Source: Prevotella sp.
GTDB taxonomy: Bacteria; Bacteroidota; Bacteroidia; Bacteroidales; Bacteroidaceae
NCBI GenBank assembly: GCA_017449025.1
Contig: JAFSKJ010000069.1
Span: 21,573-85,572 of the forward strand
DNA length: 64,000 nucleotides
Direction of reading: 5' to 3'
The position numbers and the translations under genes were made by a program. Shown one piece after another: positions 1-64,000 of this stretch. Numbering within the stretch: the stretch's first letter is position 1; the number at the start of each line of letters is the position of its first letter. Below the pieces are notes generated by a model. It searched no databases. It had not been told where the DNA came from and was given only the letters and a program-made list of their open reading frames with translations.

Positions 1-1
1 C

Positions 2-3000
2 GAGGTGGATAACGACACACACCTCAAATATACGGTGGCGGATAACGAAGTGACCATAACAGGTTTTGCCGACGGTTTTACGCCTGGCGCTAACTATGCG
101 CTGGTCATTCCCGACGTGATTGACGGTAAGCCCGTCGTGGCCGTTGGTGCTTCGGCTTTTATTGATAAGACCAACTTCACAACGCTGACCATCGGCAAGA
201 ATGTGAAGACCATCGGCACAGACGCTTTTCGTAGGACAACATCCATGACGAGTGTCACCTTTGCTCCCGATGGAGTGCTGGAGACGCTTGGCGAGAGTGC
301 CTTCCGCGGCTGTAGTGAACTGACAGCGTTTGTAATGCCCAATACCGTTACCACCATTGGCCAATACGCGTTGGCGGTTAATGCAAAGCTTGCCTCTGTA
401 ACATTGTCAAACCAGTTAACCACTCTCTCCACACAGGCTCTCTGCGACTGCCCGATGTTGAAGACCGTCGTAATTCCTGCTTCGGTCACAACGATTGAGA
501 GCAGGGCATTTAAGAACTATAGTGAAGGCCTTGAGGAAATTACCATTCCTTCGACCGTAACTTCTGTTGCGTCTGATGCTTTTTATATATGCAACAACTT
601 AAATACTGTTACATGGAACAGTGCTACGGTTCCTGAAAACATCTTTAAGGACAAAACGAGCCTTCAGACTGTTACCCTTGGCGAGGGCGTAAAAACGATA
701 GGCAGTAGTGCCTTCATGAACTGTACAGGACTGACAGATTTGAGTATCGCCAATACCGTGAAAACAATAAACGCCAGTGCTTTCTATGGCTGTACTGCGC
801 TTGGTAGCGTAACCATTCCTGCTTTAGTGTCAAAGCTGCCCAACGAAGTTTTTAAAGGCTGCACTTCACTGGCTTCTGTCTCATTTGCCGAAGGGTCGCT
901 GCTTACTCAGATGACTGTTGGTGTTTTCAGCGGGTGTAGCATGCTTAACAATTTTACGATTCCTGCAACCGTTAACTATATTGGCAGTGATTGTTTCTAT
1001 CAGTGCTCACAGCTTAAAAGTATTGTCATTCCTTCCAGCGTGACATATCTCGGCGTAAATGCCTTCAAGGAGTGCACAGCCCTCGAGAGCGCGACCTTTG
1101 GCCAAGGCATACAACTCGAAAACATCCCTGCAGGCTGCTTCCGTGGATGCTCCAGCCTTGTTGGAGTTGACATCCCCGCCTCCGTGAAGAGAATCGAGGG
1201 TGACACCAGTAATGGTGCATTCCAAATATCAGGTATCCAGTATGTCAATTTTGCGGAGAATTGCATTGTTGAACATCTGGGTACAAGTGCCTTCCGCGGC
1301 TGTGCCGAATTAACGGAATTTGTAATGCCCAATACTGTTACCACCATCGGTAACTACGTGTTGCAGGCAAATGCAAAGCTTGCCTCTGTGATATTGTCGA
1401 ACCAGTTAACCTCTCTCTCCACACAGGCTCTCTGCAACTGTCCGCTACTAACACATATTACCATTCCCTCAAGCGTCACCACTATCAATTACCAGGCCTT
1501 CTGGGATTGTACAGGTTTATCAGAGATAGTAATTCCCCATAATGTACATACACTAGGAGATAACCTGTTCAGAGAATGCAGTTCAAACTTGACTATTGAC
1601 CTCAGTGCTTGCTCAAATGTATGGGAGCTTTACAGTGGGAATACAAATGTTACGACAAAGTACAGCGTTCCTAATGGCGCAACCGTCATACTGCCACCAG
1701 GTTCCACAGCCACAGGCACGAACATACAAGTCACTAACCTTGGCACACTTGCGCAAGACAGCGAGGACTATTACCTGATAGGCTCCGCAGCAGACTTCAA
1801 TAAATTTGCTACTATCGTGCGCAGCAATCCGACAGCCAATGCACGCCTTACAGCAGACATCGAGCTCACAGGTGATGAACTGACTATCGGCCTCGGTACA
1901 GACGAAAGTAACTGCATCGCATATGGTGGCACATTCGACGGCCAAGGACACACCATTACCCTCAACTATACTGGCGCAAACAAGATTAACCGTTCCTATG
2001 GCGGTCTGTTTAGCTGGACAAATGGCGCAACCATTCAGAACCTCACAGTGGATGGCGCGATAGAAACCACGCAACCTAAAGTTGGCGGTATTGTCAGCGG
2101 CATCAAGGGCACACTTACCATGCAGAAATGCAAGGCTGCATCTACTATAACAGGTATTGTGGAAACGCTCACAGAAATGCACCTCGGTGGAATGCTCGGC
2201 TACACCCATTCGGCCGACATTACACTCACAGACTGCATGTCATGTGGAAGTATTATGGGAGGAAGCAACGTGAAGTTCTGCTCCGATTTCTTTGGACGCA
2301 TCACCAACGGCACCAAGGTAACGCTAAATTATAATCTTGCTATGACAAATTATGATTCACAGCTTGATTTTGTAGGTAGATTCTGGCTTGCCGACACATC
2401 TAATCCCACGAGCAACTATTCTGGGTCAGCCAATATCGTAGTAAATCAAGGTCAAAGTACAGGAGGTGGAATTGGCCATACTTCTACTGGTATAACAAGC
2501 CGTGCAACCCTTGCTCAGCTGGCTGACGGCACAGTAGCCTACAGACTACAGGCAGGTCGTACGGATTTGGTTTGGGGACAGCGCATAGGCACAGACACAG
2601 AGCCAGTGATGACCAATGATGAGAGCTACCGTGTTTACAGGTGTATTAATGGTGGTTATACCAACGACCCGACTTTGGCCTATGAAGGTTTGCAAAAGGA
2701 TGTGAACGACAATTATCTTCTCGGCTGCGTATTGGACTGGAAAGATTTCGCTGAAATTGTCAATAGCGGAACAAACAATACTGCCAATGCCAAGATGACG
2801 GCAGACATCGACCTCGGCGATGACCAGACGATGATAGGAACATCGGATGCTAAATATCAGGGCATATTCGATGGGCAGGGACACACGTTGACTGTCAACT
2901 GGACCACGACAGGTAATTATTGCGCTCCGTTTCCTTATATCAATGGCGCAACATTCAAAAATCTGCATGTGACAGGTACGATAAACACCTCACACCGCTT

Positions 3001-4246
3001 TACAGGCGGTCTTGTAGGTCAGTCCAAAGGAACAAGTTACATAAATAATTGTCGTTCAAATGTGGAGATGATTTCTTCATACAGTGGTGATGCCGTTCGC
3101 GGAGGTTTTGCAGCATCTGTCGAAGGGGGCACATTGAATTTCAACGACTGTATTTTTGATGGAAAATTTGAAGGTGCATCTTCGCAAACATGGGGTGGTT
3201 TTGTCGGATGGAGATATTCTGGTAGCGTCAACATTCAGAATGGTCTCTTTGTTCCGAAGAGTGTAAATGTTTCAGCTACATATTCTGCAACATTTTCAGG
3301 TAATGGCGGAACTGTTACTAACAGCTATTACACAGTTCAAATAAACAATAGCAACCAGGGAACACTCGTGTCGTCCGGGGAACTTACTGACGGCACAACA
3401 ACAACGGCACTGAATAATGGCCGCAGCGAGGTGTTCTGGGTGCAAGACGCAGTGACGAACATGCCGATGCTTGCAACCTTTGCAAATGCTGTCACGCTGA
3501 CTGACGTCAATGACCTCACGGCTCTGTCGGCTTACGCTGGGAAGACGTGCAAGGTGACCTACTCGCGCTCATTCACCGAGGCTAAGTCCTCAACGGTGTG
3601 CCTGCCGTTCGCATTTGCAAAGGGGAGCGTCGGCACGTTCTATACGTTTACGGGCATCACGCATGAAGGTAGCAACTACGAGGCCACGATGACGGAATAC
3701 ACGGGCGACAATCTGGTGGCCAACACGCCGTACCTGTTCACACCGTCGGCAACGGGCGACGTCGATTTCAGCGGCACGTACACGCTTCCTGCCAGTATCA
3801 CGGCAGGCTCGACCGAGAGCGGCGACTGGACTTACTTGGGAACCTACGAGACCATTTCATGGACGGAGGCTCCGACGGGCATCTATGGTTTCTCGGCACA
3901 GGCAGTGGAAGAGCAGGGCATCAGTCAGGGTCAGTTCGTGAAGGTGGGCGCATACGTTCGCATCAAGCCCATGCGATGCTACCTGAAGTATAAGAGTGGC
4001 TCAGCGAACTACGCCGGAGCCCGCGGCATGACCCGAGCTGCTGACGAGGAACTGCCTGAGACCATCAAGGTTCGCCTGATTGGTGCCGACGGCGAGGTGA
4101 CGGCCATCGGCAGCTTGCAGACGAAGACGGGCGAGGTGACTTTCGACAAGGACGCCTGGTACTCTTTGGACGGTCGCCGCATCGAGGGCAAGCCTACCGT
4201 GAAGGGTATCTACGTGAACAACGGAAAGAAGGTAATCATTAAATAA
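2..4246 (+). CDS. BspA-type LRR / GLUG-module surface protein, 5' partial
   Basis: The frame is open to the window edge, so the signal peptide and true start lie upstream; a GTG at 5 is only the first possible start codon seen. About residues 1-530 are BspA-type leucine-rich repeats (LRR_5) of the form I-x-x-x-A-F-x-x-C-x-x-L-x-x-V. Two beta-helix GLUG-like modules follow, each opened by a Y-Y-L-I-G / Y-L-L-G stretch and a D-W/F-x-x-F-A motif (about residues 588 and 904), then a beta domain from about 1180 and a C-terminal tail reading YSLDGRR ... GIYVNNGKKVIIK. BspA-type proteins are exported and in some species bind host proteins; the tail resembles a short type IX secretion sorting signal. 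A surface location is inferred. A small peptide gene follows 18 bases later. The LRR region contains an internal duplication (see findings). Confidence 0.88.
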   Translation, partial: EVDNDTHLKYTVADNEVTITGFADGFTPGANYALVIPDVIDGKPVVAVGASAFIDKTNFTTLTIGKNVKTIGTDAFRRTTSMTSVTFAPDGVLETLGESAFRGCSELTAFVMPNTVTTIGQYALAVNAKLASVTLSNQLTTLSTQALCDCPMLKTVVIPASVTTIESRAFKNYSEGLEEITIPSTVTSVASDAFYICNNLNTVTWNSATVPENIFKDKTSLQTVTLGEGVKTIGSSAFMNCTGLTDLSIANTVKTINASAFYGCTALGSVTIPALVSKLPNEVFKGCTSLASVSFAEGSLLTQMTVGVFSGCSMLNNFTIPATVNYIGSDCFYQCSQLKSIVIPSSVTYLGVNAFKECTALESATFGQGIQLENIPAGCFRGCSSLVGVDIPASVKRIEGDTSNGAFQISGIQYVNFAENCIVEHLGTSAFRGCAELTEFVMPNTVTTIGNYVLQANAKLASVILSNQLTSLSTQALCNCPLLTHITIPSSVTTINYQAFWDCTGLSEIVIPHNVHTLGDNLFRECSSNLTIDLSACSNVWELYSGNTNVTTKYSVPNGATVILPPGSTATGTNIQVTNLGTLAQDSEDYYLIGSAADFNKFATIVRSNPTANARLTADIELTGDELTIGLGTDESNCIAYGGTFDGQGHTITLNYTGANKINRSYGGLFSWTNGATIQNLTVDGAIETTQPKVGGIVSGIKGTLTMQKCKAASTITGIVETLTEMHLGGMLGYTHSADITLTDCMSCGSIMGGSNVKFCSDFFGRITNGTKVTLNYNLAMTNYDSQLDFVGRFWLADTSNPTSNYSGSANIVVNQGQSTGGGIGHTSTGITSRATLAQLADGTVAYRLQAGRTDLVWGQRIGTDTEPVMTNDESYRVYRCINGGYTNDPTLAYEGLQKDVNDNYLLGCVLDWKDFAEIVNSGTNNTANAKMTADIDLGDDQTMIGTSDAKYQGIFDGQGHTLTVNWTTTGNYCAPFPYINGATFKNLHVTGTINTSHRFTGGLVGQSKGTSYINNCRSNVEMISSYSGDAVRGGFAASVEGGTLNFNDCIFDGKFEGASSQTWGGFVGWRYSGSVNIQNGLFVPKSVNVSATYSATFSGNGGTVTNSYYTVQINNSNQGTLVSSGELTDGTTTTALNNGRSEVFWVQDAVTNMPMLATFANAVTLTDVNDLTALSAYAGKTCKVTYSRSFTEAKSSTVCLPFAFAKGSVGTFYTFTGITHEGSNYEATMTEYTGDNLVANTPYLFTPSATGDVDFSGTYTLPASITAGSTESGDWTYLGTYETISWTEAPTGIYGFSAQAVEEQGISQGQFVKVGAYVRIKPMRCYLKYKSGSANYAGARGMTRAADEELPETIKVRLIGADGEVTAIGSLQTKTGEVTFDKDAWYSLDGRRIEGKPTVKGIYVNNGKKVIIK

Positions 4247-4264
4247 CGATAGGAGGAAGCGAAT

Positions 4265-4405
4265 ATGACTAAGAAAGAATACGAGAAGCCAACCGTGAAG
4301 GTGGTACAGTTGCGGCACCGTATTTTGCTGACCAGCGGAGCTAAAACGTTGTCGGGCAGCCAAGGCGCTACGCAGGAAGAGGACACTTGGTACGAACTGC
4401 AGTAA
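4265..4405 (+). CDS. Small YxxP-type peptide following tail protein (46 aa)
   Basis: A 46-codon frame starts MTKKEYEKPTVKVVQL, has an L-L-T-S-G core and ends in an acidic/aromatic stretch (EEDTWYELQ). It lies 18 bases behind the LRR surface protein and is preceded by a clear AGGAGG site eight bases before the ATG, which is unusual in this genome and supports translation. The same layout (tail protein, then a short M-x-K-x-Y-x-x-P peptide) occurs at 16918 and 59851. No signal peptide or membrane segment is visible. Function is unknown; co-expression with the upstream gene is inferred from spacing. Confidence 0.7.
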   Translation: MTKKEYEKPTVKVVQLRHRILLTSGAKTLSGSQGATQEEDTWYELQ

Positions 4406-4426
4406 GAACATTTCCCCCTCCCCCAA

Positions 4427-4452
4427 CCCCTCCCCTTAAAACAGGGGCGGGG
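4427..4452 (+). terminator. GC-rich hairpin after the peptide gene
   Basis: CCCCTCCCC and GGGGCGGGG flank an eight-base loop, one T-C mismatch. It sits 22 bases after the peptide stop codon. There is no T-run behind it, so terminator function is only likely from position. Confidence 0.35.
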
Positions 4453-4599
4453 AGAGCGGCGGGGGTTCTCAGTATTCGTAACTTTTCGCTTTGCGAGAAG
4501 GTACTTTCGTTCGATAGCCGTGGGGACAGGCACCTGGGGTATAGCAGCCGTCATACCCAAGTACCTCTTACCTTTGCACTCGACTATAGATAATGTTCT

Positions 4600-4880
4600 A
4601 AATGTCCGATGTTAAACATCGTATAAGTTTAGGACATGCGGTTATAATTTTGTAGTTTTGCTAGAGATTATGGCCGTAGGGGGTGAGAGGACAAATGCCT
4701 AGGTAAGCCTGATGCTATATCGTGGGACAGATCAACACCGCCCCCTTTTTAGAAGTCTTTAGAGTCTGGACAAAGAATCGAAGCACGTCAATGGACGATG
4801 CAGCGTCCACTAAGAGTAAAGTCGATGAAGATTTTGGCTATAGTCTATAACTTTATTCATTAACAGTAAAACCGGTTAGA
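4600..4880 (+). ncRNA. IS110 left-end non-coding region, candidate bridge RNA
   Basis: About 280 bases lie between the likely left end of an IS110 element and its transposase start, with no protein reading. A TAGTTTTG box (TAnnTTTG type) lies near 4652. A perfect CGATGT-TAA-ACATCG hairpin lies just upstream, near 4606-4620. Downstream a GGGGGTG stretch (about 4679) can pair with CACCGCCCCC followed by five T (about 4735-4745). IS110-family elements are known to encode a structured bridge RNA in this position that chooses donor and target sites. That this is one is inference from position and structure. Confidence 0.4.
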
Positions 4881-5580
4881 AGATGAAACCAAATTCACAG
4901 ATGACAGTGGGCGAGTTCTTCCGCCAGTGCGTTGGGATTGACATCTCCAAGAAGAAGTTCACGGCGTGCCTGTACATGTACGACAGGGCAAGCGATGCGG
5001 GCTGCTGTACGCAAAGTATCGACTTCTCAAACACGAAGTCAGGTTTTAACCATATGGTTAAGTGGAGCCGCAAAGAGGCGGTGAAGGGCCGGCCGCTCAC
5101 ATATCTCATGGAGCCGACAGGTTCCTACTATGAGAAACTGGCCTACCACCTCAGCAAGATAGGCCAGACGGTCTATGTAGTGCTGCCCAACAAGGCTCGC
5201 AAGTGGTGTGAGGCTGAAGGCATCAAGACCAAGACCGACGCAATGGATGCACGCTGCCTGGCACTGATGGGCTGTGCATCCAGGAAGCTCAGCCCGTGGT
5301 CGCCACCGGCAGAGATCTATCGCGAGTTGCGTCAGATAACGCGCTTCCATGCAGACTTGTGCAAGGTCCGTACTTCGGTGACGAACCGTATGGAGGCTCT
5401 GGACAACATGTACGGACCGGACAAGTCCGTCCGTAAGCATTGTGAGAAGCTCCTTGAAGAGATTGACAAATTGATGGAGAAGAACGACGAGGCACTGCTT
5501 TGCAAGCTGGCAGAGGACAAGGAGCTGGAGGTCAAGGTGGAACGGATTGCCAGGGCTAAGGGGGTCAGCATACAGACCGC
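4600..5580 (+). mobile_element. IS110-family insertion sequence remnant
   Basis: The unit is made of the 5' non-coding end plus the N-terminal two thirds of an IS110-type transposase. The right side is lost: at about 5580 the transposase reading stops matching the family and runs into an oppositely oriented fragment of another gene. The left boundary near 4600 is a guess, as no second end is present to compare. Confidence 0.65.
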
Positions 5581-5626
5581 ATTATACTCCGATATCGTCA
5601 GCATTTTTATTGCGTCGATTATCTGA
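4883..5626 (+). pseudogene. IS110-family transposase, truncated
   Basis: The protein starts with V-G-I-D-I-S-K-K-K-F (first catalytic Asp of the RuvC-like DEDD domain), continues with E-P-T-G-S-Y-Y-E (the Glu), and has K-T-D-A-M-D-A-R (the two further Asp). A coiled central region follows. The family also needs a C-terminal Transposase_20 domain with a catalytic Ser, giving 320-400 residues; here reading breaks after I-Q-T-A near residue 233 and ends at 247, so the Ser domain is missing. It should be inactive alone. The upstream non-coding end is still present, so the copy might still be recognised by an intact relative. Confidence 0.8.
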
Positions 5627-5652
5627 TTTACCGTTAGTTTTAAGTCTTCCAT
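5580..5652 (-). pseudogene. 5' fragment of an unidentified gene abutting the IS110 remnant
   Basis: On the minus strand a TAACTTTG promoter box (5679-5686) is followed by an ATG at 5652 and a reading beginning MEDLKLTVNQIIDAIKML. After about 24 codons it runs into antisense IS110 sequence near 5580. It looks like the start of a real gene whose remainder was lost at the junction. The product is not recognised. Confidence 0.4.
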
Positions 5653-5731
5653 ATCCCCTGGCTTTACGTCATGCGATGCAAAGTTACAGGTTTTCCATGA
5701 CAATCAGTCAAAAAGTGCCTAAAAATCAGTC

Positions 5732-5836
5732 ATGTGTTGCAACAGAGCCAACAAAGAAGCAAGAGACATCTATGAAATGCTCGGATATAAAAAGATGCCG
5801 TTCTGGCGAAAATTGAAAGTTTGTAGTACACAGTGA
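5732..5836 (+). CDS. Small hypothetical protein (34 aa), possibly a gene remnant
   Basis: The frame starts MCCNRANKEARDIYEMLGY and ends in a basic, tryptophan-containing stretch (MPFWRKLKVC...). Its composition is protein-like and unlike the repeats around it. It lies just after the IS110 junction. No family recognised; it may be the tail of a larger lost gene. Confidence 0.3.
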   Translation: MCCNRANKEARDIYEMLGYKKMPFWRKLKVCSTQ

Positions 5837-5954
5837 AGCAAGAGAGCCTGCGGAAACTACGATGACAGCGAGGGAAACACTAAAATTGGGTCAAAGTTGG
5901 GTTAAAGTGGGCTCTTAACTAAAGTTTCCCACACTCATGAAACGCTGCAAATGT

Positions 5955-6180
5955 AGCCCCGAAGGGACATTAAGACCACAGGCAGGGGTGAAGCCCCTGC
6001 TAAAGATGGCGGGTAAAGAAGCCCTGAAAGGGCGGCAGAATGTTCTTGCGTCCCTTCGGTGGCAAGCCAGCAAAGCTGGAGCGCTGTCACCCCTACGGGG
6101 TTAGGATTACATCCTCTTGTTTACAGGGGTTTTACCCCTGCCTGTGCTCTTTTCAGACCTTCGGCCTTTAGGGAGGGATA
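5955..6180. repeat. Dispersed hairpin-rich repeat, family B, copy 1
   Basis: The stretch is made of short self-complementary words such as GCCCTGAAAGGGC, CCCCTACGGGG, GGGGTTTTACCCC and GACCTTCGGCC. It is nearly the reverse complement of 63808-64000 and partly matches 38885-38990. It carries no convincing gene. This fills the space between the IS remnant and the pseudogene at 6211. Confidence 0.75.
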
Positions 6181-6210
6181 CTTCAATTATTAATAAAAGA
6201 CAATAACATC

Positions 6211-6580
6211 ATGAACAGAACAAAACGATTACTTAGCGTGATGCTCCTTGCCGTCGGCATGGCGACGGGAGCGAGTGCACTCGACACCGACACGGACGGC
6301 TATTATCTCATCGGCTCCGTGCAGGACTGGCAGGACTTTGCAGCAATAGTAAACAACCAAGTTAATACTAAAGCCAATGCTAAAGCTGTTCGCCGGAAAA
6401 TATACAGTTCCTTCATCAGGTCTGGGGACATTCAGCGCGAAGGCGAAGTTCACGCTGACGGAGGGTCTGAAGGCATACTACTGCAAGAACTGCTTGGGAG
6501 AGCGGTCGGGAGTTTATTCGCATTATTTACAGGGATGGCAACATGCATTGACCAAAACAATTCGTAATGGTATATTTTAA
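6211..6580 (+). pseudogene. Decayed GLUG-type tail-protein gene
   Basis: The start is that of an exported protein: MNRTKRLLSVMLLAVGMATG signal peptide, then D-G-Y-Y-L-I-G-S-V-Q-D-W-Q-D-F-A-A-I-V, the opening of the GLUG-like module also seen in the proteins at 2, 45744 and 60031. Near residue 58 the frame breaks. The +1 frame then reads S-S-G-L-G-T-F-S-A-K ... T-E-G-L-K-A-Y-Y, which matches the late beta domain found before the tail in this protein group (compare G-Y-A-T-F-C ... E-A-Y-T in the 726-residue protein). A large internal deletion with frame change explains both halves. The end merges into the hip operator. Confidence 0.65.
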
Positions 6581-6651
6581 TCGACTTTTCTTGGTAAATA
6601 GAAAGAAAATGTTTATCTTTGCAGCCAAAAGTTGATTATAATATACTATTA
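6565..6651 (+). promoter_or_regulatory. hip operon promoter with mirrored operators
   Basis: TATCTTTG (TAnnTTTG box) lies at about 6613-6620. It is bracketed by two inverted copies of a 21-bp site: 6565-6585 (minus sense GTCGATTAAAATATACCATTA, given in two parts as GTCGATTAAAA + TATACCATTA) and 6631-6651 (GTTGATTATAA + TATACTATTA), 18 of 21 identical. The second contains the palindrome ATAATA-N3-TATTAT and overlaps the hipB start codon. This is the expected layout for self-repression by a HipB-type protein binding both sites. Confidence 0.65.
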
Positions 6652-6851
6652 TGAATCTAAGAGAGGTGGTTAAGGAGCGCCGAGGCGTCTTGGGAATATC
6701 CCAATTGGACTTGGCAGAGATGGCAGGCATCAGCCTGGCCACGGTAAAAGATATTGAACGTGGTGCGGGAAATCCGTCGATGAAAACCGTAACACGGATT
6801 TTGGAGGTGTTGGGGCTTGAAATGCAGTTCCGTATCAGACAAACGGGATAA
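6651..6851 (+). CDS. hipB: HipB-like XRE-family antitoxin/repressor
   Basis: A 66-residue protein that is essentially one helix-turn-helix: I-S-Q-L-D-L-A-E-M-A-G-I-S-L-A-T-V-K-D-I-E-R-G (residues 16-38), then N-P-S-M-K-T-V-T-R-I-L-E-V-L-G. It matches HipB-type partners of HipA kinases in size and sequence. In tripartite hipBST loci HipB acts mainly as DNA-binding repressor and helper of neutralisation. The gene is first of three, with mirrored operators around its promoter. Confidence 0.85.
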   Translation: MNLREVVKERRGVLGISQLDLAEMAGISLATVKDIERGAGNPSMKTVTRILEVLGLEMQFRIRQTG

Positions 6852-6881
6852 ATGGTTATTGTTTAACGGTTATTGTTTAAC

Positions 6882-7211
6882 ATGAGACAGTTGGAAGTAT
6901 ATGTAAATGAAGTAAAGGCTGGATTGCTGACGGAGCTGAATCCTGGCAAAGGATATACGTTTGCCTATAATGCTGAGTATGTCGCATCGGACTTTCCTCC
7001 AGTCTCGCTAACGCTGCCAAAGAAGATGGAGGCGTATGAGTCAGAGAGTCTATTTCCGTTTTTTACGAACTTGCTGCCAGAAGGAGCCAACAGGAAGGTG
7101 GTCTGCAGAGAAAAGCGGATTGATACCAGTGACTTCTTCGGTATGCTGATGGCAACAGTAGGAACGGATATGATAGGGTCCGTGAATTTTCGGGAGGTAG
7201 AGAATGATTGA
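6882..7211 (+). CDS. hipS: HipS-like small protein (HipA N-terminal subdomain)
   Basis: A 109-residue protein matching the Couple_hipA domain, which in ordinary HipA kinases forms the first part of the same chain: V-Y-V-N-E-V-K-A-G-L-L near the start, S-L-T-L-P, F-P-F-F-T-N-L-L-P-E-G (residues 64-74) and D-F-F-G-M-L. ATG at 6882 is preferred over an earlier TTG. In characterised hipBST loci this detached piece is the real antitoxin of the kinase. It overlaps the next gene by eight bases, implying coupled translation. Confidence 0.8.
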   Translation: MRQLEVYVNEVKAGLLTELNPGKGYTFAYNAEYVASDFPPVSLTLPKKMEAYESESLFPFFTNLLPEGANRKVVCREKRIDTSDFFGMLMATVGTDMIGSVNFREVEND

Positions 7212-8211
7212 AATAAAATATTGTCCATCGACATTGGCTGAAGGATATGACACCTACAGTCCACAAGCAGTAAAGCGACTGTTTGACGGGAAGCGTGTGT
7301 CTCCATTCCTGGACTTCAACATCAACGAACTAAAGCAGTCGGATGTCATTGTCAGGGCCATACAGCGTATATCGGTATCGGGTGTACAGGAAAAGTTCTC
7401 TGCCGTCATAGACCAGAACAGGATTCGTATTGCGGAGAGCAGTGAGCGTGCTACGTATATCATCAAGCCTGCACCTTGGGATGAAATGATAGCAACAAGG
7501 AAGCAGATACCAGCCAACGAACACGTGACGATGCAGATAGCGCGTCAGGTATATGGTATCATAACTGCTGAGAATGGGTTGTGCTTCACAAAGGGCAATC
7601 AGGCTGTTTATCTCACAAAGAGGTTTGACATTCTGCCTGACGGCACAAAGGCAGAAATGGAGGATTTTGCAGTGCTTATAGGACGCAATGAGCAGACAGA
7701 CGGCACCTATTTCAAGTATAGCGGCTGTTATGAGGACATTGCAAAGTGCATCAGGAGGTATATCCCTGCATGGATGGTTGATATGGAACGGTTCTTCGAG
7801 CTGGTGGTGTTCAACTATATCTATGCCAATGGTGATGACCACCTGAAGAACTTTTCTATTATCAGACAAGGCGGTGACTATCGGCTTGCTCCGGCTTACG
7901 ATCTGCTGAACACGAGTCTTCATGTAATTGGGGATGACTTCGGCCTGGATGGAGGACTGTCTCCAGAAATTGAGAAAAGTGACGTGATGGACAGAACGGG
8001 ACATCCGTGTCGGCTGGACCTTGAGCGATTCGGAGCGAAGATAGGGCTGACTGATGCTCGTGTAAAGCGTGTTTTAGATAAGTATATGGCTGTGCCGGAA
8101 CTGACCATGAAACTTATAGAGAACAGCTTCCTGAACGATAAGATGAAAAGAAAGTATCTGCGAATTGTGGACGAGCGCATCAAAAGATTTATCAGAAAGT
8201 CGGAATTCTGA
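7204..8211 (+). CDS. hipT: HipT-like serine/threonine kinase toxin
   Basis: A 335-residue HipA-family kinase lacking the N-terminal subdomain, which is encoded separately upstream. The Gly-rich loop reads R-I-S-V-S-G-V-Q-E-K with Ser57 and Ser59, matching the S-x-S autophosphorylation motif at the same positions described for E. coli HipT. The catalytic part reads A-N-G-D-D-H-L-K-N-F-S (Asp211) and the metal-binding part A-P-A-Y-D-L-L (Asp233). Known HipT phosphorylates tryptophanyl-tRNA synthetase; the target here is unknown. Third gene of the hipBST operon, followed by a strong hairpin. No damage seen. Confidence 0.83.
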   Translation: MIEIKYCPSTLAEGYDTYSPQAVKRLFDGKRVSPFLDFNINELKQSDVIVRAIQRISVSGVQEKFSAVIDQNRIRIAESSERATYIIKPAPWDEMIATRKQIPANEHVTMQIARQVYGIITAENGLCFTKGNQAVYLTKRFDILPDGTKAEMEDFAVLIGRNEQTDGTYFKYSGCYEDIAKCIRRYIPAWMVDMERFFELVVFNYIYANGDDHLKNFSIIRQGGDYRLAPAYDLLNTSLHVIGDDFGLDGGLSPEIEKSDVMDRTGHPCRLDLERFGAKIGLTDARVKRVLDKYMAVPELTMKLIENSFLNDKMKRKYLRIVDERIKRFIRKSEF

Positions 8212-8308
8212 AGAAAAACGCCCCATAAGACTCCTTTTCCGTTCTATCGACTCTCATTCTCATTTCCCTGCTTGCATGGTCTATCGTGACTATAGCACAG
8301 ATCAACAT

Positions 8309-8334
8309 CGGGCGAACCACTCACGGTTCGCCCG
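8309..8334 (+). terminator. Hairpin terminator after hipT
   Basis: CGGGCGAACC and GGTTCGCCCG form a perfect 10-bp stem with a six-base loop, about 97 bases after the hipT stop. No long T-run follows. Confidence 0.55.
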
Positions 8335-8415
8335 ACGTAATTTCATAAGACTTTTCATCTGACAGGTTTTTGTTTTTTCAAAAAAGCAATTAATGTGCTT
8401 GGAGTATTCAAAAAA

Positions 8416-8500
8416 CAATTCGACCTGTAAGGTTGACCTGCTGTATGACCGCAAAGCGGTCGCCGCTCAATGCCGAAGACGCCTACAGCGTCATTTCAAC
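8416..8500. repeat. Family A repeat, internally deleted copy
   Basis: Begins TTCGACCTG...GGTTGA and ends TTTCAACCG like the full copies at 39467, 44585 and 58711, keeping the ATGACCGC...GCGGTC and GACGC...GCGTC hairpins but lacking the middle. It overlaps the left arm of the long hairpin at 8486. No gene in it. Confidence 0.55.
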
Positions 8501-8914
8501 CGAACACTACGGAATTTTCAGAAAAAGGGTGTCAGGGTGACAGAACGTCCTGCCACAAAGCGTTTGCACCCTGTTTGAGGGTGACAGAGGGTGACAGGAG
8601 GGTGACAGGTCGCTGACAATGGACTTTACACACTTAGTGCCATTGGATTTCCGTAAAGTGGCACTTTAGCGTCGTAAAGTGGCACTTTAGCGCCGTAAAG
8701 TGGCACTTTAGCTCAGATAACATTATTGCCGCGAAGTGCAGGAATACCAGCAAGGCGGCAAGCGCCGCTGCTATCTCATAGCCCGCAAATCCTGTCACCC
8801 TTCTGTCACCCTCTGTCACCCTCAAACAGGGTGCAAACCCTTTGTGGCAGGACGTTCTGTCACCCTGACACCCTTTTTCTGAAAATTCCGTAGTGTTCGA
8901 TTGAAATGACGCTG
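8486..8914. repeat. MITE-like element with 124-bp inverted arms
   Basis: The arms 8486-8609 and 8791-8914 are reverse complements with three mismatches in 124 positions. They hold GGGTGACAG-type tandem words. The 181-base centre holds three 21-bp direct units of CGTAAAGTGGCACTTTAGC. No coding potential is convincing. The long arms without a transposase fit a non-autonomous element or a product of replication template switching. With flanks this accounts for the gene-free stretch 8212-9082. Confidence 0.75.
8651..8712. repeat. Three 21-bp direct units of a near-palindrome (family E)
   Basis: Units start at 8652, 8673 and 8694, each containing TAAAGTGGCACTTTA, itself a near-perfect palindrome. 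The same word recurs in the hairpin at 39059-39183. Spacing of two helical turns would suit protein binding, but no adjacent gene suggests a role. Confidence 0.7.
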
Positions 8915-9082
8915 AAAGATGAGTTCGGGATAATTTGTGGCTTAGCTTGGCAACACCTATAGCATAGTAAGTTCCACTACACACGTTGATGTTTCTGAAA
9001 AATGGTGGCTATTACCAAGAAAGCACATAAATAGACAATAGCCAATATCGAAATGTTCATTCTAATTGTCTTATGTTACTTG

Positions 9083-9277
9083 TCATAGATTAACTATGAG
9101 CAAAAAAAACTGTTGGTCGAGCTGGCTACGGATAGAAGATAATTCTCCATAGACAACACTTAGTACTACGCATTCGTATTCAGGTAGAATCTCTGGGAGC
9201 AAAGACAGATATCCTGCTTTCTGGAAATGAATGAGCACATCAGCATCTAAAACAATCTTTATCTTATTCTTTCCCAT
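9083..9277 (-). pseudogene. PIN-domain toxin, 3'-truncated
   Basis: The 64-residue reading starts like a PIN ribonuclease: K-I-V-L-D-A-D-V-L-I-H-F (first acidic pair), then a V-V-Y-G-E-L stretch with the next conserved Glu. PIN toxins usually run to 130-160 residues; the later Asp residues are absent. It ends just past a run of eight T in the coding strand, near the long hairpin element at 8486-8914. It overlaps the immA gene start by 14 bases, as the last gene of the xre-immA-PIN operon. It may be inactive; a native short form is not excluded. Confidence 0.55.
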
Positions 9278-9977
9278 CAGTAATCTGATTTAAAAGCTCT
9301 ATATAATGACCCTCGGAAATTTTATCCAATTCGTAAAGCCTGCGAGCATTGCTACCGAAGTCACCAAGCGTTACGTTTTCATTACCCTTATTATACAATG
9401 AAAGATCATATCCATTAACTCGGGCCACTTCGGAAATGGTGAAACCAAGAAATCTTTCAATATCTGACTCACTAATTAATGAAAGAGACCGTAGCCTATA
9501 AACCATTGCTTCATGAGAAACGGAGAATAGTTGTTCTAATCTAAGGATTGTTGCAACTGTAAGTCCTTCCCTCATTTCGTTTAATGGTATTTCACCCTTT
9601 ATACCTTGGGCTGGCATAAGTAAGTTGGATGCAAATAGGTCTGCATCTTTCTCACCCTGTGGTTTCTCGCCATCTTTCCTACAAACATGAGGCATTGGCT
9701 CTGGATCAAAATACAGATGATATAACTCATGAGCAGCTGTAAAATGCTGCCTGCCTCTTGTTGAGTTACTATTAATTAGCATAAACCGAAACCTCTTGTC
9801 GGGAGTCTGCAAAGACAAACCATAAGCATTTTCTGACAATGGTCTGTACCTTGTTAGAATACCCAATTTTAGTAGCAGACTTTTAACATGGATTGGCTCG
9901 TTTTCATTCAAGCCTGCTTCTATTCGGAGTTTTGAAGCATAATTTGCAGCCAATTCTTTCGTCAATCTCTTAGCCAT
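9264..9977 (-). CDS. ImmA/IrrE-family metallopeptidase
   Basis: A 237-residue protein with the zinc-protease motif H-E-L-Y-H at residues 83-87 within A-A-H-E-L-Y-H-L-Y-F-D, followed by the D-L-F-A-S-N-L-L-M-P segment typical of this family. ImmA-type proteases cut or control partner XRE repressors. It overlaps the xre gene by eight bases and the PIN gene by 14, so the three form one operon. The C-terminal part (residues 150-237) resembles the regulatory half of COG2856 proteins. DNA is more AT-rich than the neighbouring housekeeping genes, suggesting transfer. Confidence 0.85.
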   Translation of the reverse strand: MAKRLTKELAANYASKLRIEAGLNENEPIHVKSLLLKLGILTRYRPLSENAYGLSLQTPDKRFRFMLINSNSTRGRQHFTAAHELYHLYFDPEPMPHVCRKDGEKPQGEKDADLFASNLLMPAQGIKGEIPLNEMREGLTVATILRLEQLFSVSHEAMVYRLRSLSLISESDIERFLGFTISEVARVNGYDLSLYNKGNENVTLGDFGSNARRLYELDKISEGHYIELLNQITDGKE

Positions 9978-10296
9978 TGAGCAATCTCTCCATTTTCAGA
10001 TAAGACAATACTAAATGCTTAAAAGAAGCTATCTCCTCCATATCTTCTTTTGACAAGCCTTCTGTACGGAAAGCACAAATCAGTTCACTCTTGACAGCTT
10101 CCTCATCCTCTTCGTAAAGCATAGCCAAGTCACAACCCATGATATTTGCAAACTTCTCAAGGATTTCCATAGGGGGTTCTCTTCGACCATCCTCATAGTT
10201 TGAATAAGCTGATCTCCCTATTCCCAGAAATCCTGCCACTTGCTCTTGCTTCATACCATTGGCAGTCCTAAGTAATTTCATGTTTCTGCTCAGCAT
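9970..10296 (-). CDS. XRE-family transcriptional regulator
   Basis: A 108-residue protein with an N-terminal helix-turn-helix: M-K-Q-E-Q-V-A-G-F-L-G-I-G-R-S-A-Y-S-N-Y-E-D-G (about residues 16-38), then an acidic C-terminal region. It heads the operon with immA and the PIN gene. An inverted repeat around its promoter (10321-10365) is the likely binding site. In such cassettes the XRE protein represses the operon and is the substrate of the ImmA protease; that is inference here. Confidence 0.85.
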   Translation of the reverse strand: MLSRNMKLLRTANGMKQEQVAGFLGIGRSAYSNYEDGRREPPMEILEKFANIMGCDLAMLYEEDEEAVKSELICAFRTEGLSKEDMEEIASFKHLVLSYLKMERLLNG

Positions 10297-10320
10297 AATA
10301 GTTTCTTCAATTTGGTTTGC

Positions 10321-10365
10321 GTGGCAAAATTAAGCATTTATTCGCAAATCTCCAAATTTTGCCAC
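10321..10365 (-). promoter_or_regulatory. xre operon promoter and operator
   Basis: GTGGCAAAATT (10321-10331) and AATTTTGCCAC (10355-10365) form a perfect 11-bp inverted repeat. The left arm contains a minus-strand TAATTTTG box (10325-10332) serving the xre gene. This is a good candidate operator for the XRE protein. Confidence 0.65.
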
Positions 10366-10485
10366 ACATAATTAACTTCTTTTGCAGTTGTGGTGGTTGT
10401 CTATGTTGTCGTTTTTTTGTGCACTGCGCTTTACTCGTTCAAGAAGTTTAACGTCACATAAGCATCCTTTTTGTGAAAAAATGCG

Positions 10486-10493
10486 TACCTTTG
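10486..10493 (+). promoter_or_regulatory. -7 box of the AraC-type regulator
   Basis: TACCTTTG matches the Bacteroidetes TAnnTTTG box. It lies 63 bases before the ATG at 10556 and so excludes in-frame starts further upstream. No clear -33 box at the usual spacing. Confidence 0.55.
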
Positions 10494-10555
10494 CATGCGC
10501 ATTGCGAGCGAAGCTGTCACCTATGCGGCGTTTCTGCAAGGCGGATAACAAAAAG

Positions 10556-11770
10556 ATGACAGACATTTTTGGGCAAACACCTACACAGTTAGAGCTGTTT
10601 TTCATACTCTACGGCGTGACGGGAGCAGTACCGCTCATCGCCGCCCTCTACCTGCTGCTGCGCCGGGGCAATGCCATCGCTCCCGACATCACGCCGCCGC
10701 TGCGGCTGCGCTGTTGGGCTGCGTCGCTCTTAGCCGTAACATCCCTCAGCCATGTGTGGTGGCTGCTTTTCCTAATCTGTTCGCGCGAAATCTATTCCGT
10801 GGGCTATGTGTTGGTGGTCGTGGTCGACGGCGTGACGCTGCTCACCACCATCGCCGGCACGCTGCTCTCCATGCTCCAGGACCGCCGGCGGCCTATATGG
10901 CCCGCCCTTGTGGCCATAATACCGTTCGCGGCGATTTGCGGAGTGTTCATAGTCCATCCCAGTGACCAGTTCAAGCAGATTGCCATTGCCTACATCATGT
11001 TGCTCTACTTGATCTTCACCACATACATGGTGTTTGCCGTCAGACGATACGGACAATGGCTGAACGAGAACTATGCCGACTTAGAGAACAAGAAGGTGTG
11101 GCTGAGCCAGGTGGTGGCGCTCGGCTGCATGCTGTTTTTCATCCTCTATTTACTCGTTGCCAACCTCGTCTTAATCTACTTCATGCACTTCGTTGAACTC
11201 GTGTTGTGCGGCCTGCTGCTGTGGCGCGTAGAGACGCTGCCCCAGTTGGACAGCAAAGACGCCCCCGACAGCCTCACCCTCAACGTCTCTCGCGAATCAG
11301 AGGAGACCAGCCGCACGCCTTCCGACAGAGCAACGGAAGAGCCTGCCTCCACCCTACCCTCTGCGGGAGAGGCCATGGACGACGGGGCCGTGGGTGCGGT
11401 CGTCGCCAACATCGATCTCGCCCAGACAGAACAGCTGTTGGCAGAGCGCTGCGTGGCCACACAGCTTTATCTGCAGCACGACCTTACCCTGCAGCAGCTT
11501 GCCTACACCATTGGCACCAACCGCTTCTATCTCAGCCAGTATTTCTCCCGTCAGGGCATCACCTACAACATCTACATCAACAATCTTCGCATCAACCACT
11601 TCATCAGCCGCTGCCAAGAGGCCACCGCTGCCGGACAGCCCGTCATAGCCCAGCATCTGGCCAGAGAAAGCGGCTACCGCAGCTACAGCACCTTCAGCCT
11701 GGCCTTCAAGCAGCGCACAGGGCAGAGCGTGACAGCGTGGATGCACGACACGGACACAAAGATGCCGTAG
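10556..11770 (+). CDS. Membrane-anchored AraC-family transcriptional regulator
   Basis: A 404-residue protein with six to seven membrane segments (about residues 12-250), a variable polar linker and a C-terminal AraC/XylS double helix-turn-helix. The DNA-binding part starts near residue 300 with L-T-L-Q-Q-L-A-Y-T-I-G-T-N-R-F-Y-L-S-Q-Y-F and ends A-R-E-S-G-Y-R-S-Y-S-T-F-S-L-A-F-K-Q. The ATG at 10556 is chosen because the promoter box lies at 10486-10493. Membrane AraC regulators of this form are common in Prevotella; the signal is unknown. It stands just before the direct repeats upstream of the decayed GLUG gene, so it could act there, but this is speculative. Confidence 0.85.
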   Translation: MTDIFGQTPTQLELFFILYGVTGAVPLIAALYLLLRRGNAIAPDITPPLRLRCWAASLLAVTSLSHVWWLLFLICSREIYSVGYVLVVVVDGVTLLTTIAGTLLSMLQDRRRPIWPALVAIIPFAAICGVFIVHPSDQFKQIAIAYIMLLYLIFTTYMVFAVRRYGQWLNENYADLENKKVWLSQVVALGCMLFFILYLLVANLVLIYFMHFVELVLCGLLLWRVETLPQLDSKDAPDSLTLNVSRESEETSRTPSDRATEEPASTLPSAGEAMDDGAVGAVVANIDLAQTEQLLAERCVATQLYLQHDLTLQQLAYTIGTNRFYLSQYFSRQGITYNIYINNLRINHFISRCQEATAAGQPVIAQHLARESGYRSYSTFSLAFKQRTGQSVTAWMHDTDTKMP

Positions 11771-11791
11771 GCATCAGAATACTCTGTCTAT

Positions 11792-11916
11792 GTTGTCGTA
11801 ATCATTCAGCGACAACTAAGACAACTTGGACAACACACTACTGCTGCTAACGCGGTCTTCGGAGTTCAGAAAAGTTGTATTAGTTATCTATGTTGTCGTA
11901 ATCATTCAACGACAAC
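11792..11916. repeat. Family D palindromes, two copies
   Basis: GTTGTCGT-N9-(A/G)CGACAAC at 11792-11816 and again, perfectly matched, at 11892-11916. The N9 reads AATCATTCA. Further copies are at 39210-39234, 61734-61756 and 61918-61942. They resemble REP-type intergenic hairpins. Confidence 0.7.
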
Positions 11917-11932
11917 TTGGACTACAGCATAC

Positions 11933-12075
11933 TTTCAAAAAATGCAATCGGAGTTCCAAAATATGCAAAATGGATACGAGGAGTTTCAAAATATGCAATA
12001 GCTGTTTCAAAATATGCAAAATCTTTCGGAAAAAGCTTTTCGGGTGCGGTTATTTGGAGAATTATTTGTAATTTT
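11933..12075 (+). promoter_or_regulatory. Direct-repeat array and promoter upstream of GLUG gene
   Basis: Four copies of TTTCAAAATATGCAA(T/A) start at 11933, 11953, 11984 and 12005 (one or two changes in the first two). A TAATTTTG box follows at about 12069-12076, then a 100-base leader. The same order (family D hairpin, four repeats, promoter, GLUG gene) is found at 61575-61756 on the other strand. Spacing of 20-31 bases suggests regulator sites; the protein is unknown. Confidence 0.6.
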
Positions 12076-12175
12076 GAACCGGATTTTGGCTTATCTTAAC
12101 TCCGAAGACTGCGGCTTAGCAGCAGGCTCCAAGACAGACGAAACAAATAAAAACAACAAAACAAACATAACAAAT

Positions 12176-13372
12176 ATGCAAAAAAAGATTTTCCCAATGC
12201 TCGCCCTGCTCTGCGCCGTCGTGCAGGGAGCAAAAGCCCAGAACGGATGGAGCGTCTGGGACGGTAGTGAAAAGAGCAAACCACAACATTACGACAGCTA
12301 TGCTGGCATCAGCGATGTTTACGTCATTAATAATGCTGCTGAACTGAAGTATGTATAGGATAATTTTGGGGATTTCTATGAAAAGAATTTATATCTGGGT
12401 AATAACATTGACATGACCGCCAAATCTTGGGAACCTTTAGTTTATGAGGATAAATCAGGTGGTTATTATTACGCATTCGAGGGCACGCTCTACGGCAATG
12501 ACCACACCATCCGCATCAAAATCGATAAAGCCGAGTACGAATTCCAGGGTCTGTTTTTTGCCATTAGCGAGAAAGGCAAGGTGCAGGACCTCCGCGTGGA
12601 CGGCACGATTGCTTGCCAAGCCAAGCATGTGGGCGGCATCTGCGGCGAGAACGATGGCACCATCAGCAGCTGCACGGTGAGCGCCAACGTTAGCAGCACG
12701 TCGCGTCTGGTGGGCGGCATCACCGGCCAGAACACCGGCGACGGCACCATCACCAACTGCTGGGTGAGCGCCGACGTCAGACGGCGGCGGCCACACGCTG
12801 ACGGCCAACATCAGCAGCACGGCACCACGCTCACCCTGACCTTCAGCGACCCCGTCAGCAAGCTTAAGGCCGGCACACCGTATATCATCAAGTTTACGAA
12901 GGACGCAAACTATGTGAACACCGACGAGTACAACATCGTCAATCCCATCTTCGAGGACGTGACCATCGACGCTACCGACCGCAGCTATGACAACGAGGCC
13001 GAGGGCGACGCCCAAGTCCGCTTCATAGGCACCTACGATGCCAAGACCTTCGGGGCTGAGGACAAGAGCATCCTCTTCATGGGCGGCTCGAACACCCTCT
13101 ACTATCCCCAGAAGGATGCCACCATCGGCGCCTGCCGCGGCTACTTCAAGATTGGCGAAGACGGGAGCGCGGGCGACCACGCCCGCATCACCGCCTTCAA
13201 CCTGAACTTCGGCGACGATGGGAGCACAATCGACCCCGCCGGCATCCATGCCATCGATGCGGGCGAAAGCGCTCCCCAAGGGTGGTACGACATGCAGGGC
13301 CGCAAGCTCATCGGCAAGCCCTCGCGCGCAGACGTGTATATATATAATGGTGTAAAGAGAGTGATAAAATAA
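12176..13372 (+). pseudogene. GLUG-type tail protein gene with in-frame TAG and internal junction
   Basis: Signal peptide MQKKIFPMLALLCAVVQGAKA, then a module opening (V-I-N-N-A-A-E-L-K-Y-V). A TAG at 12356-12358 interrupts, yet the same frame continues with expected sequence (L-G-N-N-I-D-M-T-A) and GLUG repeats to about 12775. There an arginine-rich junction suggests a deletion or frameshift, after which the domain shared with the 60031 protein resumes (T-P-Y-I-I-K-F ... R-G-Y-F-K-I) and ends in the common tail (WYDMQGRK ... YIYNGVKRVIK). TAG is an ordinary stop in neighbouring genes, so recoding is unlikely. Translation could restart at 12413, but without a signal peptide. Confidence 0.7.
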
Positions 13373-13382
13373 AACTAACAAC

Positions 13383-14259
13383 ATGAAACGAAAGATTTTT
13401 TTACTGATTGTGGCCGCTGCGATGGCTACCTTTAGCGCCCAGGCGCAGACAGACATCACGCTCGACGACGAGGCGATGTATTTTGAAATCGACGACCTGC
13501 CCAATGCCGTGAACTGGCTGCCGGCACCGCCCGAACCGAACTCCACGCAGTTCGCCTACGACCTTACGCAGTACATGTGGGGCAAGGGCGAGCGACTGAA
13601 CGAAGAGCGTGCCCGGCAGGCCATCGCCCACGGCGTGATTGACATGGGCGAGATGGCCAAGCAGTTCAGCGTGCCCTTTTGGCATGGAGATCTCCGAGGA
13701 GAAGACGCCCAAGATCTTCCATGTGCTTTACCGCGGCGTGCTCACCGTGCGCCTCTGCGCCAAAAAGCCCAAGACGGCCATGCCGCGCCTGCGTCCCTAC
13801 GTGCGCTACAATGAGTCCACACTGATTCCCGAGGACGAGGAGACGCTGCGCGAGAACGGCTCCTACCCCTCCGGCCATACCATCCGCGGATGGGCGATGG
13901 CCCTGCTGCTCTGCGAGATCAACCCCGCCGCACAGGACGACCTCCTGGCGCTCGGCTACCAGTGGGGACAGAGCCGTGCCATTGCCGGCTACCACTGGCA
14001 GAGCGACATCGACGCGGGCAGGCTGCTGGCCTCAGCAGGCTATGCGCGGCTCCACACCCATGAGGAGTTCCTGGCCGACATGGCCGCTGCCCGTGCCGAG
14101 TATGCACAGCTGGCGGGACAGTCCGTGGGTGTCGAGTCGGCCAAGGCCGCCGCTCCCGCCCCCTCTGCCGCCATCTACAACATGGCCGGCGAGCAGGTCA
14201 ACGAGGAGCCGCACACCGGCGTATATATATATAATGGTGTAAAGAGAGTGACAAAATAA
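13383..14259 (+). pseudogene. Class A acid phosphatase (PAP2) with tail, frameshifted
   Basis: The first reading has a signal peptide and runs to about residue 98; the second continues in another frame. Removing one T from the run at 13677-13680 restores a single protein of about 290 residues. It carries all three class A phosphatase motifs: K-x6-R-P (KTAMPRLRP), P-S-G-H (GSYPSGH) and S-R-x5-H-x3-D (SRAIAGYHWQSD). It ends with the shared tail form IYNMAGEQ ... GVYIYNGVKRVTK. Periplasmic or surface phosphate release is the expected role. It follows the preceding gene by 10 bases, probably one operon. The shift may be real decay or a sequencing error in a T-run. Confidence 0.75.
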
Positions 14260-14319
14260 GACTGATGCATATTGGAAAAACTCAAATGAATCTGATTTCA
14301 TCGAATTTTGTCGCGTACC

Positions 14320-14425
14320 TAAAGGCACGCATGTTACCATCAACATCTTCCCAGCCATTTCGCCGTACCTAAAGGCACGGCTGTATGGCTGGCTACTCCT
14401 ATCTGATGCCTATGGCATCGTCTTC
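14320..14425. repeat. Family C repeat, copy 1
   Basis: Contains CCAGCCATTTCGCC, an inner hairpin TACCTAAAGGCA, GGCTGTATGGCTGGC and GATGCCTATGGCATC. Nearly the same sequence and orientation occur at 61787-61875; reverse copies lie at 17150 and 39320. The rest of the gap 14260-14701 holds the promoter and leader of the next gene. Confidence 0.7.
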
Positions 14426-14520
14426 ACAGATATGTGTATAGGGAACATCTATTATTTGTAGGGAAAAATGTCTTTCTGCCATAATTTTTGACCGAAAACG
14501 GCAGAAAAAGGAAAAAAAAC

Positions 14521-14551
14521 TTTGCCATTTCACATCTTTATATTACCTTTG
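14521..14551 (+). promoter_or_regulatory. Promoter of the 726-residue surface protein
   Basis: TTTG at 14521-14524, 19-base spacer, TACCTTTG at 14544-14551: a textbook Bacteroidetes promoter. It leaves a leader of about 145 bases before the ATG at 14702, long enough for a regulatory structure, though none is recognised. Confidence 0.75.
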
Positions 14552-14701
14552 TACCCTATAATGTGCTTAGGCTGGACCCTGTTCTGACAACAGCCTCCAC
14601 ACTGTAGACCGGAAAAGCAACGGAAGCCCCAAAAAGGCTCGGACAAAGGAAAGAACAAATAATATATAAACAAATTATTAACATTCTAAAAACTAAATGA
14701 C

Positions 14702-16882
14702 ATGAAAAGAACTACTTTTTTCAAGTCGCTCCTCGTGGCAGCAGGGCTGTTCGTGGGGGCAAATGCGTGGGCAGGCGACAAGACTGTCGTAAAGTATAGT
14801 TTTGACGATGCTAACAGCCCGTCGCTGACGGCTGGCAGCCGTGTCACGCTGGACTACAGCCACACATCGGTCATCTCTAAAACGGCGTTCCTAAACATGA
14901 CTAACAATGAAAACGGCGCAGCCGGCTCTTCCACCATCTCGCTCGGAAACGAGGATTTGTCGGGCGAGACCTGGACGCTGACCTTTGAGTGGGCTGCCAA
15001 CGGCGGCTGTAACAGCAAGACAGGCTACACCTACCTGAAAGCCGGCGACACAAACCTTTTCGCCATCGTCGACAACTCCAACTGGAACACGGCAAACCAG
15101 CTGACCTACGGGTCATCGTCCGTGGATCTGAGCGTTCCCGGATGCAACAAGAGCAATCGCTTTGGAATAACTACTGCCGACCTCTACAACACCACCGCCT
15201 ACTGGTACCATTTCGTTATCACGGGTAGCGATGCTGGCGTGAAACTGACCGTTACCAATTCCAGTTCTGGAACTGAAATCGTGAAAGATGCTGTACTGTC
15301 GGAGACCAATGTCACCCCGACATCAATTGTTGCCAATCCCAGTTGTGGTGGTGCTTTAGGTTTTGACGAACTCTCTCTAACCTACTACGTTGAGGGTGAG
15401 GTTATCCAGACCCCAATAGCGACCTATACTGCTGTTGACGGCATCAACCGTACCATCACCGCTACTTGCGACACTGAGGGAGCCACTCTGTATTACTCCA
15501 CCGATGGTGAGAACTGGACCGAAGGTGTAGAGGCAACCGTCTCTGAGAGCGGCAAGGTCTATTTCAAGGCCGTAAAGGGCACCTCTGAGTCCGACGTGCT
15601 TGAGTTCGACGTTGTTGCTGGCGAGGCCATCGTGCTGAATGCTCCGGTCATCAACCGCACCAGCGACACATCTGTTACTATTTCTGCCGACCAGACCAAT
15701 CTGCTGCTGTCGCCGACGGCAACCATCTATTATGAATATGGTGAGGAGAGTGGCTCATTCACTGGCTCAAAGACGCTGACAGTGGAGGCTGACGCCACCA
15801 TCACAGCCTATGCTGAGGCTGACGGCTACACCACCTCTGAGACATCAGAGCGTGCCGTGGCCCTGTTCCCCACCACTGTCGAACAGATGGAGAACACTGC
15901 AGCCAAGACCTCTGGCTGGACTGACAATGCTTTCAGCGAAGAGACCATCACCGCCTCTGAGCGCACCTACGCAACTCTGCTGCTTGACAACACACAGTGG
16001 GGTAAGAACGTCTTCCTTCAGACCAATGGTGCATGGGGACTCCGCGCCTCCGGCAACTGGTATATCAACAGCGACACTCAGGAGTCGTGGTTGCTGATGC
16101 AGGACATGAAGGCTGGCGACATTATTGTAGTCAACGTTACCTATCCCGCCTCTTCTATGGTGAATGCCACATATTCTACCAAGTACACCTTCGGCACACT
16201 GCACGCTTACGAGGTGACAGAGGATGGCGACGTTGAGCTTGCTTTCAAGAAGATTAACGCAAAGACAATGGATTACATCTATGGTGTTTATTCATACAGA
16301 ATCGTTACATCCGTTCCCGCCGCCGTCACCTCTATAGGCTACGCCACATTCTGCTCTCCTTACGCCCTTGACTTCTCTAACGCCACAAGCATTGAGGCTT
16401 ACACGGCAAAGGTGGATGAGGATGGAAAGATTACGTTTACGAAAGTGAATACTGTAGCAGCTGGCGAGGGTGTGCTCCTGAAGAGCAAGGATGGTAAAGA
16501 AGCAGAAGAGGAAATTCCTGTGATAGCTTCTGCCGAGGCTAACGCCAACAACGACTTCGTTGGTATTCCCGAGACTGTTCAGCTTGCGCAGACTGCCGAC
16601 GGCGCCACCAACTATATATTGACCAAAGTTGACGACAAGCTTGGCTTCTACAAGGTCAATGCAAATGGTTCTTGGTGTAAGGGTGGTACTGCTTACCTGA
16701 AGGTATCGAGTGCTAAAGCCAGAGCATTCTATTCACTCGACAACGATACAACCACTGCTATCAGCGACGAGCTTGTTGAGACAGAGAGCGACGCTGCTGT
16801 GTTCAACCTCAACGGTCAGCGCGTGACTGCTCCGCAGAAGGGTCTTTACATCGTGAACGGCAAGAAGGTAGCGGTGAAGTAA
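14702..16882 (+). CDS. Exported multi-domain surface protein with C-terminal tail
   Basis: A 726-residue protein with signal peptide (MKRTTFFKSLLVAAGLFVGA...A). Residues 30-235 look like a lectin-type beta sandwich (K-Y-S-F-D-D-A near the start, F-D-E-L-S-L-T at its end). Two chitobiase/Fn3-associated repeats follow (about 236-390, with L-Y-Y-S-T-D-G-E-N-W and I-Y-Y-E-Y-G), then a second beta domain (about 395-540), a G-Y-A-T-F-C-S-P-Y-A domain (from 545) and the tail FNLNGQR ... GLYIVNGKKVAVK. No catalytic motif is seen, so carbohydrate binding or adhesion is the best guess. It has a strong promoter with a long leader, and is followed 35 bases later by a small peptide gene. Confidence 0.85.
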   Translation: MKRTTFFKSLLVAAGLFVGANAWAGDKTVVKYSFDDANSPSLTAGSRVTLDYSHTSVISKTAFLNMTNNENGAAGSSTISLGNEDLSGETWTLTFEWAANGGCNSKTGYTYLKAGDTNLFAIVDNSNWNTANQLTYGSSSVDLSVPGCNKSNRFGITTADLYNTTAYWYHFVITGSDAGVKLTVTNSSSGTEIVKDAVLSETNVTPTSIVANPSCGGALGFDELSLTYYVEGEVIQTPIATYTAVDGINRTITATCDTEGATLYYSTDGENWTEGVEATVSESGKVYFKAVKGTSESDVLEFDVVAGEAIVLNAPVINRTSDTSVTISADQTNLLLSPTATIYYEYGEESGSFTGSKTLTVEADATITAYAEADGYTTSETSERAVALFPTTVEQMENTAAKTSGWTDNAFSEETITASERTYATLLLDNTQWGKNVFLQTNGAWGLRASGNWYINSDTQESWLLMQDMKAGDIIVVNVTYPASSMVNATYSTKYTFGTLHAYEVTEDGDVELAFKKINAKTMDYIYGVYSYRIVTSVPAAVTSIGYATFCSPYALDFSNATSIEAYTAKVDEDGKITFTKVNTVAAGEGVLLKSKDGKEAEEEIPVIASAEANANNDFVGIPETVQLAQTADGATNYILTKVDDKLGFYKVNANGSWCKGGTAYLKVSSAKARAFYSLDNDTTTAISDELVETESDAAVFNLNGQRVTAPQKGLYIVNGKKVAVK

Positions 16883-16917
16883 GAATAACATTAATATAAT
16901 AGAAAGGAAACACAAGT

Positions 16918-17100
16918 ATGAAAAAGACATATATTGCACCTTCTGCATCGCAGCTTGAGGCAGAGATAGAAGCGCTCATGGATATAACGTCTATCAATTC
17001 AACACAGGCAGGTGAGGGTAGCGAAGGGAATCCCGTGAACTACTCTCGCGGCAACCACAGCGCATGGGAAGACGACGACTTTGACGACGACGACTTCTAA
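16918..17100 (+). CDS. Small YxxP-type acidic peptide (60 aa)
   Basis: Starts MKKTYIAPSASQLEAE, has a Ser/Gly-rich middle and ends in N-Y-S-R-G-N-H-S-A-W followed by ten residues that are all Asp, Glu or Phe. It is 35 bases behind the 726-residue tail protein and ahead of a strong terminator, so the two genes form a closed transcription unit. Similar short genes follow the tail proteins at 2-4246 and 60031-61560. No signal peptide. Function unknown; candidates are a co-regulated partner, a modified peptide precursor or an export helper. Confidence 0.75.
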   Translation: MKKTYIAPSASQLEAEIEALMDITSINSTQAGEGSEGNPVNYSRGNHSAWEDDDFDDDDF

Positions 17101-17149
17101 AATCATTGCCTACGGCATTCCTTTGCGAAGCAAATGTTGTAGGAGTTAA

Positions 17150-17300
17150 CAGGGGTAGCCAGCCATTTCATGGGCTGGCTACCCTTTTTTAATCCTGTTG
17201 GCGAAAAGCCCCATAGGGGCTTGATAGGAGTAGCCAGCCATACAGCCGTGCCTACGGCATCTCCGTTGGCAGTTCAGCGTTGTTCCAGCCAACGGATACT
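17150..17300. repeat. Family C repeat, copy 2
   Basis: AGCCCCATAGGGGCTTGATAGGAGTAGCCAGCCATAC-type sequence in the orientation opposite to 14320, given here only in description: a GCCCC/GGGGC hairpin, TAGGAGTAGCCAGCC, CATACAGCCGTGCC and GCCAACGG/CCGTTGGC words. It directly follows the terminator at 17153. Confidence 0.6.
17153..17184 (+). terminator. Strong intrinsic terminator
   Basis: GGGTAGCCAGCC and GGCTGGCTACCC form a perfect 12-bp stem with an eight-base loop, followed by six T. It ends the unit of the 726-residue protein and its peptide. Its stem shares words with family C repeats, so the terminator may derive from one. Confidence 0.85.
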
Positions 17301-17308
17301 GGGTTTCG

Positions 17309-19384
17309 TTATCTCACTCCTATTTCCTTGAGCAGGCGGTCGGCGTGTCCCCACTTGTCCATCATGTAGATGAGGAATCGGACGTCGAGGCCTATGCACC
17401 TTGCCAGCTCCGAGTCGAAGAAGATGTCGGAGGCGAGGCTGTCCCAGTTGCCGTCGAAGGCGAGACCTATCAGCCTGTTCTGTCCGTCGAACATTGGCGA
17501 GCCGGAGTTGCCGCCGGTGATGTCGTTGGTGGTGAGGAAGCAGAGCGGCAGGCCGTCGGCCTGCTCCATCAGCGTGAGCATTTCCGGCTGCACGCGGTAG
17601 TCCTCCATGGTGTCGCCCTTCTTCATCTTCTCCACTAAGCTCGGTGCCTTTGTCTGGAATCCGGAGCGCCAGTTGCCAAGGCGGTATTCCTTCACCTGTC
17701 CGTAGCTCAGTCGCATGGTGAAGTTAGCGTCGCTGTAGTGTGGCATGTCCTCCTCCATGCGCAGCTTGGCTGCGCAGAGGTGGCGCTCCTGCGCGTTGAT
17801 GCCGTCGCGCATGGGTGCGTAGCCGTCGGTGATCTTGGCGTAGAGGTCTGTCAGCTCGAGTCCGAACTTCACTCCCGGGTCTTTCAAGAACGACTTCTTG
17901 TTTGGGTACAGCCGCTTGCCTTTCTTCATGAGCCGCGATGTGGAGTAGAGGTAGTCGGCATAGCGCTGGCAGTCGCCGCCGAAGTCCTGGTCGATGGTGT
18001 TGAAGAATTCGGGCATGTATTCCGTGTTTCCTTTCATCTTCTTGCGGTAGTTGTCGAGCAGCGTGCCGAGTACTTCGCGGTCGGTGTCGTAGTCCCATGT
18101 GTCGCTGTTGTCCTTTATGTTGATGTGCTGTCGCCTGCCGTGTCCCACGGGCACTGCTCCGTTGAGCACATACTGTGCCCGTCGCGACAGCTCGTCGGTG
18201 CGCATGAATGTCTCGGCGAAGTACATGTATGCGTCGTTCACCTTCTGGCGGTCGGCATAGAGCTGTCCGAGCACCTTGAAGTCGAGGCCGTCGGGGTATA
18301 GTCCTGTGGAGTCCTTCCACTGCTGCACCAGCTGCTCGAACTTCCTCTTCTGCCCTATCAGGTCTATGGAGTCGATGCACTTGTTCATGCCGATGGAGTT
18401 CTTCCAGTAGTTAGCCGACGAGGCGAACTTCGAGTCGTACTTTATGCGCACGGCCTCGGAGGCGTCCATGTGGCGCTTCATCACCTCCTGCTTGACGCCA
18501 CGCACCTGTGCGCGGATGGCGTTCTCGGTGTAGCGCTCGTAGATGCCGTAGCTGGAGAGGTATCGCGAGGTGGAGCCTGGGTAGCCCATGGTCATAGAGA
18601 AGCTGCCGTCGCGGTAGCCCTCGGTGGACACCTGTGCCCAGTGCTCGGGGTGGTAGGGCACGTTCTCCTCCGAGTATTCTGCCGGGCCCCCTGTCTCAGG
18701 GTCGCAGTAGATGCGGAACACCGAGAAGTCGCACGTCTGCCTCGGCCACATCCAGTTGTCGGTCTCGCCGCCGAACTTTCCCATCGACTTGGGCACGGCG
18801 AACACCAGTCGCACGTCGCGGAAGTCGCGGTAGGTTGTGGCGAAGAAGCGGTTGCCCTCGTAGAAGGGCATCAGCTCAAGGCGCAGCGTGGAGTCTTTCT
18901 CCCTGACATCCTTCGACCATGCGTTCTCCACGCTGTCGAGCAGCTCGGCGCGCCTGAGCTTGGGCATGGTCTCTATGCCCATGGCCAGAATCTTTTCTGT
19001 TACGTCTTTCTGCTCCACCATGAACGACACGAACATATTCTCGTTGGGCAGCTCGTCGGCCTGGGTCTTGGCCACGAAGCCGTCGAGCATGTAGTCGTGC
19101 TCCACGGTGGAGTGGCTTCTGATGGACTCGAAGCCGCAGTGGTGGTTGGTGAAGACAAGGCCGTCGGGGCTTACCACCACTCCCGAGCAGTAGCCGGAGA
19201 AGTTGACCACGGTCTTCATGATGGCGTCGTCGGCATTGTATAGCTTGTCGTAGGGCAGCTGGTAGCCCTGCTGCTTCATGGTTTCATATACGGCGTTGGG
19301 CAGGTTGTAGAGTGTCCACATGCCTTCGTCGGCGTGGGCCGTCATGGCTGAGGCGGCCATAATTGATAACAGTAGTTTTTTCAT
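17309..19384 (-). CDS. dpp7: S46 family dipeptidyl peptidase, DPP7-like
   Basis: A 691-residue secreted serine peptidase. Signal peptide MKKLLLSIMAASAMTAHA; the catalytic His lies in T-N-H-H-C-G-F (about residue 81), the Ser in G-G-N-S-G-S-P near residue 616. S46 enzymes remove dipeptides from oligopeptides in the periplasm of asaccharolytic or peptide-using Bacteroidetes. The position 18 residues after the catalytic Ser sets specificity (Arg in DPP11, Gly in DPP7); here it is Gly in A-F-D-G-N-W, predicting DPP7-type preference for hydrophobic residues at P1. It is last in the helicase-spmAB-flippase operon, 11 bases behind the flippase. Confidence 0.93.
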   Translation of the reverse strand: MKKLLLSIMAASAMTAHADEGMWTLYNLPNAVYETMKQQGYQLPYDKLYNADDAIMKTVVNFSGYCSGVVVSPDGLVFTNHHCGFESIRSHSTVEHDYMLDGFVAKTQADELPNENMFVSFMVEQKDVTEKILAMGIETMPKLRRAELLDSVENAWSKDVREKDSTLRLELMPFYEGNRFFATTYRDFRDVRLVFAVPKSMGKFGGETDNWMWPRQTCDFSVFRIYCDPETGGPAEYSEENVPYHPEHWAQVSTEGYRDGSFSMTMGYPGSTSRYLSSYGIYERYTENAIRAQVRGVKQEVMKRHMDASEAVRIKYDSKFASSANYWKNSIGMNKCIDSIDLIGQKRKFEQLVQQWKDSTGLYPDGLDFKVLGQLYADRQKVNDAYMYFAETFMRTDELSRRAQYVLNGAVPVGHGRRQHINIKDNSDTWDYDTDREVLGTLLDNYRKKMKGNTEYMPEFFNTIDQDFGGDCQRYADYLYSTSRLMKKGKRLYPNKKSFLKDPGVKFGLELTDLYAKITDGYAPMRDGINAQERHLCAAKLRMEEDMPHYSDANFTMRLSYGQVKEYRLGNWRSGFQTKAPSLVEKMKKGDTMEDYRVQPEMLTLMEQADGLPLCFLTTNDITGGNSGSPMFDGQNRLIGLAFDGNWDSLASDIFFDSELARCIGLDVRFLIYMMDKWGHADRLLKEIGVR

Positions 19385-19395
19385 GTCTTATTTTC

Positions 19396-20853
19396 TTATT
19401 TGTTTTTTCTGAATTTCTTTCCTATGACGGGGAGATTTGAGAGCGGCAGGTCTTTCCGAACGATGCAAACCACGAAAAGGACGATACACAGGGTGTTGAA
19501 CGCTAATGAGGCAAGTCCGAGGTGGAACCGCTCTTCGTGCAGGAACATCAGGACAGTAAGGAAGGCCGTGACAAGGATATAGACAGCGATGTCCTTCATG
19601 GGATAGGGAATGGGATTCTTACGCTGGCCTATGACATAGCTCAGCACCATGGCCGTGCCATAGCCGGCGACGCCGCCCCAGGCGCAGGCCCAATAGCCGT
19701 AGTTGGGTATGAACAGAATGTTGACTGCAAAGAGCACGGCGCAGCCTGCCAGTGAGAACCACGCGCCGTAGATGGTCTTGTCTATAAGCTTGTACCAGAA
19801 CGAGAGGTTGAAGTATATGCCCATCATAATCTCGGCAGCCATCACTATAGGCACCACGCCCAAGCCCTCGCGGTAGTCTTCACCTATTATATATTTAAGC
19901 ACGGGCATCCACCCCACCACGCAGAGGAAGGCCAGGAGTGTGAAGATGAGGAAGTACTTCATGGCGGCGGCATAGTATTCGGCCTTGTCGCCGTCCTTGC
20001 TCTTGGCAAAGACTATAGGCTCGTAGGCATAGCGGAAGGCCTGGGTGATCATGGCCATGATCATGGCTATCTTCACGCACGAGCCGTAGATGCCGAGCTG
20101 TATGTTGGCCTCAGCCTCGTCGGGATATACCAGCGGGAACAGTATCTTGTCGGCCACCTGGTTGAGTATGCCGGCAATGCCGAGGATGAGTATTGGCCAC
20201 GAGTAGCTGAGCATCTGCTTGAGCAGCTGTCCGTCGAAGTGCCAGCGAATCTTGAACAGGTCGGGAATGAAGAACAGCGTGATGAAGCCCGTGCAGAGCA
20301 GGTTGATGAAGAACACGTAGAACACGGAGGTCTTGCCTAACCAAACGAAGTAGAAGACGTTGAGGCCGATGTTAAGGAAGATGAAGAGCAGCTTAAGCGA
20401 AGCAAAGCGTATGGCCCGCTTCTGGAAGCGCAGGAAGCTGAAGGGTATGGCCTGCAGGGCGTCGAGGCCCACGACCACGGCCATCATCGTCAGGTAGTCG
20501 GGGTGCTCGGCATAGCCGAGGGCCGTGCTGACGGGCGTGATGAAGCCGAAGACGAGCAGCAGGAACACAGCCGTGAGCGAGGCCACGACGGCCATGGCCG
20601 TGGAGAAGACGGTGTCGGGCTTCGCCTTCTCGTCGTTGGCAAAGCGGAACAGCGTGGTCTCCATGCCGAAGGTGAGCAGCACGAGGATGAGGGCGGTGTA
20701 GGCATAGACATTGGTGCTGATGCCGTAGTCGCCGGAGTCCTTGGGCATGTAGTGGGTGTAGAGCGGTACGAGCAGGTAGTTGAGGAACCTGCCGACGATG
20801 CTCGAGAGGCCGTAGATGGCCGTGTCTTTGGCGAGGGATTTCAGGTTTGGCAT
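19396..20853 (-). CDS. Polysaccharide flippase (Wzx/MATE-like, MVF superfamily)
   Basis: A 485-residue integral membrane protein with about 12-14 hydrophobic segments. The start L-A-K-D-T-A-I-Y-G-L-S-S-I-V-G-R-F-L-N-Y-L-L-V-P-L-Y-T is typical of lipid-linked oligosaccharide or O-antigen flippases. The substrate cannot be told; no glycosyltransferases lie nearby, as is usual for this stand-alone version in Bacteroidales. Its ATG overlaps the end of the four-helix-bundle gene by 13 bases. Confidence 0.88.
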   Translation of the reverse strand: MPNLKSLAKDTAIYGLSSIVGRFLNYLLVPLYTHYMPKDSGDYGISTNVYAYTALILVLLTFGMETTLFRFANDEKAKPDTVFSTAMAVVASLTAVFLLLVFGFITPVSTALGYAEHPDYLTMMAVVVGLDALQAIPFSFLRFQKRAIRFASLKLLFIFLNIGLNVFYFVWLGKTSVFYVFFINLLCTGFITLFFIPDLFKIRWHFDGQLLKQMLSYSWPILILGIAGILNQVADKILFPLVYPDEAEANIQLGIYGSCVKIAMIMAMITQAFRYAYEPIVFAKSKDGDKAEYYAAAMKYFLIFTLLAFLCVVGWMPVLKYIIGEDYREGLGVVPIVMAAEIMMGIYFNLSFWYKLIDKTIYGAWFSLAGCAVLFAVNILFIPNYGYWACAWGGVAGYGTAMVLSYVIGQRKNPIPYPMKDIAVYILVTAFLTVLMFLHEERFHLGLASLAFNTLCIVLFVVCIVRKDLPLSNLPVIGKKFRKNK

Positions 20854-21626
20854 GGTGTGGTAGGTTTGGTAGGTTTGGTAGGTTTGGTAGGTTCGGTAGG
20901 TTCGGTAGGTGTGGTAGGTGTGGTAGGTTTGGTAGGTGCAGTAGGTGCTGTAGGTGCTGTAGGTGCTGTAGGTGTGGTAGGCTCTTCCCTACTGAACCTA
21001 CTGAACCTACCACACCTACCACACCTACCATCCCTACCATCCCTACCATCCCCTCTCCACCTGCCATCCCTACCATATCCATATCCGCGCCTTTCCGTGC
21101 GGGCATGGTAGCGTTGTTCCTTGATACCTCCTTCACGCAGGAATTTCTCTTCCTGCCAGTCTATGAGGCCGCGAAGCAGTGCCAATGTCTGGTGGATTAC
21201 TATCAGGGCTATGTTTGCTATGTCCTCCGCATTGCGGTCTTTTATCTGGCGCTGGTAGTAGGCAGTGTCGTTATGTTTTCTGAATAGTGGCTGGCAGGCT
21301 TTGTACTTTTCGTGCTTGGAGTCCCATATCTCGTGGTCATGGACGCGAAGGTAGTCCAGATAGTCCTCTTTCAACTCTTCGAGACTACCTTTGGCAATTA
21401 CGGTCAACTTGTGTTCCGACTCCGTGGAACCTTCAGCATCGCTATAGCCCTCGACAATGTTTTGCTTACCCGAGCGTGCGGCCTGCTCCATCTGGTCGAC
21501 GGTGCGGTCGTGTGTGCGTTCCATGAAATGGCTGATGAAGTAGTAAGTGATGTCATAGACACACTCAGCCTTCTGGAAAGCATACAACGTCCGGTAGCTG
21601 TCTATCTTCTTCTTTCTGTCGTCCAT
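20841..21626 (-). CDS. Four-helix-bundle (S23-like) protein with minisatellite-encoded tail
   Basis: A 261-residue protein. Residues 1-170 are the S23/four-helix-bundle fold related to rRNA-intron ORFs and Avd proteins (S-Y-R-T-L-Y-A-F-Q-K-A-E-C-V-Y-D, Q-M-E-Q-A-A-R-S-G-K-Q-N-I-V-E-G-Y). Relatives are about 120-180 residues. From about 180 to 261 the chain is low complexity: first G-R-D/C/F tripeptides, then P-T-x tripeptides, the two strands of one 9-bp repeat read in turn. The ATG at 21626 is chosen because earlier frame is only repeat. The gene sits between spmAB and the flippase with no spare intergenic DNA and looks inserted. Function unknown. Confidence 0.75.
   Translation of the reverse strand: MDDRKKKIDSYRTLYAFQKAECVYDITYYFISHFMERTHDRTVDQMEQAARSGKQNIVEGYSDAEGSTESEHKLTVIAKGSLEELKEDYLDYLRVHDHEIWDSKHEKYKACQPLFRKHNDTAYYQRQIKDRNAEDIANIALIVIHQTLALLRGLIDWQEEKFLREGGIKEQRYHARTERRGYGYGRDGRWRGDGRDGRDGRCGRCGRFSRFSREEPTTPTAPTAPTAPTAPTKPTTPTTPTEPTEPTKPTKPTKPTTPCQT
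20856..21085. repeat. Period-9 minisatellite, inverted halves (MS1)
   Basis: About 14 units of GGTAGGTTT (with TTC, TGT, TGC variants) are followed after a CTCTTCCCT spacer by about ten units of the opposite sense (ACCTACCAC, CCTACCATC). The transcript can fold back on itself. It encodes the tail of the four-helix-bundle protein and ends just before the flippase ATG. Confidence 0.85.
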
Positions 21627-21654
21627 AGGGGTGAAGTTTTTATTTGTAGTTTTT

Positions 21655-21779
21655 TTTTTGTAGGTTTGGTAGGTTTTTGTAGGTTTGGTAGGTTCGGTAG
21701 GTTTGGTAAGTGCGGTAGGTTTGGTAGGTTTGGTAGGTTCTTCCCTTCCCCACCTACCACACCTACCCCCCCCCACCTA
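21655..21779. repeat. Period-9 minisatellite, inverted halves (MS2)
   Basis: About ten units of GGTAGGTTT-type, a TTCTTCCCTTCCC spacer, then CACCTACCACACCTACC in the opposite sense. It has the same plan as MS1. It lies directly upstream of the four-helix-bundle ATG, and its last CCTACC supplies the stop codon of the spmAB gene. Confidence 0.85.
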
Positions 21780-23009
21780 CCCAAAGAACATATAGCAGAT
21801 GGCGATGGCGGCTATCACTCCGGCCAGGTCGGCGAGGAGGCCGCAGGCCACGGCGTGGCGGGTGTAGCGTATGCCCACCGAGCCGAAATATACCGCTAAT
21901 ATATAAAAGGTGGTGTCGGTGCTGCCCTGGAACACACAGCTCAGGCGCCCCACAAACGAGTCGGCGCCGTAGGTGGTCATGGCGTCTACCATCATGCCAC
22001 GGGCACCGCTGCCGGAGAGGGGTTTCATGAGGGCCGTGGGCAGGGCGGCTACGAAGTCGCTGTTCATGCCTGTTGCCTCAACGCCCCACTTGATGCCGTC
22101 GATGAGCATGTCCATGGCCCCCGAGGCGCGGAACACACCTATGCCCACGAGGATGGCTACCAGATAGGGTATGATGCGGACGGCGGTGGAGAAGCCGTCC
22201 TTGGCACCCTCGATGAAAGCGTCGTAGACGTTCACCTTCTTGCGCACGCCCGACAGTATGAACCCCACGATGATGGTCATCAGGAGTATATTCGCCACCG
22301 TTGTACTCACCTTGTTCATAGTGTCGCCATCCATCTGCGAGAAGCCCCAGATGATGGCGGCAATCAAGGCGCATGCTCCGCCCAAGGTGAACAGCAGCGT
22401 GCGGTTCAACAGGTTGATGCGCTGGTAGAGCGAGGTGGCTATTATGCCCGCCAAGGTCGAGAAAAAGGTGGCCAGCAGTATGGGGATGAAGATGTCGGTA
22501 GGCTGTGCAGCACCTAACTGTACGCGGTAGACCATGATGCTGACGGGTATGAGCGTCAGCCCCGAGGTGTTAAGCACAAGGAACATAATCATGGGGTTTG
22601 AGGCCGTGTCCTTCTTCTTGTTCAGTTCCTGCAGCTGCTCCATGGCCTTCAGGCCGAGCGGCGTGGCTGCATTGTCCAAGCCGAGCATGTTGGCGGCAAT
22701 GTTCATGAAGATGCTTCCCGTGACGGGGTGCCCCTTCGGAATGTCGGGGAACAACCTGGTGAACACAGGGCTCAGCGCCCTTGCAAACACACTGACCACA
22801 CCGCCCTTCTCGCCAATCTTCATTATGCCGAGCCATAAGGCCAGCACGCCTGTCAGTCCGAGGGATATTTCAAAGGCCGTCTTCGACGACGAGAAGGTGG
22901 AGTCCATCATGGCGGGAAACACGTCGAAGTCGCCGAGGAACACCAGCTTTATCAGCGCCACGACGAAGGCGATGATAAAGAATGCTATCCAAATATAGTT
23001 GAGTACCAT
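21777..23009 (-). CDS. Fused SpmA/SpmB nucleoside-recognition membrane protein
   Basis: A 410-residue membrane protein whose halves correspond to spore maturation proteins A and B (two Gate domains). Typical stretches: T-G-V-L-A-L-W-L-G-I-M-K-I-G-E-K-G-G, N-I-A-A-N-M-L-G-L-D-N-A-A-T-P-L-G, and in the second half G-S-G-A-R-G-M-M-V-D-A-M. The fusion is widespread in non-sporulating Bacteroidetes; its role there is unclear, perhaps transport. It starts 19 bases after the helicase, in the same operon. Its stop codon lies in minisatellite MS2. Confidence 0.88.
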   Translation of the reverse strand: MVLNYIWIAFFIIAFVVALIKLVFLGDFDVFPAMMDSTFSSSKTAFEISLGLTGVLALWLGIMKIGEKGGVVSVFARALSPVFTRLFPDIPKGHPVTGSIFMNIAANMLGLDNAATPLGLKAMEQLQELNKKKDTASNPMIMFLVLNTSGLTLIPVSIMVYRVQLGAAQPTDIFIPILLATFFSTLAGIIATSLYQRINLLNRTLLFTLGGACALIAAIIWGFSQMDGDTMNKVSTTVANILLMTIIVGFILSGVRKKVNVYDAFIEGAKDGFSTAVRIIPYLVAILVGIGVFRASGAMDMLIDGIKWGVEATGMNSDFVAALPTALMKPLSGSGARGMMVDAMTTYGADSFVGRLSCVFQGSTDTTFYILAVYFGSVGIRYTRHAVACGLLADLAGVIAAIAICYMFFG

Positions 23010-23028
23010 AGTCTTTTCTTACTGAGAG

Positions 23029-24852
23029 TTATTTCTTTCGTGGTTTGCGGCGTGCCCAGCCCTCTTCGCTAAAGTCCGGAGCCTCACCGCGAAGCTTTAC
23101 CGGCCTGTCCTCGAAGAACTGCCGCCAGTCGTCCTTGCGCTTGCTGCCGTAGTCGCTTTTCTTCGGAGCCTTCGGCTTGCCTTTCCTGTCAGCCTTCTGT
23201 GAGGTGCGCGGCTCGGCGCCTCCCTCGTCGGCATCGTTGCAGCGCACCTGCCGCCCGTGGTACCTTATGCCGGTGAGCTGGGTCATCACCTTGCGGGCAT
23301 CCTTCTCCGGCACCTCGAAGTAGCTGATGGTGTCGAGCAGGTCGATGTGCCCCACCTCCTGCCGCCCGCCTACGTAGCGGTTCAGCGTCTGCATAAGCTC
23401 GCCGGGATAGAAGCCGTCGCGCTTGCCAAGGTTGATGAACAGGCGGCGGAAGCCTTTCTGGGCCTTGTTCATGCGCTTCTGTCTGTCGCTCTGCGGCTTG
23501 ACGCCCTTCTCCCTAGAGGGCACTGGGGGAATGGTGAGTTCCGGGGCATCGGCGTAGTAGGCAAGGAACTTCCCGAACTCCATTGAGACTATCTTCTTGA
23601 TGATCTCCTCCTTGTCGATATACTCGAAATAGCGGCTGATGTCGCCCATGAAGGGAGCTATCTCCTCGTCGTCGACGTCGGTCTTCACTATCTGGTCCAT
23701 CACCTTGTAGAGCTGCTTCTTGCATATCTCTTCGGCGGTAGGTATGGCGGCCTCGACAAACTTCTTGCCTATCTCCTTCTCAATGTTGCGTATCTTGTGC
23801 TTCTCCTTCGAGTGCACTATGGATATGCTTGTGCCCTTCTTGCCTGCGCGGCCGGTACGTCCTGAGCGGTGGGTGTAGTTCTCTATGTCGTCGGGCAGGC
23901 CGAAGTTGATTACGTGCGTCAGGTCGTCGACATCGAGGCCGCGCGCCGCCACGTCGGTGGCCACGAGTAGCTGCACCGTGTGCTGGCGGAACTTCTGCAT
24001 GGTCAGGTCGCGCTGCTGCTGCGACAGGTCGCCGTGCAGGGCTTCGGCGTTGTAGCCGTCCTTGATAAGCTTGTCGGCCACTTCCTGTGTCTCCAATTTC
24101 GTGCGGCAGAAGATGATGGCGAATATCTTGGGGTAGAAGTCCACTATGCGCTTCAGCGCCAGGTACTTGTCCTTGGCCTGTACCATGTAGTAGACGTGGT
24201 TAACATTCTCGGCGCCCTCGTTGCGTGAACCAACGACGATGGTCTCGTAGTCCTTCAGGTATTTCTTTGCCACGCGCTCCACCTCGCGGCTCATCGTGGC
24301 CGAGAACATCAGCGTGGAGTGCTCTTCGGACAATGACTCGAATATCTCGTTGATGCTGTCGGAGAAGCCCATGTTCAGCATCTCGTCGGCCTCGTCGAGC
24401 ACTATGTTGGTCACCTCCTCCAAATGGGCAAAGCCGCGGTTCTTGAGGTCGATGAGGCGGCCCGGCGTGGCCACGATAATCTGCACGCCCTTCTTCAGCG
24501 AACGCATCTGCGGCTCGATGGCAGCGCCGCCGTAGACGGCCTCCACGTGGATGCCCTCCATGTACTTTGCAAAGTCGCGCAGGTCGTCGGCTATCTGCAG
24601 ACACAACTCACGTGTCGGTGAGAGAACCAAAGCCTGCGTCTCACGCCGTCCAGTGTCAATTCTCTGCAGCAACGGGATGCCGAATGCCGCCGTCTTGCCC
24701 GTACCCGTCTGGGCCAGGGCTATCACGTCGCGTCGCATCCCCAACAAGTAAGGAATCACTGCCTCCTGTACAGGCATGGGCTGTACAAATCCCATCTCTT
24801 CAATGGCGCGGCGAATCTCTTCGCTAACGCCTAATTCTTCAAATGTCTTCAT
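23029..24852 (-). CDS. DEAD-box ATP-dependent RNA helicase
   Basis: A 607-residue helicase: Q-motif P-M-P-V-Q-E-A-V-I-P, Walker A A-Q-T-G-T-G-K-T (47-54), D-E-A-D, S-A-T, A-T-D-V-A-A-R-G-L-D-V and H-R-S-G-R-T-G-R-A-G. A DbpA-type RNA-binding domain follows near the C-terminus (D-G-F-Y-P ... Y-F-E-V-P-E-K-D-A) and a basic tail ends the chain. This architecture fits DeaD/CsdA or DbpA-like enzymes acting in ribosome assembly or cold growth. The ATG at 24852 is chosen because a TAACTTTG box lies nine bases upstream, leaving almost no leader. First gene of the operon. Confidence 0.92.
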   Translation of the reverse strand: MKTFEELGVSEEIRRAIEEMGFVQPMPVQEAVIPYLLGMRRDVIALAQTGTGKTAAFGIPLLQRIDTGRRETQALVLSPTRELCLQIADDLRDFAKYMEGIHVEAVYGGAAIEPQMRSLKKGVQIIVATPGRLIDLKNRGFAHLEEVTNIVLDEADEMLNMGFSDSINEIFESLSEEHSTLMFSATMSREVERVAKKYLKDYETIVVGSRNEGAENVNHVYYMVQAKDKYLALKRIVDFYPKIFAIIFCRTKLETQEVADKLIKDGYNAEALHGDLSQQQRDLTMQKFRQHTVQLLVATDVAARGLDVDDLTHVINFGLPDDIENYTHRSGRTGRAGKKGTSISIVHSKEKHKIRNIEKEIGKKFVEAAIPTAEEICKKQLYKVMDQIVKTDVDDEEIAPFMGDISRYFEYIDKEEIIKKIVSMEFGKFLAYYADAPELTIPPVPSREKGVKPQSDRQKRMNKAQKGFRRLFINLGKRDGFYPGELMQTLNRYVGGRQEVGHIDLLDTISYFEVPEKDARKVMTQLTGIRYHGRQVRCNDADEGGAEPRTSQKADRKGKPKAPKKSDYGSKRKDDWRQFFEDRPVKLRGEAPDFSEEGWARRKPRKK

Positions 24853-24860
24853 CTTGGATG

Positions 24861-24949
24861 CAAAGTTAGTAAAAAACGAGAGAAATGCAAAAGGAAAACT
24901 TGTTTTTCTTTTCTTTTGTTGTGTATTACGTTTTTTTCTTGTAATTTTG
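24861..24949. promoter_or_regulatory. Divergent promoters: helicase operon and LOG gene
   Basis: Minus strand TAACTTTG at 24861-24868 (helicase) and plus strand TAATTTTG at 24942-24949 (LOG gene), with a T-rich stretch between them. Confidence 0.65.
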
Positions 24950-25002
24950 CATCCTGTGTAATCAAATGGCGGGGGACGGCATGCCCTGCCACGTAGTGAA
25001 TT

Positions 25003-25548
25003 ATGAAGATTTGTGTTTTTTGTTCTGCCAACGGGCAGATAGCTCCCGAGTACTTCGCAGCAGCGGAGGAGCTGGGGTTGTGGGCGGCCGAAGGCGGCCA
25101 CACCATTGTCTACGGCGGCGTCAACCAGGGGCTGATGGAACAGCTGGCCAGCACCGCCCACCACAACGGGAGCCGCACCATAGGTGTCATACCCACCATA
25201 GTGGAGCAGCGCGGGCGGAGGAGTGAGTATGTTGATGTGGAAATACCGTGCGACAACCTTTCCGACCGTAAACAGCTGATGATGGACATGTCCGACGTGT
25301 TCGTGGCTCTGCCAGGAGGCATAGGCACGCTCGACGAGATATTCACCGTGGCGGCCTCGGCCACCATCGGCTACCACAGCCGTAAGGTGGTGCTACTCAA
25401 CATCGGAGGCTTTTGGAACCCGCTGGTGAGCATGCTCGACAGCCTGGCCCAGAAGGGCATGATGAGAAACCCCTGGCAGGACTATCTTATGGTGGCGGAC
25501 ACCGTTGAGGAGATGGCCAGCCTCATTGGGCCTAATGAGGCCCATTAG
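25003..25548 (+). CDS. LOG-family nucleoside 5'-monophosphate phosphoribohydrolase
   Basis: A 181-residue protein of the LOG (TIGR00730) family, formerly called lysine decarboxylase-like. It has the family motif P-G-G-I-G-T-L-D-E (about residues 104-112), preceded by D-R-K-Q-L-M-M-D-M-S-D. LOG enzymes release the base from cytokinin-type or other nucleotide monophosphates; the bacterial role is often purine nucleotide housekeeping. Its end is joined to the next gene by a period-9 repeat. Confidence 0.88.
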   Translation: MKICVFCSANGQIAPEYFAAAEELGLWAAEGGHTIVYGGVNQGLMEQLASTAHHNGSRTIGVIPTIVEQRGRRSEYVDVEIPCDNLSDRKQLMMDMSDVFVALPGGIGTLDEIFTVAASATIGYHSRKVVLLNIGGFWNPLVSMLDSLAQKGMMRNPWQDYLMVADTVEEMASLIGPNEAH

Positions 25549-25585
25549 CTCCATTAGCCCCATGAGCCCCATTAGCCCCACTCTT
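25533..25585. repeat. Period-9 minisatellite at gene junction (MS3)
   Basis: Five to six units of CCCATTAGC / CCCATGAGC. Just upstream, CTCATTGGGCCTAATGAG is a near palindrome. The array covers the LOG stop codon and the possible starts of the methyltransferase. The unit is close to that of MS4 (CCCCATAAG). Confidence 0.7.
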
Positions 25586-26794
25586 CAATATATCCGCCTG
25601 CATGCCGCCGACGACGTACGCCAGCTGGCCCTGCACCCGCAGGCCGGCGACGATGTTGACGTGCCATTTGCCTTGCAGCAGATAGCCGGCAGACAGCGTG
25701 CCAGTGCCAAGCTCCCCACCTGGGCAGCCACCTACGACATAATCTTCCCTCCGCAGCTCTCCTTGGAGCAGTGCTCCAGCGAGGCCACGGCCCGCTACAA
25801 GAGACAATTGGTGGAGAGGCTGGGGGTAAGCTCCACATTTGTAGACCTCACCGGTGGCTTTGGCGTTGACTTTGCCATGATGGCTCCTTGCTTCAGCAAG
25901 GCAGTCTATGTGGAGCGCCAGGAGGAGCTTGCCGCTCTTGCCCGCCATAACTTCGGCGTCCTTGGCTTGTGTCAGGCCGAAGTGGTATGTGCCGATGCGG
26001 AAAACTATCTGCGGTCGATGGAACACGCCAGCCTCATCTTCGTAGACCCTGCGCGGCGTGACAGCCACGGCGCGCGCACCTACGGCATCAGCGACTGCAC
26101 TCCCGACGTGGTCAGCCTGCGCCTACTTCTCGTTGAGAAGGCCGACAGCGTACTGCTGAAGCTCTCGCCCATGCTCGACTGGCGCAAGGCGGTAAGCGAC
26201 ATCGGCAGCGAGTATGTGCGAGAGGTGCACATCGTGTCTGTTGGCAACGAGTGCAAGGAGCTGCTGCTGTTGATTGGGCAGGGAAGGGGTATGAGGCTGT
26301 TCTGCGTGAACGACGGGGAGACCTATGAGCCCCATAAGCCCCATGAGACCCATAAGACCCATGAACCCCATAAGCCCCATGAACCCCATAAGCCCCATAA
26401 GCCCCATAAGCCCCATAAGGTGGCTCCTAGCTCTTTTCTCTATGAGCCAAATACCTCGGTGATGAAGGCGGGCTGTTTTGAGGAGTTGGCGGCGCGCTTC
26501 GGCGTAAGCCAGATAGCTGCCAACAGCCACCTGTTCACCTCAACGCCTTTGGCCACCGGATTTCCGGGGCGCACCTTCGTCATAGACAAAGTCACCTCGC
26601 TGAACAAGCGCGAGCTTAAGGCCAGCCTCAACGGCGTTTCCAAGGCGAACATAGCCGTGAGGAACTTCCCCCTGTCGGTGGCGGAGTTGCGCAAGCGGCT
26701 GAAAATAAGCGAGGGTGGCAGCATCTACATCTTTGCTACCACCCTCGCCTCGGGCAATCACATACTATTGATATGCCATAAGCCTACAGCTTAG
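25562..26794 (+). CDS. Class I SAM-dependent methyltransferase, THUMP-like type
   Basis: About 410 residues. The fold is shown by F-V-D-L-T-G-G-F-G-V-D (SAM-binding motif I, near residue 95) and F-V-D-P-A-R-R-D (near 160). The start T-L-Q-Y-I-R-L-H-A-A-D-D-V-R-Q-L-A is as in the family, so ATG 25562 is preferred; in-frame ATGs at 25505 and 25535 would add repeat-coded residues. Relatives are putative RNA methyltransferases. Residues about 256-290 are an insertion of P-H-K / P-H-E tripeptides encoded by minisatellite MS4. The C-terminal half (T-S-V-M-K-A-G-C-F ... F-A-T-T-L) is normal, so the enzyme is probably intact. Confidence 0.82.
   Translation: MSPISPTLQYIRLHAADDVRQLALHPQAGDDVDVPFALQQIAGRQRASAKLPTWAATYDIIFPPQLSLEQCSSEATARYKRQLVERLGVSSTFVDLTGGFGVDFAMMAPCFSKAVYVERQEELAALARHNFGVLGLCQAEVVCADAENYLRSMEHASLIFVDPARRDSHGARTYGISDCTPDVVSLRLLLVEKADSVLLKLSPMLDWRKAVSDIGSEYVREVHIVSVGNECKELLLLIGQGRGMRLFCVNDGETYEPHKPHETHKTHEPHKPHEPHKPHKPHKPHKVAPSSFLYEPNTSVMKAGCFEELAARFGVSQIAANSHLFTSTPLATGFPGRTFVIDKVTSLNKRELKASLNGVSKANIAVRNFPLSVAELRKRLKISEGGSIYIFATTLASGNHILLICHKPTA
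26325..26423. repeat. In-frame period-9 minisatellite (MS4)
   Basis: About eleven units of CCCCATAAG with CATGA(G/A) and (G/A)ACC variants, encoding P-H-K, P-H-E and T-H-K tripeptides inside the methyltransferase. Being a multiple of three, length changes keep the frame. Confidence 0.9.
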
Positions 26795-26809
26795 GCCATG
26801 GCCATACTG

Positions 26810-27997
26810 TTAGTCGCACTTCTCTTCAATCACCTCGCTGGTAACCTTCTGCTTAACCTTCTTGGTGGTAATCTTCGGAACCTCACGCTCGGCGTAGGTG
26901 GTCTCCTTGAAGTTACCCTCGCCGGTGATGATCACGCAGCGGTTCTTGTCGTTCTCCTCAAACGGCTGCACGGTGTCGCCCTTTGAGTCGGTGGTTATGC
27001 GGTCGGCCTCAATGCCGTACTTGTTGACGAGAGCATCCTTACACTCGGCGGCGCGGCGCTCTGAGTACATCTTGTTGAGCCTGGGGTTGCCGGTGCCCTT
27101 GTCAGCATAGCCTACAACCATGATCTTGGCATCCTTGTATTTCTTCATCAGGTCGGCCACGCGCTGCATCTGGCTGTTTCCGGCCTCGGCGGGGTCGCTC
27201 TTGCAGATGACGTAGAAAATCTGCTCCTTCATGTCCACATCCTTCTCCACAGGATATTTCTCCTTCACCATAACAGTGTCGGGAACGTCTACCCATACCT
27301 CTTCCTCTATCTGGCGCACCACACGGGTGGGCTTCTGGTATCTGTGGCCGAAGCGGTAGCTTATGCCAATCATGCCGCTGATCATCCAGTCGTCGGCATC
27401 GTTGGTCTTGACGTTGAAGCGGTCGCCCATGTTGTTGGCATCAATCTCAAGCGAGACGCCGAAAGGTTTATCGACGTTGGTCTCTAAGCGCAGACCGGCG
27501 CGCAGGTTATGGGTGAGGTGGTGCCTGTCGTCGTTCCAGGCCAGCGGGGCCAGCTGGGGCTGGGCGGCGGTAATCTCGGTCAGGTCGTCGAACTTCCATG
27601 CGTTCACCAGTCCCAAGCCTCCCACGAAGATAAGGTTAATCGGACGGAAGGTGTTCTTCGACAACAGGTTCGACAGGTTGATAAGCAGGTCGGCGTTGGT
27701 GGTCAGGAAGTTCCACTTGTAGTCACGGTCGAGGGCCTCGAAGCGCCCCTTGGCCTGCAGTCCCTGTACGTGGAGGCGTGCTCCCACGACGGGAGAGAAA
27801 TAGCGGCCGAAGGAGATGGCACCCGTGGGCATGAGCAACTTGTCAATCTTTGCGTCGGTGACAGTCCATTGGATACCCCCCTGTGCTTCCACATAGTTGT
27901 ACGACTTCAGGCCGCAGCCTTTGTCGGTCTTGTCTTGCGCCATCGCAGCAACAGACGTGAGCAGCGCCGTGGCTGCCAATAATAAAACCTTTTTCAT
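26810..27997 (-). CDS. OmpA-family outer-membrane protein
   Basis: A 395-residue protein: signal peptide ending A-A-M-A-Q, a beta-barrel region (to about residue 225), a linker V-W-V-D-V-P-D-T-V-M, and an OmpA/MotB peptidoglycan-binding domain (about 250-370) with V-V-G-Y-A-D-K-G-T-G-N-P and Y-S-E-R-R-A-A-E-C-K-D-A-L. The C-terminus is unusually basic and valine-rich. It should anchor the outer membrane to the cell wall. Convergent with the methyltransferase; transcribed alone from a TACTTTTG promoter. Confidence 0.9.
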   Translation of the reverse strand: MKKVLLLAATALLTSVAAMAQDKTDKGCGLKSYNYVEAQGGIQWTVTDAKIDKLLMPTGAISFGRYFSPVVGARLHVQGLQAKGRFEALDRDYKWNFLTTNADLLINLSNLLSKNTFRPINLIFVGGLGLVNAWKFDDLTEITAAQPQLAPLAWNDDRHHLTHNLRAGLRLETNVDKPFGVSLEIDANNMGDRFNVKTNDADDWMISGMIGISYRFGHRYQKPTRVVRQIEEEVWVDVPDTVMVKEKYPVEKDVDMKEQIFYVICKSDPAEAGNSQMQRVADLMKKYKDAKIMVVGYADKGTGNPRLNKMYSERRAAECKDALVNKYGIEADRITTDSKGDTVQPFEENDKNRCVIITGEGNFKETTYAEREVPKITTKKVKQKVTSEVIEEKCD

Positions 27998-28032
27998 ACT
28001 CTTATAGCATTAGTTGTTTGTTATTCGTTGTG

Positions 28033-28102
28033 CAAAAGTAATGTAACTTTATGAAAAAAACAAATTTTTCTTTCTTTTTTTGGAAAAATAGGTGTAACTT
28101 TG
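28033..28102. promoter_or_regulatory. Divergent promoters: ompA-like gene and GNAT/parE operon
   Basis: Minus strand TACTTTTG at 28033-28040 and plus strand TAACTTTG at 28095-28102, each about 30 bases from the start codon served. Confidence 0.6.
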
Positions 28103-28131
28103 CCACATAATTCAGGAAAATGTTGTGAATC

Positions 28132-29286
28132 ATGGCATCTGTAGAGATAAAAAGAGTAGAAACGAAGAAGGACCTCGTAGCCTTCATCGACTTTCATTAT
28201 GAGTTATACAAGGGCAACAAGTACGATGCTCCCAACCTGTTCAGCGACGAGATGAACACGCTGAGCAGCGACAAGAATGCTGCCTTCGAGTTTTGCGAGG
28301 CTGAGTATTTCATGGCTTATAAAGAAGGCCGCTTGGTGGGGCGCGTGGCCGCCATCATCAACCACCGGTACAACGAACAGTGGCAGCGCAAGGCAGTGCG
28401 CTTCGGATGGATAGACCTGGTGAACGACGCCGACGTGATGCGGGCACTGCTTGGAGCCGTCGAGGACTACGGACGCAAGAAGGGCATGACGGAGATTATT
28501 GGGCCATTAGGCTTCACCGACATGGACCCCGAGGGAATGCTGACAAGGGGCTTCGACCAGCTCGGAACCATGGCCACCATTTACAACTATGAGTACTACC
28601 CGCAGCTGATGGAGAAGATGGAGGGCTACGAGAAGGACAACGACTACGTGGAATACAAAGCCTTCGTGCCGAAGGGCGACATGCCGGAAAAATTCTCGAA
28701 GGTGGCCCAGATGGTGGAGAAACGCTACAACCTGCACTGTCCGCAGCTCAAACGCAGCCAGGTGTTCGGCCCTGACGGCTACGGTCGCAAGGTGCTTGAT
28801 GTGGTGAACAAAACCTTCGGCGACCTGTATGGCTACTCACAGATGACCGACCGCCAGATAGACACCTACGTGAAGGAATACTTCAAGTTCTTCTCGATGG
28901 ACATGATATGCGTGATTGAAGACTGGAACACACCCGAGCACAAGGTGGTGGGCGTGGGCATCAGCATACCCTCGCTCACACGAGCACTGCAGAAGTGCCG
29001 CAAGGGGCGCCTGCTGCCATTCGGCTGGTGGCACATCTTCCGCGCACTCTACATGAAGAAGACCGACATCGTTGACTGCCTGCTCGTAGGAGTGCTGCCC
29101 GAATACCGCAGCAAGGGCGCCAACGCCCTGCTCTTCTACAACCTCATACCCATCTACCAGAAGCACGGCTTCAAGTGGGGCGAGACACATGTGCACATGG
29201 AGAGCAACACCGCCGTGCAGGCACAGTGGCAATACTTAGAGAACGAGCAGCACAAGCGCCGCCGCTGCTACAAGAAGCAGTTGTAG
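28132..29286 (+). CDS. GNAT-fold acyltransferase-like protein (YghO type)
   Basis: A 384-residue protein resembling the YghO-like group of N-acyltransferase-fold proteins of Bacteroidetes. Notable stretches are F-I-D-F-H-Y-E-L-Y-K-G-N near the start, G-P-L-G-F-T-D-M-D-P-E-G-M-L in the middle and G-V-L-P-E-Y-R-S-K-G-A-N-A-L-L-F near 320, the latter like an acetyl-CoA-binding loop. Substrate unknown. No signal peptide. It leads an operon with parE (21-base gap) and the S41 protease. Confidence 0.7.
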   Translation: MASVEIKRVETKKDLVAFIDFHYELYKGNKYDAPNLFSDEMNTLSSDKNAAFEFCEAEYFMAYKEGRLVGRVAAIINHRYNEQWQRKAVRFGWIDLVNDADVMRALLGAVEDYGRKKGMTEIIGPLGFTDMDPEGMLTRGFDQLGTMATIYNYEYYPQLMEKMEGYEKDNDYVEYKAFVPKGDMPEKFSKVAQMVEKRYNLHCPQLKRSQVFGPDGYGRKVLDVVNKTFGDLYGYSQMTDRQIDTYVKEYFKFFSMDMICVIEDWNTPEHKVVGVGISIPSLTRALQKCRKGRLLPFGWWHIFRALYMKKTDIVDCLLVGVLPEYRSKGANALLFYNLIPIYQKHGFKWGETHVHMESNTAVQAQWQYLENEQHKRRRCYKKQL

Positions 29287-29307
29287 GTATCAATACTTTT
29301 TAGAATA

Positions 29308-31275
29308 ATGGAAGACCAGAACATCAACACCCCGCAGCAGTCACCAGACACCATACAATACAACGACGACAACATCCAGACGCTCACCGGACTGGAGCAT
29401 ATACGCCTGCGACCGGGCATGTACATAGGAAGGCTAGGCGACGGCTCGTCGTCGGAAGACGGCATCTACGTGCTGTTGAAGGAGGTGTTCGACAACTCCA
29501 TAGACGAGTTCAAGATGCACGCCGGCGACCGCATAGAGGTGAACGTGGAGGACAACCTGCGCATCTCAGTGCGCGACTATGGCCGCGGCATACCGCAAGG
29601 CAAGCTCATAGAATCGGTGAGCATACTGAACACCAGCGGAAAGTTCGACTCAAAGGCTTTCAAGAAGAGCATCGGACTGAACGGAGTGGGCGTGAAGGCC
29701 GTAAACGCACTGAGCTCACATTTCCAGGTGGCCAGCTACCGCGACGGCAAGGTGCGCCGCGCCACCTTCGAACAGGGGAAGCTGATTAGCGACACCACCG
29801 AACCGTCGCAGGACGAGAACGGCACATACATCTACTTCGAACCGGACGCCACAAAGTTCGTGAACTATAATTTCCACGACGAGATAGTGGAGAACATGCT
29901 CCGCAACTACACCTACCTGAACACGGGCCTTACCATAATGTACAACGGGCGGCGGATAATCTCGCGACACGGCCTTGAGGACTTGCTCAAGGACCGCATG
30001 ACCACCGATGCCCTCTACCCCATCATTCACCTCCAGGGCGATGACATAGAGATTGCACTCACACACGCCAACCAGTATGGCGAGGAGTACTACTCTTTCG
30101 TCAACGGCCAGCACACCACACAGGGCGGCACCCACCAGAGTGCCTTCAAGGAGCATATCGCTCGCACCATCAAAGAGTTCTTCGGCAAGTATGAGTACAG
30201 CGACATACGTACGGGCATAGTGGCTGCCATTGCCATCAACGTTGAGGAGCCGATGTTCGAGAGCCAGACAAAAATCAAGCTCGGTTCGCTGACAATGGCC
30301 CCCGACGGTGTGAGCATCAACAAGTACGTGGGCGACTTCATCAAGCAGGAGGTGGACAACTATCTGCACATACACCAGGACGTGGCCGAGGCCATAGAGA
30401 ACAAGGTGAAGGAGAGCGAACGCGACCGCAAGGCCATGGCCGGCGTCACCAAGCTGGCACGTGAGCGCGCCAAGAAGGCCAACCTGCACAACCGCAAGCT
30501 GCGCGACTGCCGCATACACTTCAGCGATGCCAAGAACGAGCGCAAGGAGGAGTCGTGCATATTCATCACCGAGGGCGACTCGGCCAGCGGCTCCATAACC
30601 AAGAGCCGCGACGTGAACACACAGGCGGTGTTCTCGCTGAGGGGAAAGCCACTGAACACTTTCGGGCTGACAAAGAAGGTGGTCTACGAGAACGAGGAGT
30701 TCAACCTCTTGCAGGCTGCCTTGGACATCGAGGACGGTCTGGACACGCTGAGATACAACAAGGTGATAGTGGCCACCGATGCCGATGTCGACGGCATGCA
30801 CATCCGCCTGCTCATCATCACCTTCTTCCTCCAGTTCTTCCCCGAGCTTATCAAGAAGGGGCACGTCTACGTGCTGCAGACACCGCTGTTCCGCGTACGC
30901 AACCGACGCACGAAAATCAAGAACAAACAGGTGCTGGCCGACGAGGACAGCAGGAAGGCAAGCCTTAGCGCCAAAGGCAAGAACGACTTCATCACCCGCT
31001 ATTGCTATAGCGACGACGAGCGCCTGAAGGCCATCAGCGACCTTGGCCCCGACCCCGAGATAACCCGCTTCAAGGGGCTTGGAGAAATATCGCCGGAGGA
31101 GTTCGCCGGATTCATAGGCCCCGACATTCGCCTGGAACAGGTGACCCTTCATAAGACCGACCAAGTGCAGAAGCTCCTGGAGTACTACATGGGAAAGAAC
31201 ACCATGGAGCGCCAGAACTTCATCATCGACAACCTTGTCATAGAAGAAGACAAACCCGAGGAGGATGCAGCATGA
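29308..31275 (+). CDS. parE: DNA topoisomerase IV subunit B
   Basis: A 655-residue type IIA topoisomerase ATPase subunit. The GHKL ATPase has E-V-F-D-N-S-I-D-E (about residue 62), D-Y-G-R-G-I-P and [14 protein letters not shown]. The Toprim domain has [10 protein letters not shown] (about 425) and [12 protein letters not shown]. Length and sequence fit the ParE branch of Bacteroidetes rather than GyrB, though GyrB cannot be excluded without a tree. The partner parC is not in the window. ATGA overlap with the next gene. Confidence 0.87.
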
Positions 31276-32897
31276 AAAGTAAAACATGGAATAAAATGAG
31301 AGAGTCAAAGAGAAAAAACTGGTGGCTGGCATGTCTGTCTGCTTTCATTTTTTGTTCGTTCAACCCTTCTTGGGCGCAAATGCACATCAACATGGGCGAG
31401 GACTCGCCGCTGCGTAAGTTGCAGATAGCCGAGCTGGCAGTGTCGAACCTCTACGTTGACAGCGTAGACGAGAGGAAGCTGGTGGAGGATGCCATACGCG
31501 GCATGATAGAGAAGCTCGACCCGCACTCGTCGTATGCCACACCGAAGGAGGTACAGCAGATGAACGAGCCGCTGAACGGCAATTTCGAGGGCATAGGAGT
31601 GCAGTTCAACATGATTGACGACACGCTGCTCGTCATACAGCCTGTCACTGGCGGACCATCAGAGCGCGTGGGCATCATTGCCGGCGACAGAATAGTCTCT
31701 GTAAACGACACGGCCATAGCAGGAGTGAAAATGTCGAAGGAGGAAATCATGCGCCGGCTGCGCGGACCCAAGGACACCAAGGTGAGGCTGGGCGTGGTGC
31801 GACAGGGCATCAGCGAAAGACTTATGTTCACCGTTATGCGCGACAAGATTCCCGTGAAGTCGATAGATGCCGTCTACATGATAAGCCCCGAGGTGGGATA
31901 CATACGCATAGGAAACTTCGGGGCAACCACCCACGAGGAGTTTCTCAAGGCTCTCGACAAGCTCTCAGACCAGGGCATGCAGCACCTCATTCTCGACCTC
32001 CAGGAGAACGGCGGCGGCTACCTCCAGGCTGCCGTGGCCATAGCCAACGAGTTCCTCTCGAAGGGCGACCTGATTGTCTATACCGATGGCTTGCGTACTC
32101 CCCGCCAGGAGTACCGTGCGCGCGGTGAGGGACAGTTCATGTTCGGGCGCGTGGTGGTGCTCGTCGACGAGTACACGGCCTCGGCTGCTGAGATTGTCAC
32201 CGGAGCCATACAGGATCAGGACCGCGGAGAAGTGGTGGGACGCAGGACTTTCGGAAAGGGACTGGTGCAGCGACCCATCGACCTGCCCGACGGCTCGATG
32301 ATCCGCCTTACCGTGGCACACTACTATACGCCCTCGGGCCGATGCATACAGAAGCCATACGTCAAAGGCAAGCAGAAGGATTATCAGATGGACGTGGTCA
32401 ACCGCCTGCGCCACGGCGAGCTTACCAACCAGGACAGCATTCACTTTGCCGATTCGCTGAAGTTCGAGACACTGCAGCGCCACCGCACTGTCTATGGCGG
32501 AGGAGGCATAATGCCCGACCACTTCATTCCCCTCGACACCACACGCTATACCAACTACCACCGACAGCTGGCCGCCAAGTCCATAATCATTCAGCAGAAC
32601 CTGCGCTACGTGGACAACAACCGTCAAGAGCTGAAGAAGAAGTACAAGACTTTTGACAAGTTCAAGAGCCACTTCAATGTACCGCAGCAGCTCATCGACG
32701 CCATTGTTGCCGAGGCCGACAAGCAGGGCGTGAAACCTAAGGACGACGCAGAGTTTCAGAAGACAATGCCGTACCTGCGCCTGCAGCTGAAGGCTCTCGT
32801 GGCTCGCGACCTGTGGGACATGAGCGAGTATTTCGCCATCATCAACGAGGAGAGCGACGCTGTGAAGAAAGCCCTTGAGCTACTTGTTGAGCCGTAG
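31272..32897 (+). CDS. S41 family C-terminal processing peptidase
   Basis: A 541-residue exported protease. Signal peptide with [12 protein letters not shown] domain (about residues 95-175, [17 protein letters not shown]), then the S41 core: L-D-L-Q-E-N-G-G-G and the nucleophile Ser in [16 protein letters not shown], Lys in R-T-F-G-K-G-L-V-Q. CtpA-type enzymes trim envelope proteins in the periplasm. It overlaps parE by four bases. Its 3' end overlaps the convergent nigD-like gene by 18 bases. Confidence 0.92.
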
Positions 32898-33572
32898 GGT
32901 CTTTGTCACCGTGCCTGCGTAGGTGTTCACGGTGAGCGCCACTGAGTCGGCCCCGATGGTGCTGGCAGGAATGCTTAAATAAGTAAGGTGTGAATAGTAT
33001 TCGGGCACGCCGCCTTGGCTGTGGTACAGCTTAAGGTGGCGTGTCTTGGTGTTGTCGGCATTCACCATGAGCGTGTCGTCGAGCAAGGCCAGCGTATGGC
33101 GCGCCTTGTCGTCGTCGCCCGTGCCCGTCATCAGCAGCATGCCAATGTTCAGGTAGGCGCCGTTGCGGCTCATCCACACGCTTTGCAGCTTCACGGGGTC
33201 GGTCACCATGCCTTTCTTGAAGAAATCCTTGGTGTGGGGCATGAGTGTGAGCACCTGCCCAAGGCTGACAGCCTCGGTGGTAAAGGGACTGTCGGTGGCC
33301 GACGGCTTATGGTAGAGCGCGGCACGGTAGACGGTGTCGGGAGCGCTTGCCCATTTTGCGGCATAGGGCTGTGTAAGGCGTAGCGAGTCGCCGTCGTCGG
33401 TGATGACGTAGTCCACCAGGGTGCTCCCGTTGGTGTGTGCCCTTACGAAGTCGGCCGTCAGCAGCGAGTATTCGCCCTCGCCCTCCTCGTAATCGTCGAT
33501 GGTGCACGAGAGAAGGGCGGTGGTGGCCAAGGCCATCAGCCCGAAGAGTAGCCGTTTTGTTGCTCTGTACAT
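32880..33572 (-). CDS. NigD-like lipoprotein
   Basis: A 230-residue lipoprotein: A-T-T-A-L-L-S-C lipobox at the N-terminus, followed by acidic D-D-Y-E-E-G-E-G-E-Y-S and a beta-rich body. The start at 33572 is chosen as it gives the signal peptide; the upstream frame lies inside the acyltransferase gene. NigD proteins were first linked to bacteriocin immunity loci, but most Bacteroidales copies have no known role. Last gene of the PASTA-rluD-ddl operon. Confidence 0.78.
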   Translation of the reverse strand: MYRATKRLLFGLMALATTALLSCTIDDYEEGEGEYSLLTADFVRAHTNGSTLVDYVITDDGDSLRLTQPYAAKWASAPDTVYRAALYHKPSATDSPFTTEAVSLGQVLTLMPHTKDFFKKGMVTDPVKLQSVWMSRNGAYLNIGMLLMTGTGDDDKARHTLALLDDTLMVNADNTKTRHLKLYHSQGGVPEYYSHLTYLSIPASTIGADSVALTVNTYAGTVTKTLRLNK

Positions 33573-33585
33573 AGTTGCCGGATTT

Positions 33586-34728
33586 TTACTGTATGCCGCA
33601 GGCGGCATTGTAGTTGCGTAGCGGATTGGCGTACATGGTGAGCATGCGCTCGCGGAGGAAGGCCTCGTCTTTTCCGTCGATGCTGATTTTCTCCATCTGC
33701 TGGGCCATGTAGCCGTCGAACAGCTGCTCGTCTGCCGGGCTTTCGCCGGTGCCTTCAAGCTTGCTCAAGGCAATGCGGTTGGAGGGGAAGATGCGGTAGT
33801 GGCGATGTATCTCCTGGTCGATGTGAGCCGCCACGGCGTCGAACAGCTCCGACTTGGGCATGTCGGCGGGCAGGGTGTCGAGCCACGGGTCTATGCAGGG
33901 GGCGCAGTGGTAGTGTATGCCGCCCTTGTAGCCCAAGATGCCGGTCTTCATCGACAGCACGTCGTCGGCTTTCGACTTCTTCCATCCCTCAATGTCGCGC
34001 CTCAGCTGGTACTCCTGGGCCTTAAGGTAGTCGCACGGGTCATACTCGTAGCTGATGCTCAGCGGAACGAGGTGCAGCTGCTTAAGCCGCTCCACTACCG
34101 TGCCCTCGCCGCCCATGGCCATCATCTTCAGTATGCTTGGCTGGGTGCGGTCGTTGCTGTCCTTGGCGCGTCCCTCCCGCTGTGCTATCCACACGTTGTC
34201 GTTCTTCTCGCTGATCACGTAGTGCATGTACTCCGAGAGACGCTTCGACGATGCCAGCATCTCGCGTATGCCCAACGAGCGCTCCACAATGAACGACTTG
34301 TTCAGCCTTACCAGGTCCTTTATCCATGGTGCTGCCAGCAGGTTGTCGCCAATGGCTATCTCGCATGTGGTTCCGAAACCGGCGTCGAACAGCATCATGT
34401 CAAGCAGGGCTGAGTCGAGCACTATGTCGCGGTGGTTCGAGATGAAGGTGTAACGCTTGGTGGTGTCAATGTTTGTCACGTCCATGTCGCAGCCTGTCGA
34501 CGCCTTTGACAGCAGGTCCTTGAGGAAGCCGTAGCAGAAGGTTGTCTGGAATTCCAGGTTGGTCTTACACTGCCGGAGCTTTACCTCCAAGGCGTTGAAG
34601 GGCACGCCAGGGAACACGGCAGCCACCACCGAGCGGAACTGTGGATCGGCGCACAGACGGTCGTAGACAGCGGGAAGCTCTTCCGGCTCGTACGGCCTGA
34701 TGGGGTCGAATATCTCTGGTATTCTCAT
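33586..34728 (-). CDS. PlsC-like 1-acylglycerol-3-phosphate acyltransferase
   Basis: A 380-residue protein with the acyltransferase motif N-H-R-D-I-V-L-D (N-H-x4-D, about residue 99) and A-Q-R-E-G-R-A-K-D further on, the glycerolipid acyltransferase pattern. It is longer than typical PlsC and lacks strong membrane segments. Likely role in phospholipid synthesis or lipid remodelling. One base separates it from ddl. Confidence 0.8.
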   Translation of the reverse strand: MRIPEIFDPIRPYEPEELPAVYDRLCADPQFRSVVAAVFPGVPFNALEVKLRQCKTNLEFQTTFCYGFLKDLLSKASTGCDMDVTNIDTTKRYTFISNHRDIVLDSALLDMMLFDAGFGTTCEIAIGDNLLAAPWIKDLVRLNKSFIVERSLGIREMLASSKRLSEYMHYVISEKNDNVWIAQREGRAKDSNDRTQPSILKMMAMGGEGTVVERLKQLHLVPLSISYEYDPCDYLKAQEYQLRRDIEGWKKSKADDVLSMKTGILGYKGGIHYHCAPCIDPWLDTLPADMPKSELFDAVAAHIDQEIHRHYRIFPSNRIALSKLEGTGESPADEQLFDGYMAQQMEKISIDGKDEAFLRERMLTMYANPLRNYNAACGIQ

Positions 34729-34729
34729 C

Positions 34730-35776
34730 TTAGCTTAACTGGTTTTCAACTATTTCCGTCAGGATGTCGGTCATCGATAGCCCGGCGGCTGCGGCCTGCT
34801 GGGGTATGAAGCTGGTCTGCGTCATGCCGGGAGTGGTGTTTACCTCGAGCATAGAGATGCGGCCTTCGGGCGAGATTATATAGTCAATGCGTATTATGCC
34901 GTTGCAGCCTAAAATGTCGTAGATATGGCTGGTAATCTTCGACACGCGCTCCGACAGGTCGCTGCTTATTCGTGCAGGAGTGATTTCCTTCACCTGTCCG
35001 TTGTACTTGGCATTGTAGTCGAAAAACTCGTTCGACGTCACCACCTCGGTAATGGGCAGCAGCACTGCCTTCTGGCGGGTCTTGTAGCAGCCCTGAGTGA
35101 TTTCGGTGCCCTCGAGGAAGCTCTCCACCATCACCTCCGGGCTTTCCATGATGGCCTTGCGGATGGCAGGTGCCAGCTGATCCTTGTTCTTGACCTTCGA
35201 CACGCCGAAGCTGGAGCCGTCGGCGGCGGGCTTCACAAAGCAGGGCATGCCTATGCGCTGCTCTATCTCGTCGTCGCTCACCAGCTCCTCATAGCCCTTG
35301 CGGATGAGCAGCGAGTCGGCAACGCTGACACCGTAGCCGCGCAGGTACTGGTTCAGTGCGAACTTGTCGAACGTGAGGGCCTCCACCAGCACGCCGCTGG
35401 TGGAATAGGGCAGGTGTATCAGGTCGAAATAGCCCTGCAGCAGGCCGTTCTCGCCCGGGGTGCCGTGGATGGTGATATAGGCATAGTCGAACACGTGCTT
35501 CTTGCCGTCGGCAGTGAACGAGAAGTCGTTGCGGTCGATCTTGGCCGTCAGGCCGCCGGGCAGCTCCACGTGCCAGTCCAAGCCTTTTATGTCTACTATG
35601 AATACGTTGTAGCGCTCCTTGTCGAAGAAGGAGTATATGCCCTGTGCAGAGCGCAGCGAGACGTCGTGCTCCGACGAGTCGCCGCCGCATACTATGGCGA
35701 TGTTCCGCCTGGAAGCTTCGTCCACAGTCTCCCGGAAGGAGGCTTTTGAGCTTGTTGAAGCCATTGTAGTGTCCAT
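34730..35776 (-). CDS. ddl: D-alanine--D-alanine ligase
   Basis: A 348-residue ATP-grasp enzyme joining two D-alanines for peptidoglycan. Motifs include C-G-G-D-S-S-E-H-D-V-S (N-terminal), H-G-T-P-G-E-N-G-L-L-Q-G-Y-F, F-V-K-P-A-A-D-G-S-S-F-G-V-S-K and the metal-binding R-I-D-Y-I ... L-E-V-N-T-T-P-G-M-T. Length is normal. It sits between rluD and the acyltransferase in the operon. Confidence 0.95.
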   Translation of the reverse strand: MDTTMASTSSKASFRETVDEASRRNIAIVCGGDSSEHDVSLRSAQGIYSFFDKERYNVFIVDIKGLDWHVELPGGLTAKIDRNDFSFTADGKKHVFDYAYITIHGTPGENGLLQGYFDLIHLPYSTSGVLVEALTFDKFALNQYLRGYGVSVADSLLIRKGYEELVSDDEIEQRIGMPCFVKPAADGSSFGVSKVKNKDQLAPAIRKAIMESPEVMVESFLEGTEITQGCYKTRQKAVLLPITEVVTSNEFFDYNAKYNGQVKEITPARISSDLSERVSKITSHIYDILGCNGIIRIDYIISPEGRISMLEVNTTPGMTQTSFIPQQAAAAGLSMTDILTEIVENQLS

Positions 35777-35803
35777 GTTGTTTTCTTTGTGTATTATCTG
35801 TTT

Positions 35804-36925
35804 CTAACTGTCTGTATGGTTGTCGTCCTCTTTCTTGGAGGGGCTTGGGTAGGCTTTGCGCCATTTGTCTATGAGTGCTGCCATGTCTGCGGGCCACTCG
35901 GAGCTGAAGTCCATCTGCTCGCCCGTGACGGGATGGCGGAAGCCGAGGGTGCGGGCGTGCAGGGCCTGCCGCGGACAGAGCTTGAAGCAGTTCTGTATGT
36001 ACGCCTTGTACGATGCCGTGCGCTCGCCGCGCAATATCTCGGTGCCACCGTAGCGCTCGTCGGCAAAGAGCGGATGGCCTATGTGCTTCATGTGGGCACG
36101 TATCTGGTGGGTGCGACCCGTCTCCAAACGGCACTCTATAAGCGTGGTATAGCCGAAAGGCTCTTCCACACGCCAGTGGGTGACGGCAGGCTTGCCCGTG
36201 TCGGAGTCGGGCGGAAACACGGCCATGCGCTGACGGTCGCGGGGGTCGCGACCAATGTTGCCTTCTATGCGCCCCTCTGCCTCGGTGAAGTGCCCCCATA
36301 CCAGGGCGTCGTATGTGCGACGGGTGTCGTGGTTGAAGAACTGCAGTCCCAAGTCGCTTTTGGCCTCGGGGGTCTTGGCCACCACAAGCAGGCCGCTGGT
36401 GTCCTTGTCTATGCGGTGCACAAGCCCCACCTGAGGGTCGTTGGGGTCGTAGGTGGGCAGGTTGCGCAGGTGCCACGCTATGGCGTTGACCAGCGTGCCG
36501 CTGAAGTTGCCCACGCCCGGGTGCACCACCATTCCCGCTGGCTTGTTAACCACCATCAGCACCTCGTCTTCATACACCACGTCGAGGGCAATGTCCTCTG
36601 CCACTATGGTGGTGTCGAAGTGCGGGCGGTTCAGCATCAACGTCACCACGTCGCCAGGCCTCACCTTGTAGTTGCTCTTCACTGGGCGGCTGTCGCGACC
36701 CTGCTGGCGGTCGTCGGCGGTGCTGACGTGTATGAACCCGGCATCGGCAGCCTGCTGGATGCGGTTGCGCGATGTGTTGCGCAGGTGCTCCATCATGTAC
36801 TTGTCAACACGCAGAGGAACCTGACCGCTGTCAACTTCCATGCGTATGTGCTCGTACAGCTCCTGTTGCTCGTCAGCGTCGGCAGCTGCGCACATCTCGT
36901 CTGTCTCTATCTCGTCGCTATTCAT
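35804..36925 (-). CDS. rluD: RluD-family 23S rRNA pseudouridine synthase
   Basis: A 373-residue protein with an N-terminal S4 RNA-binding domain (L-R-V-D-K-Y-M-M-E-H-L) and the catalytic motif H-R-I-D-K-D-T-S-G-L-L-V-V-A-K. RluD modifies helix 69 of 23S rRNA. The start at 36925 overlaps the PASTA stop codon (ATGAATAG), implying coupled translation. An earlier in-frame start would lie inside the PASTA gene. Confidence 0.92.
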   Translation of the reverse strand: MNSDEIETDEMCAAADADEQQELYEHIRMEVDSGQVPLRVDKYMMEHLRNTSRNRIQQAADAGFIHVSTADDRQQGRDSRPVKSNYKVRPGDVVTLMLNRPHFDTTIVAEDIALDVVYEDEVLMVVNKPAGMVVHPGVGNFSGTLVNAIAWHLRNLPTYDPNDPQVGLVHRIDKDTSGLLVVAKTPEAKSDLGLQFFNHDTRRTYDALVWGHFTEAEGRIEGNIGRDPRDRQRMAVFPPDSDTGKPAVTHWRVEEPFGYTTLIECRLETGRTHQIRAHMKHIGHPLFADERYGGTEILRGERTASYKAYIQNCFKLCPRQALHARTLGFRHPVTGEQMDFSSEWPADMAALIDKWRKAYPSPSKKEDDNHTDS

Positions 36926-37604
36926 CACCGTATATGGAATGGGGAGGCTTGATGCCGCTGCTGTCCAAGGGCAGCTCCTCAAAGGTATCGAATTCTTCAT
37001 CCTCGCCGTAGTCGGGGTCGGTGAAGTCTATCTCGCCTGTGGTGTCGTCGTACTGGCCGTTGCCAATGAGGAGCGTCAGAGGCTGCTCCACCGACACCAA
37101 GTCGCCGGCACCTACGCGACGGCCGCGGCACATAATGCCGTAGACCCAGTCCTTCTCACCTATTATATATTTGGGCGGGAGCAGCCTGAAGCCCATGGCG
37201 GTGAGCTTGGCCTCGGCCTCGCGGTAGCTGCTGTTGTCAACCAGGTCGGGAAGGGCAAACGTTGGCGACGAGGGGGAGTTGACAGTGACGTAGATCACGT
37301 GACCTGTCTTCACCAGGGCACCGGCACCGGGCGACTGCATAAGCACGCAGTCGGCGGGCAGACGCTTGTTGTAGCCGGAGTCGCTAACCTGTATGCGCAG
37401 GCCGTCGCTCTCCAACAGCATCTTGGCCTCGTTGAACTTCATACGCGACAGGTCGGGAACCTTGATGCCTTCTCCGTGGTGAGTATAAATCTCTAACCCG
37501 AACTTCACGCCCAGGAAGAGAAGACCTATTACCACAACCATCGCTATCAGGTTGCCTATCAGGTAACCACTGACAAACTTACCCAAGAATTCCCTTGTCT
37601 TCAT
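36918..37604 (-). CDS. PASTA-domain membrane protein
   Basis: A 228-residue protein: one N-terminal membrane segment (about residues 12-38), then PASTA repeats marked by V-P-D-L and P-G-A-G ... V-Y-V-T-V-N, with L-P-D-L-V-D-N opening the second; a third, weaker repeat and an acidic tail follow. PASTA domains bind peptidoglycan or muropeptides. The operon with ddl and rluD is typical for Bacteroidetes and supports a wall-related role. Confidence 0.88.
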   Translation of the reverse strand: MKTREFLGKFVSGYLIGNLIAMVVVIGLLFLGVKFGLEIYTHHGEGIKVPDLSRMKFNEAKMLLESDGLRIQVSDSGYNKRLPADCVLMQSPGAGALVKTGHVIYVTVNSPSSPTFALPDLVDNSSYREAEAKLTAMGFRLLPPKYIIGEKDWVYGIMCRGRRVGAGDLVSVEQPLTLLIGNGQYDDTTGEIDFTDPDYGEDEEFDTFEELPLDSSGIKPPHSIYGDE

Positions 37605-37615
37605 ATTCTCGACCG

Positions 37616-37705
37616 CAAAATTACTAAAAAATGTAGTAACTGCAAAACATTTGGAAAAAAATATTGAATAACTCTTTCGGCGTTTAATCTTTTTTGTTAC
37701 CTTTG
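37616..37705. promoter_or_regulatory. Divergent promoters: PASTA operon and tlpA-like gene
   Basis: Minus strand TAATTTTG at 37616-37623, 12 bases before the PASTA ATG, and plus strand TACCTTTG at 37698-37705. Confidence 0.6.
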
Positions 37706-37749
37706 CACCCGTACGAGAGCATAAAACTTACAAACTCAAAAACTTACAA

Positions 37750-38301
37750 ATGAAGAAAATCGCTTTTTGCATGATTATGGCTGCCTTCGCCATTGCGGGG
37801 TGTGCCGCCGACAAGGTGCGAGGCAACAGCACCGCTGACAATAATGAGCAGGCCGCGGAAACAACACCTGCTGCCACACAGCAGCAGCAGAACGCTGAGG
37901 GCATGGCTCCAGACTTTACCCTTAACGACATCAACGGAAAACCGCTCGCACTAAGCTCACTGCGCGGCAAGTATGTGGTTATCGACTTCTGGGGTTCGTG
38001 GTGCGGATGGTGCATAAAGGGCATTCCGAAGATGAAGGAGTACTACGCCAAGTACAAGGGAAAGTTCGAGATTCTCGGCGTGGACTGCAACGACACGGAG
38101 CAGAAGTGGCGCGAAGCTGTGAAGACACACGAGCTGCCGTGGCTACACGTCTACAACACACGCGACTCGAAGGTGCTCGAAGACTATGAGATACAGGGAT
38201 TCCCAACAAAGGTCATCGTAGACCCCGAGGGAAAGATCTTCAAGACAGTCATTGGAGAGGACCCGGCCTTCTACACCATGCTCGACGAACTGTTCAAGTA
38301 A
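37750..38301 (+). CDS. TlpA-like thioredoxin-fold lipoprotein
   Basis: A 183-residue protein: lipobox I-A-G-C at residue 18, a Gln/Ala-rich linker, then an AhpC/TSA-type thioredoxin domain with redox motif W-G-S-W-C-G-W-C and cis-proline region G-F-P-T-K. It is expected in the periplasm, tethered to a membrane, reducing or forming disulfides (as in cytochrome maturation or peroxide defence). Single-gene unit between its own promoter and a bidirectional terminator. Confidence 0.9.
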   Translation: MKKIAFCMIMAAFAIAGCAADKVRGNSTADNNEQAAETTPAATQQQQNAEGMAPDFTLNDINGKPLALSSLRGKYVVIDFWGSWCGWCIKGIPKMKEYYAKYKGKFEILGVDCNDTEQKWREAVKTHELPWLHVYNTRDSKVLEDYEIQGFPTKVIVDPEGKIFKTVIGEDPAFYTMLDELFK

Positions 38302-38307
38302 AGAGAC

Positions 38308-38344
38308 AAAGCGGCGCAGCCGGAAACTCCAGCTGCGCCGCTTT
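38308..38344. terminator. Bidirectional terminator between tlpA-like gene and rpsJ
   Basis: AAAGCGGCGCAGC and GCTGCGCCGCTTT form a perfect 13-bp stem with an 11-base loop, with A and T flanks suited to both convergent genes. Confidence 0.85.
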
Positions 38345-38364
38345 ATCATTGTTGCATTATTCCA

Positions 38365-38670
38365 CTATACCTTGATCTCTACCTCCACGCCACTGGGAAG
38401 CTCGAGCTTCATCAGTGCGTCGACGGTCTTGGCTGTCGAGCTGTAGATGTCGATAAGACGCTTGTAGTTTGACAGCTGGAACTGCTCACGGGCCTTCTTG
38501 TTTACGAAGGTAGAGCGGTTAACGGTGTAGATACGCTTGTGTGTGGGAAGGGGAATAGGGCCGCTGACGATGGCACCCGTTGACTTCACGGCCTTCACAA
38601 TCTTTTCTGCTGACTTGTCCACCAACTTGTGGTCGTAGCTCTTCAGCTTGATGCGAATTTTCTGACTCAT
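38365..38670 (-). CDS. rpsJ: 30S ribosomal protein S10
   Basis: A 101-residue protein with the standard S10 sequence: [26 protein letters not shown] and R-E-Q-F-Q-L near the middle. S10 (NusE) is part of the small subunit and of antitermination complexes. It is usually between fusA and rplC; here it stands alone with its own promoter and terminator and no ribosomal neighbours. Confidence 0.95.
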
Positions 38671-38774
38671 GATACTTTAATTTAATAATTGTAAAACGAT
38701 AAAACTGTTATTCTTAGGTGCCGCTAAAGAGTCATTTGCTCAGCAGCAACCCTTTTTTCCCTATTTCGGGGCTG

Positions 38775-38782
38775 CAAAGGTA
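38775..38782 (-). promoter_or_regulatory. -7 box of rpsJ
   Basis: TACCTTTG on the minus strand about 105 bases before the rpsJ ATG, giving a leader near 100 bases that contains an AAAAAAGGG stretch and a GCTGCTGAGC word. Confidence 0.6.
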
Positions 38783-38884
38783 CACACATTTCGCGACATA
38801 CGCAACACGACAACCCCAACAACCCAAAAATTTTAAGCTTATTTAATGTTTTCAACCCATAGGAAATAGTTCTTTGCGCAGACT

Positions 38885-38990
38885 AATGCCCCAGAGGGGC
38901 TTGAATGATTATCCTAAATAGTACCACCAAAGCTCCGAAGGGGCGGTAAGACCACAGGCAGGGGTGAGACCCCTGCAAACGGTAGAGAAA
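38885..38990. repeat. Family B repeat, partial copy
   Basis: Words GCCCCAGAGGGGC, CTCCGAAGGGG, AGACCACAGGCAGGGGTGA and ACCCCTGC match parts of the copy at 5955-6180. The gap 38783-39903 as a whole has no gene and consists of repeats (this and the next entries). Confidence 0.55.
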
Positions 38991-39058
38991 AAATTAGTCC
39001 CAACCCGCATTGCAGGGGTAAAGGGGGCTTTCTTCGCGCGCGTTTTTACACTTTTCGG

Positions 39059-39183
39059 CCGTGAAACATTGGGGGTCATCCGTAGAGTGGCACTTTACGG
39101 AGCTAAAGTGGCACTTTACGGAAATTAAGTGCCACTCTACGGTCGTAAAGTGCCACTCTACGGATAACCCCAATGTTTCACGG
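39059..39183. repeat. Family E long hairpin
   Basis: An inverted repeat with arms of about 58 bases from CCGTGAAAC to GTTTCACGG. Each arm carries two words of the AGTGGCACTTTACGG type, the same word as in the element at 8651-8712. Loop of about eight bases. Confidence 0.7.
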
Positions 39184-39209
39184 AAAGTCACATTGTATTT
39201 GTTGTCTGT

Positions 39210-39234
39210 GTTGTCGTAACCATTCAACGACAAC
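39210..39234. repeat. Family D palindrome, copy 3
   Basis: GTTGTCGT-AACCATTCA-ACGACAAC, followed by ATGACAACTAAAACAACTTT. The extended stretch reappears reversed at 61900-61942. Confidence 0.7.
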
Positions 39235-39278
39235 TATGACAACTAAAACAACTTTTCTGAACTCCCACGTAGGGACTT

Positions 39279-39302
39279 CTTCGCCGATGCGCATCGGCGA
39301 AG
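39279..39302. repeat. 24-bp perfect palindrome
   Basis: CTTCGCCGATGC directly followed by its reverse complement GCATCGGCGAAG, no loop. Lies between family D and family C repeats. Confidence 0.7.
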
Positions 39303-39319
39303 CAGACACACATGTTGAC

Positions 39320-39412
39320 AATGGGGTTGAAAAGCCCCAGAGGGGCTTGATAGGAGTAGCCAGCCATACAGCCATGCCTTTAGGTATGGCGAAATGGCTG
39401 GTGAATTGACGC
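39320..39412. repeat. Family C repeat, copy 3
   Basis: GCCCCAGAGGGGC hairpin, TAGGAGTAGCCAGCC, CATACAGCCATGCC, then GGCGAAATGGCTGG: reverse orientation relative to 14320. Confidence 0.65.
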
Positions 39413-39466
39413 AGGTAGGATTGCCTGCCTTTAGGTAGGCGATAATTGTGCGCTATTTCTATGCAG

Positions 39467-39719
39467 AAATTTCCGACCTGTGCGGTTGAGCTGTAGTATG
39501 ACCGCAAGGCGGTCACCTCTCAATAACCGGGCGGTGCAAAGCACCCCCGGAGAAGGTGAGGTGAGGACAACGACCCTGTAGGGGTCGCCCAATACTGCAG
39601 CTGGGGCACTCTTTTAGAGTGCTTTCTGCCGACTTCCTGCTTCCGCAGGTCCTTCGGACACTGCGGTTATTGAGCGTAGACGCTTTCAGCGTCTTTCAAC
39701 CGCACAGGTCGAAAAATTC
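39467..39719. repeat. Family A MITE-like repeat, copy 1
   Basis: About 250 bases bounded by inverted ends (CGACCTGTGCGGTTGA ... TCAACCGCACAGGTCG). The inside is a string of short hairpins: ATGACCGC/GCGGTCA, GGTGC/GCACC, CCTGTAGGGG, GCACTCTTTTAGAGTGC, GGTCCTTCGGACC, GACGCTTTCAGCGTC. Reverse of copies at 44585 and 58711. Confidence 0.8.
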
Positions 39720-39867
39720 TGCCTACACTGCCTACACTTTGCCTACACTGTTTATCGTCTTGTAAACCAGAAACTTATATAATAGTGTTGGCAATGTAGG
39801 TAAAAAAGTAACATTATATTATTTTTTATGATTATATTTTTTTATAAAGTATCCATTTCTTTTATGC

Positions 39868-39936
39868 ATTCGGACGCTGCGGTTACCGAGCGTAGACGGT
39901 CTTTCAGCGTCTTTCAACCTCACAGCACAAAATATT
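39868..39936. repeat. Family A repeat end, overlapping a gene
   Basis: Keeps only one end of family A (GCTGCGGTTACCGAGCG, the TTTCAGCGTCTTTCAACC end, then ACAGCAC). It overlaps the 3' end of the FAD oxidoreductase and supplies its last codons and stop. Confidence 0.65.
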
Positions 39937-41370
39937 CTCCACATACTCCTTTCCCAACACCTCCGCACATGTCTGGAGAGCCGTCATGGCAACGCCCTCC
40001 AATCCGTGGAGCATCAGGTTCTGACCCGTGAGCAGCAGCTGCGGGATGGGAGTCCTTGGCGACAGCACCGTCAGCACCAGGTTACGGCAGTCCTTTCTCA
40101 CCCCGTAGGCAGAACCGTCGGGAGTACTGTTGTAGTCGCGCCAGGTCAGCGGCGTGCTGGCATAGCATTTCTCCACCATGCGCGACAGGCCGGGGATGGC
40201 ACGCTCCGCCAGCTGGAGGCACTCGGCGGTCATCCGCTCCTTCATCGCCACATACTCGTCGCCACGCCGGCAGACAGCCGTGTCCTTCCAGCGGAGACAG
40301 TGCTCCCACGGCATTGGCGTCAGCAGGTCGAGCTGGCGGGCGTAGTCACCGTCTTCGGGCACGCGGCAGCTCACCATCACACCCCCTACCCCACCGGCAT
40401 CCTCATGGAATGTCCATACGTTTGGCTTGGCATAAACAAACTTGTTGTGGTTGAAATAGCGCAGCGTCTGCGGCTTCAGCACCATCGAGGCCGTGAACAT
40501 GCCAAAGGAATTCTCCATGGCGCTTATCCTCCTGCGGAAGAGTTCCTTCAGGCAGCGGGACTCCTTGACCATCTGGAACGTCAGCGCCGGGTGGATGTCG
40601 CTGATGACGAGACCCGCCTCAAACACCCTGCCGTCGCTGCAACGCACACCTTCCATCCTGCCATCTCTCTCTATCAGCTCCTCCACCTCAGCCTGCGTCA
40701 CTATCTCGCCACCGTTGGCGCGTATCTCATCCGCCAGCGCCCCCACTATCAGCTCGCCGCTGCCCTTCAGGCGCCAGCTGCTCTGTATATAGCTGCTGTT
40801 GCCATGGGCAAAGGTGAACAGTGGCAGCGACTGTTCGCGCAGCTCCATCTTCAGGGCTGTACCCGACAAGACGTTGATAAGCAGCGGGTCGTGGAACGTG
40901 CTCTTCAGATAGTCGTAGGCACTCATCCCGTAGAGGCTGAAGATGTCGCTTGAGCCGAAAGCCACCCGCTCTGTCTGCTGCAGTGTGTCCACATAGCTCT
41001 CCAAGGCTCGCCTCTCCTTCGGGAAATGTGCTGCCAGCGTCTCTACGAAAGGCTTGTAGCCCTCGGCAAAGGCGTAGGTCTTGCTGCCTATCGTCACCTG
41101 GTCGAAGCCGTCGGCATCCATCCTGTGCCAGGGCAGGCTCATCAGCCCTAAATGCTCGAAGATGCGGTGCAACCGCTGACCCTCTGCCAGCCCTCCCACA
41201 TAGTGGAAGCCGGTGTCGAAGGACAGGCCGTTGCGCCGATAGCTCTGCAGACAGCCTCCCAACTGTGCCTGCCGCTCCAGGACAATCACACTCCGGCCAG
41301 CCCTCGACAGCAGCTGTGCGCATATCAGCCCTCCGAGGCCACTGCCTATGACCACCACATCGTATCTCAT
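39904..41370 (-). CDS. FAD-dependent oxidoreductase, CrtI/retinol-saturase-like
   Basis: A 488-residue protein with an N-terminal dinucleotide fold V-V-I-G-S-G-L-G-G-L-I-C-A and E-R-Q-A-Q-L-G-G-C-L-Q-S, then F-D-T-G-F-H-Y-V-G-G, characteristic of phytoene desaturase/retinol 13,14-reductase relatives. The C-terminal FAD loop is seen as L-L-L-T-G-Q-N-L-M-L-H-G-L-E-G-V-A. The substrate may be an isoprenoid or polyene. Last gene of a four-gene envelope operon. Its final residues (C-C-E-V-E-R-R) are read from a family A repeat end. Confidence 0.85.
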   Translation of the reverse strand: MRYDVVVIGSGLGGLICAQLLSRAGRSVIVLERQAQLGGCLQSYRRNGLSFDTGFHYVGGLAEGQRLHRIFEHLGLMSLPWHRMDADGFDQVTIGSKTYAFAEGYKPFVETLAAHFPKERRALESYVDTLQQTERVAFGSSDIFSLYGMSAYDYLKSTFHDPLLINVLSGTALKMELREQSLPLFTFAHGNSSYIQSSWRLKGSGELIVGALADEIRANGGEIVTQAEVEELIERDGRMEGVRCSDGRVFEAGLVISDIHPALTFQMVKESRCLKELFRRRISAMENSFGMFTASMVLKPQTLRYFNHNKFVYAKPNVWTFHEDAGGVGGVMVSCRVPEDGDYARQLDLLTPMPWEHCLRWKDTAVCRRGDEYVAMKERMTAECLQLAERAIPGLSRMVEKCYASTPLTWRDYNSTPDGSAYGVRKDCRNLVLTVLSPRTPIPQLLLTGQNLMLHGLEGVAMTALQTCAEVLGKEYVENILCCEVERR

Positions 41371-41385
41371 GCCTCGCTCTTCCCT

Positions 41386-42387
41386 TTATATCCGCAGGCC
41401 GAAGAAGGTGCGGACGCGCCATTTAGTGTTATAGACAGAGAGGTCGTCCTTGCTGCCCACGGTGGTGTAGTTGACCACCGCCGACAGGCCAAGGAAGCAG
41501 TTGGTCCACTGGTGCACCACTGCCGCGCGGGTTGTCACTATGAACTCGGGAAAACGATAGCGCAGCTTCACACGGTCTCCCTCGTAGGTCATGGAGGCAC
41601 GACTGTAGACAATGAACGTTGGCAACAGGGAGAGGTGCAACAGCCAGCCCTTTCCCGGCACGAAGTTGTAGCCGTAGCCGCCGCCTATGCCTATGTTCGT
41701 CATCTTCAGCTCCAGTTGCTCATCCCAGTCGAGGGTGGCGCGCTGGCTCATGGCCGAAGCGGCCAGCAGGAAGCTGCCGACAGAGCGGCGCTGTATGTAG
41801 CTCTGTGAGAAGGCGGCGGGATAAGAGAAACGGCGGCTGTTGAAGGCGTAATAGCCATTCAGGTTCAGCGTCTTCACACGCAGCATGCCGTCGGGCAGCT
41901 CAAAGCGCTCCACACCATCCTGGTTGTACCAGCCAGTGAAATTCTTGGCATCCTGATAGATCACATCGAAGCCGAAGTTGCTGCGGTAGAAATTCAGGTT
42001 CAGCTCATAGTCGTTGTACTTGCCCATCATCTTTGCAGGGTTAAGGGCAAAGTTCAGCGTCAAGCCACGGTAGCCTACACCCAGGCTGATCGTGGCCTTG
42101 CTGTTGGCCTCCATCTCCGACCTGAAGTGCTGGTCCTGCCCTGCCGAGCGGTCGATGCCCTCAGACTCGATGTCCACGCCCGACATGTTAAGCCGCGCCG
42201 TGATGGTCCACTTGTTTTGCGGTCGCACTATGTATGCCGTGTCGTATTTCACCTTACGGTATTTGGCTGTCAGCAGACTGTCAACACGCTTAAAGATACT
42301 CTGCGCTGACAATGGCAGAGTCACACCCCACATGATTGCGGGCATCGCCACTACGAAAAGTCTCTTAAATAATTGCTGCCTCGTCAT
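41386..42387 (-). CDS. DUF4421 outer-membrane protein
   Basis: A 333-residue exported protein with a signal peptide ending L-S-A-Q and a beta-strand-rich body ending in an aromatic C-terminus (T-F-F-G-L-R-I), matching DUF4421 proteins of Bacteroidetes. No enzyme motif. Probably a small outer-membrane barrel. It lies between the oxidoreductase (15-base gap) and the next outer-membrane gene (75-base gap). Confidence 0.8.
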   Translation of the reverse strand: MTRQQLFKRLFVVAMPAIMWGVTLPLSAQSIFKRVDSLLTAKYRKVKYDTAYIVRPQNKWTITARLNMSGVDIESEGIDRSAGQDQHFRSEMEANSKATISLGVGYRGLTLNFALNPAKMMGKYNDYELNLNFYRSNFGFDVIYQDAKNFTGWYNQDGVERFELPDGMLRVKTLNLNGYYAFNSRRFSYPAAFSQSYIQRRSVGSFLLAASAMSQRATLDWDEQLELKMTNIGIGGGYGYNFVPGKGWLLHLSLLPTFIVYSRASMTYEGDRVKLRYRFPEFIVTTRAAVVHQWTNCFLGLSAVVNYTTVGSKDDLSVYNTKWRVRTFFGLRI

Positions 42388-42462
42388 TTTTGTTTTTCTG
42401 TGCGTAACTACTCATGGTATGTTCAATAGGTGCAGGATAGTCGCTTGGATCTTTACGGTTTC

Positions 42463-43305
42463 CTAAAAGATCTTGTAGGCCACGCGCACCTGCAGGTTAG
42501 GCCAGGCCTTCAGCCATGACAGCGCGCCGCTGATGCCGGAATTCCTTCCCGACGACTTGATCTCCGTGTCGTTGTTAAGCACGAACTTAGGCGTGCCCCA
42601 GAACAGCAGGCCTGCATCCACGGCCACGCTCACCCGATGGACCTTGGCAAGGTGCTGGCCAAAGCCTACGCCGAGATAAGGCTTCACGGCATTGGTCTTC
42701 ATGCGCACGTCTATGTTGCCATTCTCGTCGGCTGTGAACACATAGTCGCCGAACTTAAGTCCTATGGGAGGATAGTTGGTGCGGAAGATGCTGTTGTAGT
42801 CCTCCACTTTCTGGTTGGCATCGTAGAGGAAGCCCAACCCGCCATCGTTGGTGTTGCGGAAGTGAATGAAGTTCTGGCTACCCACGAACAGGCCGGTGGA
42901 GAAGTAGAAAGGAAGGTTCTTGAAAGGATGCACCTCGCCCAAGAGGTAGAAGTTCCAGAAGTTGGGCTTGACAGCCAGCTCCACCTTGTCCACCAGCTGT
43001 GCCTGTTTCACGGCATCCTCTTCCACCATCTGCATCTGGGTGACCTCGGTGGCGGTGTTGATGGCCTTGAACTTGATGTCGCCCAAGTCCCATCCGGAGA
43101 TGCCTGCCCTTACCGTCACCAACCTGTGCACAGGCATGGCTACGTCGATGCCGGCACCTGTCAGTCCATAGTTCAGACCCACAGAGAGGTGATTGAACAG
43201 GCCGTCCTCGGCACGCCGCTTGTCGGTAGAATTCTGGGCATTGGCCCCTGTCGCTGTAAACATCATCGCCAAGAGGACGATGAGCATGGAAATATTGTGT
43301 TTCAT
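42463..43305 (-). CDS. Outer-membrane beta-barrel protein
   Basis: A 280-residue protein: signal peptide ending A-N-A-Q, then alternating beta strands (H-L-S-V-G-L-N-Y-G-L-T-G-A-G-I-D-V-A) and a C-terminal strand V-R-V-A-Y-K-I-F ending in Phe, as barrel proteins do. No family name can be assigned. One base after the PI-PLC gene, so surely co-transcribed with it. Confidence 0.75.
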   Translation of the reverse strand: MKHNISMLIVLLAMMFTATGANAQNSTDKRRAEDGLFNHLSVGLNYGLTGAGIDVAMPVHRLVTVRAGISGWDLGDIKFKAINTATEVTQMQMVEEDAVKQAQLVDKVELAVKPNFWNFYLLGEVHPFKNLPFYFSTGLFVGSQNFIHFRNTNDGGLGFLYDANQKVEDYNSIFRTNYPPIGLKFGDYVFTADENGNIDVRMKTNAVKPYLGVGFGQHLAKVHRVSVAVDAGLLFWGTPKFVLNNDTEIKSSGRNSGISGALSWLKAWPNLQVRVAYKIF

Positions 43306-43306
43306 A

Positions 43307-44548
43307 TTATTTGAAGTATGGTTTGTTCGACTTGATAAGCAGGTTGGTGAGCGACTGGCTCAGAGGGTGGAAACCGTAAAGGAAGTCGCTGGTGTAGGGC
43401 GTACCGCCGTTGATGACGCAGTGAACGTAGTCGTGGCAGGCCATGTCCATGGGTATGATGCCCACGGTGCCCTCATATTTCTTCAGGTCCTCAATCACCA
43501 GCGGGTGCAGGTTCGAGGCATTGGTGATATATCCGCGGGGCGACACCTCGGTATATGCCGAACAGTGGTTCACTATCCAGATGTTGCCGTCGGTGGCGGT
43601 GGCCTCACGGGCACTGTGCATCATGTCTATCACGGTCTGCTGCTTATTCTTCATGCGCAGCTCCGTGGTGGTCTTGTAGTAGTCCTGCTTGTAGAGCGTG
43701 GTCTTCACAGTGGTGTCTTCCATGTTGTACATGGCGCAGCTGCGCTGGGCCACAGGGTCGAGAGCCTCATCCACGTCGGGATCCTCGTCGGGCCAGTCGC
43801 AGTAGACTATGGGGTAGTGGAAGGCGGCATTCAGCGGGCGCAGGTCGTAGCGGCTCAGCCACAGTATCTTGCCGCGCATCTCGCCAACGGTGATGTCCGG
43901 GCGCCAGTTCTCAACAAACAGCCCCTGGTATTTCGCCTTGCTCAGCACCTTGTCGAGCAGCACCGTCCATTTGTTCTGGTTCTCCATGCCGTTGTCGGCC
44001 TGCAGCTTGGCAATGAAGAACTCCGTGGGATGGGCTTTCAGGTAGCCCTGCAGCTGGTCGATGGCCTCCTCGAAGGTGACGTCAATCTCGCTGATGCCGT
44101 GTGCCAGCCTCATAATCTGCTTCTCCGAGGGGGTCTTGGCCAGTGTGTCGATGCTCACCACGGGGCGGATGTCGAAGAACCTCAGGCCGCAGGCCATCTG
44201 CTCTTCAAGCGTAGACACCTGGCTGATGGCCGTCATGTTGAACACATATTTCATAATGGGCTGGTAGAAACCCATGCCGGTCATGGTGTCGTGGGTGCCG
44301 GGAATGCTCAGCTTGCACACCTTGGTGTCGTCCTTCACCATGCCCAACCAGTCGGTGATGGGCGTAGACAGGTCGTATGGCACGACGATGCTGTCCCGAT
44401 AGCCCTCGGAGAAGATGAACGGGGTGTCGATGGAGTTTTCGTCATAGACTTTCTCCAGGTCCTCGTCCTCACAGCTGTTAAGTGCCGTCATGGCTGTCAT
44501 GGCCAAGATGGCGTAAGTAAGTTTTTTGCTCATAAGCTTTCTTGTCAT
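43307..44548 (-). CDS. Phosphatidylinositol-specific phospholipase C-like lipoprotein
   Basis: A 413-residue protein with lipobox T-A-L-N-S-C; a start at 44533 (M-S-K-K-L) is equally possible. The PI-PLC X domain shows the first catalytic His in S-I-P-G-T-H-D-T-M-T, then L-R-F-F-D-I-R-P, the second His in L-A-H-G-I-S-E-I-D-V-T-F and F-F-I-A-K-L-Q. Bacterial PI-PLCs cut phosphatidylinositol or GPI-linked glycans; here it may act on inositol lipids of host or cell. First of the four-gene operon. Confidence 0.87.
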   Translation of the reverse strand: MTRKLMSKKLTYAILAMTAMTALNSCEDEDLEKVYDENSIDTPFIFSEGYRDSIVVPYDLSTPITDWLGMVKDDTKVCKLSIPGTHDTMTGMGFYQPIMKYVFNMTAISQVSTLEEQMACGLRFFDIRPVVSIDTLAKTPSEKQIMRLAHGISEIDVTFEEAIDQLQGYLKAHPTEFFIAKLQADNGMENQNKWTVLLDKVLSKAKYQGLFVENWRPDITVGEMRGKILWLSRYDLRPLNAAFHYPIVYCDWPDEDPDVDEALDPVAQRSCAMYNMEDTTVKTTLYKQDYYKTTTELRMKNKQQTVIDMMHSAREATATDGNIWIVNHCSAYTEVSPRGYITNASNLHPLVIEDLKKYEGTVGIIPMDMACHDYVHCVINGGTPYTSDFLYGFHPLSQSLTNLLIKSNKPYFK

Positions 44549-44584
44549 TATTGTTTGTATTCTTTCACGTTACTATATCTTACG

Positions 44585-44839
44585 AAAATTTCGTGCTATG
44601 CGGTTGGAATGACGCTGAAAGCGTCTACGCTCAGTAACCGCAGTGTCCGAAGGACCTGTGGAAACAAGAAGTCGGCAGAAAGCACTCTGAAAGAGTGCCC
44701 CAGCAGCAATATTGGGCGACCCATTTAGGGTCGTTGTCCTACCCTCACCTTCTCCGGGGGTGCTTCGCACCGTCCGGTTATTGAGAGGTGACCGCGTTGC
44801 GGTCATACTGCTGTTATACCGCACAGCACGGGAAATTTC
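44585..44839. repeat. Family A MITE-like repeat, copy 2
   Basis: About 255 bases with inverted ends (AAATTTCGTGCTATGCGG ... CCGCACAGCACGGGAAATTT) and the same internal hairpins as 39467 in reverse order. It fills the gap between PI-PLC and the 280-residue tail protein. Confidence 0.8.
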
Positions 44840-44882
44840 AGAGGACGGCATTTTCCGCCCCCTGAAACTGTTCAGTACAGGG

Positions 44883-45725
44883 CTACTTCACCATAACCTT
44901 CTTGCCGCCAACAATCATCAGGCCCTTGCGCAGAGCCGTGACACGCAGGCCGGTGATGGTGTAGGCGGGAGCCTCCGCGCCTGCTGCCGCAGCCACGCCG
45001 GCAACGCCCGTGGTTATGCCCTTGTTCTTGGCGTCATAGTACATCAGCGTAAAGGACTCGCCCTCCTCGCGCTGGTACACGTCGAACTCAGGGAATCCGC
45101 CCTCCTCCTTCGACCACTGGCTCACGCCCCGGCACTCGTCGCCCACGAAGGCGGCCACCATGTCGCCTGCAGCAGGCTTGATGCCTGCTGCGGCGAGGGC
45201 AGATGTAGCGTCGACGGATGTCACCACCGGATATTTCGACGAGCCGAGCGTGAAGGGAGGAATGAAGTCATCGTCAATGCCTAACTCCTCTCCCACGGTG
45301 TAGTTCTCGGTGAGCGAGAAGATGTGGTTCAGGCGACTGCAGTAGTATTTCAGCGTCACATTCACAGTCTCGTCGACCGACTCGTTGCCCCACACCTTCA
45401 GCAGGAAGGTGGTGGCATCGGAGTTGCTGTCGCCCACTATTGTGGCGGGCGCAGCCATTCCGCGCAGCTCGTCGTCGACGAAGAAGGCCATCAGGTCGTC
45501 GGCAGAGGCGTAAGGCTTCAGGGCGTCTTCCACCTCCACCAGCGCCACCGTCCAGTTCTCGAAGTTTTCCGTTGCCGGCTCCTGCCAGTCGGGGCGCGCC
45601 TGGTCATAGCTCCAGTCAACCTCCCACTGCGGGGCTTCGGGCACGGTGGTCACCGTGTATGCGCTCGCCTGCAACGCCATGGCTGCCGACAGGAGCATCG
45701 TGCTTAATAAATTCTTGATATTCAT
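44883..45725 (-). CDS. Exported tail protein with two paired beta modules
   Basis: A 280-residue protein: signal peptide ending A-L-Q-A-S-A, two repeated modules marked by D-L-M-A-F-F-V-D-D-E-L-R-G-M-A and D-M-V-A-A-F-V-G-D-E-C-R-G-V-S, then the shared tail YTITGLRV ... GLMIVGGKKVMVK. The D-x-V-x-A-F/Y-x-x-x-E-x-x-G motif also occurs twice near the C-terminus of the giant protein, whose gene ends 18 bases upstream, so the two are probably co-expressed and act together at the surface. No enzymatic motif. Confidence 0.8.
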   Translation of the reverse strand: MNIKNLLSTMLLSAAMALQASAYTVTTVPEAPQWEVDWSYDQARPDWQEPATENFENWTVALVEVEDALKPYASADDLMAFFVDDELRGMAAPATIVGDSNSDATTFLLKVWGNESVDETVNVTLKYYCSRLNHIFSLTENYTVGEELGIDDDFIPPFTLGSSKYPVVTSVDATSALAAAGIKPAAGDMVAAFVGDECRGVSQWSKEEGGFPEFDVYQREEGESFTLMYYDAKNKGITTGVAGVAAAAGAEAPAYTITGLRVTALRKGLMIVGGKKVMVK

Positions 45726-45743
45726 AATTCTTTCTGTTTTTAT

Positions 45744-48700
45744 TTACTTAATCACGACTTTACTGCCATTATGTATGTACACTCCCTTCTCCGTCGGGCG
45801 GTGAGGCAGCTTCACGCCACTGGTAGAGTACCACTGGCCCTCGTCGTCGCCGCCGAGTATGAAGCTGATGTCCGTCGGAGTGCCTTCAGTGAAGCTGAGC
45901 ACTGTGGGCTGGTCGGGGCTGCCCACCACGGCATCGGCGCTGAAGGTCATGGTCTTCGGGGTGGAGGCCACAATCTTGCCCTCGCGTGCTATGGCAAAGC
46001 GAACGGCGGCCGCATCGTCGCAGCCTATGCTCAGGTAGAGAGGCTCCGTGGCCTCAGCGGCCTCAGTGGTCTTGTCCACAACGGCTTCGCCCACCATTTC
46101 GCCTCCGGGTATGTAGGCCACAACCTTGTCGCCATCCTGCAGCTCAACGCCTGCCACGGTGGCCGAGACACTCATCGTGTGGCGGGCCTGCGAAGCAGCG
46201 GCACTGCTCCTGGCACCCAGCGACCAGTCCTCGTGGAAGTTGCTGTCCAACTCGAAGAACGGATAGGAGAACGATGCTCTTGTGGCGCCCTTGCGCAGCA
46301 ACATGTAACCCTCGCCGGGCTTCATATACTGCAGGCTGCCGCGCCAGCGTCCGGTGTTGCCCGACTTGGTGAAGTAGGCAAACTCGGTGTGGCTCTTTAT
46401 CACGTCGCCCTGCTGTGCATAGTCGTAGTAGTCGCTCAGGGCAGTCTCAACGGTCAGGTTGGTCATTGGCGTGTAGCCGATGGCGTTCCACCCCTGCTTA
46501 ACAGTGATGGTGCGGTCGGCCTTCTCCTTGACCACGGTGCCGCCGATGGGGAATGTGCAGTCCTTCTGCACCTTGATGGCGTATGCCTTCTTCGGAGATA
46601 TGGACAGTCCCTGCGTGCTGCCTTTTGCTATCCAGCGCTTTTTCTTATAGGTCAGCGTCATGTCGCTGCCCATGTCGGTAAGTATGTCGCCATTGCTCCA
46701 CGGCATGCTGCTGAGCAGCTTGTTAACGTCGTTCAGCTGGTCGCTGCTCACGTTGAACGATACCCAGTTCCAGCCCTCCTTGAGGGAGAAGTTCTGAACG
46801 AAGGCCTCGCCGCCGTCGAAGCGAACGGGAGTGTCGGTGCCCAGCACGCCAGACTTCTGGAACGTGATGGCCTGGTCGGGCGTCAGCACTATCTCACGAC
46901 CGGTGCTGTACTGCCACAGGCGGAAGTTCAGCTCGCGGCCACTGGCCTGGTTGTCGTAGATTGTCAGGTACAGGCCGTTCTCGCCGGTCTGCACATTGTG
47001 GCTTATATTGGCGAAGCCGTGGCATACGTTCTCGTTGTCGAACACGCCCACAATGTCGCGCGAGTCGGTGTCAAGCTCACCGTACAGGTACACCTGTCCG
47101 CTTATGCTCATCGAGTTCTGCAGCAGGCTGCGGTCAATGGTGTCGGCCCACTCAGGCTGATCGCCCTCGATGGTCAGGTTCAGGTAGAACGGCTCGGTGA
47201 TGCCATCCTCGTCGGTAAGATAGAGTATTTCATTATACGTACCGATGTTCAGGTCCTTGCTCACCGTGGCAGTGACATAGTCCATGGTCTGCGGGGCTAT
47301 AGCGTCGCTATACTTGCTCAGCTTAAGCCAGCGCGGGCAGTTCTCTATGGTGTAGGTGTGGCTCTGTGCACCGTTGTTGTAGAACGGCAGCTCAGTGCCC
47401 TCGCCGCTACCATACTTGATAGTAGCATCGAACCTGTTCACCAACCACTGCAGGCTGCTGTTGGTAACATAGTAGCAGGCCGTCTGCGGCGATGCCATGG
47501 TGTTGCCGTTCAGGTCCTCTATGTCGCGCAGCGTCACGTAGATGTTGCGGTGGTTCAGCTTGGCGTTAGACTCGTCGAGTTCCACCAGCACCTGGTTGCC
47601 GCGGCCTATGAACGAGAACTTCAAGTTCGTCACCTCCTCGTAGGGCACCACGGGTGCAGACTGCGTCTTGTCGAAGTGCGTCAGCACCACTTCCTCATCG
47701 TCCACGAACAGGTAGTCGCGCACCAGGGTGTCGGTGGGCTTCTTAGTCTCCGGGTCGAGTTGGTAGCGGGGCTTGCCCTGGTCGTCCAAGTAGAGTTTCT
47801 TGCTGTAGACGTAGGGCACCAGCTCTATGCTGTTGTCCTTCTGGCGCTCCTGGCGGTCGAACGGCAGGTAGGTCAGCAGGCCGGCCTCGTCGCCGTTGGG
47901 GCTCTTGGTGGCGTAGGTGTCCACAAGCCTCTCAGGCAGTGCCTGGGCGAAGAACATCAGTTCGTCCACATTACCCTTCAGCGGGGTCAGGCCGTCCTGT
48001 CTCAGCAGGGTGTCCTTCTCGTTCACCACGTCGTAGCGGCTGGCACCGATGAGCGGATAACCGCCGCTGATGCCGCCGAGCGAGTCGGTCTCGAAGGTGG
48101 TGCGCAGTTCCTTATCCACGTAGATGTTGGCCACGCTGCGGCCGCGGTTAACGGTCATGGCGTAGTGGTGCCACTGGCCGTCGCTCCAGTCGCCGGGCAC
48201 CTCAGTGGCAAAGCCGTTGGAGCGGTACATCAGCTTGTCGCCCTCGAAGCCTATGTGGAACTGGTTCTCGGCGCCGTTGTCCTCCTTCAGTCCGCGACCG
48301 TTGGAGAGCAGCGTGCCGCGGCCCTCGGCGTCGGTCTTGAACCAGAACATCAGCGTGTAGTCCTGCTCGTCAGTGCGGTTGATGGCGTTCTTGTCAAGCT
48401 GTACGCCCTTGTCAGCCTTCTCCAAGTGGAGCGACAGGCCCTGCGGTATGGCCCAAGAAGCGCCCATCAGCTTGGCGTTGGCACCCTGGGTGTGGTCGAT
48501 GACATAGTCGCCCGAGCCCTCGTTCATCGGGTAGTAGTCCACGAGGTCCTTCTCATAGCCCGTCAGGTGGTGTCCGCCGTAGGTCGAGCCGATGAGTGTG
48601 CCGTCCATGGCATTGTACCACAGGCGGGCCTCCATCATGCAGCCCTCGTAGAACGTGCTCTCGCTGCGGTCATGCTCGTTGGTGCGTCCGAAGATGAGCG

Positions 48701-51700
48701 GACCCGTGCCGTAGTAGAGCGACGTGAGCTTCTGGCGGCCCACCTCCACGCCACCGTGGTAGAGGGTCATCACGCTGTCGGTCTGGTTCAGCACTAAAGC
48801 CACCTGCTGGAAGATGTTCTTAGGCATTTCCACGTTGGCCGTCAACGTCTGGTCATTCACCACGGCCTTCAGCTTGAAGTCAGAGGTCAGCCACAGCTGC
48901 AGCTTCTGGCCGTTGGAGCCATGCGAGAAGAGAGGCATCTCCTTGCCCGTCTCAGTGGGCTTCACCATCAGGTCGATGGTCACGCTCTTGCCGCTGAAGT
49001 TGCGCTTGGCCTCGCTCTCCACGCTGGCCGTAGCGCCGTCGAACTGCACACTCACCATCTCCGACAGCGAGTTGTTGTTCACCTCGCCCTTCACCTCGAA
49101 GTTGGTGATGGCGCTCAGGTAGTTGTATTCAATGTCCTCAGAGAAGTTGAACACTATGTCGTCGCCGGCGGTCAGCAGGCCGCTCTTCGGTTCGGGTGTG
49201 CCGAACAGCTGCGGACGGCGCGTGTCCTTGATGCCGCTGATGACCTTCGACGACGTGGTCAGGAAGTCATTGCCGTTGCGGCAGAACAGCACGGCACGCA
49301 GGTCGTAGCTGCGCTCCATCACCCAGCCCTCGCCGTAGAACTGCGTCACGATGTTGCCGTTCTCAGGTATCAGCTCCCTCACGCCGTTGGCCATGGCCAT
49401 CAGCGAGTCGCTGGCGTAGTACGAGCAGAGGTTCGTCCACGAGTCGTCGCCACGCTGAGACTCCTTGTACTGGAACTCAATGTGGTCGAAGTTGTGCTGA
49501 TGGCGGTCGAAGCCGTTGATGGTCACGGGGATGTACCAGCCGAGCTTGCCGTCCTTCTGGGCGTTGGTGTTCAGTACCCACTTGTCGCCCGGCGTTGCGA
49601 TGGCCACGCCGCCCGCCTCGCGCAGGAAGTGGACATCGAACGTGGTCATGGCGTAGGTGTGCTCAGCGTCGGTGGGCGACATCACACCAATGACCAGGCC
49701 CTCATAGTCGAAGCCCTGACCGGCGCGTACCTCCATCTGCAAGGCCGTCTCAGTGCCGGAAGTGCACGTGACGGTCATGCCGGCGGTGGTCAGCGTCTGT
49801 CCGTTGATGCTGATCTTCGCGCCCTGCGGGTTCAGCTGGTCGGGAACGAACACTTGCAGCAGCGTCAGGCCGTCGGTGGCCTCAGGCTTCTCGCTGTCGT
49901 TGCCCACATAGACGGTGAACCGGGCAGCGTCGTCGATGGCCACGCCGCTCACGCTCTGTTTGTCCAAGCGAATCTTCGGGTTCACAATCTTCAGTGTGCG
50001 GGCGTCGAGCTGAGTACCCGGGCTATAGACCTTCGTCACGCGCTGGTCCTCCCACGGGTTCTGTGTGGCACCGGCAATGGTGCGGAAGATGAAGCCGCGC
50101 GGACCGTTGATATTCACAGCCTTGAGCGACTGGCTCACCTGATCTGACACCATGTCATAGAAACTGTTGAAGTTGTCGTTCGTGAAGACGTTAGTAACAG
50201 GCACATCTTTCGACTGGTCGGAGCCGTCGTAATATGCGCGATAGACATCGACATTCAGGTGACTCGCCGGGTCGCAGGCAATGGTGAACGACTCTGTGCG
50301 GTTGTACGAGCGAGCCTCTGAGTCGGCACCAACAGAGGTGTAGGAGGCTATGGGGAACAGCGACCAGCGGAGATACTTGCCTGCGAAGGTAACCGAAGAT
50401 GACGTACCATCGTCTAAGTCCATGTGTACACCCGATACCGTCGGGGTTGCCCATGCATTCATTTCTTTCAACGACAGGGCTATCGCGCTGGCAAACGAAC
50501 CTGCTATGCCGATTGCCGAGAAGGCTTGGCTGGCACCCGCGCCCAGTCCGAAATAGTCAACCTCGGTAGCGATGGGGAAGTAGTTCGACCACGACGACGA
50601 GTAACTGGCGTCGAAGGTCTCGCTGTAGTTCACGCCTGCAGCACCGGCCACGTCGAAGTTGTTCAACTTGTCGCGGGCATGCAGTTTCTCGGACTCGTTC
50701 TGGGCTATCATGTCTGCCCAGGCCTTGATAATCTGGTACTTCTCGCCCACCTCGTCGCTGAAGTCTTCCTCTGCAGCGTGCGTAGGCAGCACCACCAAGT
50801 AGTTGATGCCCGGTTGGGGCGTGTCGATGGTGGTGTTGTAGGCGTGGCCGTCGATCTTCTTGTTGACCACGGCAAACGTAGAGTCGGTAGGCATGCGTAG
50901 CGACAGATAGACGGGCTTCTGCGTATTGTCGGCTATCGTCTGCGCCTCCTCCTTCGTACCAAGGTACATCAGGTCGATAATCTCCTTCGCCTTGGTGGGG
51001 ATAATCTGCGTCAGCAGTTGCTTCTGCGAATAGATGAAGTTCGACTGAATCTTCGGGCCGTAGCCTAAGGCCAGGTCGCGAATAAGGTGGATGGTGTCGC
51101 CCTTGGCGTCAAGGCCAGAGGCTATCACCGACACCGTGCCATAGTCGGCGTACTTGCCCACTTCAGACTCCACCTTCGTCTTGCTCAGATACTGGATGTT
51201 GTCCTTGCCTAAGCGGGCAGCCATACCCTTCAGCATATCGTTGGTCACAGCGCGGATGGTGGACATGGGTTTCACCACCACGTTCTGCACAGAGCCGATG
51301 TAGAGGTCGGCATCGGCACCCACCATCGACGGGTCGCCACTGGTACTCACGTTGTTGCCCACGACCATCGTGTGTGAGAAGGCCTTGCTGCCGCTGCCGT
51401 TATACACGAACATGTCGATATTCGAATCGGACTGGTCGGCACCGTGGATAGGACCTACGGCAGTACCTATACCTTCTGGCGCTAATACTTGAGCCGTCAC
51501 GGTCTCCAGTTTGTCACCCACCTTGAGGTTGGCGAAGAGTCCGGCCGCCAGTGACAGGTTCATCATGTACGAATAGTTGATGGTAGCGCCCTTGGCCAGC
51601 GTGTTGGTGCTGTAGGCTCCTGGCGGGTCGCGCAGGATGTCGTAGAGGATGGGAGCGCCCTCGGTCATGATGTCCTGGCCGGCACCCACGGGGAACATGT

Positions 51701-54700
51701 TCATCACGTAGCCTTGCAGCGGCTCGGCCTGGATGAAGGTGCCGTCGCGCTCAACGGTGAAAGTCACCGTGCGCAGACAGTAGCTCATGTTCGAGGTCTG
51801 GTCGGCCTTTAGGGTGAAGACGCACTGTCCCAGGCTGTCCAGCTTCTGAGGCTCCTTGATGGTGTTCTGGTCATCAAACGACATTGCCCTCATGCCGTTC
51901 TGCATGTAGGCCACGCCGCCCTTCAGCGGCACCATATCTGCACGGCCCAGCGGGTCGTTGTTGTACTGGTAGCGCTCGCCCACCTGCAACTGGATGTTGT
52001 ACTTGCGCCCTATGCTGAACACGGGGTATCCGAAAGTGTAAGTGGGATAGTTGGCAAGAACAGGCTCTGGACCATGGTCGTCTGTGGGCTTGGAGTCTAT
52101 ATTGCCACGACAGGTCAGCGACAGTTCGCCCAACTGTAACTCGTACCCCTCGTATGTTCCAATATTCCCCCACGTGGTGCTGAGAACTTCGAACCGGAAG
52201 AACTGGCAGAAGCTATGGTCGGGCACATCAAAATTATACGTTTTGAGGTTGTAGGCACCCATGCCTGCATCGGCAGTTTCCATCAGCACTGTCCATTCAT
52301 CACTTTCGGTGGCACGCCCTAACAGGCGCATGGCCTTGGGGTTGCGCCCATCGTATGTCTGTGTGTCATCGCCTGTGGTCAGGTCGAGCGTACTGAGGCT
52401 GACGAGTTTGTCGGTCTTGAAAGTAACCCACCACCCGCAATCATCGGAGACAACACACCATTTGGTGTTTGGATTGCCATCGAACAGGTTCTCATACGAA
52501 TCGTTGCCGCTCTTCACATGGCTTGCGTCTTGCGGCGTAATATTCGGAGTATGGGTGTATTTTTCAAACGGGTTGATATAATTGGTATATCCCGCTATAG
52601 TCTGATATACAAGGGGTATCTGCGTCACCTCGCCCGTCAGCTCGGTAGCGGCGTAGGTCTTGTCGCCGAAGTAGTCGAAGCTGTCGTAGCCCACCTGCTT
52701 GTAGGTTACTTCCACGGGGCTGTGGTAGATGCGGTTATACACGGCGTGATACTTGGCCGTGGGGTTCTCCACGCGCTCCTCGTCAGCGTCGTAGTAGATG
52801 CCGTCGTAGCTGACCTTCAGCGTGTCGAGGCAGTCGGTCAGGTCGATGACCTCGCTCACCTGTCCCTCCTGGAACAGCGTGGGATAGCCTTTGCAATATA
52901 CCTGCTGCACCTTCCAGCGCACGGGCGGCAACTGCAGCGTATATTCGCCCGTCGTTGCGTCGGGCCATACGGTCATGCGCTTGCGCTCCGTCTTCACCGT
53001 GGTGTAGTGCTTGTCGCCGTTGCGCGGATGGCGCACCACCTCCTCGCGCTCGGTGCGGTTGGGGTGCTGGTTGTCATAGACCAGCCACGACGTGTTGTCG
53101 CCCTCAAGGGTAAGCACTACGGTCAGCGAGTCGCCTAAGTTGTTCTGCGACAGGTTGTTCAGCAGGGGCTTCTGACCCTGGTCGTCGCCGCCGACCACAC
53201 GGCCTGTCAGCGTCACCTTCGTGGCATCGTAGAAGTAGATGCCGGCCACGTCGGCGGTCAGGTTCTGCTTCTGGCTGTTCTTATACCAGCCGTCGTTGGT
53301 GAAGACGTGCTTGTCCATCACGGCCTGGATGGTGTGCTGGCCGTCGAGCACGCGGAACGAGAACGAGCCATCGTAGTCGGTCTCCACATACTTGCCTTGG
53401 GCATTGTGGATGCGGTTGCCATCTACCAGGAAGTTGACACCCTTCACAGGGATGCTCGTGCCGTCGTACATCACGTAGCCTGAGAAGCGGCGACCGTTCT
53501 CGATGGTGAACTCGCGCAGCGTCACGTTGTTGCTCGTAGCGTCGAAGGTCACCAGCATGGGATCGATGTTGATGCCGCTCTCGGCCACGGGGCCTACACT
53601 GTAGGTGGCCGCTGTCTGGCCCTGGTACGACAGTTCGTCTTGCTCGAAGTAGCCACTCTCGTCGGTCTGCACGCGGGTCACCTCATTGCCGTCATAGTTG
53701 ATGGCCACCCAGATGCCGGGCGCGCCGGTGCCGTCGTTGAAGCGCACATAGCCCTCCACGCGGCCGGTGTGCTTACACTCGCCCACCTTCACCTCGGTCT
53801 CGGTAGTGGTGATGCCCTCGCAGTCGTTCACGGCCTCCACCTTATATTGATACGTAAGCAGTGGCGACACGCTCGTGTCCTCGTAGCTCAGGTCGGTCAG
53901 GCCCGTAGCCACTTCCTGCCACTGGTCGTCACCCTGACCCACCACGCGGCGCAGCACGCGGAAGTAGTCAATAGGCTTGTGGTCGGTGTCCCACGACAGC
54001 AGCACGCTGCTCTGCCGCGTCGTCGTCATCAGCACGGAGTCTATCGTTCCCGTGTTCTTATGGTAGAACAAGCCCTTCAGGTTCGGGTCGTTGACGGTGG
54101 CGTACTCCTGGTATTCCACCGTAGTCGTGGCGGGCACAAGATTGTCGCCCTCCATCGTCCAGCCGCTGCTGAAGTAGTGGGCCAGGTCTTCATCCGTGGC
54201 ACCGATGATGCTACTATTCAATACAGGCAGCACTTTGCCGTCTCCCACATACCAGCCAGTGCCCAACCTCGAGGCCAAATCGCTTGCTGACAGGGAGCCT
54301 ACACTGTTCCACAATTCGCGTCTGGGCATCTTGGGCCGCGCATCATTGCCATCCGCATACCAACCATCGCCCAGTTTCTGAACCATCTCTGACACATTGG
54401 AGACGGCTTTGTCGATGTCGTACCACTCGTCCCTGTCTCCGTAGGAATAGTTATTGTCGCTGACACCGTTATTACCAATACGCTGTCTTCCCTCAAAACC
54501 GAGTGCTCTGGCACCCACGTAGTAATAGTGTCCGTTTTCCAGACAATTGGTTATCGTAGCAAAACCAATGTCGCCTGCATAGCCGATGAATGCTCCTACG
54601 TAGGAGTTATCACCGACTGCTCCATCGTTACCGGCACTGATGGCACCGTCGAACAGACAGTTGTTGATGGTGTGCTGAGTATCATGTCCGTGGCCGATAA

Positions 54701-57700
54701 AGCCGCCGGCAGACAGGTCGTTAGCATGCATACTGACCGATACCCAGCAATTCTGAATATTGGCTCTATAGCTGTTCCACACGAGTCCGCCACAGTAATT
54801 GCCGCCTCCGATACTGCCCGTGAGGTGCAGATACTTGATGGTGTAGTCATAGGCAGAATTGAACATGCTGCCACCACCGTTGAGATTTATCGTATGGCCG
54901 TTGCCATCGAACGTACCCTTGAAGTTATCAGCAGAATTGCTTACTGTGAAGTCGGCATTCAGAATGGCATTCACGCTCTTAGAGCCACGGTTATTCAGTG
55001 CCGTCCGGAATGCTTCCCAGTCACTGGCATTGTTGAGGATACGGCAGAACTCCTCGGTTGCATAGCTGTTGGTACACGTAAATGTGATGTTTGCCGAATT
55101 ACGCACCCATGTCTCGCTGCCTTCGGGGTTGATGTTGACGCTGGCAGGCATGAAGAGACAGTTCTCAATGGTCACTGGACCGTTAGACCAACCCACAAAA
55201 CCGCCGTAGCAGGTACTGTTTGCACCTTCGAAACTGCCGTCAAATTTACAGTTGCGGAAGGTGGCTTTAGCATTGGAATTTGTAGCGCCGATGAATCCGC
55301 CATAAGTGGCATCGCCACTGATGGAACTCTTGAGCGTAACCGAAGACTGGCAGTTCTCAATGGTAGCTGTTAAGCCTGACATCACTTCTCCAATGAGGCC
55401 TGATGCAGTCTTAGTGCTGCTATTGATGGTGCCTGCCGTGTGTAGGTTCTTGATGGTGCAATTGCCTACAACACGGAAAGGAGCGATAATAGTCCATGTA
55501 TCCCAGTTCTTGTTGAAAGTTATCGTATGGCCGTTGCCATCGAAGGTGCCACGATAGTAAGCCGCATAGCCTCCGCCCACATAATCACTGGTCGTGATAT
55601 CGGCTGTGAGGATAGCGTTCACGTCATACTCGTTCTTGGCTTCTTCAACCTTATTGACAAACGTGGTCCAGTCGGCGGCATTACTGATGAGGAACGTCGA
55701 TGAAAATTCACTGGTGGCATAGCTGTTGATGAGCGAATATGCCCCTGAGCCCTTACGTACCCACGTTTTACAGCCATCCCCCTTGGTGGTGAGATGGTCG
55801 GGGGCAAAGAAGCAGTTGTCAATGACTACTGTGCCGTTAGTATAGCCTACGAAACCGCCGTTGTGACTACAGTTGGCACCCTCGAAAGCACCGTCGAACT
55901 TACAGTTTCGGAACGTGACATTGGCGCCGGTATTTACGATGGCTATGAAGCCACCGTTAGTGGCATTGCCATTCACACTGCTGTTGATGGCGACTGACGT
56001 TCGACAGTTCTCGATGAATACTGTTGAGTTGGGACGGACATCTCCAATAAGACCAGCAGCATGTCGTCCGCTGGTGCTGATGGTGCCAGCCACGTGCAGG
56101 TTCTTGATAGTAGCATTGCCTACATAGCGGAAGGGAGCAGAATACAACTCCGTGTCAGTTCTGTTAAAGGTCAGTGTATGGCCATTACCATCGAATGTGC
56201 CACGATAGTAAGCACTTTCACTTCTTCCCACACGCCAATCTGTCGTAATGTCGGCATAGAGGCGGGCATTCACATCATACTCGCCCCTGGCTGCTTCCAC
56301 TTTCTGGGAGAACGCCGCCCAGTCGGCCTCCGAGTGGATGGGGATGTAGAACTGCTCCACGTCGGCCAACTGGTTGATAGGCGACGTGCCGCGCTCCACA
56401 TACATATCCACGTCGTAATAGACGCAAGAGCGCGTCAGGTTCACCACTGTGTAGCGCTGTGCGCGCTCCTCGTCGTTCAGTGTGTAGGTCAGACTATCGA
56501 CCATGTCGCCCTCGCGGTTCTTCATGATGACGCGCAGCATCATCTTGGCGCGGTCATCCCACACGGCGCCATGCTCGTCGGCATACTGCCAGGCGACGCG
56601 CACGGTGTAGGCCTGCTCGTCCTCCCACTGGGCCGAGTAGTCCTGGATACGCAGCAGGTGCAGGTTGTCCATCACGCACGAGGCCGTGGCGGCGCAGCAG
56701 TTGTCGGCGCCCCAGCCCCAGTTCTGGGTGATGGTGCGGCGCACGCGGTAGGTCAGGTGGTCCAGCGTGCCGCCACCGGCGAGCATGCTCGTCTGGATGG
56801 CCTCCAGGAGCGTGCTGTCCACGTAGGTGTACAGCGTCTTCTTGTCCACCTGTGCGTAGAACGTCGAAGTGCTGATGGTGCGGAAGTCCTCCTCCTTGCC
56901 CGTCAGCGAGCGCTGAATCTCGAAGAAGTCGGTGGGCGTCAGGTCCTCATCGTCGGGATAAGGCACGCTCCACGTCAGTTCTACCTTGGGCGTGCGCTCG
57001 TCCAACGGACGCGCCATGAGGCCCACCGGGGCGTGAATCAGCGGCACGTTCTGCGGCGACGAGCCCACGCCCTCTATCAGGTAGGAGCCCTTGTCGCCCT
57101 GCGCCTTGTAGTTGCAGACCACGCGCAGGTTCTTGTGCGGCACGTTGGCATCGAGCACGATGATGCCGCTGTTCATGTTCTCAATGTCCTCCTTGAAGTA
57201 CTTGCCCGCAGCATCGCGGTACTCGTAGTACGCCTTGGTGATGCTGTCCGAGGCCAGGAACCACGGCAGTTGCAGCTTGCCCGGCGTGTTAGGGTCCATC
57301 ATCGGGGTCGAGACGAACGGCGTCAGCTTGGCGCTTGCCGCCGGCATGCTGATCTCCTTCGACTTGAGTCCTGACACCTTTACAATACTGCGAGAGGTAC
57401 CGTCGCGCTCCACATCCCAAATGAACTTCAGTTTCTTGCCCAGCAGGTTGTAAGGCACCGACCACTCGGCATTGAACTCGAAGGTCCTGCCGTCGCTGTT
57501 GCGCGACAGGGAGCGTGAACCGCCGTTGTCCTTGGTCAGTCGGAACGTGTTTCGCGAGTTGCCAAGCGTAATGTCGAAGAATCCGTCGGCAGTGGTGGTG
57601 AACTTACAGTTCAACGACGTTGCACCGTCGGCGATTTTTGTTTCGGCACTCTCCCAATGGAAGATGGTGACTGGCGCATCACCATCTACCGACACTGTGA

Positions 57701-57917
57701 GATTACCATTGTGAATCCACATGTCGAGACCGTCCTGGTCATAGACCGGCGCCGTGAAATACACGAAGTTCGAACCACCCAACTCCACTGTGTAGTTGTC
57801 CGGGTCTTCAACATAATAGGGAGTTGCCGCCGCTGTCTGTGGCAGCAGCCAGGCGAAGAGCAGACATAGCAGTAGCCACGGCCGCCCTCGCAAGATGTAT
57901 GTCGTTTTGTTGTACAT
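45744..57917 (-). CDS. Giant multi-domain surface protein (4057 aa) with C-terminal tail
   Basis: Signal peptide (L-L-L-C-L-L-F-A-W-L-L-P near the N-terminus), Fn3-like region, then three GLUG-type beta-helix modules starting near residues 525, 742 and 957, each opened by S/N-x-A-D/S-D-W-x-x-F. Next come an Fn3 domain (about 1295), three carboxypeptidase-regulatory-like domains (about 1380, 1475, 1567), an F5/8 discoidin domain (about 1792-1935, N-L-F-D-G-N-P-N-T-K-W), a long region with D-P-P-G-A-Y-S, two LamG/concanavalin-like domains (about 2950-3115 and 3160-3330), a final D-x-V-x-A-Y module and the tail WYSTSGVK ... GVYIHNGSKVVIK. An adhesin or glycan-binding surface fibre is inferred. 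The reading is unbroken over 12.2 kb. Confidence 0.88.
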   Translation of the reverse strand: MYNKTTYILRGRPWLLLCLLFAWLLPQTAAATPYYVEDPDNYTVELGGSNFVYFTAPVYDQDGLDMWIHNGNLTVSVDGDAPVTIFHWESAETKIADGATSLNCKFTTTADGFFDITLGNSRNTFRLTKDNGGSRSLSRNSDGRTFEFNAEWSVPYNLLGKKLKFIWDVERDGTSRSIVKVSGLKSKEISMPAASAKLTPFVSTPMMDPNTPGKLQLPWFLASDSITKAYYEYRDAAGKYFKEDIENMNSGIIVLDANVPHKNLRVVCNYKAQGDKGSYLIEGVGSSPQNVPLIHAPVGLMARPLDERTPKVELTWSVPYPDDEDLTPTDFFEIQRSLTGKEEDFRTISTSTFYAQVDKKTLYTYVDSTLLEAIQTSMLAGGGTLDHLTYRVRRTITQNWGWGADNCCAATASCVMDNLHLLRIQDYSAQWEDEQAYTVRVAWQYADEHGAVWDDRAKMMLRVIMKNREGDMVDSLTYTLNDEERAQRYTVVNLTRSCVYYDVDMYVERGTSPINQLADVEQFYIPIHSEADWAAFSQKVEAARGEYDVNARLYADITTDWRVGRSESAYYRGTFDGNGHTLTFNRTDTELYSAPFRYVGNATIKNLHVAGTISTSGRHAAGLIGDVRPNSTVFIENCRTSVAINSSVNGNATNGGFIAIVNTGANVTFRNCKFDGAFEGANCSHNGGFVGYTNGTVVIDNCFFAPDHLTTKGDGCKTWVRKGSGAYSLINSYATSEFSSTFLISNAADWTTFVNKVEEAKNEYDVNAILTADITTSDYVGGGYAAYYRGTFDGNGHTITFNKNWDTWTIIAPFRVVGNCTIKNLHTAGTINSSTKTASGLIGEVMSGLTATIENCQSSVTLKSSISGDATYGGFIGATNSNAKATFRNCKFDGSFEGANSTCYGGFVGWSNGPVTIENCLFMPASVNINPEGSETWVRNSANITFTCTNSYATEEFCRILNNASDWEAFRTALNNRGSKSVNAILNADFTVSNSADNFKGTFDGNGHTINLNGGGSMFNSAYDYTIKYLHLTGSIGGGNYCGGLVWNSYRANIQNCWVSVSMHANDLSAGGFIGHGHDTQHTINNCLFDGAISAGNDGAVGDNSYVGAFIGYAGDIGFATITNCLENGHYYYVGARALGFEGRQRIGNNGVSDNNYSYGDRDEWYDIDKAVSNVSEMVQKLGDGWYADGNDARPKMPRRELWNSVGSLSASDLASRLGTGWYVGDGKVLPVLNSSIIGATDEDLAHYFSSGWTMEGDNLVPATTTVEYQEYATVNDPNLKGLFYHKNTGTIDSVLMTTTRQSSVLLSWDTDHKPIDYFRVLRRVVGQGDDQWQEVATGLTDLSYEDTSVSPLLTYQYKVEAVNDCEGITTTETEVKVGECKHTGRVEGYVRFNDGTGAPGIWVAINYDGNEVTRVQTDESGYFEQDELSYQGQTAATYSVGPVAESGINIDPMLVTFDATSNNVTLREFTIENGRRFSGYVMYDGTSIPVKGVNFLVDGNRIHNAQGKYVETDYDGSFSFRVLDGQHTIQAVMDKHVFTNDGWYKNSQKQNLTADVAGIYFYDATKVTLTGRVVGGDDQGQKPLLNNLSQNNLGDSLTVVLTLEGDNTSWLVYDNQHPNRTEREEVVRHPRNGDKHYTTVKTERKRMTVWPDATTGEYTLQLPPVRWKVQQVYCKGYPTLFQEGQVSEVIDLTDCLDTLKVSYDGIYYDADEERVENPTAKYHAVYNRIYHSPVEVTYKQVGYDSFDYFGDKTYAATELTGEVTQIPLVYQTIAGYTNYINPFEKYTHTPNITPQDASHVKSGNDSYENLFDGNPNTKWCVVSDDCGWWVTFKTDKLVSLSTLDLTTGDDTQTYDGRNPKAMRLLGRATESDEWTVLMETADAGMGAYNLKTYNFDVPDHSFCQFFRFEVLSTTWGNIGTYEGYELQLGELSLTCRGNIDSKPTDDHGPEPVLANYPTYTFGYPVFSIGRKYNIQLQVGERYQYNNDPLGRADMVPLKGGVAYMQNGMRAMSFDDQNTIKEPQKLDSLGQCVFTLKADQTSNMSYCLRTVTFTVERDGTFIQAEPLQGYVMNMFPVGAGQDIMTEGAPILYDILRDPPGAYSTNTLAKGATINYSYMMNLSLAAGLFANLKVGDKLETVTAQVLAPEGIGTAVGPIHGADQSDSNIDMFVYNGSGSKAFSHTMVVGNNVSTSGDPSMVGADADLYIGSVQNVVVKPMSTIRAVTNDMLKGMAARLGKDNIQYLSKTKVESEVGKYADYGTVSVIASGLDAKGDTIHLIRDLALGYGPKIQSNFIYSQKQLLTQIIPTKAKEIIDLMYLGTKEEAQTIADNTQKPVYLSLRMPTDSTFAVVNKKIDGHAYNTTIDTPQPGINYLVVLPTHAAEEDFSDEVGEKYQIIKAWADMIAQNESEKLHARDKLNNFDVAGAAGVNYSETFDASYSSSWSNYFPIATEVDYFGLGAGASQAFSAIGIAGSFASAIALSLKEMNAWATPTVSGVHMDLDDGTSSSVTFAGKYLRWSLFPIASYTSVGADSEARSYNRTESFTIACDPASHLNVDVYRAYYDGSDQSKDVPVTNVFTNDNFNSFYDMVSDQVSQSLKAVNINGPRGFIFRTIAGATQNPWEDQRVTKVYSPGTQLDARTLKIVNPKIRLDKQSVSGVAIDDAARFTVYVGNDSEKPEATDGLTLLQVFVPDQLNPQGAKISINGQTLTTAGMTVTCTSGTETALQMEVRAGQGFDYEGLVIGVMSPTDAEHTYAMTTFDVHFLREAGGVAIATPGDKWVLNTNAQKDGKLGWYIPVTINGFDRHQHNFDHIEFQYKESQRGDDSWTNLCSYYASDSLMAMANGVRELIPENGNIVTQFYGEGWVMERSYDLRAVLFCRNGNDFLTTSSKVISGIKDTRRPQLFGTPEPKSGLLTAGDDIVFNFSEDIEYNYLSAITNFEVKGEVNNNSLSEMVSVQFDGATASVESEAKRNFSGKSVTIDLMVKPTETGKEMPLFSHGSNGQKLQLWLTSDFKLKAVVNDQTLTANVEMPKNIFQQVALVLNQTDSVMTLYHGGVEVGRQKLTSLYYGTGPLIFGRTNEHDRSESTFYEGCMMEARLWYNAMDGTLIGSTYGGHHLTGYEKDLVDYYPMNEGSGDYVIDHTQGANAKLMGASWAIPQGLSLHLEKADKGVQLDKNAINRTDEQDYTLMFWFKTDAEGRGTLLSNGRGLKEDNGAENQFHIGFEGDKLMYRSNGFATEVPGDWSDGQWHHYAMTVNRGRSVANIYVDKELRTTFETDSLGGISGGYPLIGASRYDVVNEKDTLLRQDGLTPLKGNVDELMFFAQALPERLVDTYATKSPNGDEAGLLTYLPFDRQERQKDNSIELVPYVYSKKLYLDDQGKPRYQLDPETKKPTDTLVRDYLFVDDEEVVLTHFDKTQSAPVVPYEEVTNLKFSFIGRGNQVLVELDESNAKLNHRNIYVTLRDIEDLNGNTMASPQTACYYVTNSSLQWLVNRFDATIKYGSGEGTELPFYNNGAQSHTYTIENCPRWLKLSKYSDAIAPQTMDYVTATVSKDLNIGTYNEILYLTDEDGITEPFYLNLTIEGDQPEWADTIDRSLLQNSMSISGQVYLYGELDTDSRDIVGVFDNENVCHGFANISHNVQTGENGLYLTIYDNQASGRELNFRLWQYSTGREIVLTPDQAITFQKSGVLGTDTPVRFDGGEAFVQNFSLKEGWNWVSFNVSSDQLNDVNKLLSSMPWSNGDILTDMGSDMTLTYKKKRWIAKGSTQGLSISPKKAYAIKVQKDCTFPIGGTVVKEKADRTITVKQGWNAIGYTPMTNLTVETALSDYYDYAQQGDVIKSHTEFAYFTKSGNTGRWRGSLQYMKPGEGYMLLRKGATRASFSYPFFELDSNFHEDWSLGARSSAAASQARHTMSVSATVAGVELQDGDKVVAYIPGGEMVGEAVVDKTTEAAEATEPLYLSIGCDDAAAVRFAIAREGKIVASTPKTMTFSADAVVGSPDQPTVLSFTEGTPTDISFILGGDDEGQWYSTSGVKLPHRPTEKGVYIHNGSKVVIK

Positions 57918-58104
57918 AAAATAATTTAAACATTTATAAACTATAATCTTTTATTTCCTCTTTGCGAGATTTCTGCCCCAAGGGGCAATTACTCGCCTGT
58001 CGGCGATACTCGTTCTTTTTCTTTCCTGACACCAAACGGATTCCGCCGAGACTCCTCACGGATGTCTCGGCGGATAAAAATCTTCGGGGGGAAATGTCGG
58101 TGTG

Positions 58105-58285
58105 TTACTCGTGCTTGTCCCTTTCTATCCAGTTCTCAATCTGTATGCCCCTGATGTTCTGGAAGTCCTTCACATTTTCCGTCACCAGAATCATCTTCTT
58201 GGCAACGGCTGTGCAGCCTATCAGCAGGTCGAACTCGCCCGTGGGCGTGCCAGCCAGCGCCAGTATTGCTTTTGCTTCATGGCTC
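58105..58285 (-). pseudogene. VapC-type PIN toxin, N-terminal part deleted
   Basis: Reads E-A-K-A-I-L-A-L-A-G-T-P-T-G-E-F-D-L-L-I-G then I-L-V-T-E-N-V-K-D-F-Q-N-I and ends I-E-N-W-I-E-R-D-K-H-E. This is the C-terminal third of a VapC PIN domain (last acidic residues in E-F-D and T-E-N). No start codon and none of the first 80 or so residues are present; the fragment joins directly to the end of the antitoxin gene. A deletion is the simplest explanation. Confidence 0.7.
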
Positions 58286-58561
58286 GTTCAGAAATTTGTC
58301 CCAGAATTCATCTCTGCAGCTCTTCACATGGCGGGCATCGCGGATAGCCTTGTTGATGTCCTCAACCGCCATGAAATGCTCATCGTCCCACATCCCTGCG
58401 AAGTCATCGGCCGTGTATTTTTTCTTTGCCTTTTTCTCAGCAACAGCTGGGCGCAGGGCATCACTCAGCCGCATAATAAGGGCGAGTTTCACCTCGTTGC
58501 TAGCATCCTTGATGAGGTTCCAGTAATTGTCGGATTCCTGTTTCAGTACTAATGCTGTCAT
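58277..58561 (-). CDS. Antitoxin-like protein of the broken PIN locus
   Basis: A 94-residue protein beginning M-T-A-L-V-L-K-Q-E-S-D-N-Y-W-N-L-I-K and ending R-D-E-F-W-D-K-F-L-N-E-P. It has a helical, acidic middle with A-D-D-F-A-G-M-W-D-D, as in antitoxins that wrap a PIN partner. The ATG at 58561 follows a TACCTTTG promoter. Intact although the toxin is destroyed. Confidence 0.7.
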   Translation of the reverse strand: MTALVLKQESDNYWNLIKDASNEVKLALIMRLSDALRPAVAEKKAKKKYTADDFAGMWDDEHFMAVEDINKAIRDARHVKSCRDEFWDKFLNEP

Positions 58562-58596
58562 ATCTTTCTTGTTGTGTTTAATGCACATTGACGGTG

Positions 58597-58604
58597 CAAA
58601 GGTA
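58597..58604 (-). promoter_or_regulatory. -7 box of the orphan antitoxin
   Basis: TACCTTTG on the minus strand, 36 bases before the ATG at 58561. Confidence 0.55.
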
Positions 58605-58710
58605 CGAATAAGCGAGCGAAAATGCAAATAAATTTGCGATTTTCCGAGCGTGAGTACCTTCGACGAAGTCAAAGGTACGACAATTTTCCTGAAACGCCTA
58701 TCTTTTTCCC

Positions 58711-58963
58711 GAATTTTTCGACCTGTGCGGTTGAAATGACGCTGAAAGCGTCTTCGCTCAGTAACCGCAGCGTCCGAAGGACCTGCGGAAGTAGGAACAC
58801 TACGAATGCACTCTGAAAGAGTGCCCCAGCAGCAGTATAGGGCGACCCCTACAGGGTCGTTGTCCTCCCCTCTGCTTCTCCGGGGGTGCTTCGCACCACA
58901 CGGTTATTGAGAGGTGACCGCGTTGCGGTCATACTGCTGTTCAACCGCACAGCACGGATTTTT
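58711..58963. repeat. Family A MITE-like repeat, copy 3
   Basis: About 250 bases with inverted ends (TTCGACCTGTGCGGTTGA ... TCAACCGCACAGCACGG) and the full series of internal hairpins, same orientation as 44585. It occupies most of the gap 58605-59052. The remainder repeats words from 58005-58090 (CTCCTCACGGATGTCTCGG, AAAAATCTTCGGGGG). Confidence 0.8.
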
Positions 58964-59052
58964 TTATCCGTTTGTGTCAGTATGTCAAAAACGGATGCCG
59001 CAGGGACTCCTCACGGATGTCTCGGCGAATAAAAATCTTCGGGGGTGGTGAA

Positions 59053-59472
59053 TCAGTTCTCTATCAGCTCCAGCCCTTGTCCCCGGTAGAACGGGAACTT
59101 CTCATCATCGCTGATGAGGGGGATACCGTTGCATAGGGCGTGCGAGATGATGAGGTGGTCGCTGGGGTCGTAATGCTCCTGCGCCTCGTTGATTTCGAGA
59201 CGGGCGTAGCGTTCGTAGTGCTCTTTGTGGAGGTAGAGGATCTGGAAATGAGCTTCCTCCTCCACCGACCTTATCATGTCTTGTGGTGTCTTCCACCATC
59301 GTCGGATGTGCGGCTTGTTGTTCCACAACAGCACAAACTCACGCAGCGACTCGGCACTGAGGTAAATCACGTTCTCATAGTCATCGAGAATAGCCCTTAC
59401 GTCACGTGAAAGGTTCTCTGGCTCCTTGGCGTACCAGATGTAGATGTGGGTATCAATGATGTACCGCTGCAT
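59053..59472 (-). CDS. PIN-domain toxin (VapC-like ribonuclease)
   Basis: A 139-residue protein with the PIN acidic residues in place: Y-I-I-D-T-H-I-Y-I-W (Asp6), S-A-E-S-L-R-E-F (Glu), Y-D-P-S-D-H-L-I-I-S-H-A (Asp) and I-S-D-D-E-K-F (Asp). This type cuts tRNA or other RNA when freed from its antitoxin. Its start overlaps the antitoxin gene by 20 bases. It appears intact, unlike the PIN genes at 9083 and 58105. Confidence 0.87.
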   Translation of the reverse strand: MQRYIIDTHIYIWYAKEPENLSRDVRAILDDYENVIYLSAESLREFVLLWNNKPHIRRWWKTPQDMIRSVEEEAHFQILYLHKEHYERYARLEINEAQEHYDPSDHLIISHALCNGIPLISDDEKFPFYRGQGLELIEN

Positions 59473-59617
59473 ACCGTGGCCTCGAGTCGAGATTAGTAAC
59501 CAGTCTTACTGCATCATCGAGGGCAATCTTGTCCTCTTCGGTCAGCGGCCCCCAGCCTCTGAGCTTGGCAAAATAATCCATCCGCTCTCTCCTGTTCTTG
59601 AACTTTTTTTCTTCCAT
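59453..59617 (-). CDS. Antitoxin of the PIN-domain locus
   Basis: A 54-residue basic-then-acidic protein (M-E-E-K-K-F-K-N-R-R-E-R-M-D-Y-F-A-K-L-R-G-W at the start). Size, position and overlap with the toxin gene show its role. The ATG at 59617 is preferred over an earlier frame start because the promoter TACCTTTG lies at 59724-59731. No clear DNA-binding fold can be named. Confidence 0.75.
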   Translation of the reverse strand: MEEKKFKNRRERMDYFAKLRGWGPLTEEDKIALDDAVRLVTNLDSRPRYAAVHH

Positions 59618-59709
59618 AATCTTCGTTATTTTGAGTTTCACGCTGCAAGGACGGTGCAAGCTGAACGCAATCATACTTGTTTGAATTGCTGAGGCGCAGC
59701 CCGTTCTCG

Positions 59710-59731
59710 CAGCCTTTCGGCTGCAAAGGTA
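59710..59731 (-). promoter_or_regulatory. Promoter and small hairpin of the PIN locus
   Basis: TACCTTTG on the minus strand at 59724-59731, next to the short hairpin GCAGCC-TTTC-GGCTGC (59710-59725), a possible operator. Confidence 0.5.
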
Positions 59732-59850
59732 CGACAATTTTCCGAGAATCCTTTCTTTTCCCCGATTTTTTTATCCGTTTGTGTCAGTATGTCAAAGATC
59801 GCTTGGAGCGTGTTTCCTTCTTAGTCGCCTTCCGGCGAGGCCTGGCGGCC

Positions 59851-60018
59851 TTATCGCAGGTCGTCTGTGTCGTCCACGCCGTTGCTGTCAAAGGAGAACC
59901 CTTCGCTATTGCTAACGCTATTCACAGCTCTGCCGCTGCCGCTAACCGTCAGCATCTGGTTTGCGGCCTGTAGCCTGACGACCAGGATCTTGGGTTTTGT
60001 GTATGTTGTCTTCTTCAT
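59851..60018 (-). CDS. Small YxxP-type peptide following tail protein (55 aa)
   Basis: Starts MKKTTYTKPKILVVRLQ, has an L-T-V-S-G-S-G core and ends S-N-G-V-D-D-T-D-D-L-R. It begins 12 bases after the stop of the GLUG tail protein at 60031-61560 and is in the same unit. It shares the N-terminal pattern (K-x-x-Y-x-K-P-x-x-x-V-V-x-L) with the peptide at 4265 and the acidic end with the one at 16918. Function unknown. Confidence 0.75.
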   Translation of the reverse strand: MKKTTYTKPKILVVRLQAANQMLTVSGSGRAVNSVSNSEGFSFDSNGVDDTDDLR

Positions 60019-60030
60019 TTTGTTGTTCTT

Positions 60031-61560
60031 TTACTTAATTATTACCTTTCGTCCATTGTGGATATACAGCCCAGCCACCGTCGGCTGTCTGTTGAGCCTG
60101 CGACCGTCGAGAGAGTACCATGCATCGGAAGCAGTGTGATCCGTGAAATACGTTGTTGTTATTCCCGTATCCTCGCCGTCGCCGAAGTCGAGCACGAAGC
60201 TGCGGACAGCCTTGCTGCCGTCGGTGGCGACAGGAATCTCGAAGTAGGCGCGGAAGGCATTCAGCATAGGTGTTGCATTGTCCTTGGCATACCCCAGCTT
60301 GTTGCCGGATGTTAACAGCAGGATTTTGTCACGGTTGGTGTCGTTGATGGTCAGCGGAGAATAATTGCCCTTGAACGTGCCGCCCGTGAAGCTGACATCC
60401 GTTGGGATATTGGTGTTGGCGATGGTTACACCGCTGAATACTGGATTATCAATAGTATTGTTGATGGTGGCCATTATAGGCACGGCGTAGTTGCCACTGG
60501 CTTGCCAGTTGCTTGAGCCAAGGGTTGAAACAAGGCCGGAGGTTGATTCATTGCTCTTCTGATAGCAGTTCGTTTCCGTATTTGTGCCATTACCCTGAAT
60601 CATGCTGACCGTTCCAGTAGTGTTGTATGTTCCGTTAGCCAGACAATTGCTTATGGTAGTTGTGACACCAGAGTCTGACCAGCCGCAGATGATGCCCACA
60701 GCTGCAGAACCACCAGTAATAGTGCCAGAGTAAAGGCAGTTAGTGATAGTAGTATTTGACTGACCAGATGCCTGGGCGAACCCGAGCACTCCTGCACAGT
60801 GGTCCCCAGAGTTGCAAGTCACGTCAACAGCCACCTCACAATTAGTGATGGTGTTGGTGCTGCCGAAGGCAAATCCTACCAGTCCGGCGCAGTGAAGGGC
60901 CCCATTCACGCTGCCTGTCACCTTCAAATTCTTGATGGTTGCATCTTGGATGCAGAAGAAGGGAGCCACGCCTTGGGCTGAGTTATCCTGAATGTCACAG
61001 GTGATGGTGTGGCCACCGCCGTCGAATATACCCTCGAAGGACTTGTCTGTAGTTCCCACCATATTACCTTCTATATCGATGTCGTCAGCAAGAAGCACAG
61101 TCATTCCTTCGTAAGTATTGCCCTCAGACACATTATTAGCAAACGTGTTCCAGTCTGCTGCCGATCTTATGGTGAAGTAATTGTCCCACCTCACGATATA
61201 CGGCTTGCCAGCCACGATAGCTCCTACAGTATTGAAGTTCAGTGTCAGCGTACCGTAATTGTCCAGGTTCGACGTAGTAAGGAGTTCCTTGATGGTAGCA
61301 CCGTGAAGGGGGTGCGATTCAACGTCAATCTGTGCTTTTGTCACGCCGAACGGCAGGCACAACGTGTTCCAGTCGCCATCGCGGTAGAGGGTGCGGCCGC
61401 TGAGTGTCACATTACATTTATTTCCAGCGTTCGAAGAAATTGCCGAACTGTTGTCTCTACTACAGTTGAACGACAAATCAGTTTGTCCCCATGTCACTTG
61501 TGCCCCGACAACCATCAGGGCGAGGATTGAGAAGCGTTTAAGTCTTTTAAGCTTTTTCAT
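60031..61560 (-). CDS. GLUG-module exported tail protein
   Basis: A 509-residue protein. The start at 61560 gives a signal peptide (M-K-K-L-K-R-L-K-R-F-S-I-L-A-L...W-G-Q); the frame is open further up only through the direct-repeat array. Order: beta domain with W-N-T-L-C-L-P-F-G-V (about 60), module opening R-S-A-A-D-W-N-T-F (about 130), GLUG beta-helix repeats (150-300), the domain N-P-V-F-S-G-V-T-I ... R-A-Y-F-E-I (from about 373), and the tail WYSLDGRR ... GLYIHNGRKVIIK. Closest relative in the window is the broken gene at 12176. Surface adhesin or binding role is inferred. Small peptide gene follows. Confidence 0.85.
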   Translation of the reverse strand: MKKLKRLKRFSILALMVVGAQVTWGQTDLSFNCSRDNSSAISSNAGNKCNVTLSGRTLYRDGDWNTLCLPFGVTKAQIDVESHPLHGATIKELLTTSNLDNYGTLTLNFNTVGAIVAGKPYIVRWDNYFTIRSAADWNTFANNVSEGNTYEGMTVLLADDIDIEGNMVGTTDKSFEGIFDGGGHTITCDIQDNSAQGVAPFFCIQDATIKNLKVTGSVNGALHCAGLVGFAFGSTNTITNCEVAVDVTCNSGDHCAGVLGFAQASGQSNTTITNCLYSGTITGGSAAVGIICGWSDSGVTTTISNCLANGTYNTTGTVSMIQGNGTNTETNCYQKSNESTSGLVSTLGSSNWQASGNYAVPIMATINNTIDNPVFSGVTIANTNIPTDVSFTGGTFKGNYSPLTINDTNRDKILLLTSGNKLGYAKDNATPMLNAFRAYFEIPVATDGSKAVRSFVLDFGDGEDTGITTTYFTDHTASDAWYSLDGRRLNRQPTVAGLYIHNGRKVIIK

Positions 61561-61574
61561 CTTCCGTTTATTTA

Positions 61575-61756
61575 TTTCCGTTAATTTTCGCACAAAGTTA
61601 ATGAATATTTTCCAAACTGCAAAGGCAAAAAGACGTCTCATCGCAATTTTTGCAGATTTTGAAAGAGATTTTGCATATTTTGAAAGTCGATTGCATATTT
61701 TGAAAGTCGATTGCATATTTTGAAAGTCCAATCTGTCGTTGAATGGTTACGACAAC
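61575..61756 (-). promoter_or_regulatory. Promoter, direct-repeat array and family D hairpin of the GLUG gene
   Basis: On the minus strand: family D hairpin (61734-61756), then four copies of TTTCAAAATATGCAA (at 61711-61725, 61691-61705, 61671-61685 and 61650-61664, the last with one change), spaced 20, 20 and 21 bases; then TTTG, 19 bases, TAACTTTG (about 61593-61600), a good promoter. The order is the same as at 11892-12075. Confidence 0.7.
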
Positions 61757-61786
61757 ACAGACAACAAATACAACTTTCCCATTAAC

Positions 61787-61942
61787 ATCAACGTCTTACC
61801 AGCCATTTCGCCATACCTACGGCATGGCTGTATGGCTGGCTACTCCTATCTGATGCCTACGGCATCAGCGAAAAAGTCCCTACGTAGGAATTCAGAAAAG
61901 TTGTTTTAGTTGTCATAGTTGTCGTTGAATGGTTACGACAAC
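61787..61942. repeat. Family C copy 4 and family D copy 5
   Basis: 61787-61875 matches the family C copy at 14320 in the same orientation (CCAGCCATTTCGCC, TACCTACGGCATGGCTG, GATGCCTACGGCATC). 61918-61942 is a family D hairpin. The gap 61757-62040 has no gene. Confidence 0.7.
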
Positions 61943-61986
61943 ACAGACAACTTTCCCATTAACATCACCGCCAACAATGGGGTTGA

Positions 61987-62028
61987 AAGCCCCCTCTCAT
62001 CCCCCCAAGGGGGGACAGGAGGGGGCTT
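61987..62028 (-). terminator. Large GC hairpin after the antiporter gene
   Basis: AAGCCCCCT and AGGGGGCTT form the outer stem, CCCCCC-AA-GGGGGG the inner one. It lies 12 bases past the antiporter stop. Confidence 0.65.
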
Positions 62029-62040
62029 CTCGATATCCGA

Positions 62041-63762
62041 TTACTGTTCGCGCTGATTCAGGTTCTCGGTGAACGTCTTAGTCATCCTGTCGCTCTGTTT
62101 CTCAAGGCTCGACGAGAAGAAGATGTACAACGCCACGGCTATGACGGCGAAGATGCCGTACATGCCAATCTTCGGCAGCGTGTTGCCGATGATATAGGCG
62201 ATGATGGCGGCACCGATGGCAAGACGGAGGATTCCAAATGCCGTGATCTTGATGCGCTCGTTGCGTCCCCCCTCGTCCCACAACCTGTTGACATTGTCGC
62301 TGTTGCCGCCCTGACGCATCAGTGACCAGAGGAATGGTCCGCAGGCAGAGAGTGTGATAAGGGCAGTGACGATGCCGGACCAGGGTTCGGGCAGCCACTC
62401 GTAGATAAGCGGCGCGACATAATAGTACATGATGGCGATGACGGCCAGGCAGAGCACACTGTTGATGAGCAAGATGAAGACAAACTTCTTGAACTCTGTT
62501 CGCCATAGCAGCTGCATCTCGTCGGTCTCCTGTTCGTCAGCATCGTCGGAGGCGTTGCGCTCCAGCCTTTCTATCCACTTGGCGGGCAGCACACGTGCCA
62601 CCACCGCATAGGCCGGCTCTGCCAGGCGTATCATATAGGGCGTGGTGAACGTAGTGAAGACGGACACGGCCACCACGATGGGATAGAGGAAATCGCTGGT
62701 GACATGCAACGAGGTGCCGAGGGTGGCGAGGATGAAGGCAAACTCACCGATCTGGGTCAGCGAGAAGGAGCACTGCATGGAGGTCTTCAGCGACTGGCCT
62801 GAGAGCAGGAAGCCGCAGGTGCTCAGGATGGTCTGTCCCAGCATGATGGCTGCGATGATGCAGAGTATAGGCACTATATACTCGATGATGAGTGCCACAT
62901 CGACCATCATGCCTACCGACACGAAGAAGATGGCACCGAAGAGGTTCTTGACCGGGGCTACGAGGTGCTCTATCTGCTGGGCCTCGACGGTCTCGGACAG
63001 TATGCTGCCCATGACGAAGGCGCCGAAGGCGGCGGAGAAGCCCACGGCAGAGGCAAACACCACCATGCCGAAGCAGAGGGCGAGGGCGGTGATGAGCAGC
63101 GTCTCGTCGTTGAGCAATGGCTTTGCCTTTCTCAAGAAGAGTGGTATGAGGTAGATGCCCACCACGAACCAGAGCACGAGGAAGAAGCCTAACTGGAGGA
63201 TGGAGGTGAGCATCTGTGTGCCCTCGAACTCCTTGCTGACGGCCAGTGTGGAGAGCATCACCATGAGCACTATTGCGAGGATGTCCTCGATGATGAGCAC
63301 GCTGAGCACGAGGCCTGCGAAACGTTTCTGCCGCAGGCCCATGTCGTCGAAGGCCTTGAAGATGATGGTGGTAGACGACATGGCGAGCATACCGCCGAGG
63401 TAGATGCAGTCCATGTCGCTCCACCCGAAGAGCTGGCCTGTGAGCGAGCCTACGTACATCATGCCCAGGATGATGGCGATGGCGGCAACGATGGGTGCGG
63501 CTCCCATCTTCAGTATCTTCTTGAATGAGAACTCCAGGCCAAGGGCGAACAGCAGGAACACCACACCGATGTCACTCCACAGGTGGATGCCGTGCATGTC
63601 GGAGACACTGGGCATATAGGGCATGTTAGGCGAGGCGAGGAATCCCGCAACGATGTAGCCCAGGACGATGGGCTGCTTAAGGCTCTTGAAGATGAGCGTC
63701 ATGACTCCTGCGCAGATGAGGATCAGCGCAAGGTCGGCCATGAGGGGTTCAAGTTGTGACAT
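62041..63762 (-). CDS. CPA2-family cation:proton antiporter (Kef-like)
   Basis: A 573-residue membrane protein. Residues 1-400 are the Na+/H+ exchanger fold with about 12-13 segments and the signatures F-L-L-F-A-L-G-L-E-F-S, S-S-T-T-I-I-F-K, L-I-I-E-D-I-L-A-I and S-L-T-Q-I-G-E-F-A-F. A charged loop (about 405-425) is followed by three or four further membrane segments, unlike KefB/KefC, which carry a cytosolic RCK domain. Sodium or potassium exchange for protons is expected; the ion cannot be told. A TAGATTTG box lies at 63769-63776, leaving almost no leader. Confidence 0.9.
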   Translation of the reverse strand: MSQLEPLMADLALILICAGVMTLIFKSLKQPIVLGYIVAGFLASPNMPYMPSVSDMHGIHLWSDIGVVFLLFALGLEFSFKKILKMGAAPIVAAIAIILGMMYVGSLTGQLFGWSDMDCIYLGGMLAMSSTTIIFKAFDDMGLRQKRFAGLVLSVLIIEDILAIVLMVMLSTLAVSKEFEGTQMLTSILQLGFFLVLWFVVGIYLIPLFLRKAKPLLNDETLLITALALCFGMVVFASAVGFSAAFGAFVMGSILSETVEAQQIEHLVAPVKNLFGAIFFVSVGMMVDVALIIEYIVPILCIIAAIMLGQTILSTCGFLLSGQSLKTSMQCSFSLTQIGEFAFILATLGTSLHVTSDFLYPIVVAVSVFTTFTTPYMIRLAEPAYAVVARVLPAKWIERLERNASDDADEQETDEMQLLWRTEFKKFVFILLINSVLCLAVIAIMYYYVAPLIYEWLPEPWSGIVTALITLSACGPFLWSLMRQGGNSDNVNRLWDEGGRNERIKITAFGILRLAIGAAIIAYIIGNTLPKIGMYGIFAVIAVALYIFFSSSLEKQSDRMTKTFTENLNQREQ

Positions 63763-63768
63763 AAGTTA

Positions 63769-63776
63769 CAAATCTA
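63769..63776 (-). promoter_or_regulatory. -7 box of the antiporter gene
   Basis: TAGATTTG on the minus strand, six bases before the ATG region, in an AT-rich stretch. No clear -33 box. Confidence 0.4.
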
Positions 63777-63807
63777 TAATAATCATACATAATTATATTA
63801 ATTAAAG

Positions 63808-64000
63808 TTTCCCTCCCTAAAGGCCGAAGGCCTGAAAAGAGCACAGACAGGGGTAAAACCCCTGTAAACAGGAGGATGTAATCCCAACCCCGTAGGGGTG
63901 ACAGCGCTCCAGCTCTGCTGGCTTGCCACCGAAGGGACGCAAGAACATTCTGCCGCCCTTTCAGGGCTTCTTTACCCGCCATCTCCAGCAGGGGCTTCAC
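63808..64000. repeat. Family B repeat, copy 2 (runs off the window)
   Basis: Nearly the reverse complement of 5985-6180: GGCCGAAGGCC, GGGGTAAAACCCC, CCCCGTAGGGG, GCCCTTTCAGGGC, GCAGGGGCTTCACCCCTGC-type words. An 83-codon open frame across it is not a gene. Confidence 0.75.

What the first reader, a model, noticed from the sequence alone, without database searches (positions are those of the whole stretch)
16918..17100. Tail-protein plus small YxxP peptide: a repeated two-gene cassette
Three tail proteins (ends 4246, 16882, 60031) are each followed within 12-35 bases by a 46-60 residue peptide gene in the same direction. The peptides share M-x-K-x-(x)-Y-x-x-P, a hydrophobic core often ending S-G, and an acidic/aromatic end (E-D-D-D-F..., E-E-D-T-W, V-D-D-T-D-D-L). 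They differ strongly in the middle. The constant pairing suggests a functional link such as export, modification, or a peptide signal. Standard annotation usually calls these hypothetical or misses them.
Basis: partly seen in the sequence, partly recalled or inferred. Interest (0 to 1): 0.8.

Follow-up and report, generated by a model that had tools for sequence, protein, structure and literature searches.

The report
Precursor peptides paired with surface proteins
Short peptide genes sit next to genes for secreted surface proteins in this Prevotella-like bacterium and its relatives, and comparison suggests that they are raw material for a peptide-processing pathway, each peptide matched to its own surface protein.

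Summary
Three genes with a T9SS-like tail end at 4246, 16882 and 60031; 46-60 aa MxKxYxxP peptide genes start 18, 35 and 12 bp later. Not chance: 55 of 74 distinct peptides in fetched same-genus loci and 12 of 13 inspected in another family follow tail genes, and 13 of 14 usable close pairs have dN/dS below 1. Tails as such are not the partner (3 of 7 in the window, 17-19 of 96 in the genome). The partner is an un-annotated ~230-residue domain X before the tail: copy numbers of peptide and domain correlate over 151 genomes (rho 0.84). In genomes without SprA, peptides precede lipoprotein genes instead (14 of 15 parsed), and 8 of 18 listed PqqD genes lie within 10 kb of a peptide (0.38 expected), 6 of the 8 beside an HPr-kinase-like gene. 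The leader carries the Y-x-x-P-x-hydrophobic motif of lasso precursors, but lasso peptidase is nearly absent. Best reading: RiPP-type precursors served in trans by a PqqD/HprK/S26-like module. Modification, cleavage and export are inferred.

The parts
16918..17100 (+). YxxP precursor-like peptide 2 (60 aa): leader MKKTYIAP...LMDITS, acidic WEDDDFDDDDF end
14702..16882 (+). partner protein 2 (726 aa) with signal-like N-terminus, domain X and tail
16208..16771 (+). domain X of partner 2 (residues 503-690)
   Evidence: 74.6 bits, E 1.2e-18
4265..4405 (+). YxxP precursor-like peptide 1 (46 aa)
5..4246 (+). partner protein 1 (BspA-type LRR_5 repeats, domain X, tail); frame is open to the window edge, so the gene probably starts upstream
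3326..4129 (+). domain X of partner 1 (residues 1108-1375)
   Evidence: 66.8 bits, E 2.3e-19
59851..60018 (-). YxxP precursor-like peptide 3 (55 aa); lacks the C-terminal W
60031..61731 (-). partner protein 3 (TTG-start ORF of 566 aa; the real start may be the later MKKLKRLKRF)
60148..61488 (-). domain X of partner 3, in two pieces split by an insertion (residues 82 to 528)
   Evidence: E 7.0e-23 and 7.6e-19
12413..13372 (+). fourth domain-X and tail protein of the window, with no peptide behind it

Best explanation
The small genes encode RiPP-type precursor peptides. Shown by sequence comparison: a conserved N-terminal leader (MKK-x-Y-x-x-P-x-hydrophobic ... L-L-x-x-S), a variable middle and an acidic C-terminus usually with W-D/E; no Sec-like hydrophobic stretch; one gene per partner, next to a surface-type protein (domain X plus T9SS-like tail where SprA is present; a lipoprotein where it is not). 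Inferred: the leader is bound by a PqqD-type recognition protein encoded elsewhere in the genome (own genome: contig C19), an HprK-like kinase of the same cluster modifies the peptide (phosphorylation by analogy with lasso kinases), an S24/S26-like peptidase removes the leader near the L-L-x-x-S site, an ABC exporter carries it out where one is present, and the mature peptide acts on or with its own surface protein, most likely through domain X.
For: Leader information content high from Y-4 to Y+20, low beyond (91 peptides); Y at 0, P at +3 and L/I/M/V at +5 in 62 of 91, the spacing of Tyr-17/Pro-14/Leu-12 needed for B1 recognition (PMC10368454, passages). PqqD within 10 kb of a peptide for 8 of 18 listed PqqD genes in 12 peptide-bearing genomes without a SprA hit, 0.38 expected. 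Same-strand clusters: PqqD-HprK-peptide-lipoprotein (L269), peptide-lipoprotein-PqqD (L267, L268), HprK-S26-PqqD-NTase-ABC-peptide (L273), peptide-lipoprotein-HprK-PqqD-NTase (L274). HprK found in 14 of 16 fetched PqqD loci (6 of the 14 seeded the profile, 10 of the 16 were fetched because a peptide was near), HprK-S26-PqqD together in 9 of 16 including the own genome. PqqD in 104 of 109 peptide-positive genomes, 32 of 42 others. Domain X: 16 of 17 paired against 6 of 31 testable unpaired; copy numbers rho 0.84 over 151 genomes, 0.79 within 111 SprA-positive. Core distance follows domain X distance (r 0.46, n 66; 0.15-0.21, p 0.0007-0.004 after thinning), leader distance not after thinning (p 0.10-0.66). 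Purifying selection.
Against: No maturation gene lies beside the window's three cassettes; in genomes with T9SS the module is in trans. Five of 109 peptide-positive genomes have no PqqD hit (G253, G265, G286, G325 with 16 peptides, G328 at 95% completeness) and 32 of 42 peptide-negative genomes have one, so presence/absence is a weak link. In G192, G196, G220, G280, G312 and G317 no listed PqqD is near a peptide. HprK and S26 reach no curated cut-off. 20 of 91 leaders have T at Y+5. Within the own genome (n 14) leader correlates with domain X as well as core does (0.57 and 0.50), as plain co-duplication would give.
Confidence: 0.6

Rival explanations
1. The peptide is an unmodified cytosolic helper (chaperone, pilot or expression regulator) of the surface protein encoded beside it.
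For: No Sec-like hydrophobic stretch (max 12-residue hydropathy median 0.83); tight coupling to the partner (median gap 23 bp, three 4-bp overlaps); partner-specific cores.
Against: Does not explain the YxxPx-hydrophobic leader or the 8 of 18 PqqD genes near peptides; the position changes from behind the partner to before it.
Confidence: 0.18
2. The peptide is exported unmodified or merely trimmed, as a bacteriocin or signalling peptide with a GG-type leader.
For: High copy number (up to 26 per genome), variable cores, ABC transporter next to the peptide in L273; peptidase-containing transporters go with GG-leader precursors in Bacteroidales (PMC10352776, passages).
Against: No GG site: the leader ends with S in 83 of 91 (within Y+18 to Y+21), and most frequent residues at Y+19/Y+20 are S. 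Does not explain one-to-one pairing with domain X.
Confidence: 0.1
3. They are lasso-peptide precursors.
For: Same leader motif and spacing; PqqD, HPr-kinase homologue and nucleotidyltransferase are also lasso cluster genes (PMC8498205, PMC10368454, passages).
Against: Lasso leader peptidase family PF13471 is above cut-off in only 2 of 151 genomes and absent from the own genome; no cyclase-like gene was recognised in the module loci by the scans made (not every gene scanned).
Confidence: 0.02
4. The pair is a secreted toxin with its small immunity protein, or another conflict system.
For: Paired genes, diverse partners, hypervariable middle.
Against: Partners carry LRR, fn3, cohesin, carbohydrate-binding and similar domains, no toxin domain among the 25 families shown; all peptides share leader and acidic end, unlike immunity proteins.
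Confidence: 0.04
5. The short frames are not translated and only mark a conserved 3' element of the tail genes.
For: Small size, none in Pfam or NCBIfam above cut-off.
Against: dN/dS below 1 in 13 of 14 usable pairs; same family placed before lipoprotein genes; conserved amino-acid motifs at both ends.
Confidence: 0.02

Closest known systems
Phosphorylated lasso-peptide systems with PqqD-type B1, HPr-kinase homologue and nucleotidyltransferase (paeninodin, pseudomycoidin, bsf cluster; PMC8498205 and PMC10368454, passages seen)
   Same: Leader Y-x-x-P-x-hydrophobic with the same spacing; PqqD protein; HprK-like kinase; nucleotidyltransferase and ABC exporter in some loci.
   Different: No lasso leader peptidase (PF13471) in most genomes; an S24/S26-like peptidase instead; precursors scattered in up to 26 copies, each beside a surface protein; acidic C-terminal end.
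HprK_rel_A (TIGR04352) and SynChlorMet ScmC (TIGR04249) kinases
   Same: Best NCBIfam matches of the kinase, P-loop region.
   Different: Far below cut-off (25.6 against 200 bits; 29.1 against 125).
Type IX secretion cargo with C-terminal sorting domain
   Same: Tail with LDGR...GLYIxNGKKVxxK, SprA in the genome.
   Different: Window tails do not match Por_Secre_tail at E<=1; the peptide follows domain X rather than the tail; peptides also occur without SprA.
GG-leader RiPPs and bacteroidetocins of Bacteroidales (PMC10352776, passages seen)
   Same: Short precursors without Sec signal.
   Different: No GG site, no PCAT beside the window genes, pairing with surface proteins.

Membership tests
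RiPP precursor (general) | short gene with conserved leader and variable core | tested here: met
   information high to Y+20, low beyond, 91 peptides
RiPP precursor (general) | physical link to a recognition element or modifying enzyme | tested here: met
   8 of 18 PqqD genes within 10 kb in genomes without SprA hit; not met at the window's own loci, where the module is on another contig
RiPP precursor (general) | a post-translational modification of the core | not testable with these tools
   needs mass spectrometry
Lasso peptides | YxxPxL leader motif | tested here: met
   Y and P by construction of the set, L/I/M/V at +5 in 62 of 91 (L itself in 8)
Lasso peptides | B2 leader peptidase (PF13471) | tested here: not met
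   none in the own genome, over cut-off in 2 of 151
Lasso peptides | asparagine-synthetase-like cyclase | not tested
   no genome-wide search made; none recognised in the module loci
GG-leader bacteriocins | GG or GA cleavage site | tested here: not met
   S most frequent at Y+19 (36 of 91) and Y+20 (44 of 91)
HprK_rel_A kinase TIGR04352 | score over curated cut-off | tested here: not met
   25.6, 20.2 and 20.7 bits against 200
PqqD family PF05402 | score over curated cut-off | tested here: met
   48.4 and 41.5 bits against 23.4; 136 of 151 genomes
T9SS cargo (partners) | Por_Secre_tail match | tested here: not met
   no PF18962 hit at E<=1 for the three window partners
T9SS cargo (partners) | T9SS translocon in the genome | tested here: met
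   SprA TIGR04189 in the own genome; other components not searched

The most novel reading that the evidence does not exclude
A one-to-one ligand and receptor (or cofactor) system on the Bacteroidota cell surface: a single kinase-type RiPP module in trans processes up to two dozen different precursors per genome, and each mature peptide fits only the domain X of the surface protein encoded beside it, giving these adhesin-like proteins exchangeable peptide parts.
Probability: 0.22. Interest if true: 0.92.

Novelty: new variant of a known kind. Interest (0 to 1): 0.76.

Why it matters
If right, many hypothetical or un-annotated small genes of Prevotella-like and Bacteroides-like gut bacteria become precursors of one processing pathway (589 profile matches in 109 of 151 sampled genomes), domain X becomes a named target for structure work, and a cluster of unknown function (HprK-like, S26-like, PqqD) gets candidate substrates. 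It would link peptide modification with surface display, a combination that the searches made here did not bring up.

Tried and rejected
Tail as the partner: rejected, since most tails lack a peptide. Lasso peptides: rejected. Cis-acting leader peptide: rejected, since the gene lies behind the partner in one lineage group and before it in another. Pfam enrichment of partner architectures gave mixed adhesin-like and enzyme-like domains and no clean split. Solved structures: no relative of domain X (best E 0.29); for the kinase only P-loop matches, best PEP carboxykinase E 0.0077. Order-wide scan: 4 of 149 genomes, own included. Named relatives: one locus, 24 residues matched, uncultured Prevotella RUG759. 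Literature: brought up no description of this pairing in their listings; one search gave no paper, and one search was too loose to tell anything. Only open PubMed Central papers are held.

Dropped or partial sets: A3 used 64 of 80 cluster representatives of 91 peptides; A7 used 34 of the 43 proteins of A5, 7 of 30 loci gave no usable peptide frame; the G150 count covers 13 of 22 hits; domain scoring stopped at 18 per genome; the listings were cut off. My note says 12 of 13 peptides behind tails; the recount is 11 of 12.

Full report
Observation. In the own genome the leader pattern occurs 19 times against 6 for the reversed control; 12 of the 19 encode family-like peptides and 11 of these 12 follow a tail gene. 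A tail profile built from the three window tails finds 117 places at E<=1, of which 96 distinct tail ORFs were recovered with flanks. 17 have a peptide, 18 or 19 with two variants. So the cassette is real but belongs to a minority of tail genes.

Conservation. With a profile of 18 own-genome peptides, 37 of 40 same-genus genomes have matches, 0 to 25 each. In fetched loci 55 of 74 distinct peptides have a tail gene within 450 bp upstream (median gap 23 bp, three overlap by 4 bp), 4 more lie at a contig edge, and at least one 'no' (L120) looks like a tail missed by the expression. In G150, of another family, 12 of 13 inspected peptides follow a tail gene. dN/dS is below 1 in 13 of 14 usable pairs. 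Family-wide 109 of 151 genomes have the peptide, order-wide 4 of 149.

The partner is domain X. The paired proteins align over about 230 residues just before the tail (WNTLCLPF ... AGxPYLIK ... FxGTY ... RAYF ... ETTGI). No Pfam family matches it in more than 1 of 34 members and no solved structure does. A profile from 43 paired proteins of other genomes finds it in 16 of 17 paired own-genome proteins and in 6 of 31 unpaired ones with enough sequence, 48 being untestable. One of the six, L030, turned out to carry a variant peptide. All three window partners have it. Of 24 strong domain places in the own genome, 15 have a clear peptide, 16 with L259, and 8 do not, two of these with a broken tail. 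Over 151 genomes copy numbers correlate with rho 0.84, and 0.79 within SprA-positive genomes; 97 genomes have both, 12 the peptide only, 9 the domain only, 33 neither. The genomes are related, so these p-values overstate the case.

Second context. SprA is found in 111 of 151 genomes; 97 have peptide and SprA, 12 peptide only, 14 SprA only, 28 neither. Among the peptide-only genomes plus G094, 14 of 15 parsed peptides lie 3 to 58 bp (one with an unclear start) before an ORF with a lipoprotein-like N-terminus, and 8 of 8 in G196 and G317 follow tails, so the SprA call there may be a miss. Of 23 such downstream proteins (10 of them from the own genus), 4 match Mfa_like_1, 2 LRR_5, 2 DUF4969 and 1 Fimbrillin_C: fimbrillin-like is a fair word for some of them only.

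The processing module. PqqD is found in 136 of 151 genomes, in 104 of 109 with the peptide and 32 of 42 without. In the 12 peptide-only genomes 8 of 18 listed PqqD genes lie within 10 kb of a peptide, 0.38 expected. Fetched loci show same-strand clusters: L269 PqqD-HprK-peptide-lipoprotein; L267 and L268 peptide-lipoprotein-PqqD; L273 HprK-S26-PqqD-nucleotidyltransferase-ABC-peptide; L274 peptide-lipoprotein-HprK-PqqD-nucleotidyltransferase; L270, L271 and L275 PqqD-nucleotidyltransferase-HprK with polysaccharide-export genes and the peptide 6-7 kb on. HprK-S26-PqqD together is seen in 9 of 16 loci, own genome included. The kinase has an invariant GKSGTGKST-type P-loop (12 sequences); the S26-like protein keeps GxSM and HR motifs in most rows of the alignment (that these are catalytic is recalled). 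PqqD, the nucleotidyltransferase and the ABC transporter pass Pfam cut-offs, HprK and S26 do not. The ABC transporter was scanned in L273 only; in L279-L281 it is judged by likeness.

Leader and core. In 91 peptides Y and P are fixed (they defined the set), K at Y-3 in 86, L/M/I at Y+16 in 85, and information drops after Y+20. L/I/M/V stands at Y+5 in 62. [quoted passage not shown] PMC8498205, passages). 81 of 91 have W within the last 16 residues, usually followed by D or E.

Matching. Over 66 pairs core distance follows domain X distance (r 0.46), more than leader (0.23) or tail (0.13 against core) does. After thinning to 49, 40 and 25 pairs the core link stays (0.195, 0.147, 0.206; p 0.0007, 0.002, 0.0043) and the leader link goes (p 0.10, 0.32, 0.66); the tail also follows domain X at the first two levels. 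In the own genome alone leader and core follow it alike. The effect is weak but points at core and domain X as the matched parts.

Judgement. Real conserved gene pair with domain X: close to certain. RiPP-type precursor served by the PqqD/HprK/S26 module: likely (about 0.6 to 0.7). The nature of the modification, cleavage site, exporter and what the mature peptide does: inferred only. Lasso membership fails on the peptidase test.

Noticed in passing
window 14379 +, 17224 -, 39350 -, 61826 +: An exact 24-mer GGCTGTATGGCTGGCTACTCCTAT occurs four times (0 expected), an interspersed repeat that yields false MAGYSYxxP frames.
   Followed up: partly
window 13383-14259 +: A gene that looks like a PAP2-type acid phosphatase with a tail is split over two frames (13383-13814 and 13639-14259), as by a frameshift; the family name is from reading the sequence, not from a scan.
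   Followed up: no
window 45744-57917 -: Giant 4057-aa ORF with a T9SS-like tail and no peptide behind it.
   Followed up: no
L259 (G000 C85): Peptide-like frame RRKYMTPACMAVSVRSTLMLTNS... overlapping a tail gene end without an ATG in the right place, either an unusual start codon or a decayed copy.
   Followed up: partly
L270, L271, L275: PqqD-nucleotidyltransferase-HprK genes stand inside polysaccharide-export loci in three genomes, upstream of peptide and lipoprotein genes.
   Followed up: partly
G261 C6 229795 and 231579: PqqD cluster lies within about 2 kb of SprA in this genome; similar closeness is suggested in G331 and G235 by their coordinates.
   Followed up: no
G191 C1 287251-289795, G218 C3 863193-863803: The only two over-cut-off lasso peptidase hits (PF13471) lie beside PqqD genes, so true lasso clusters exist in a few relatives.
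   Followed up: no
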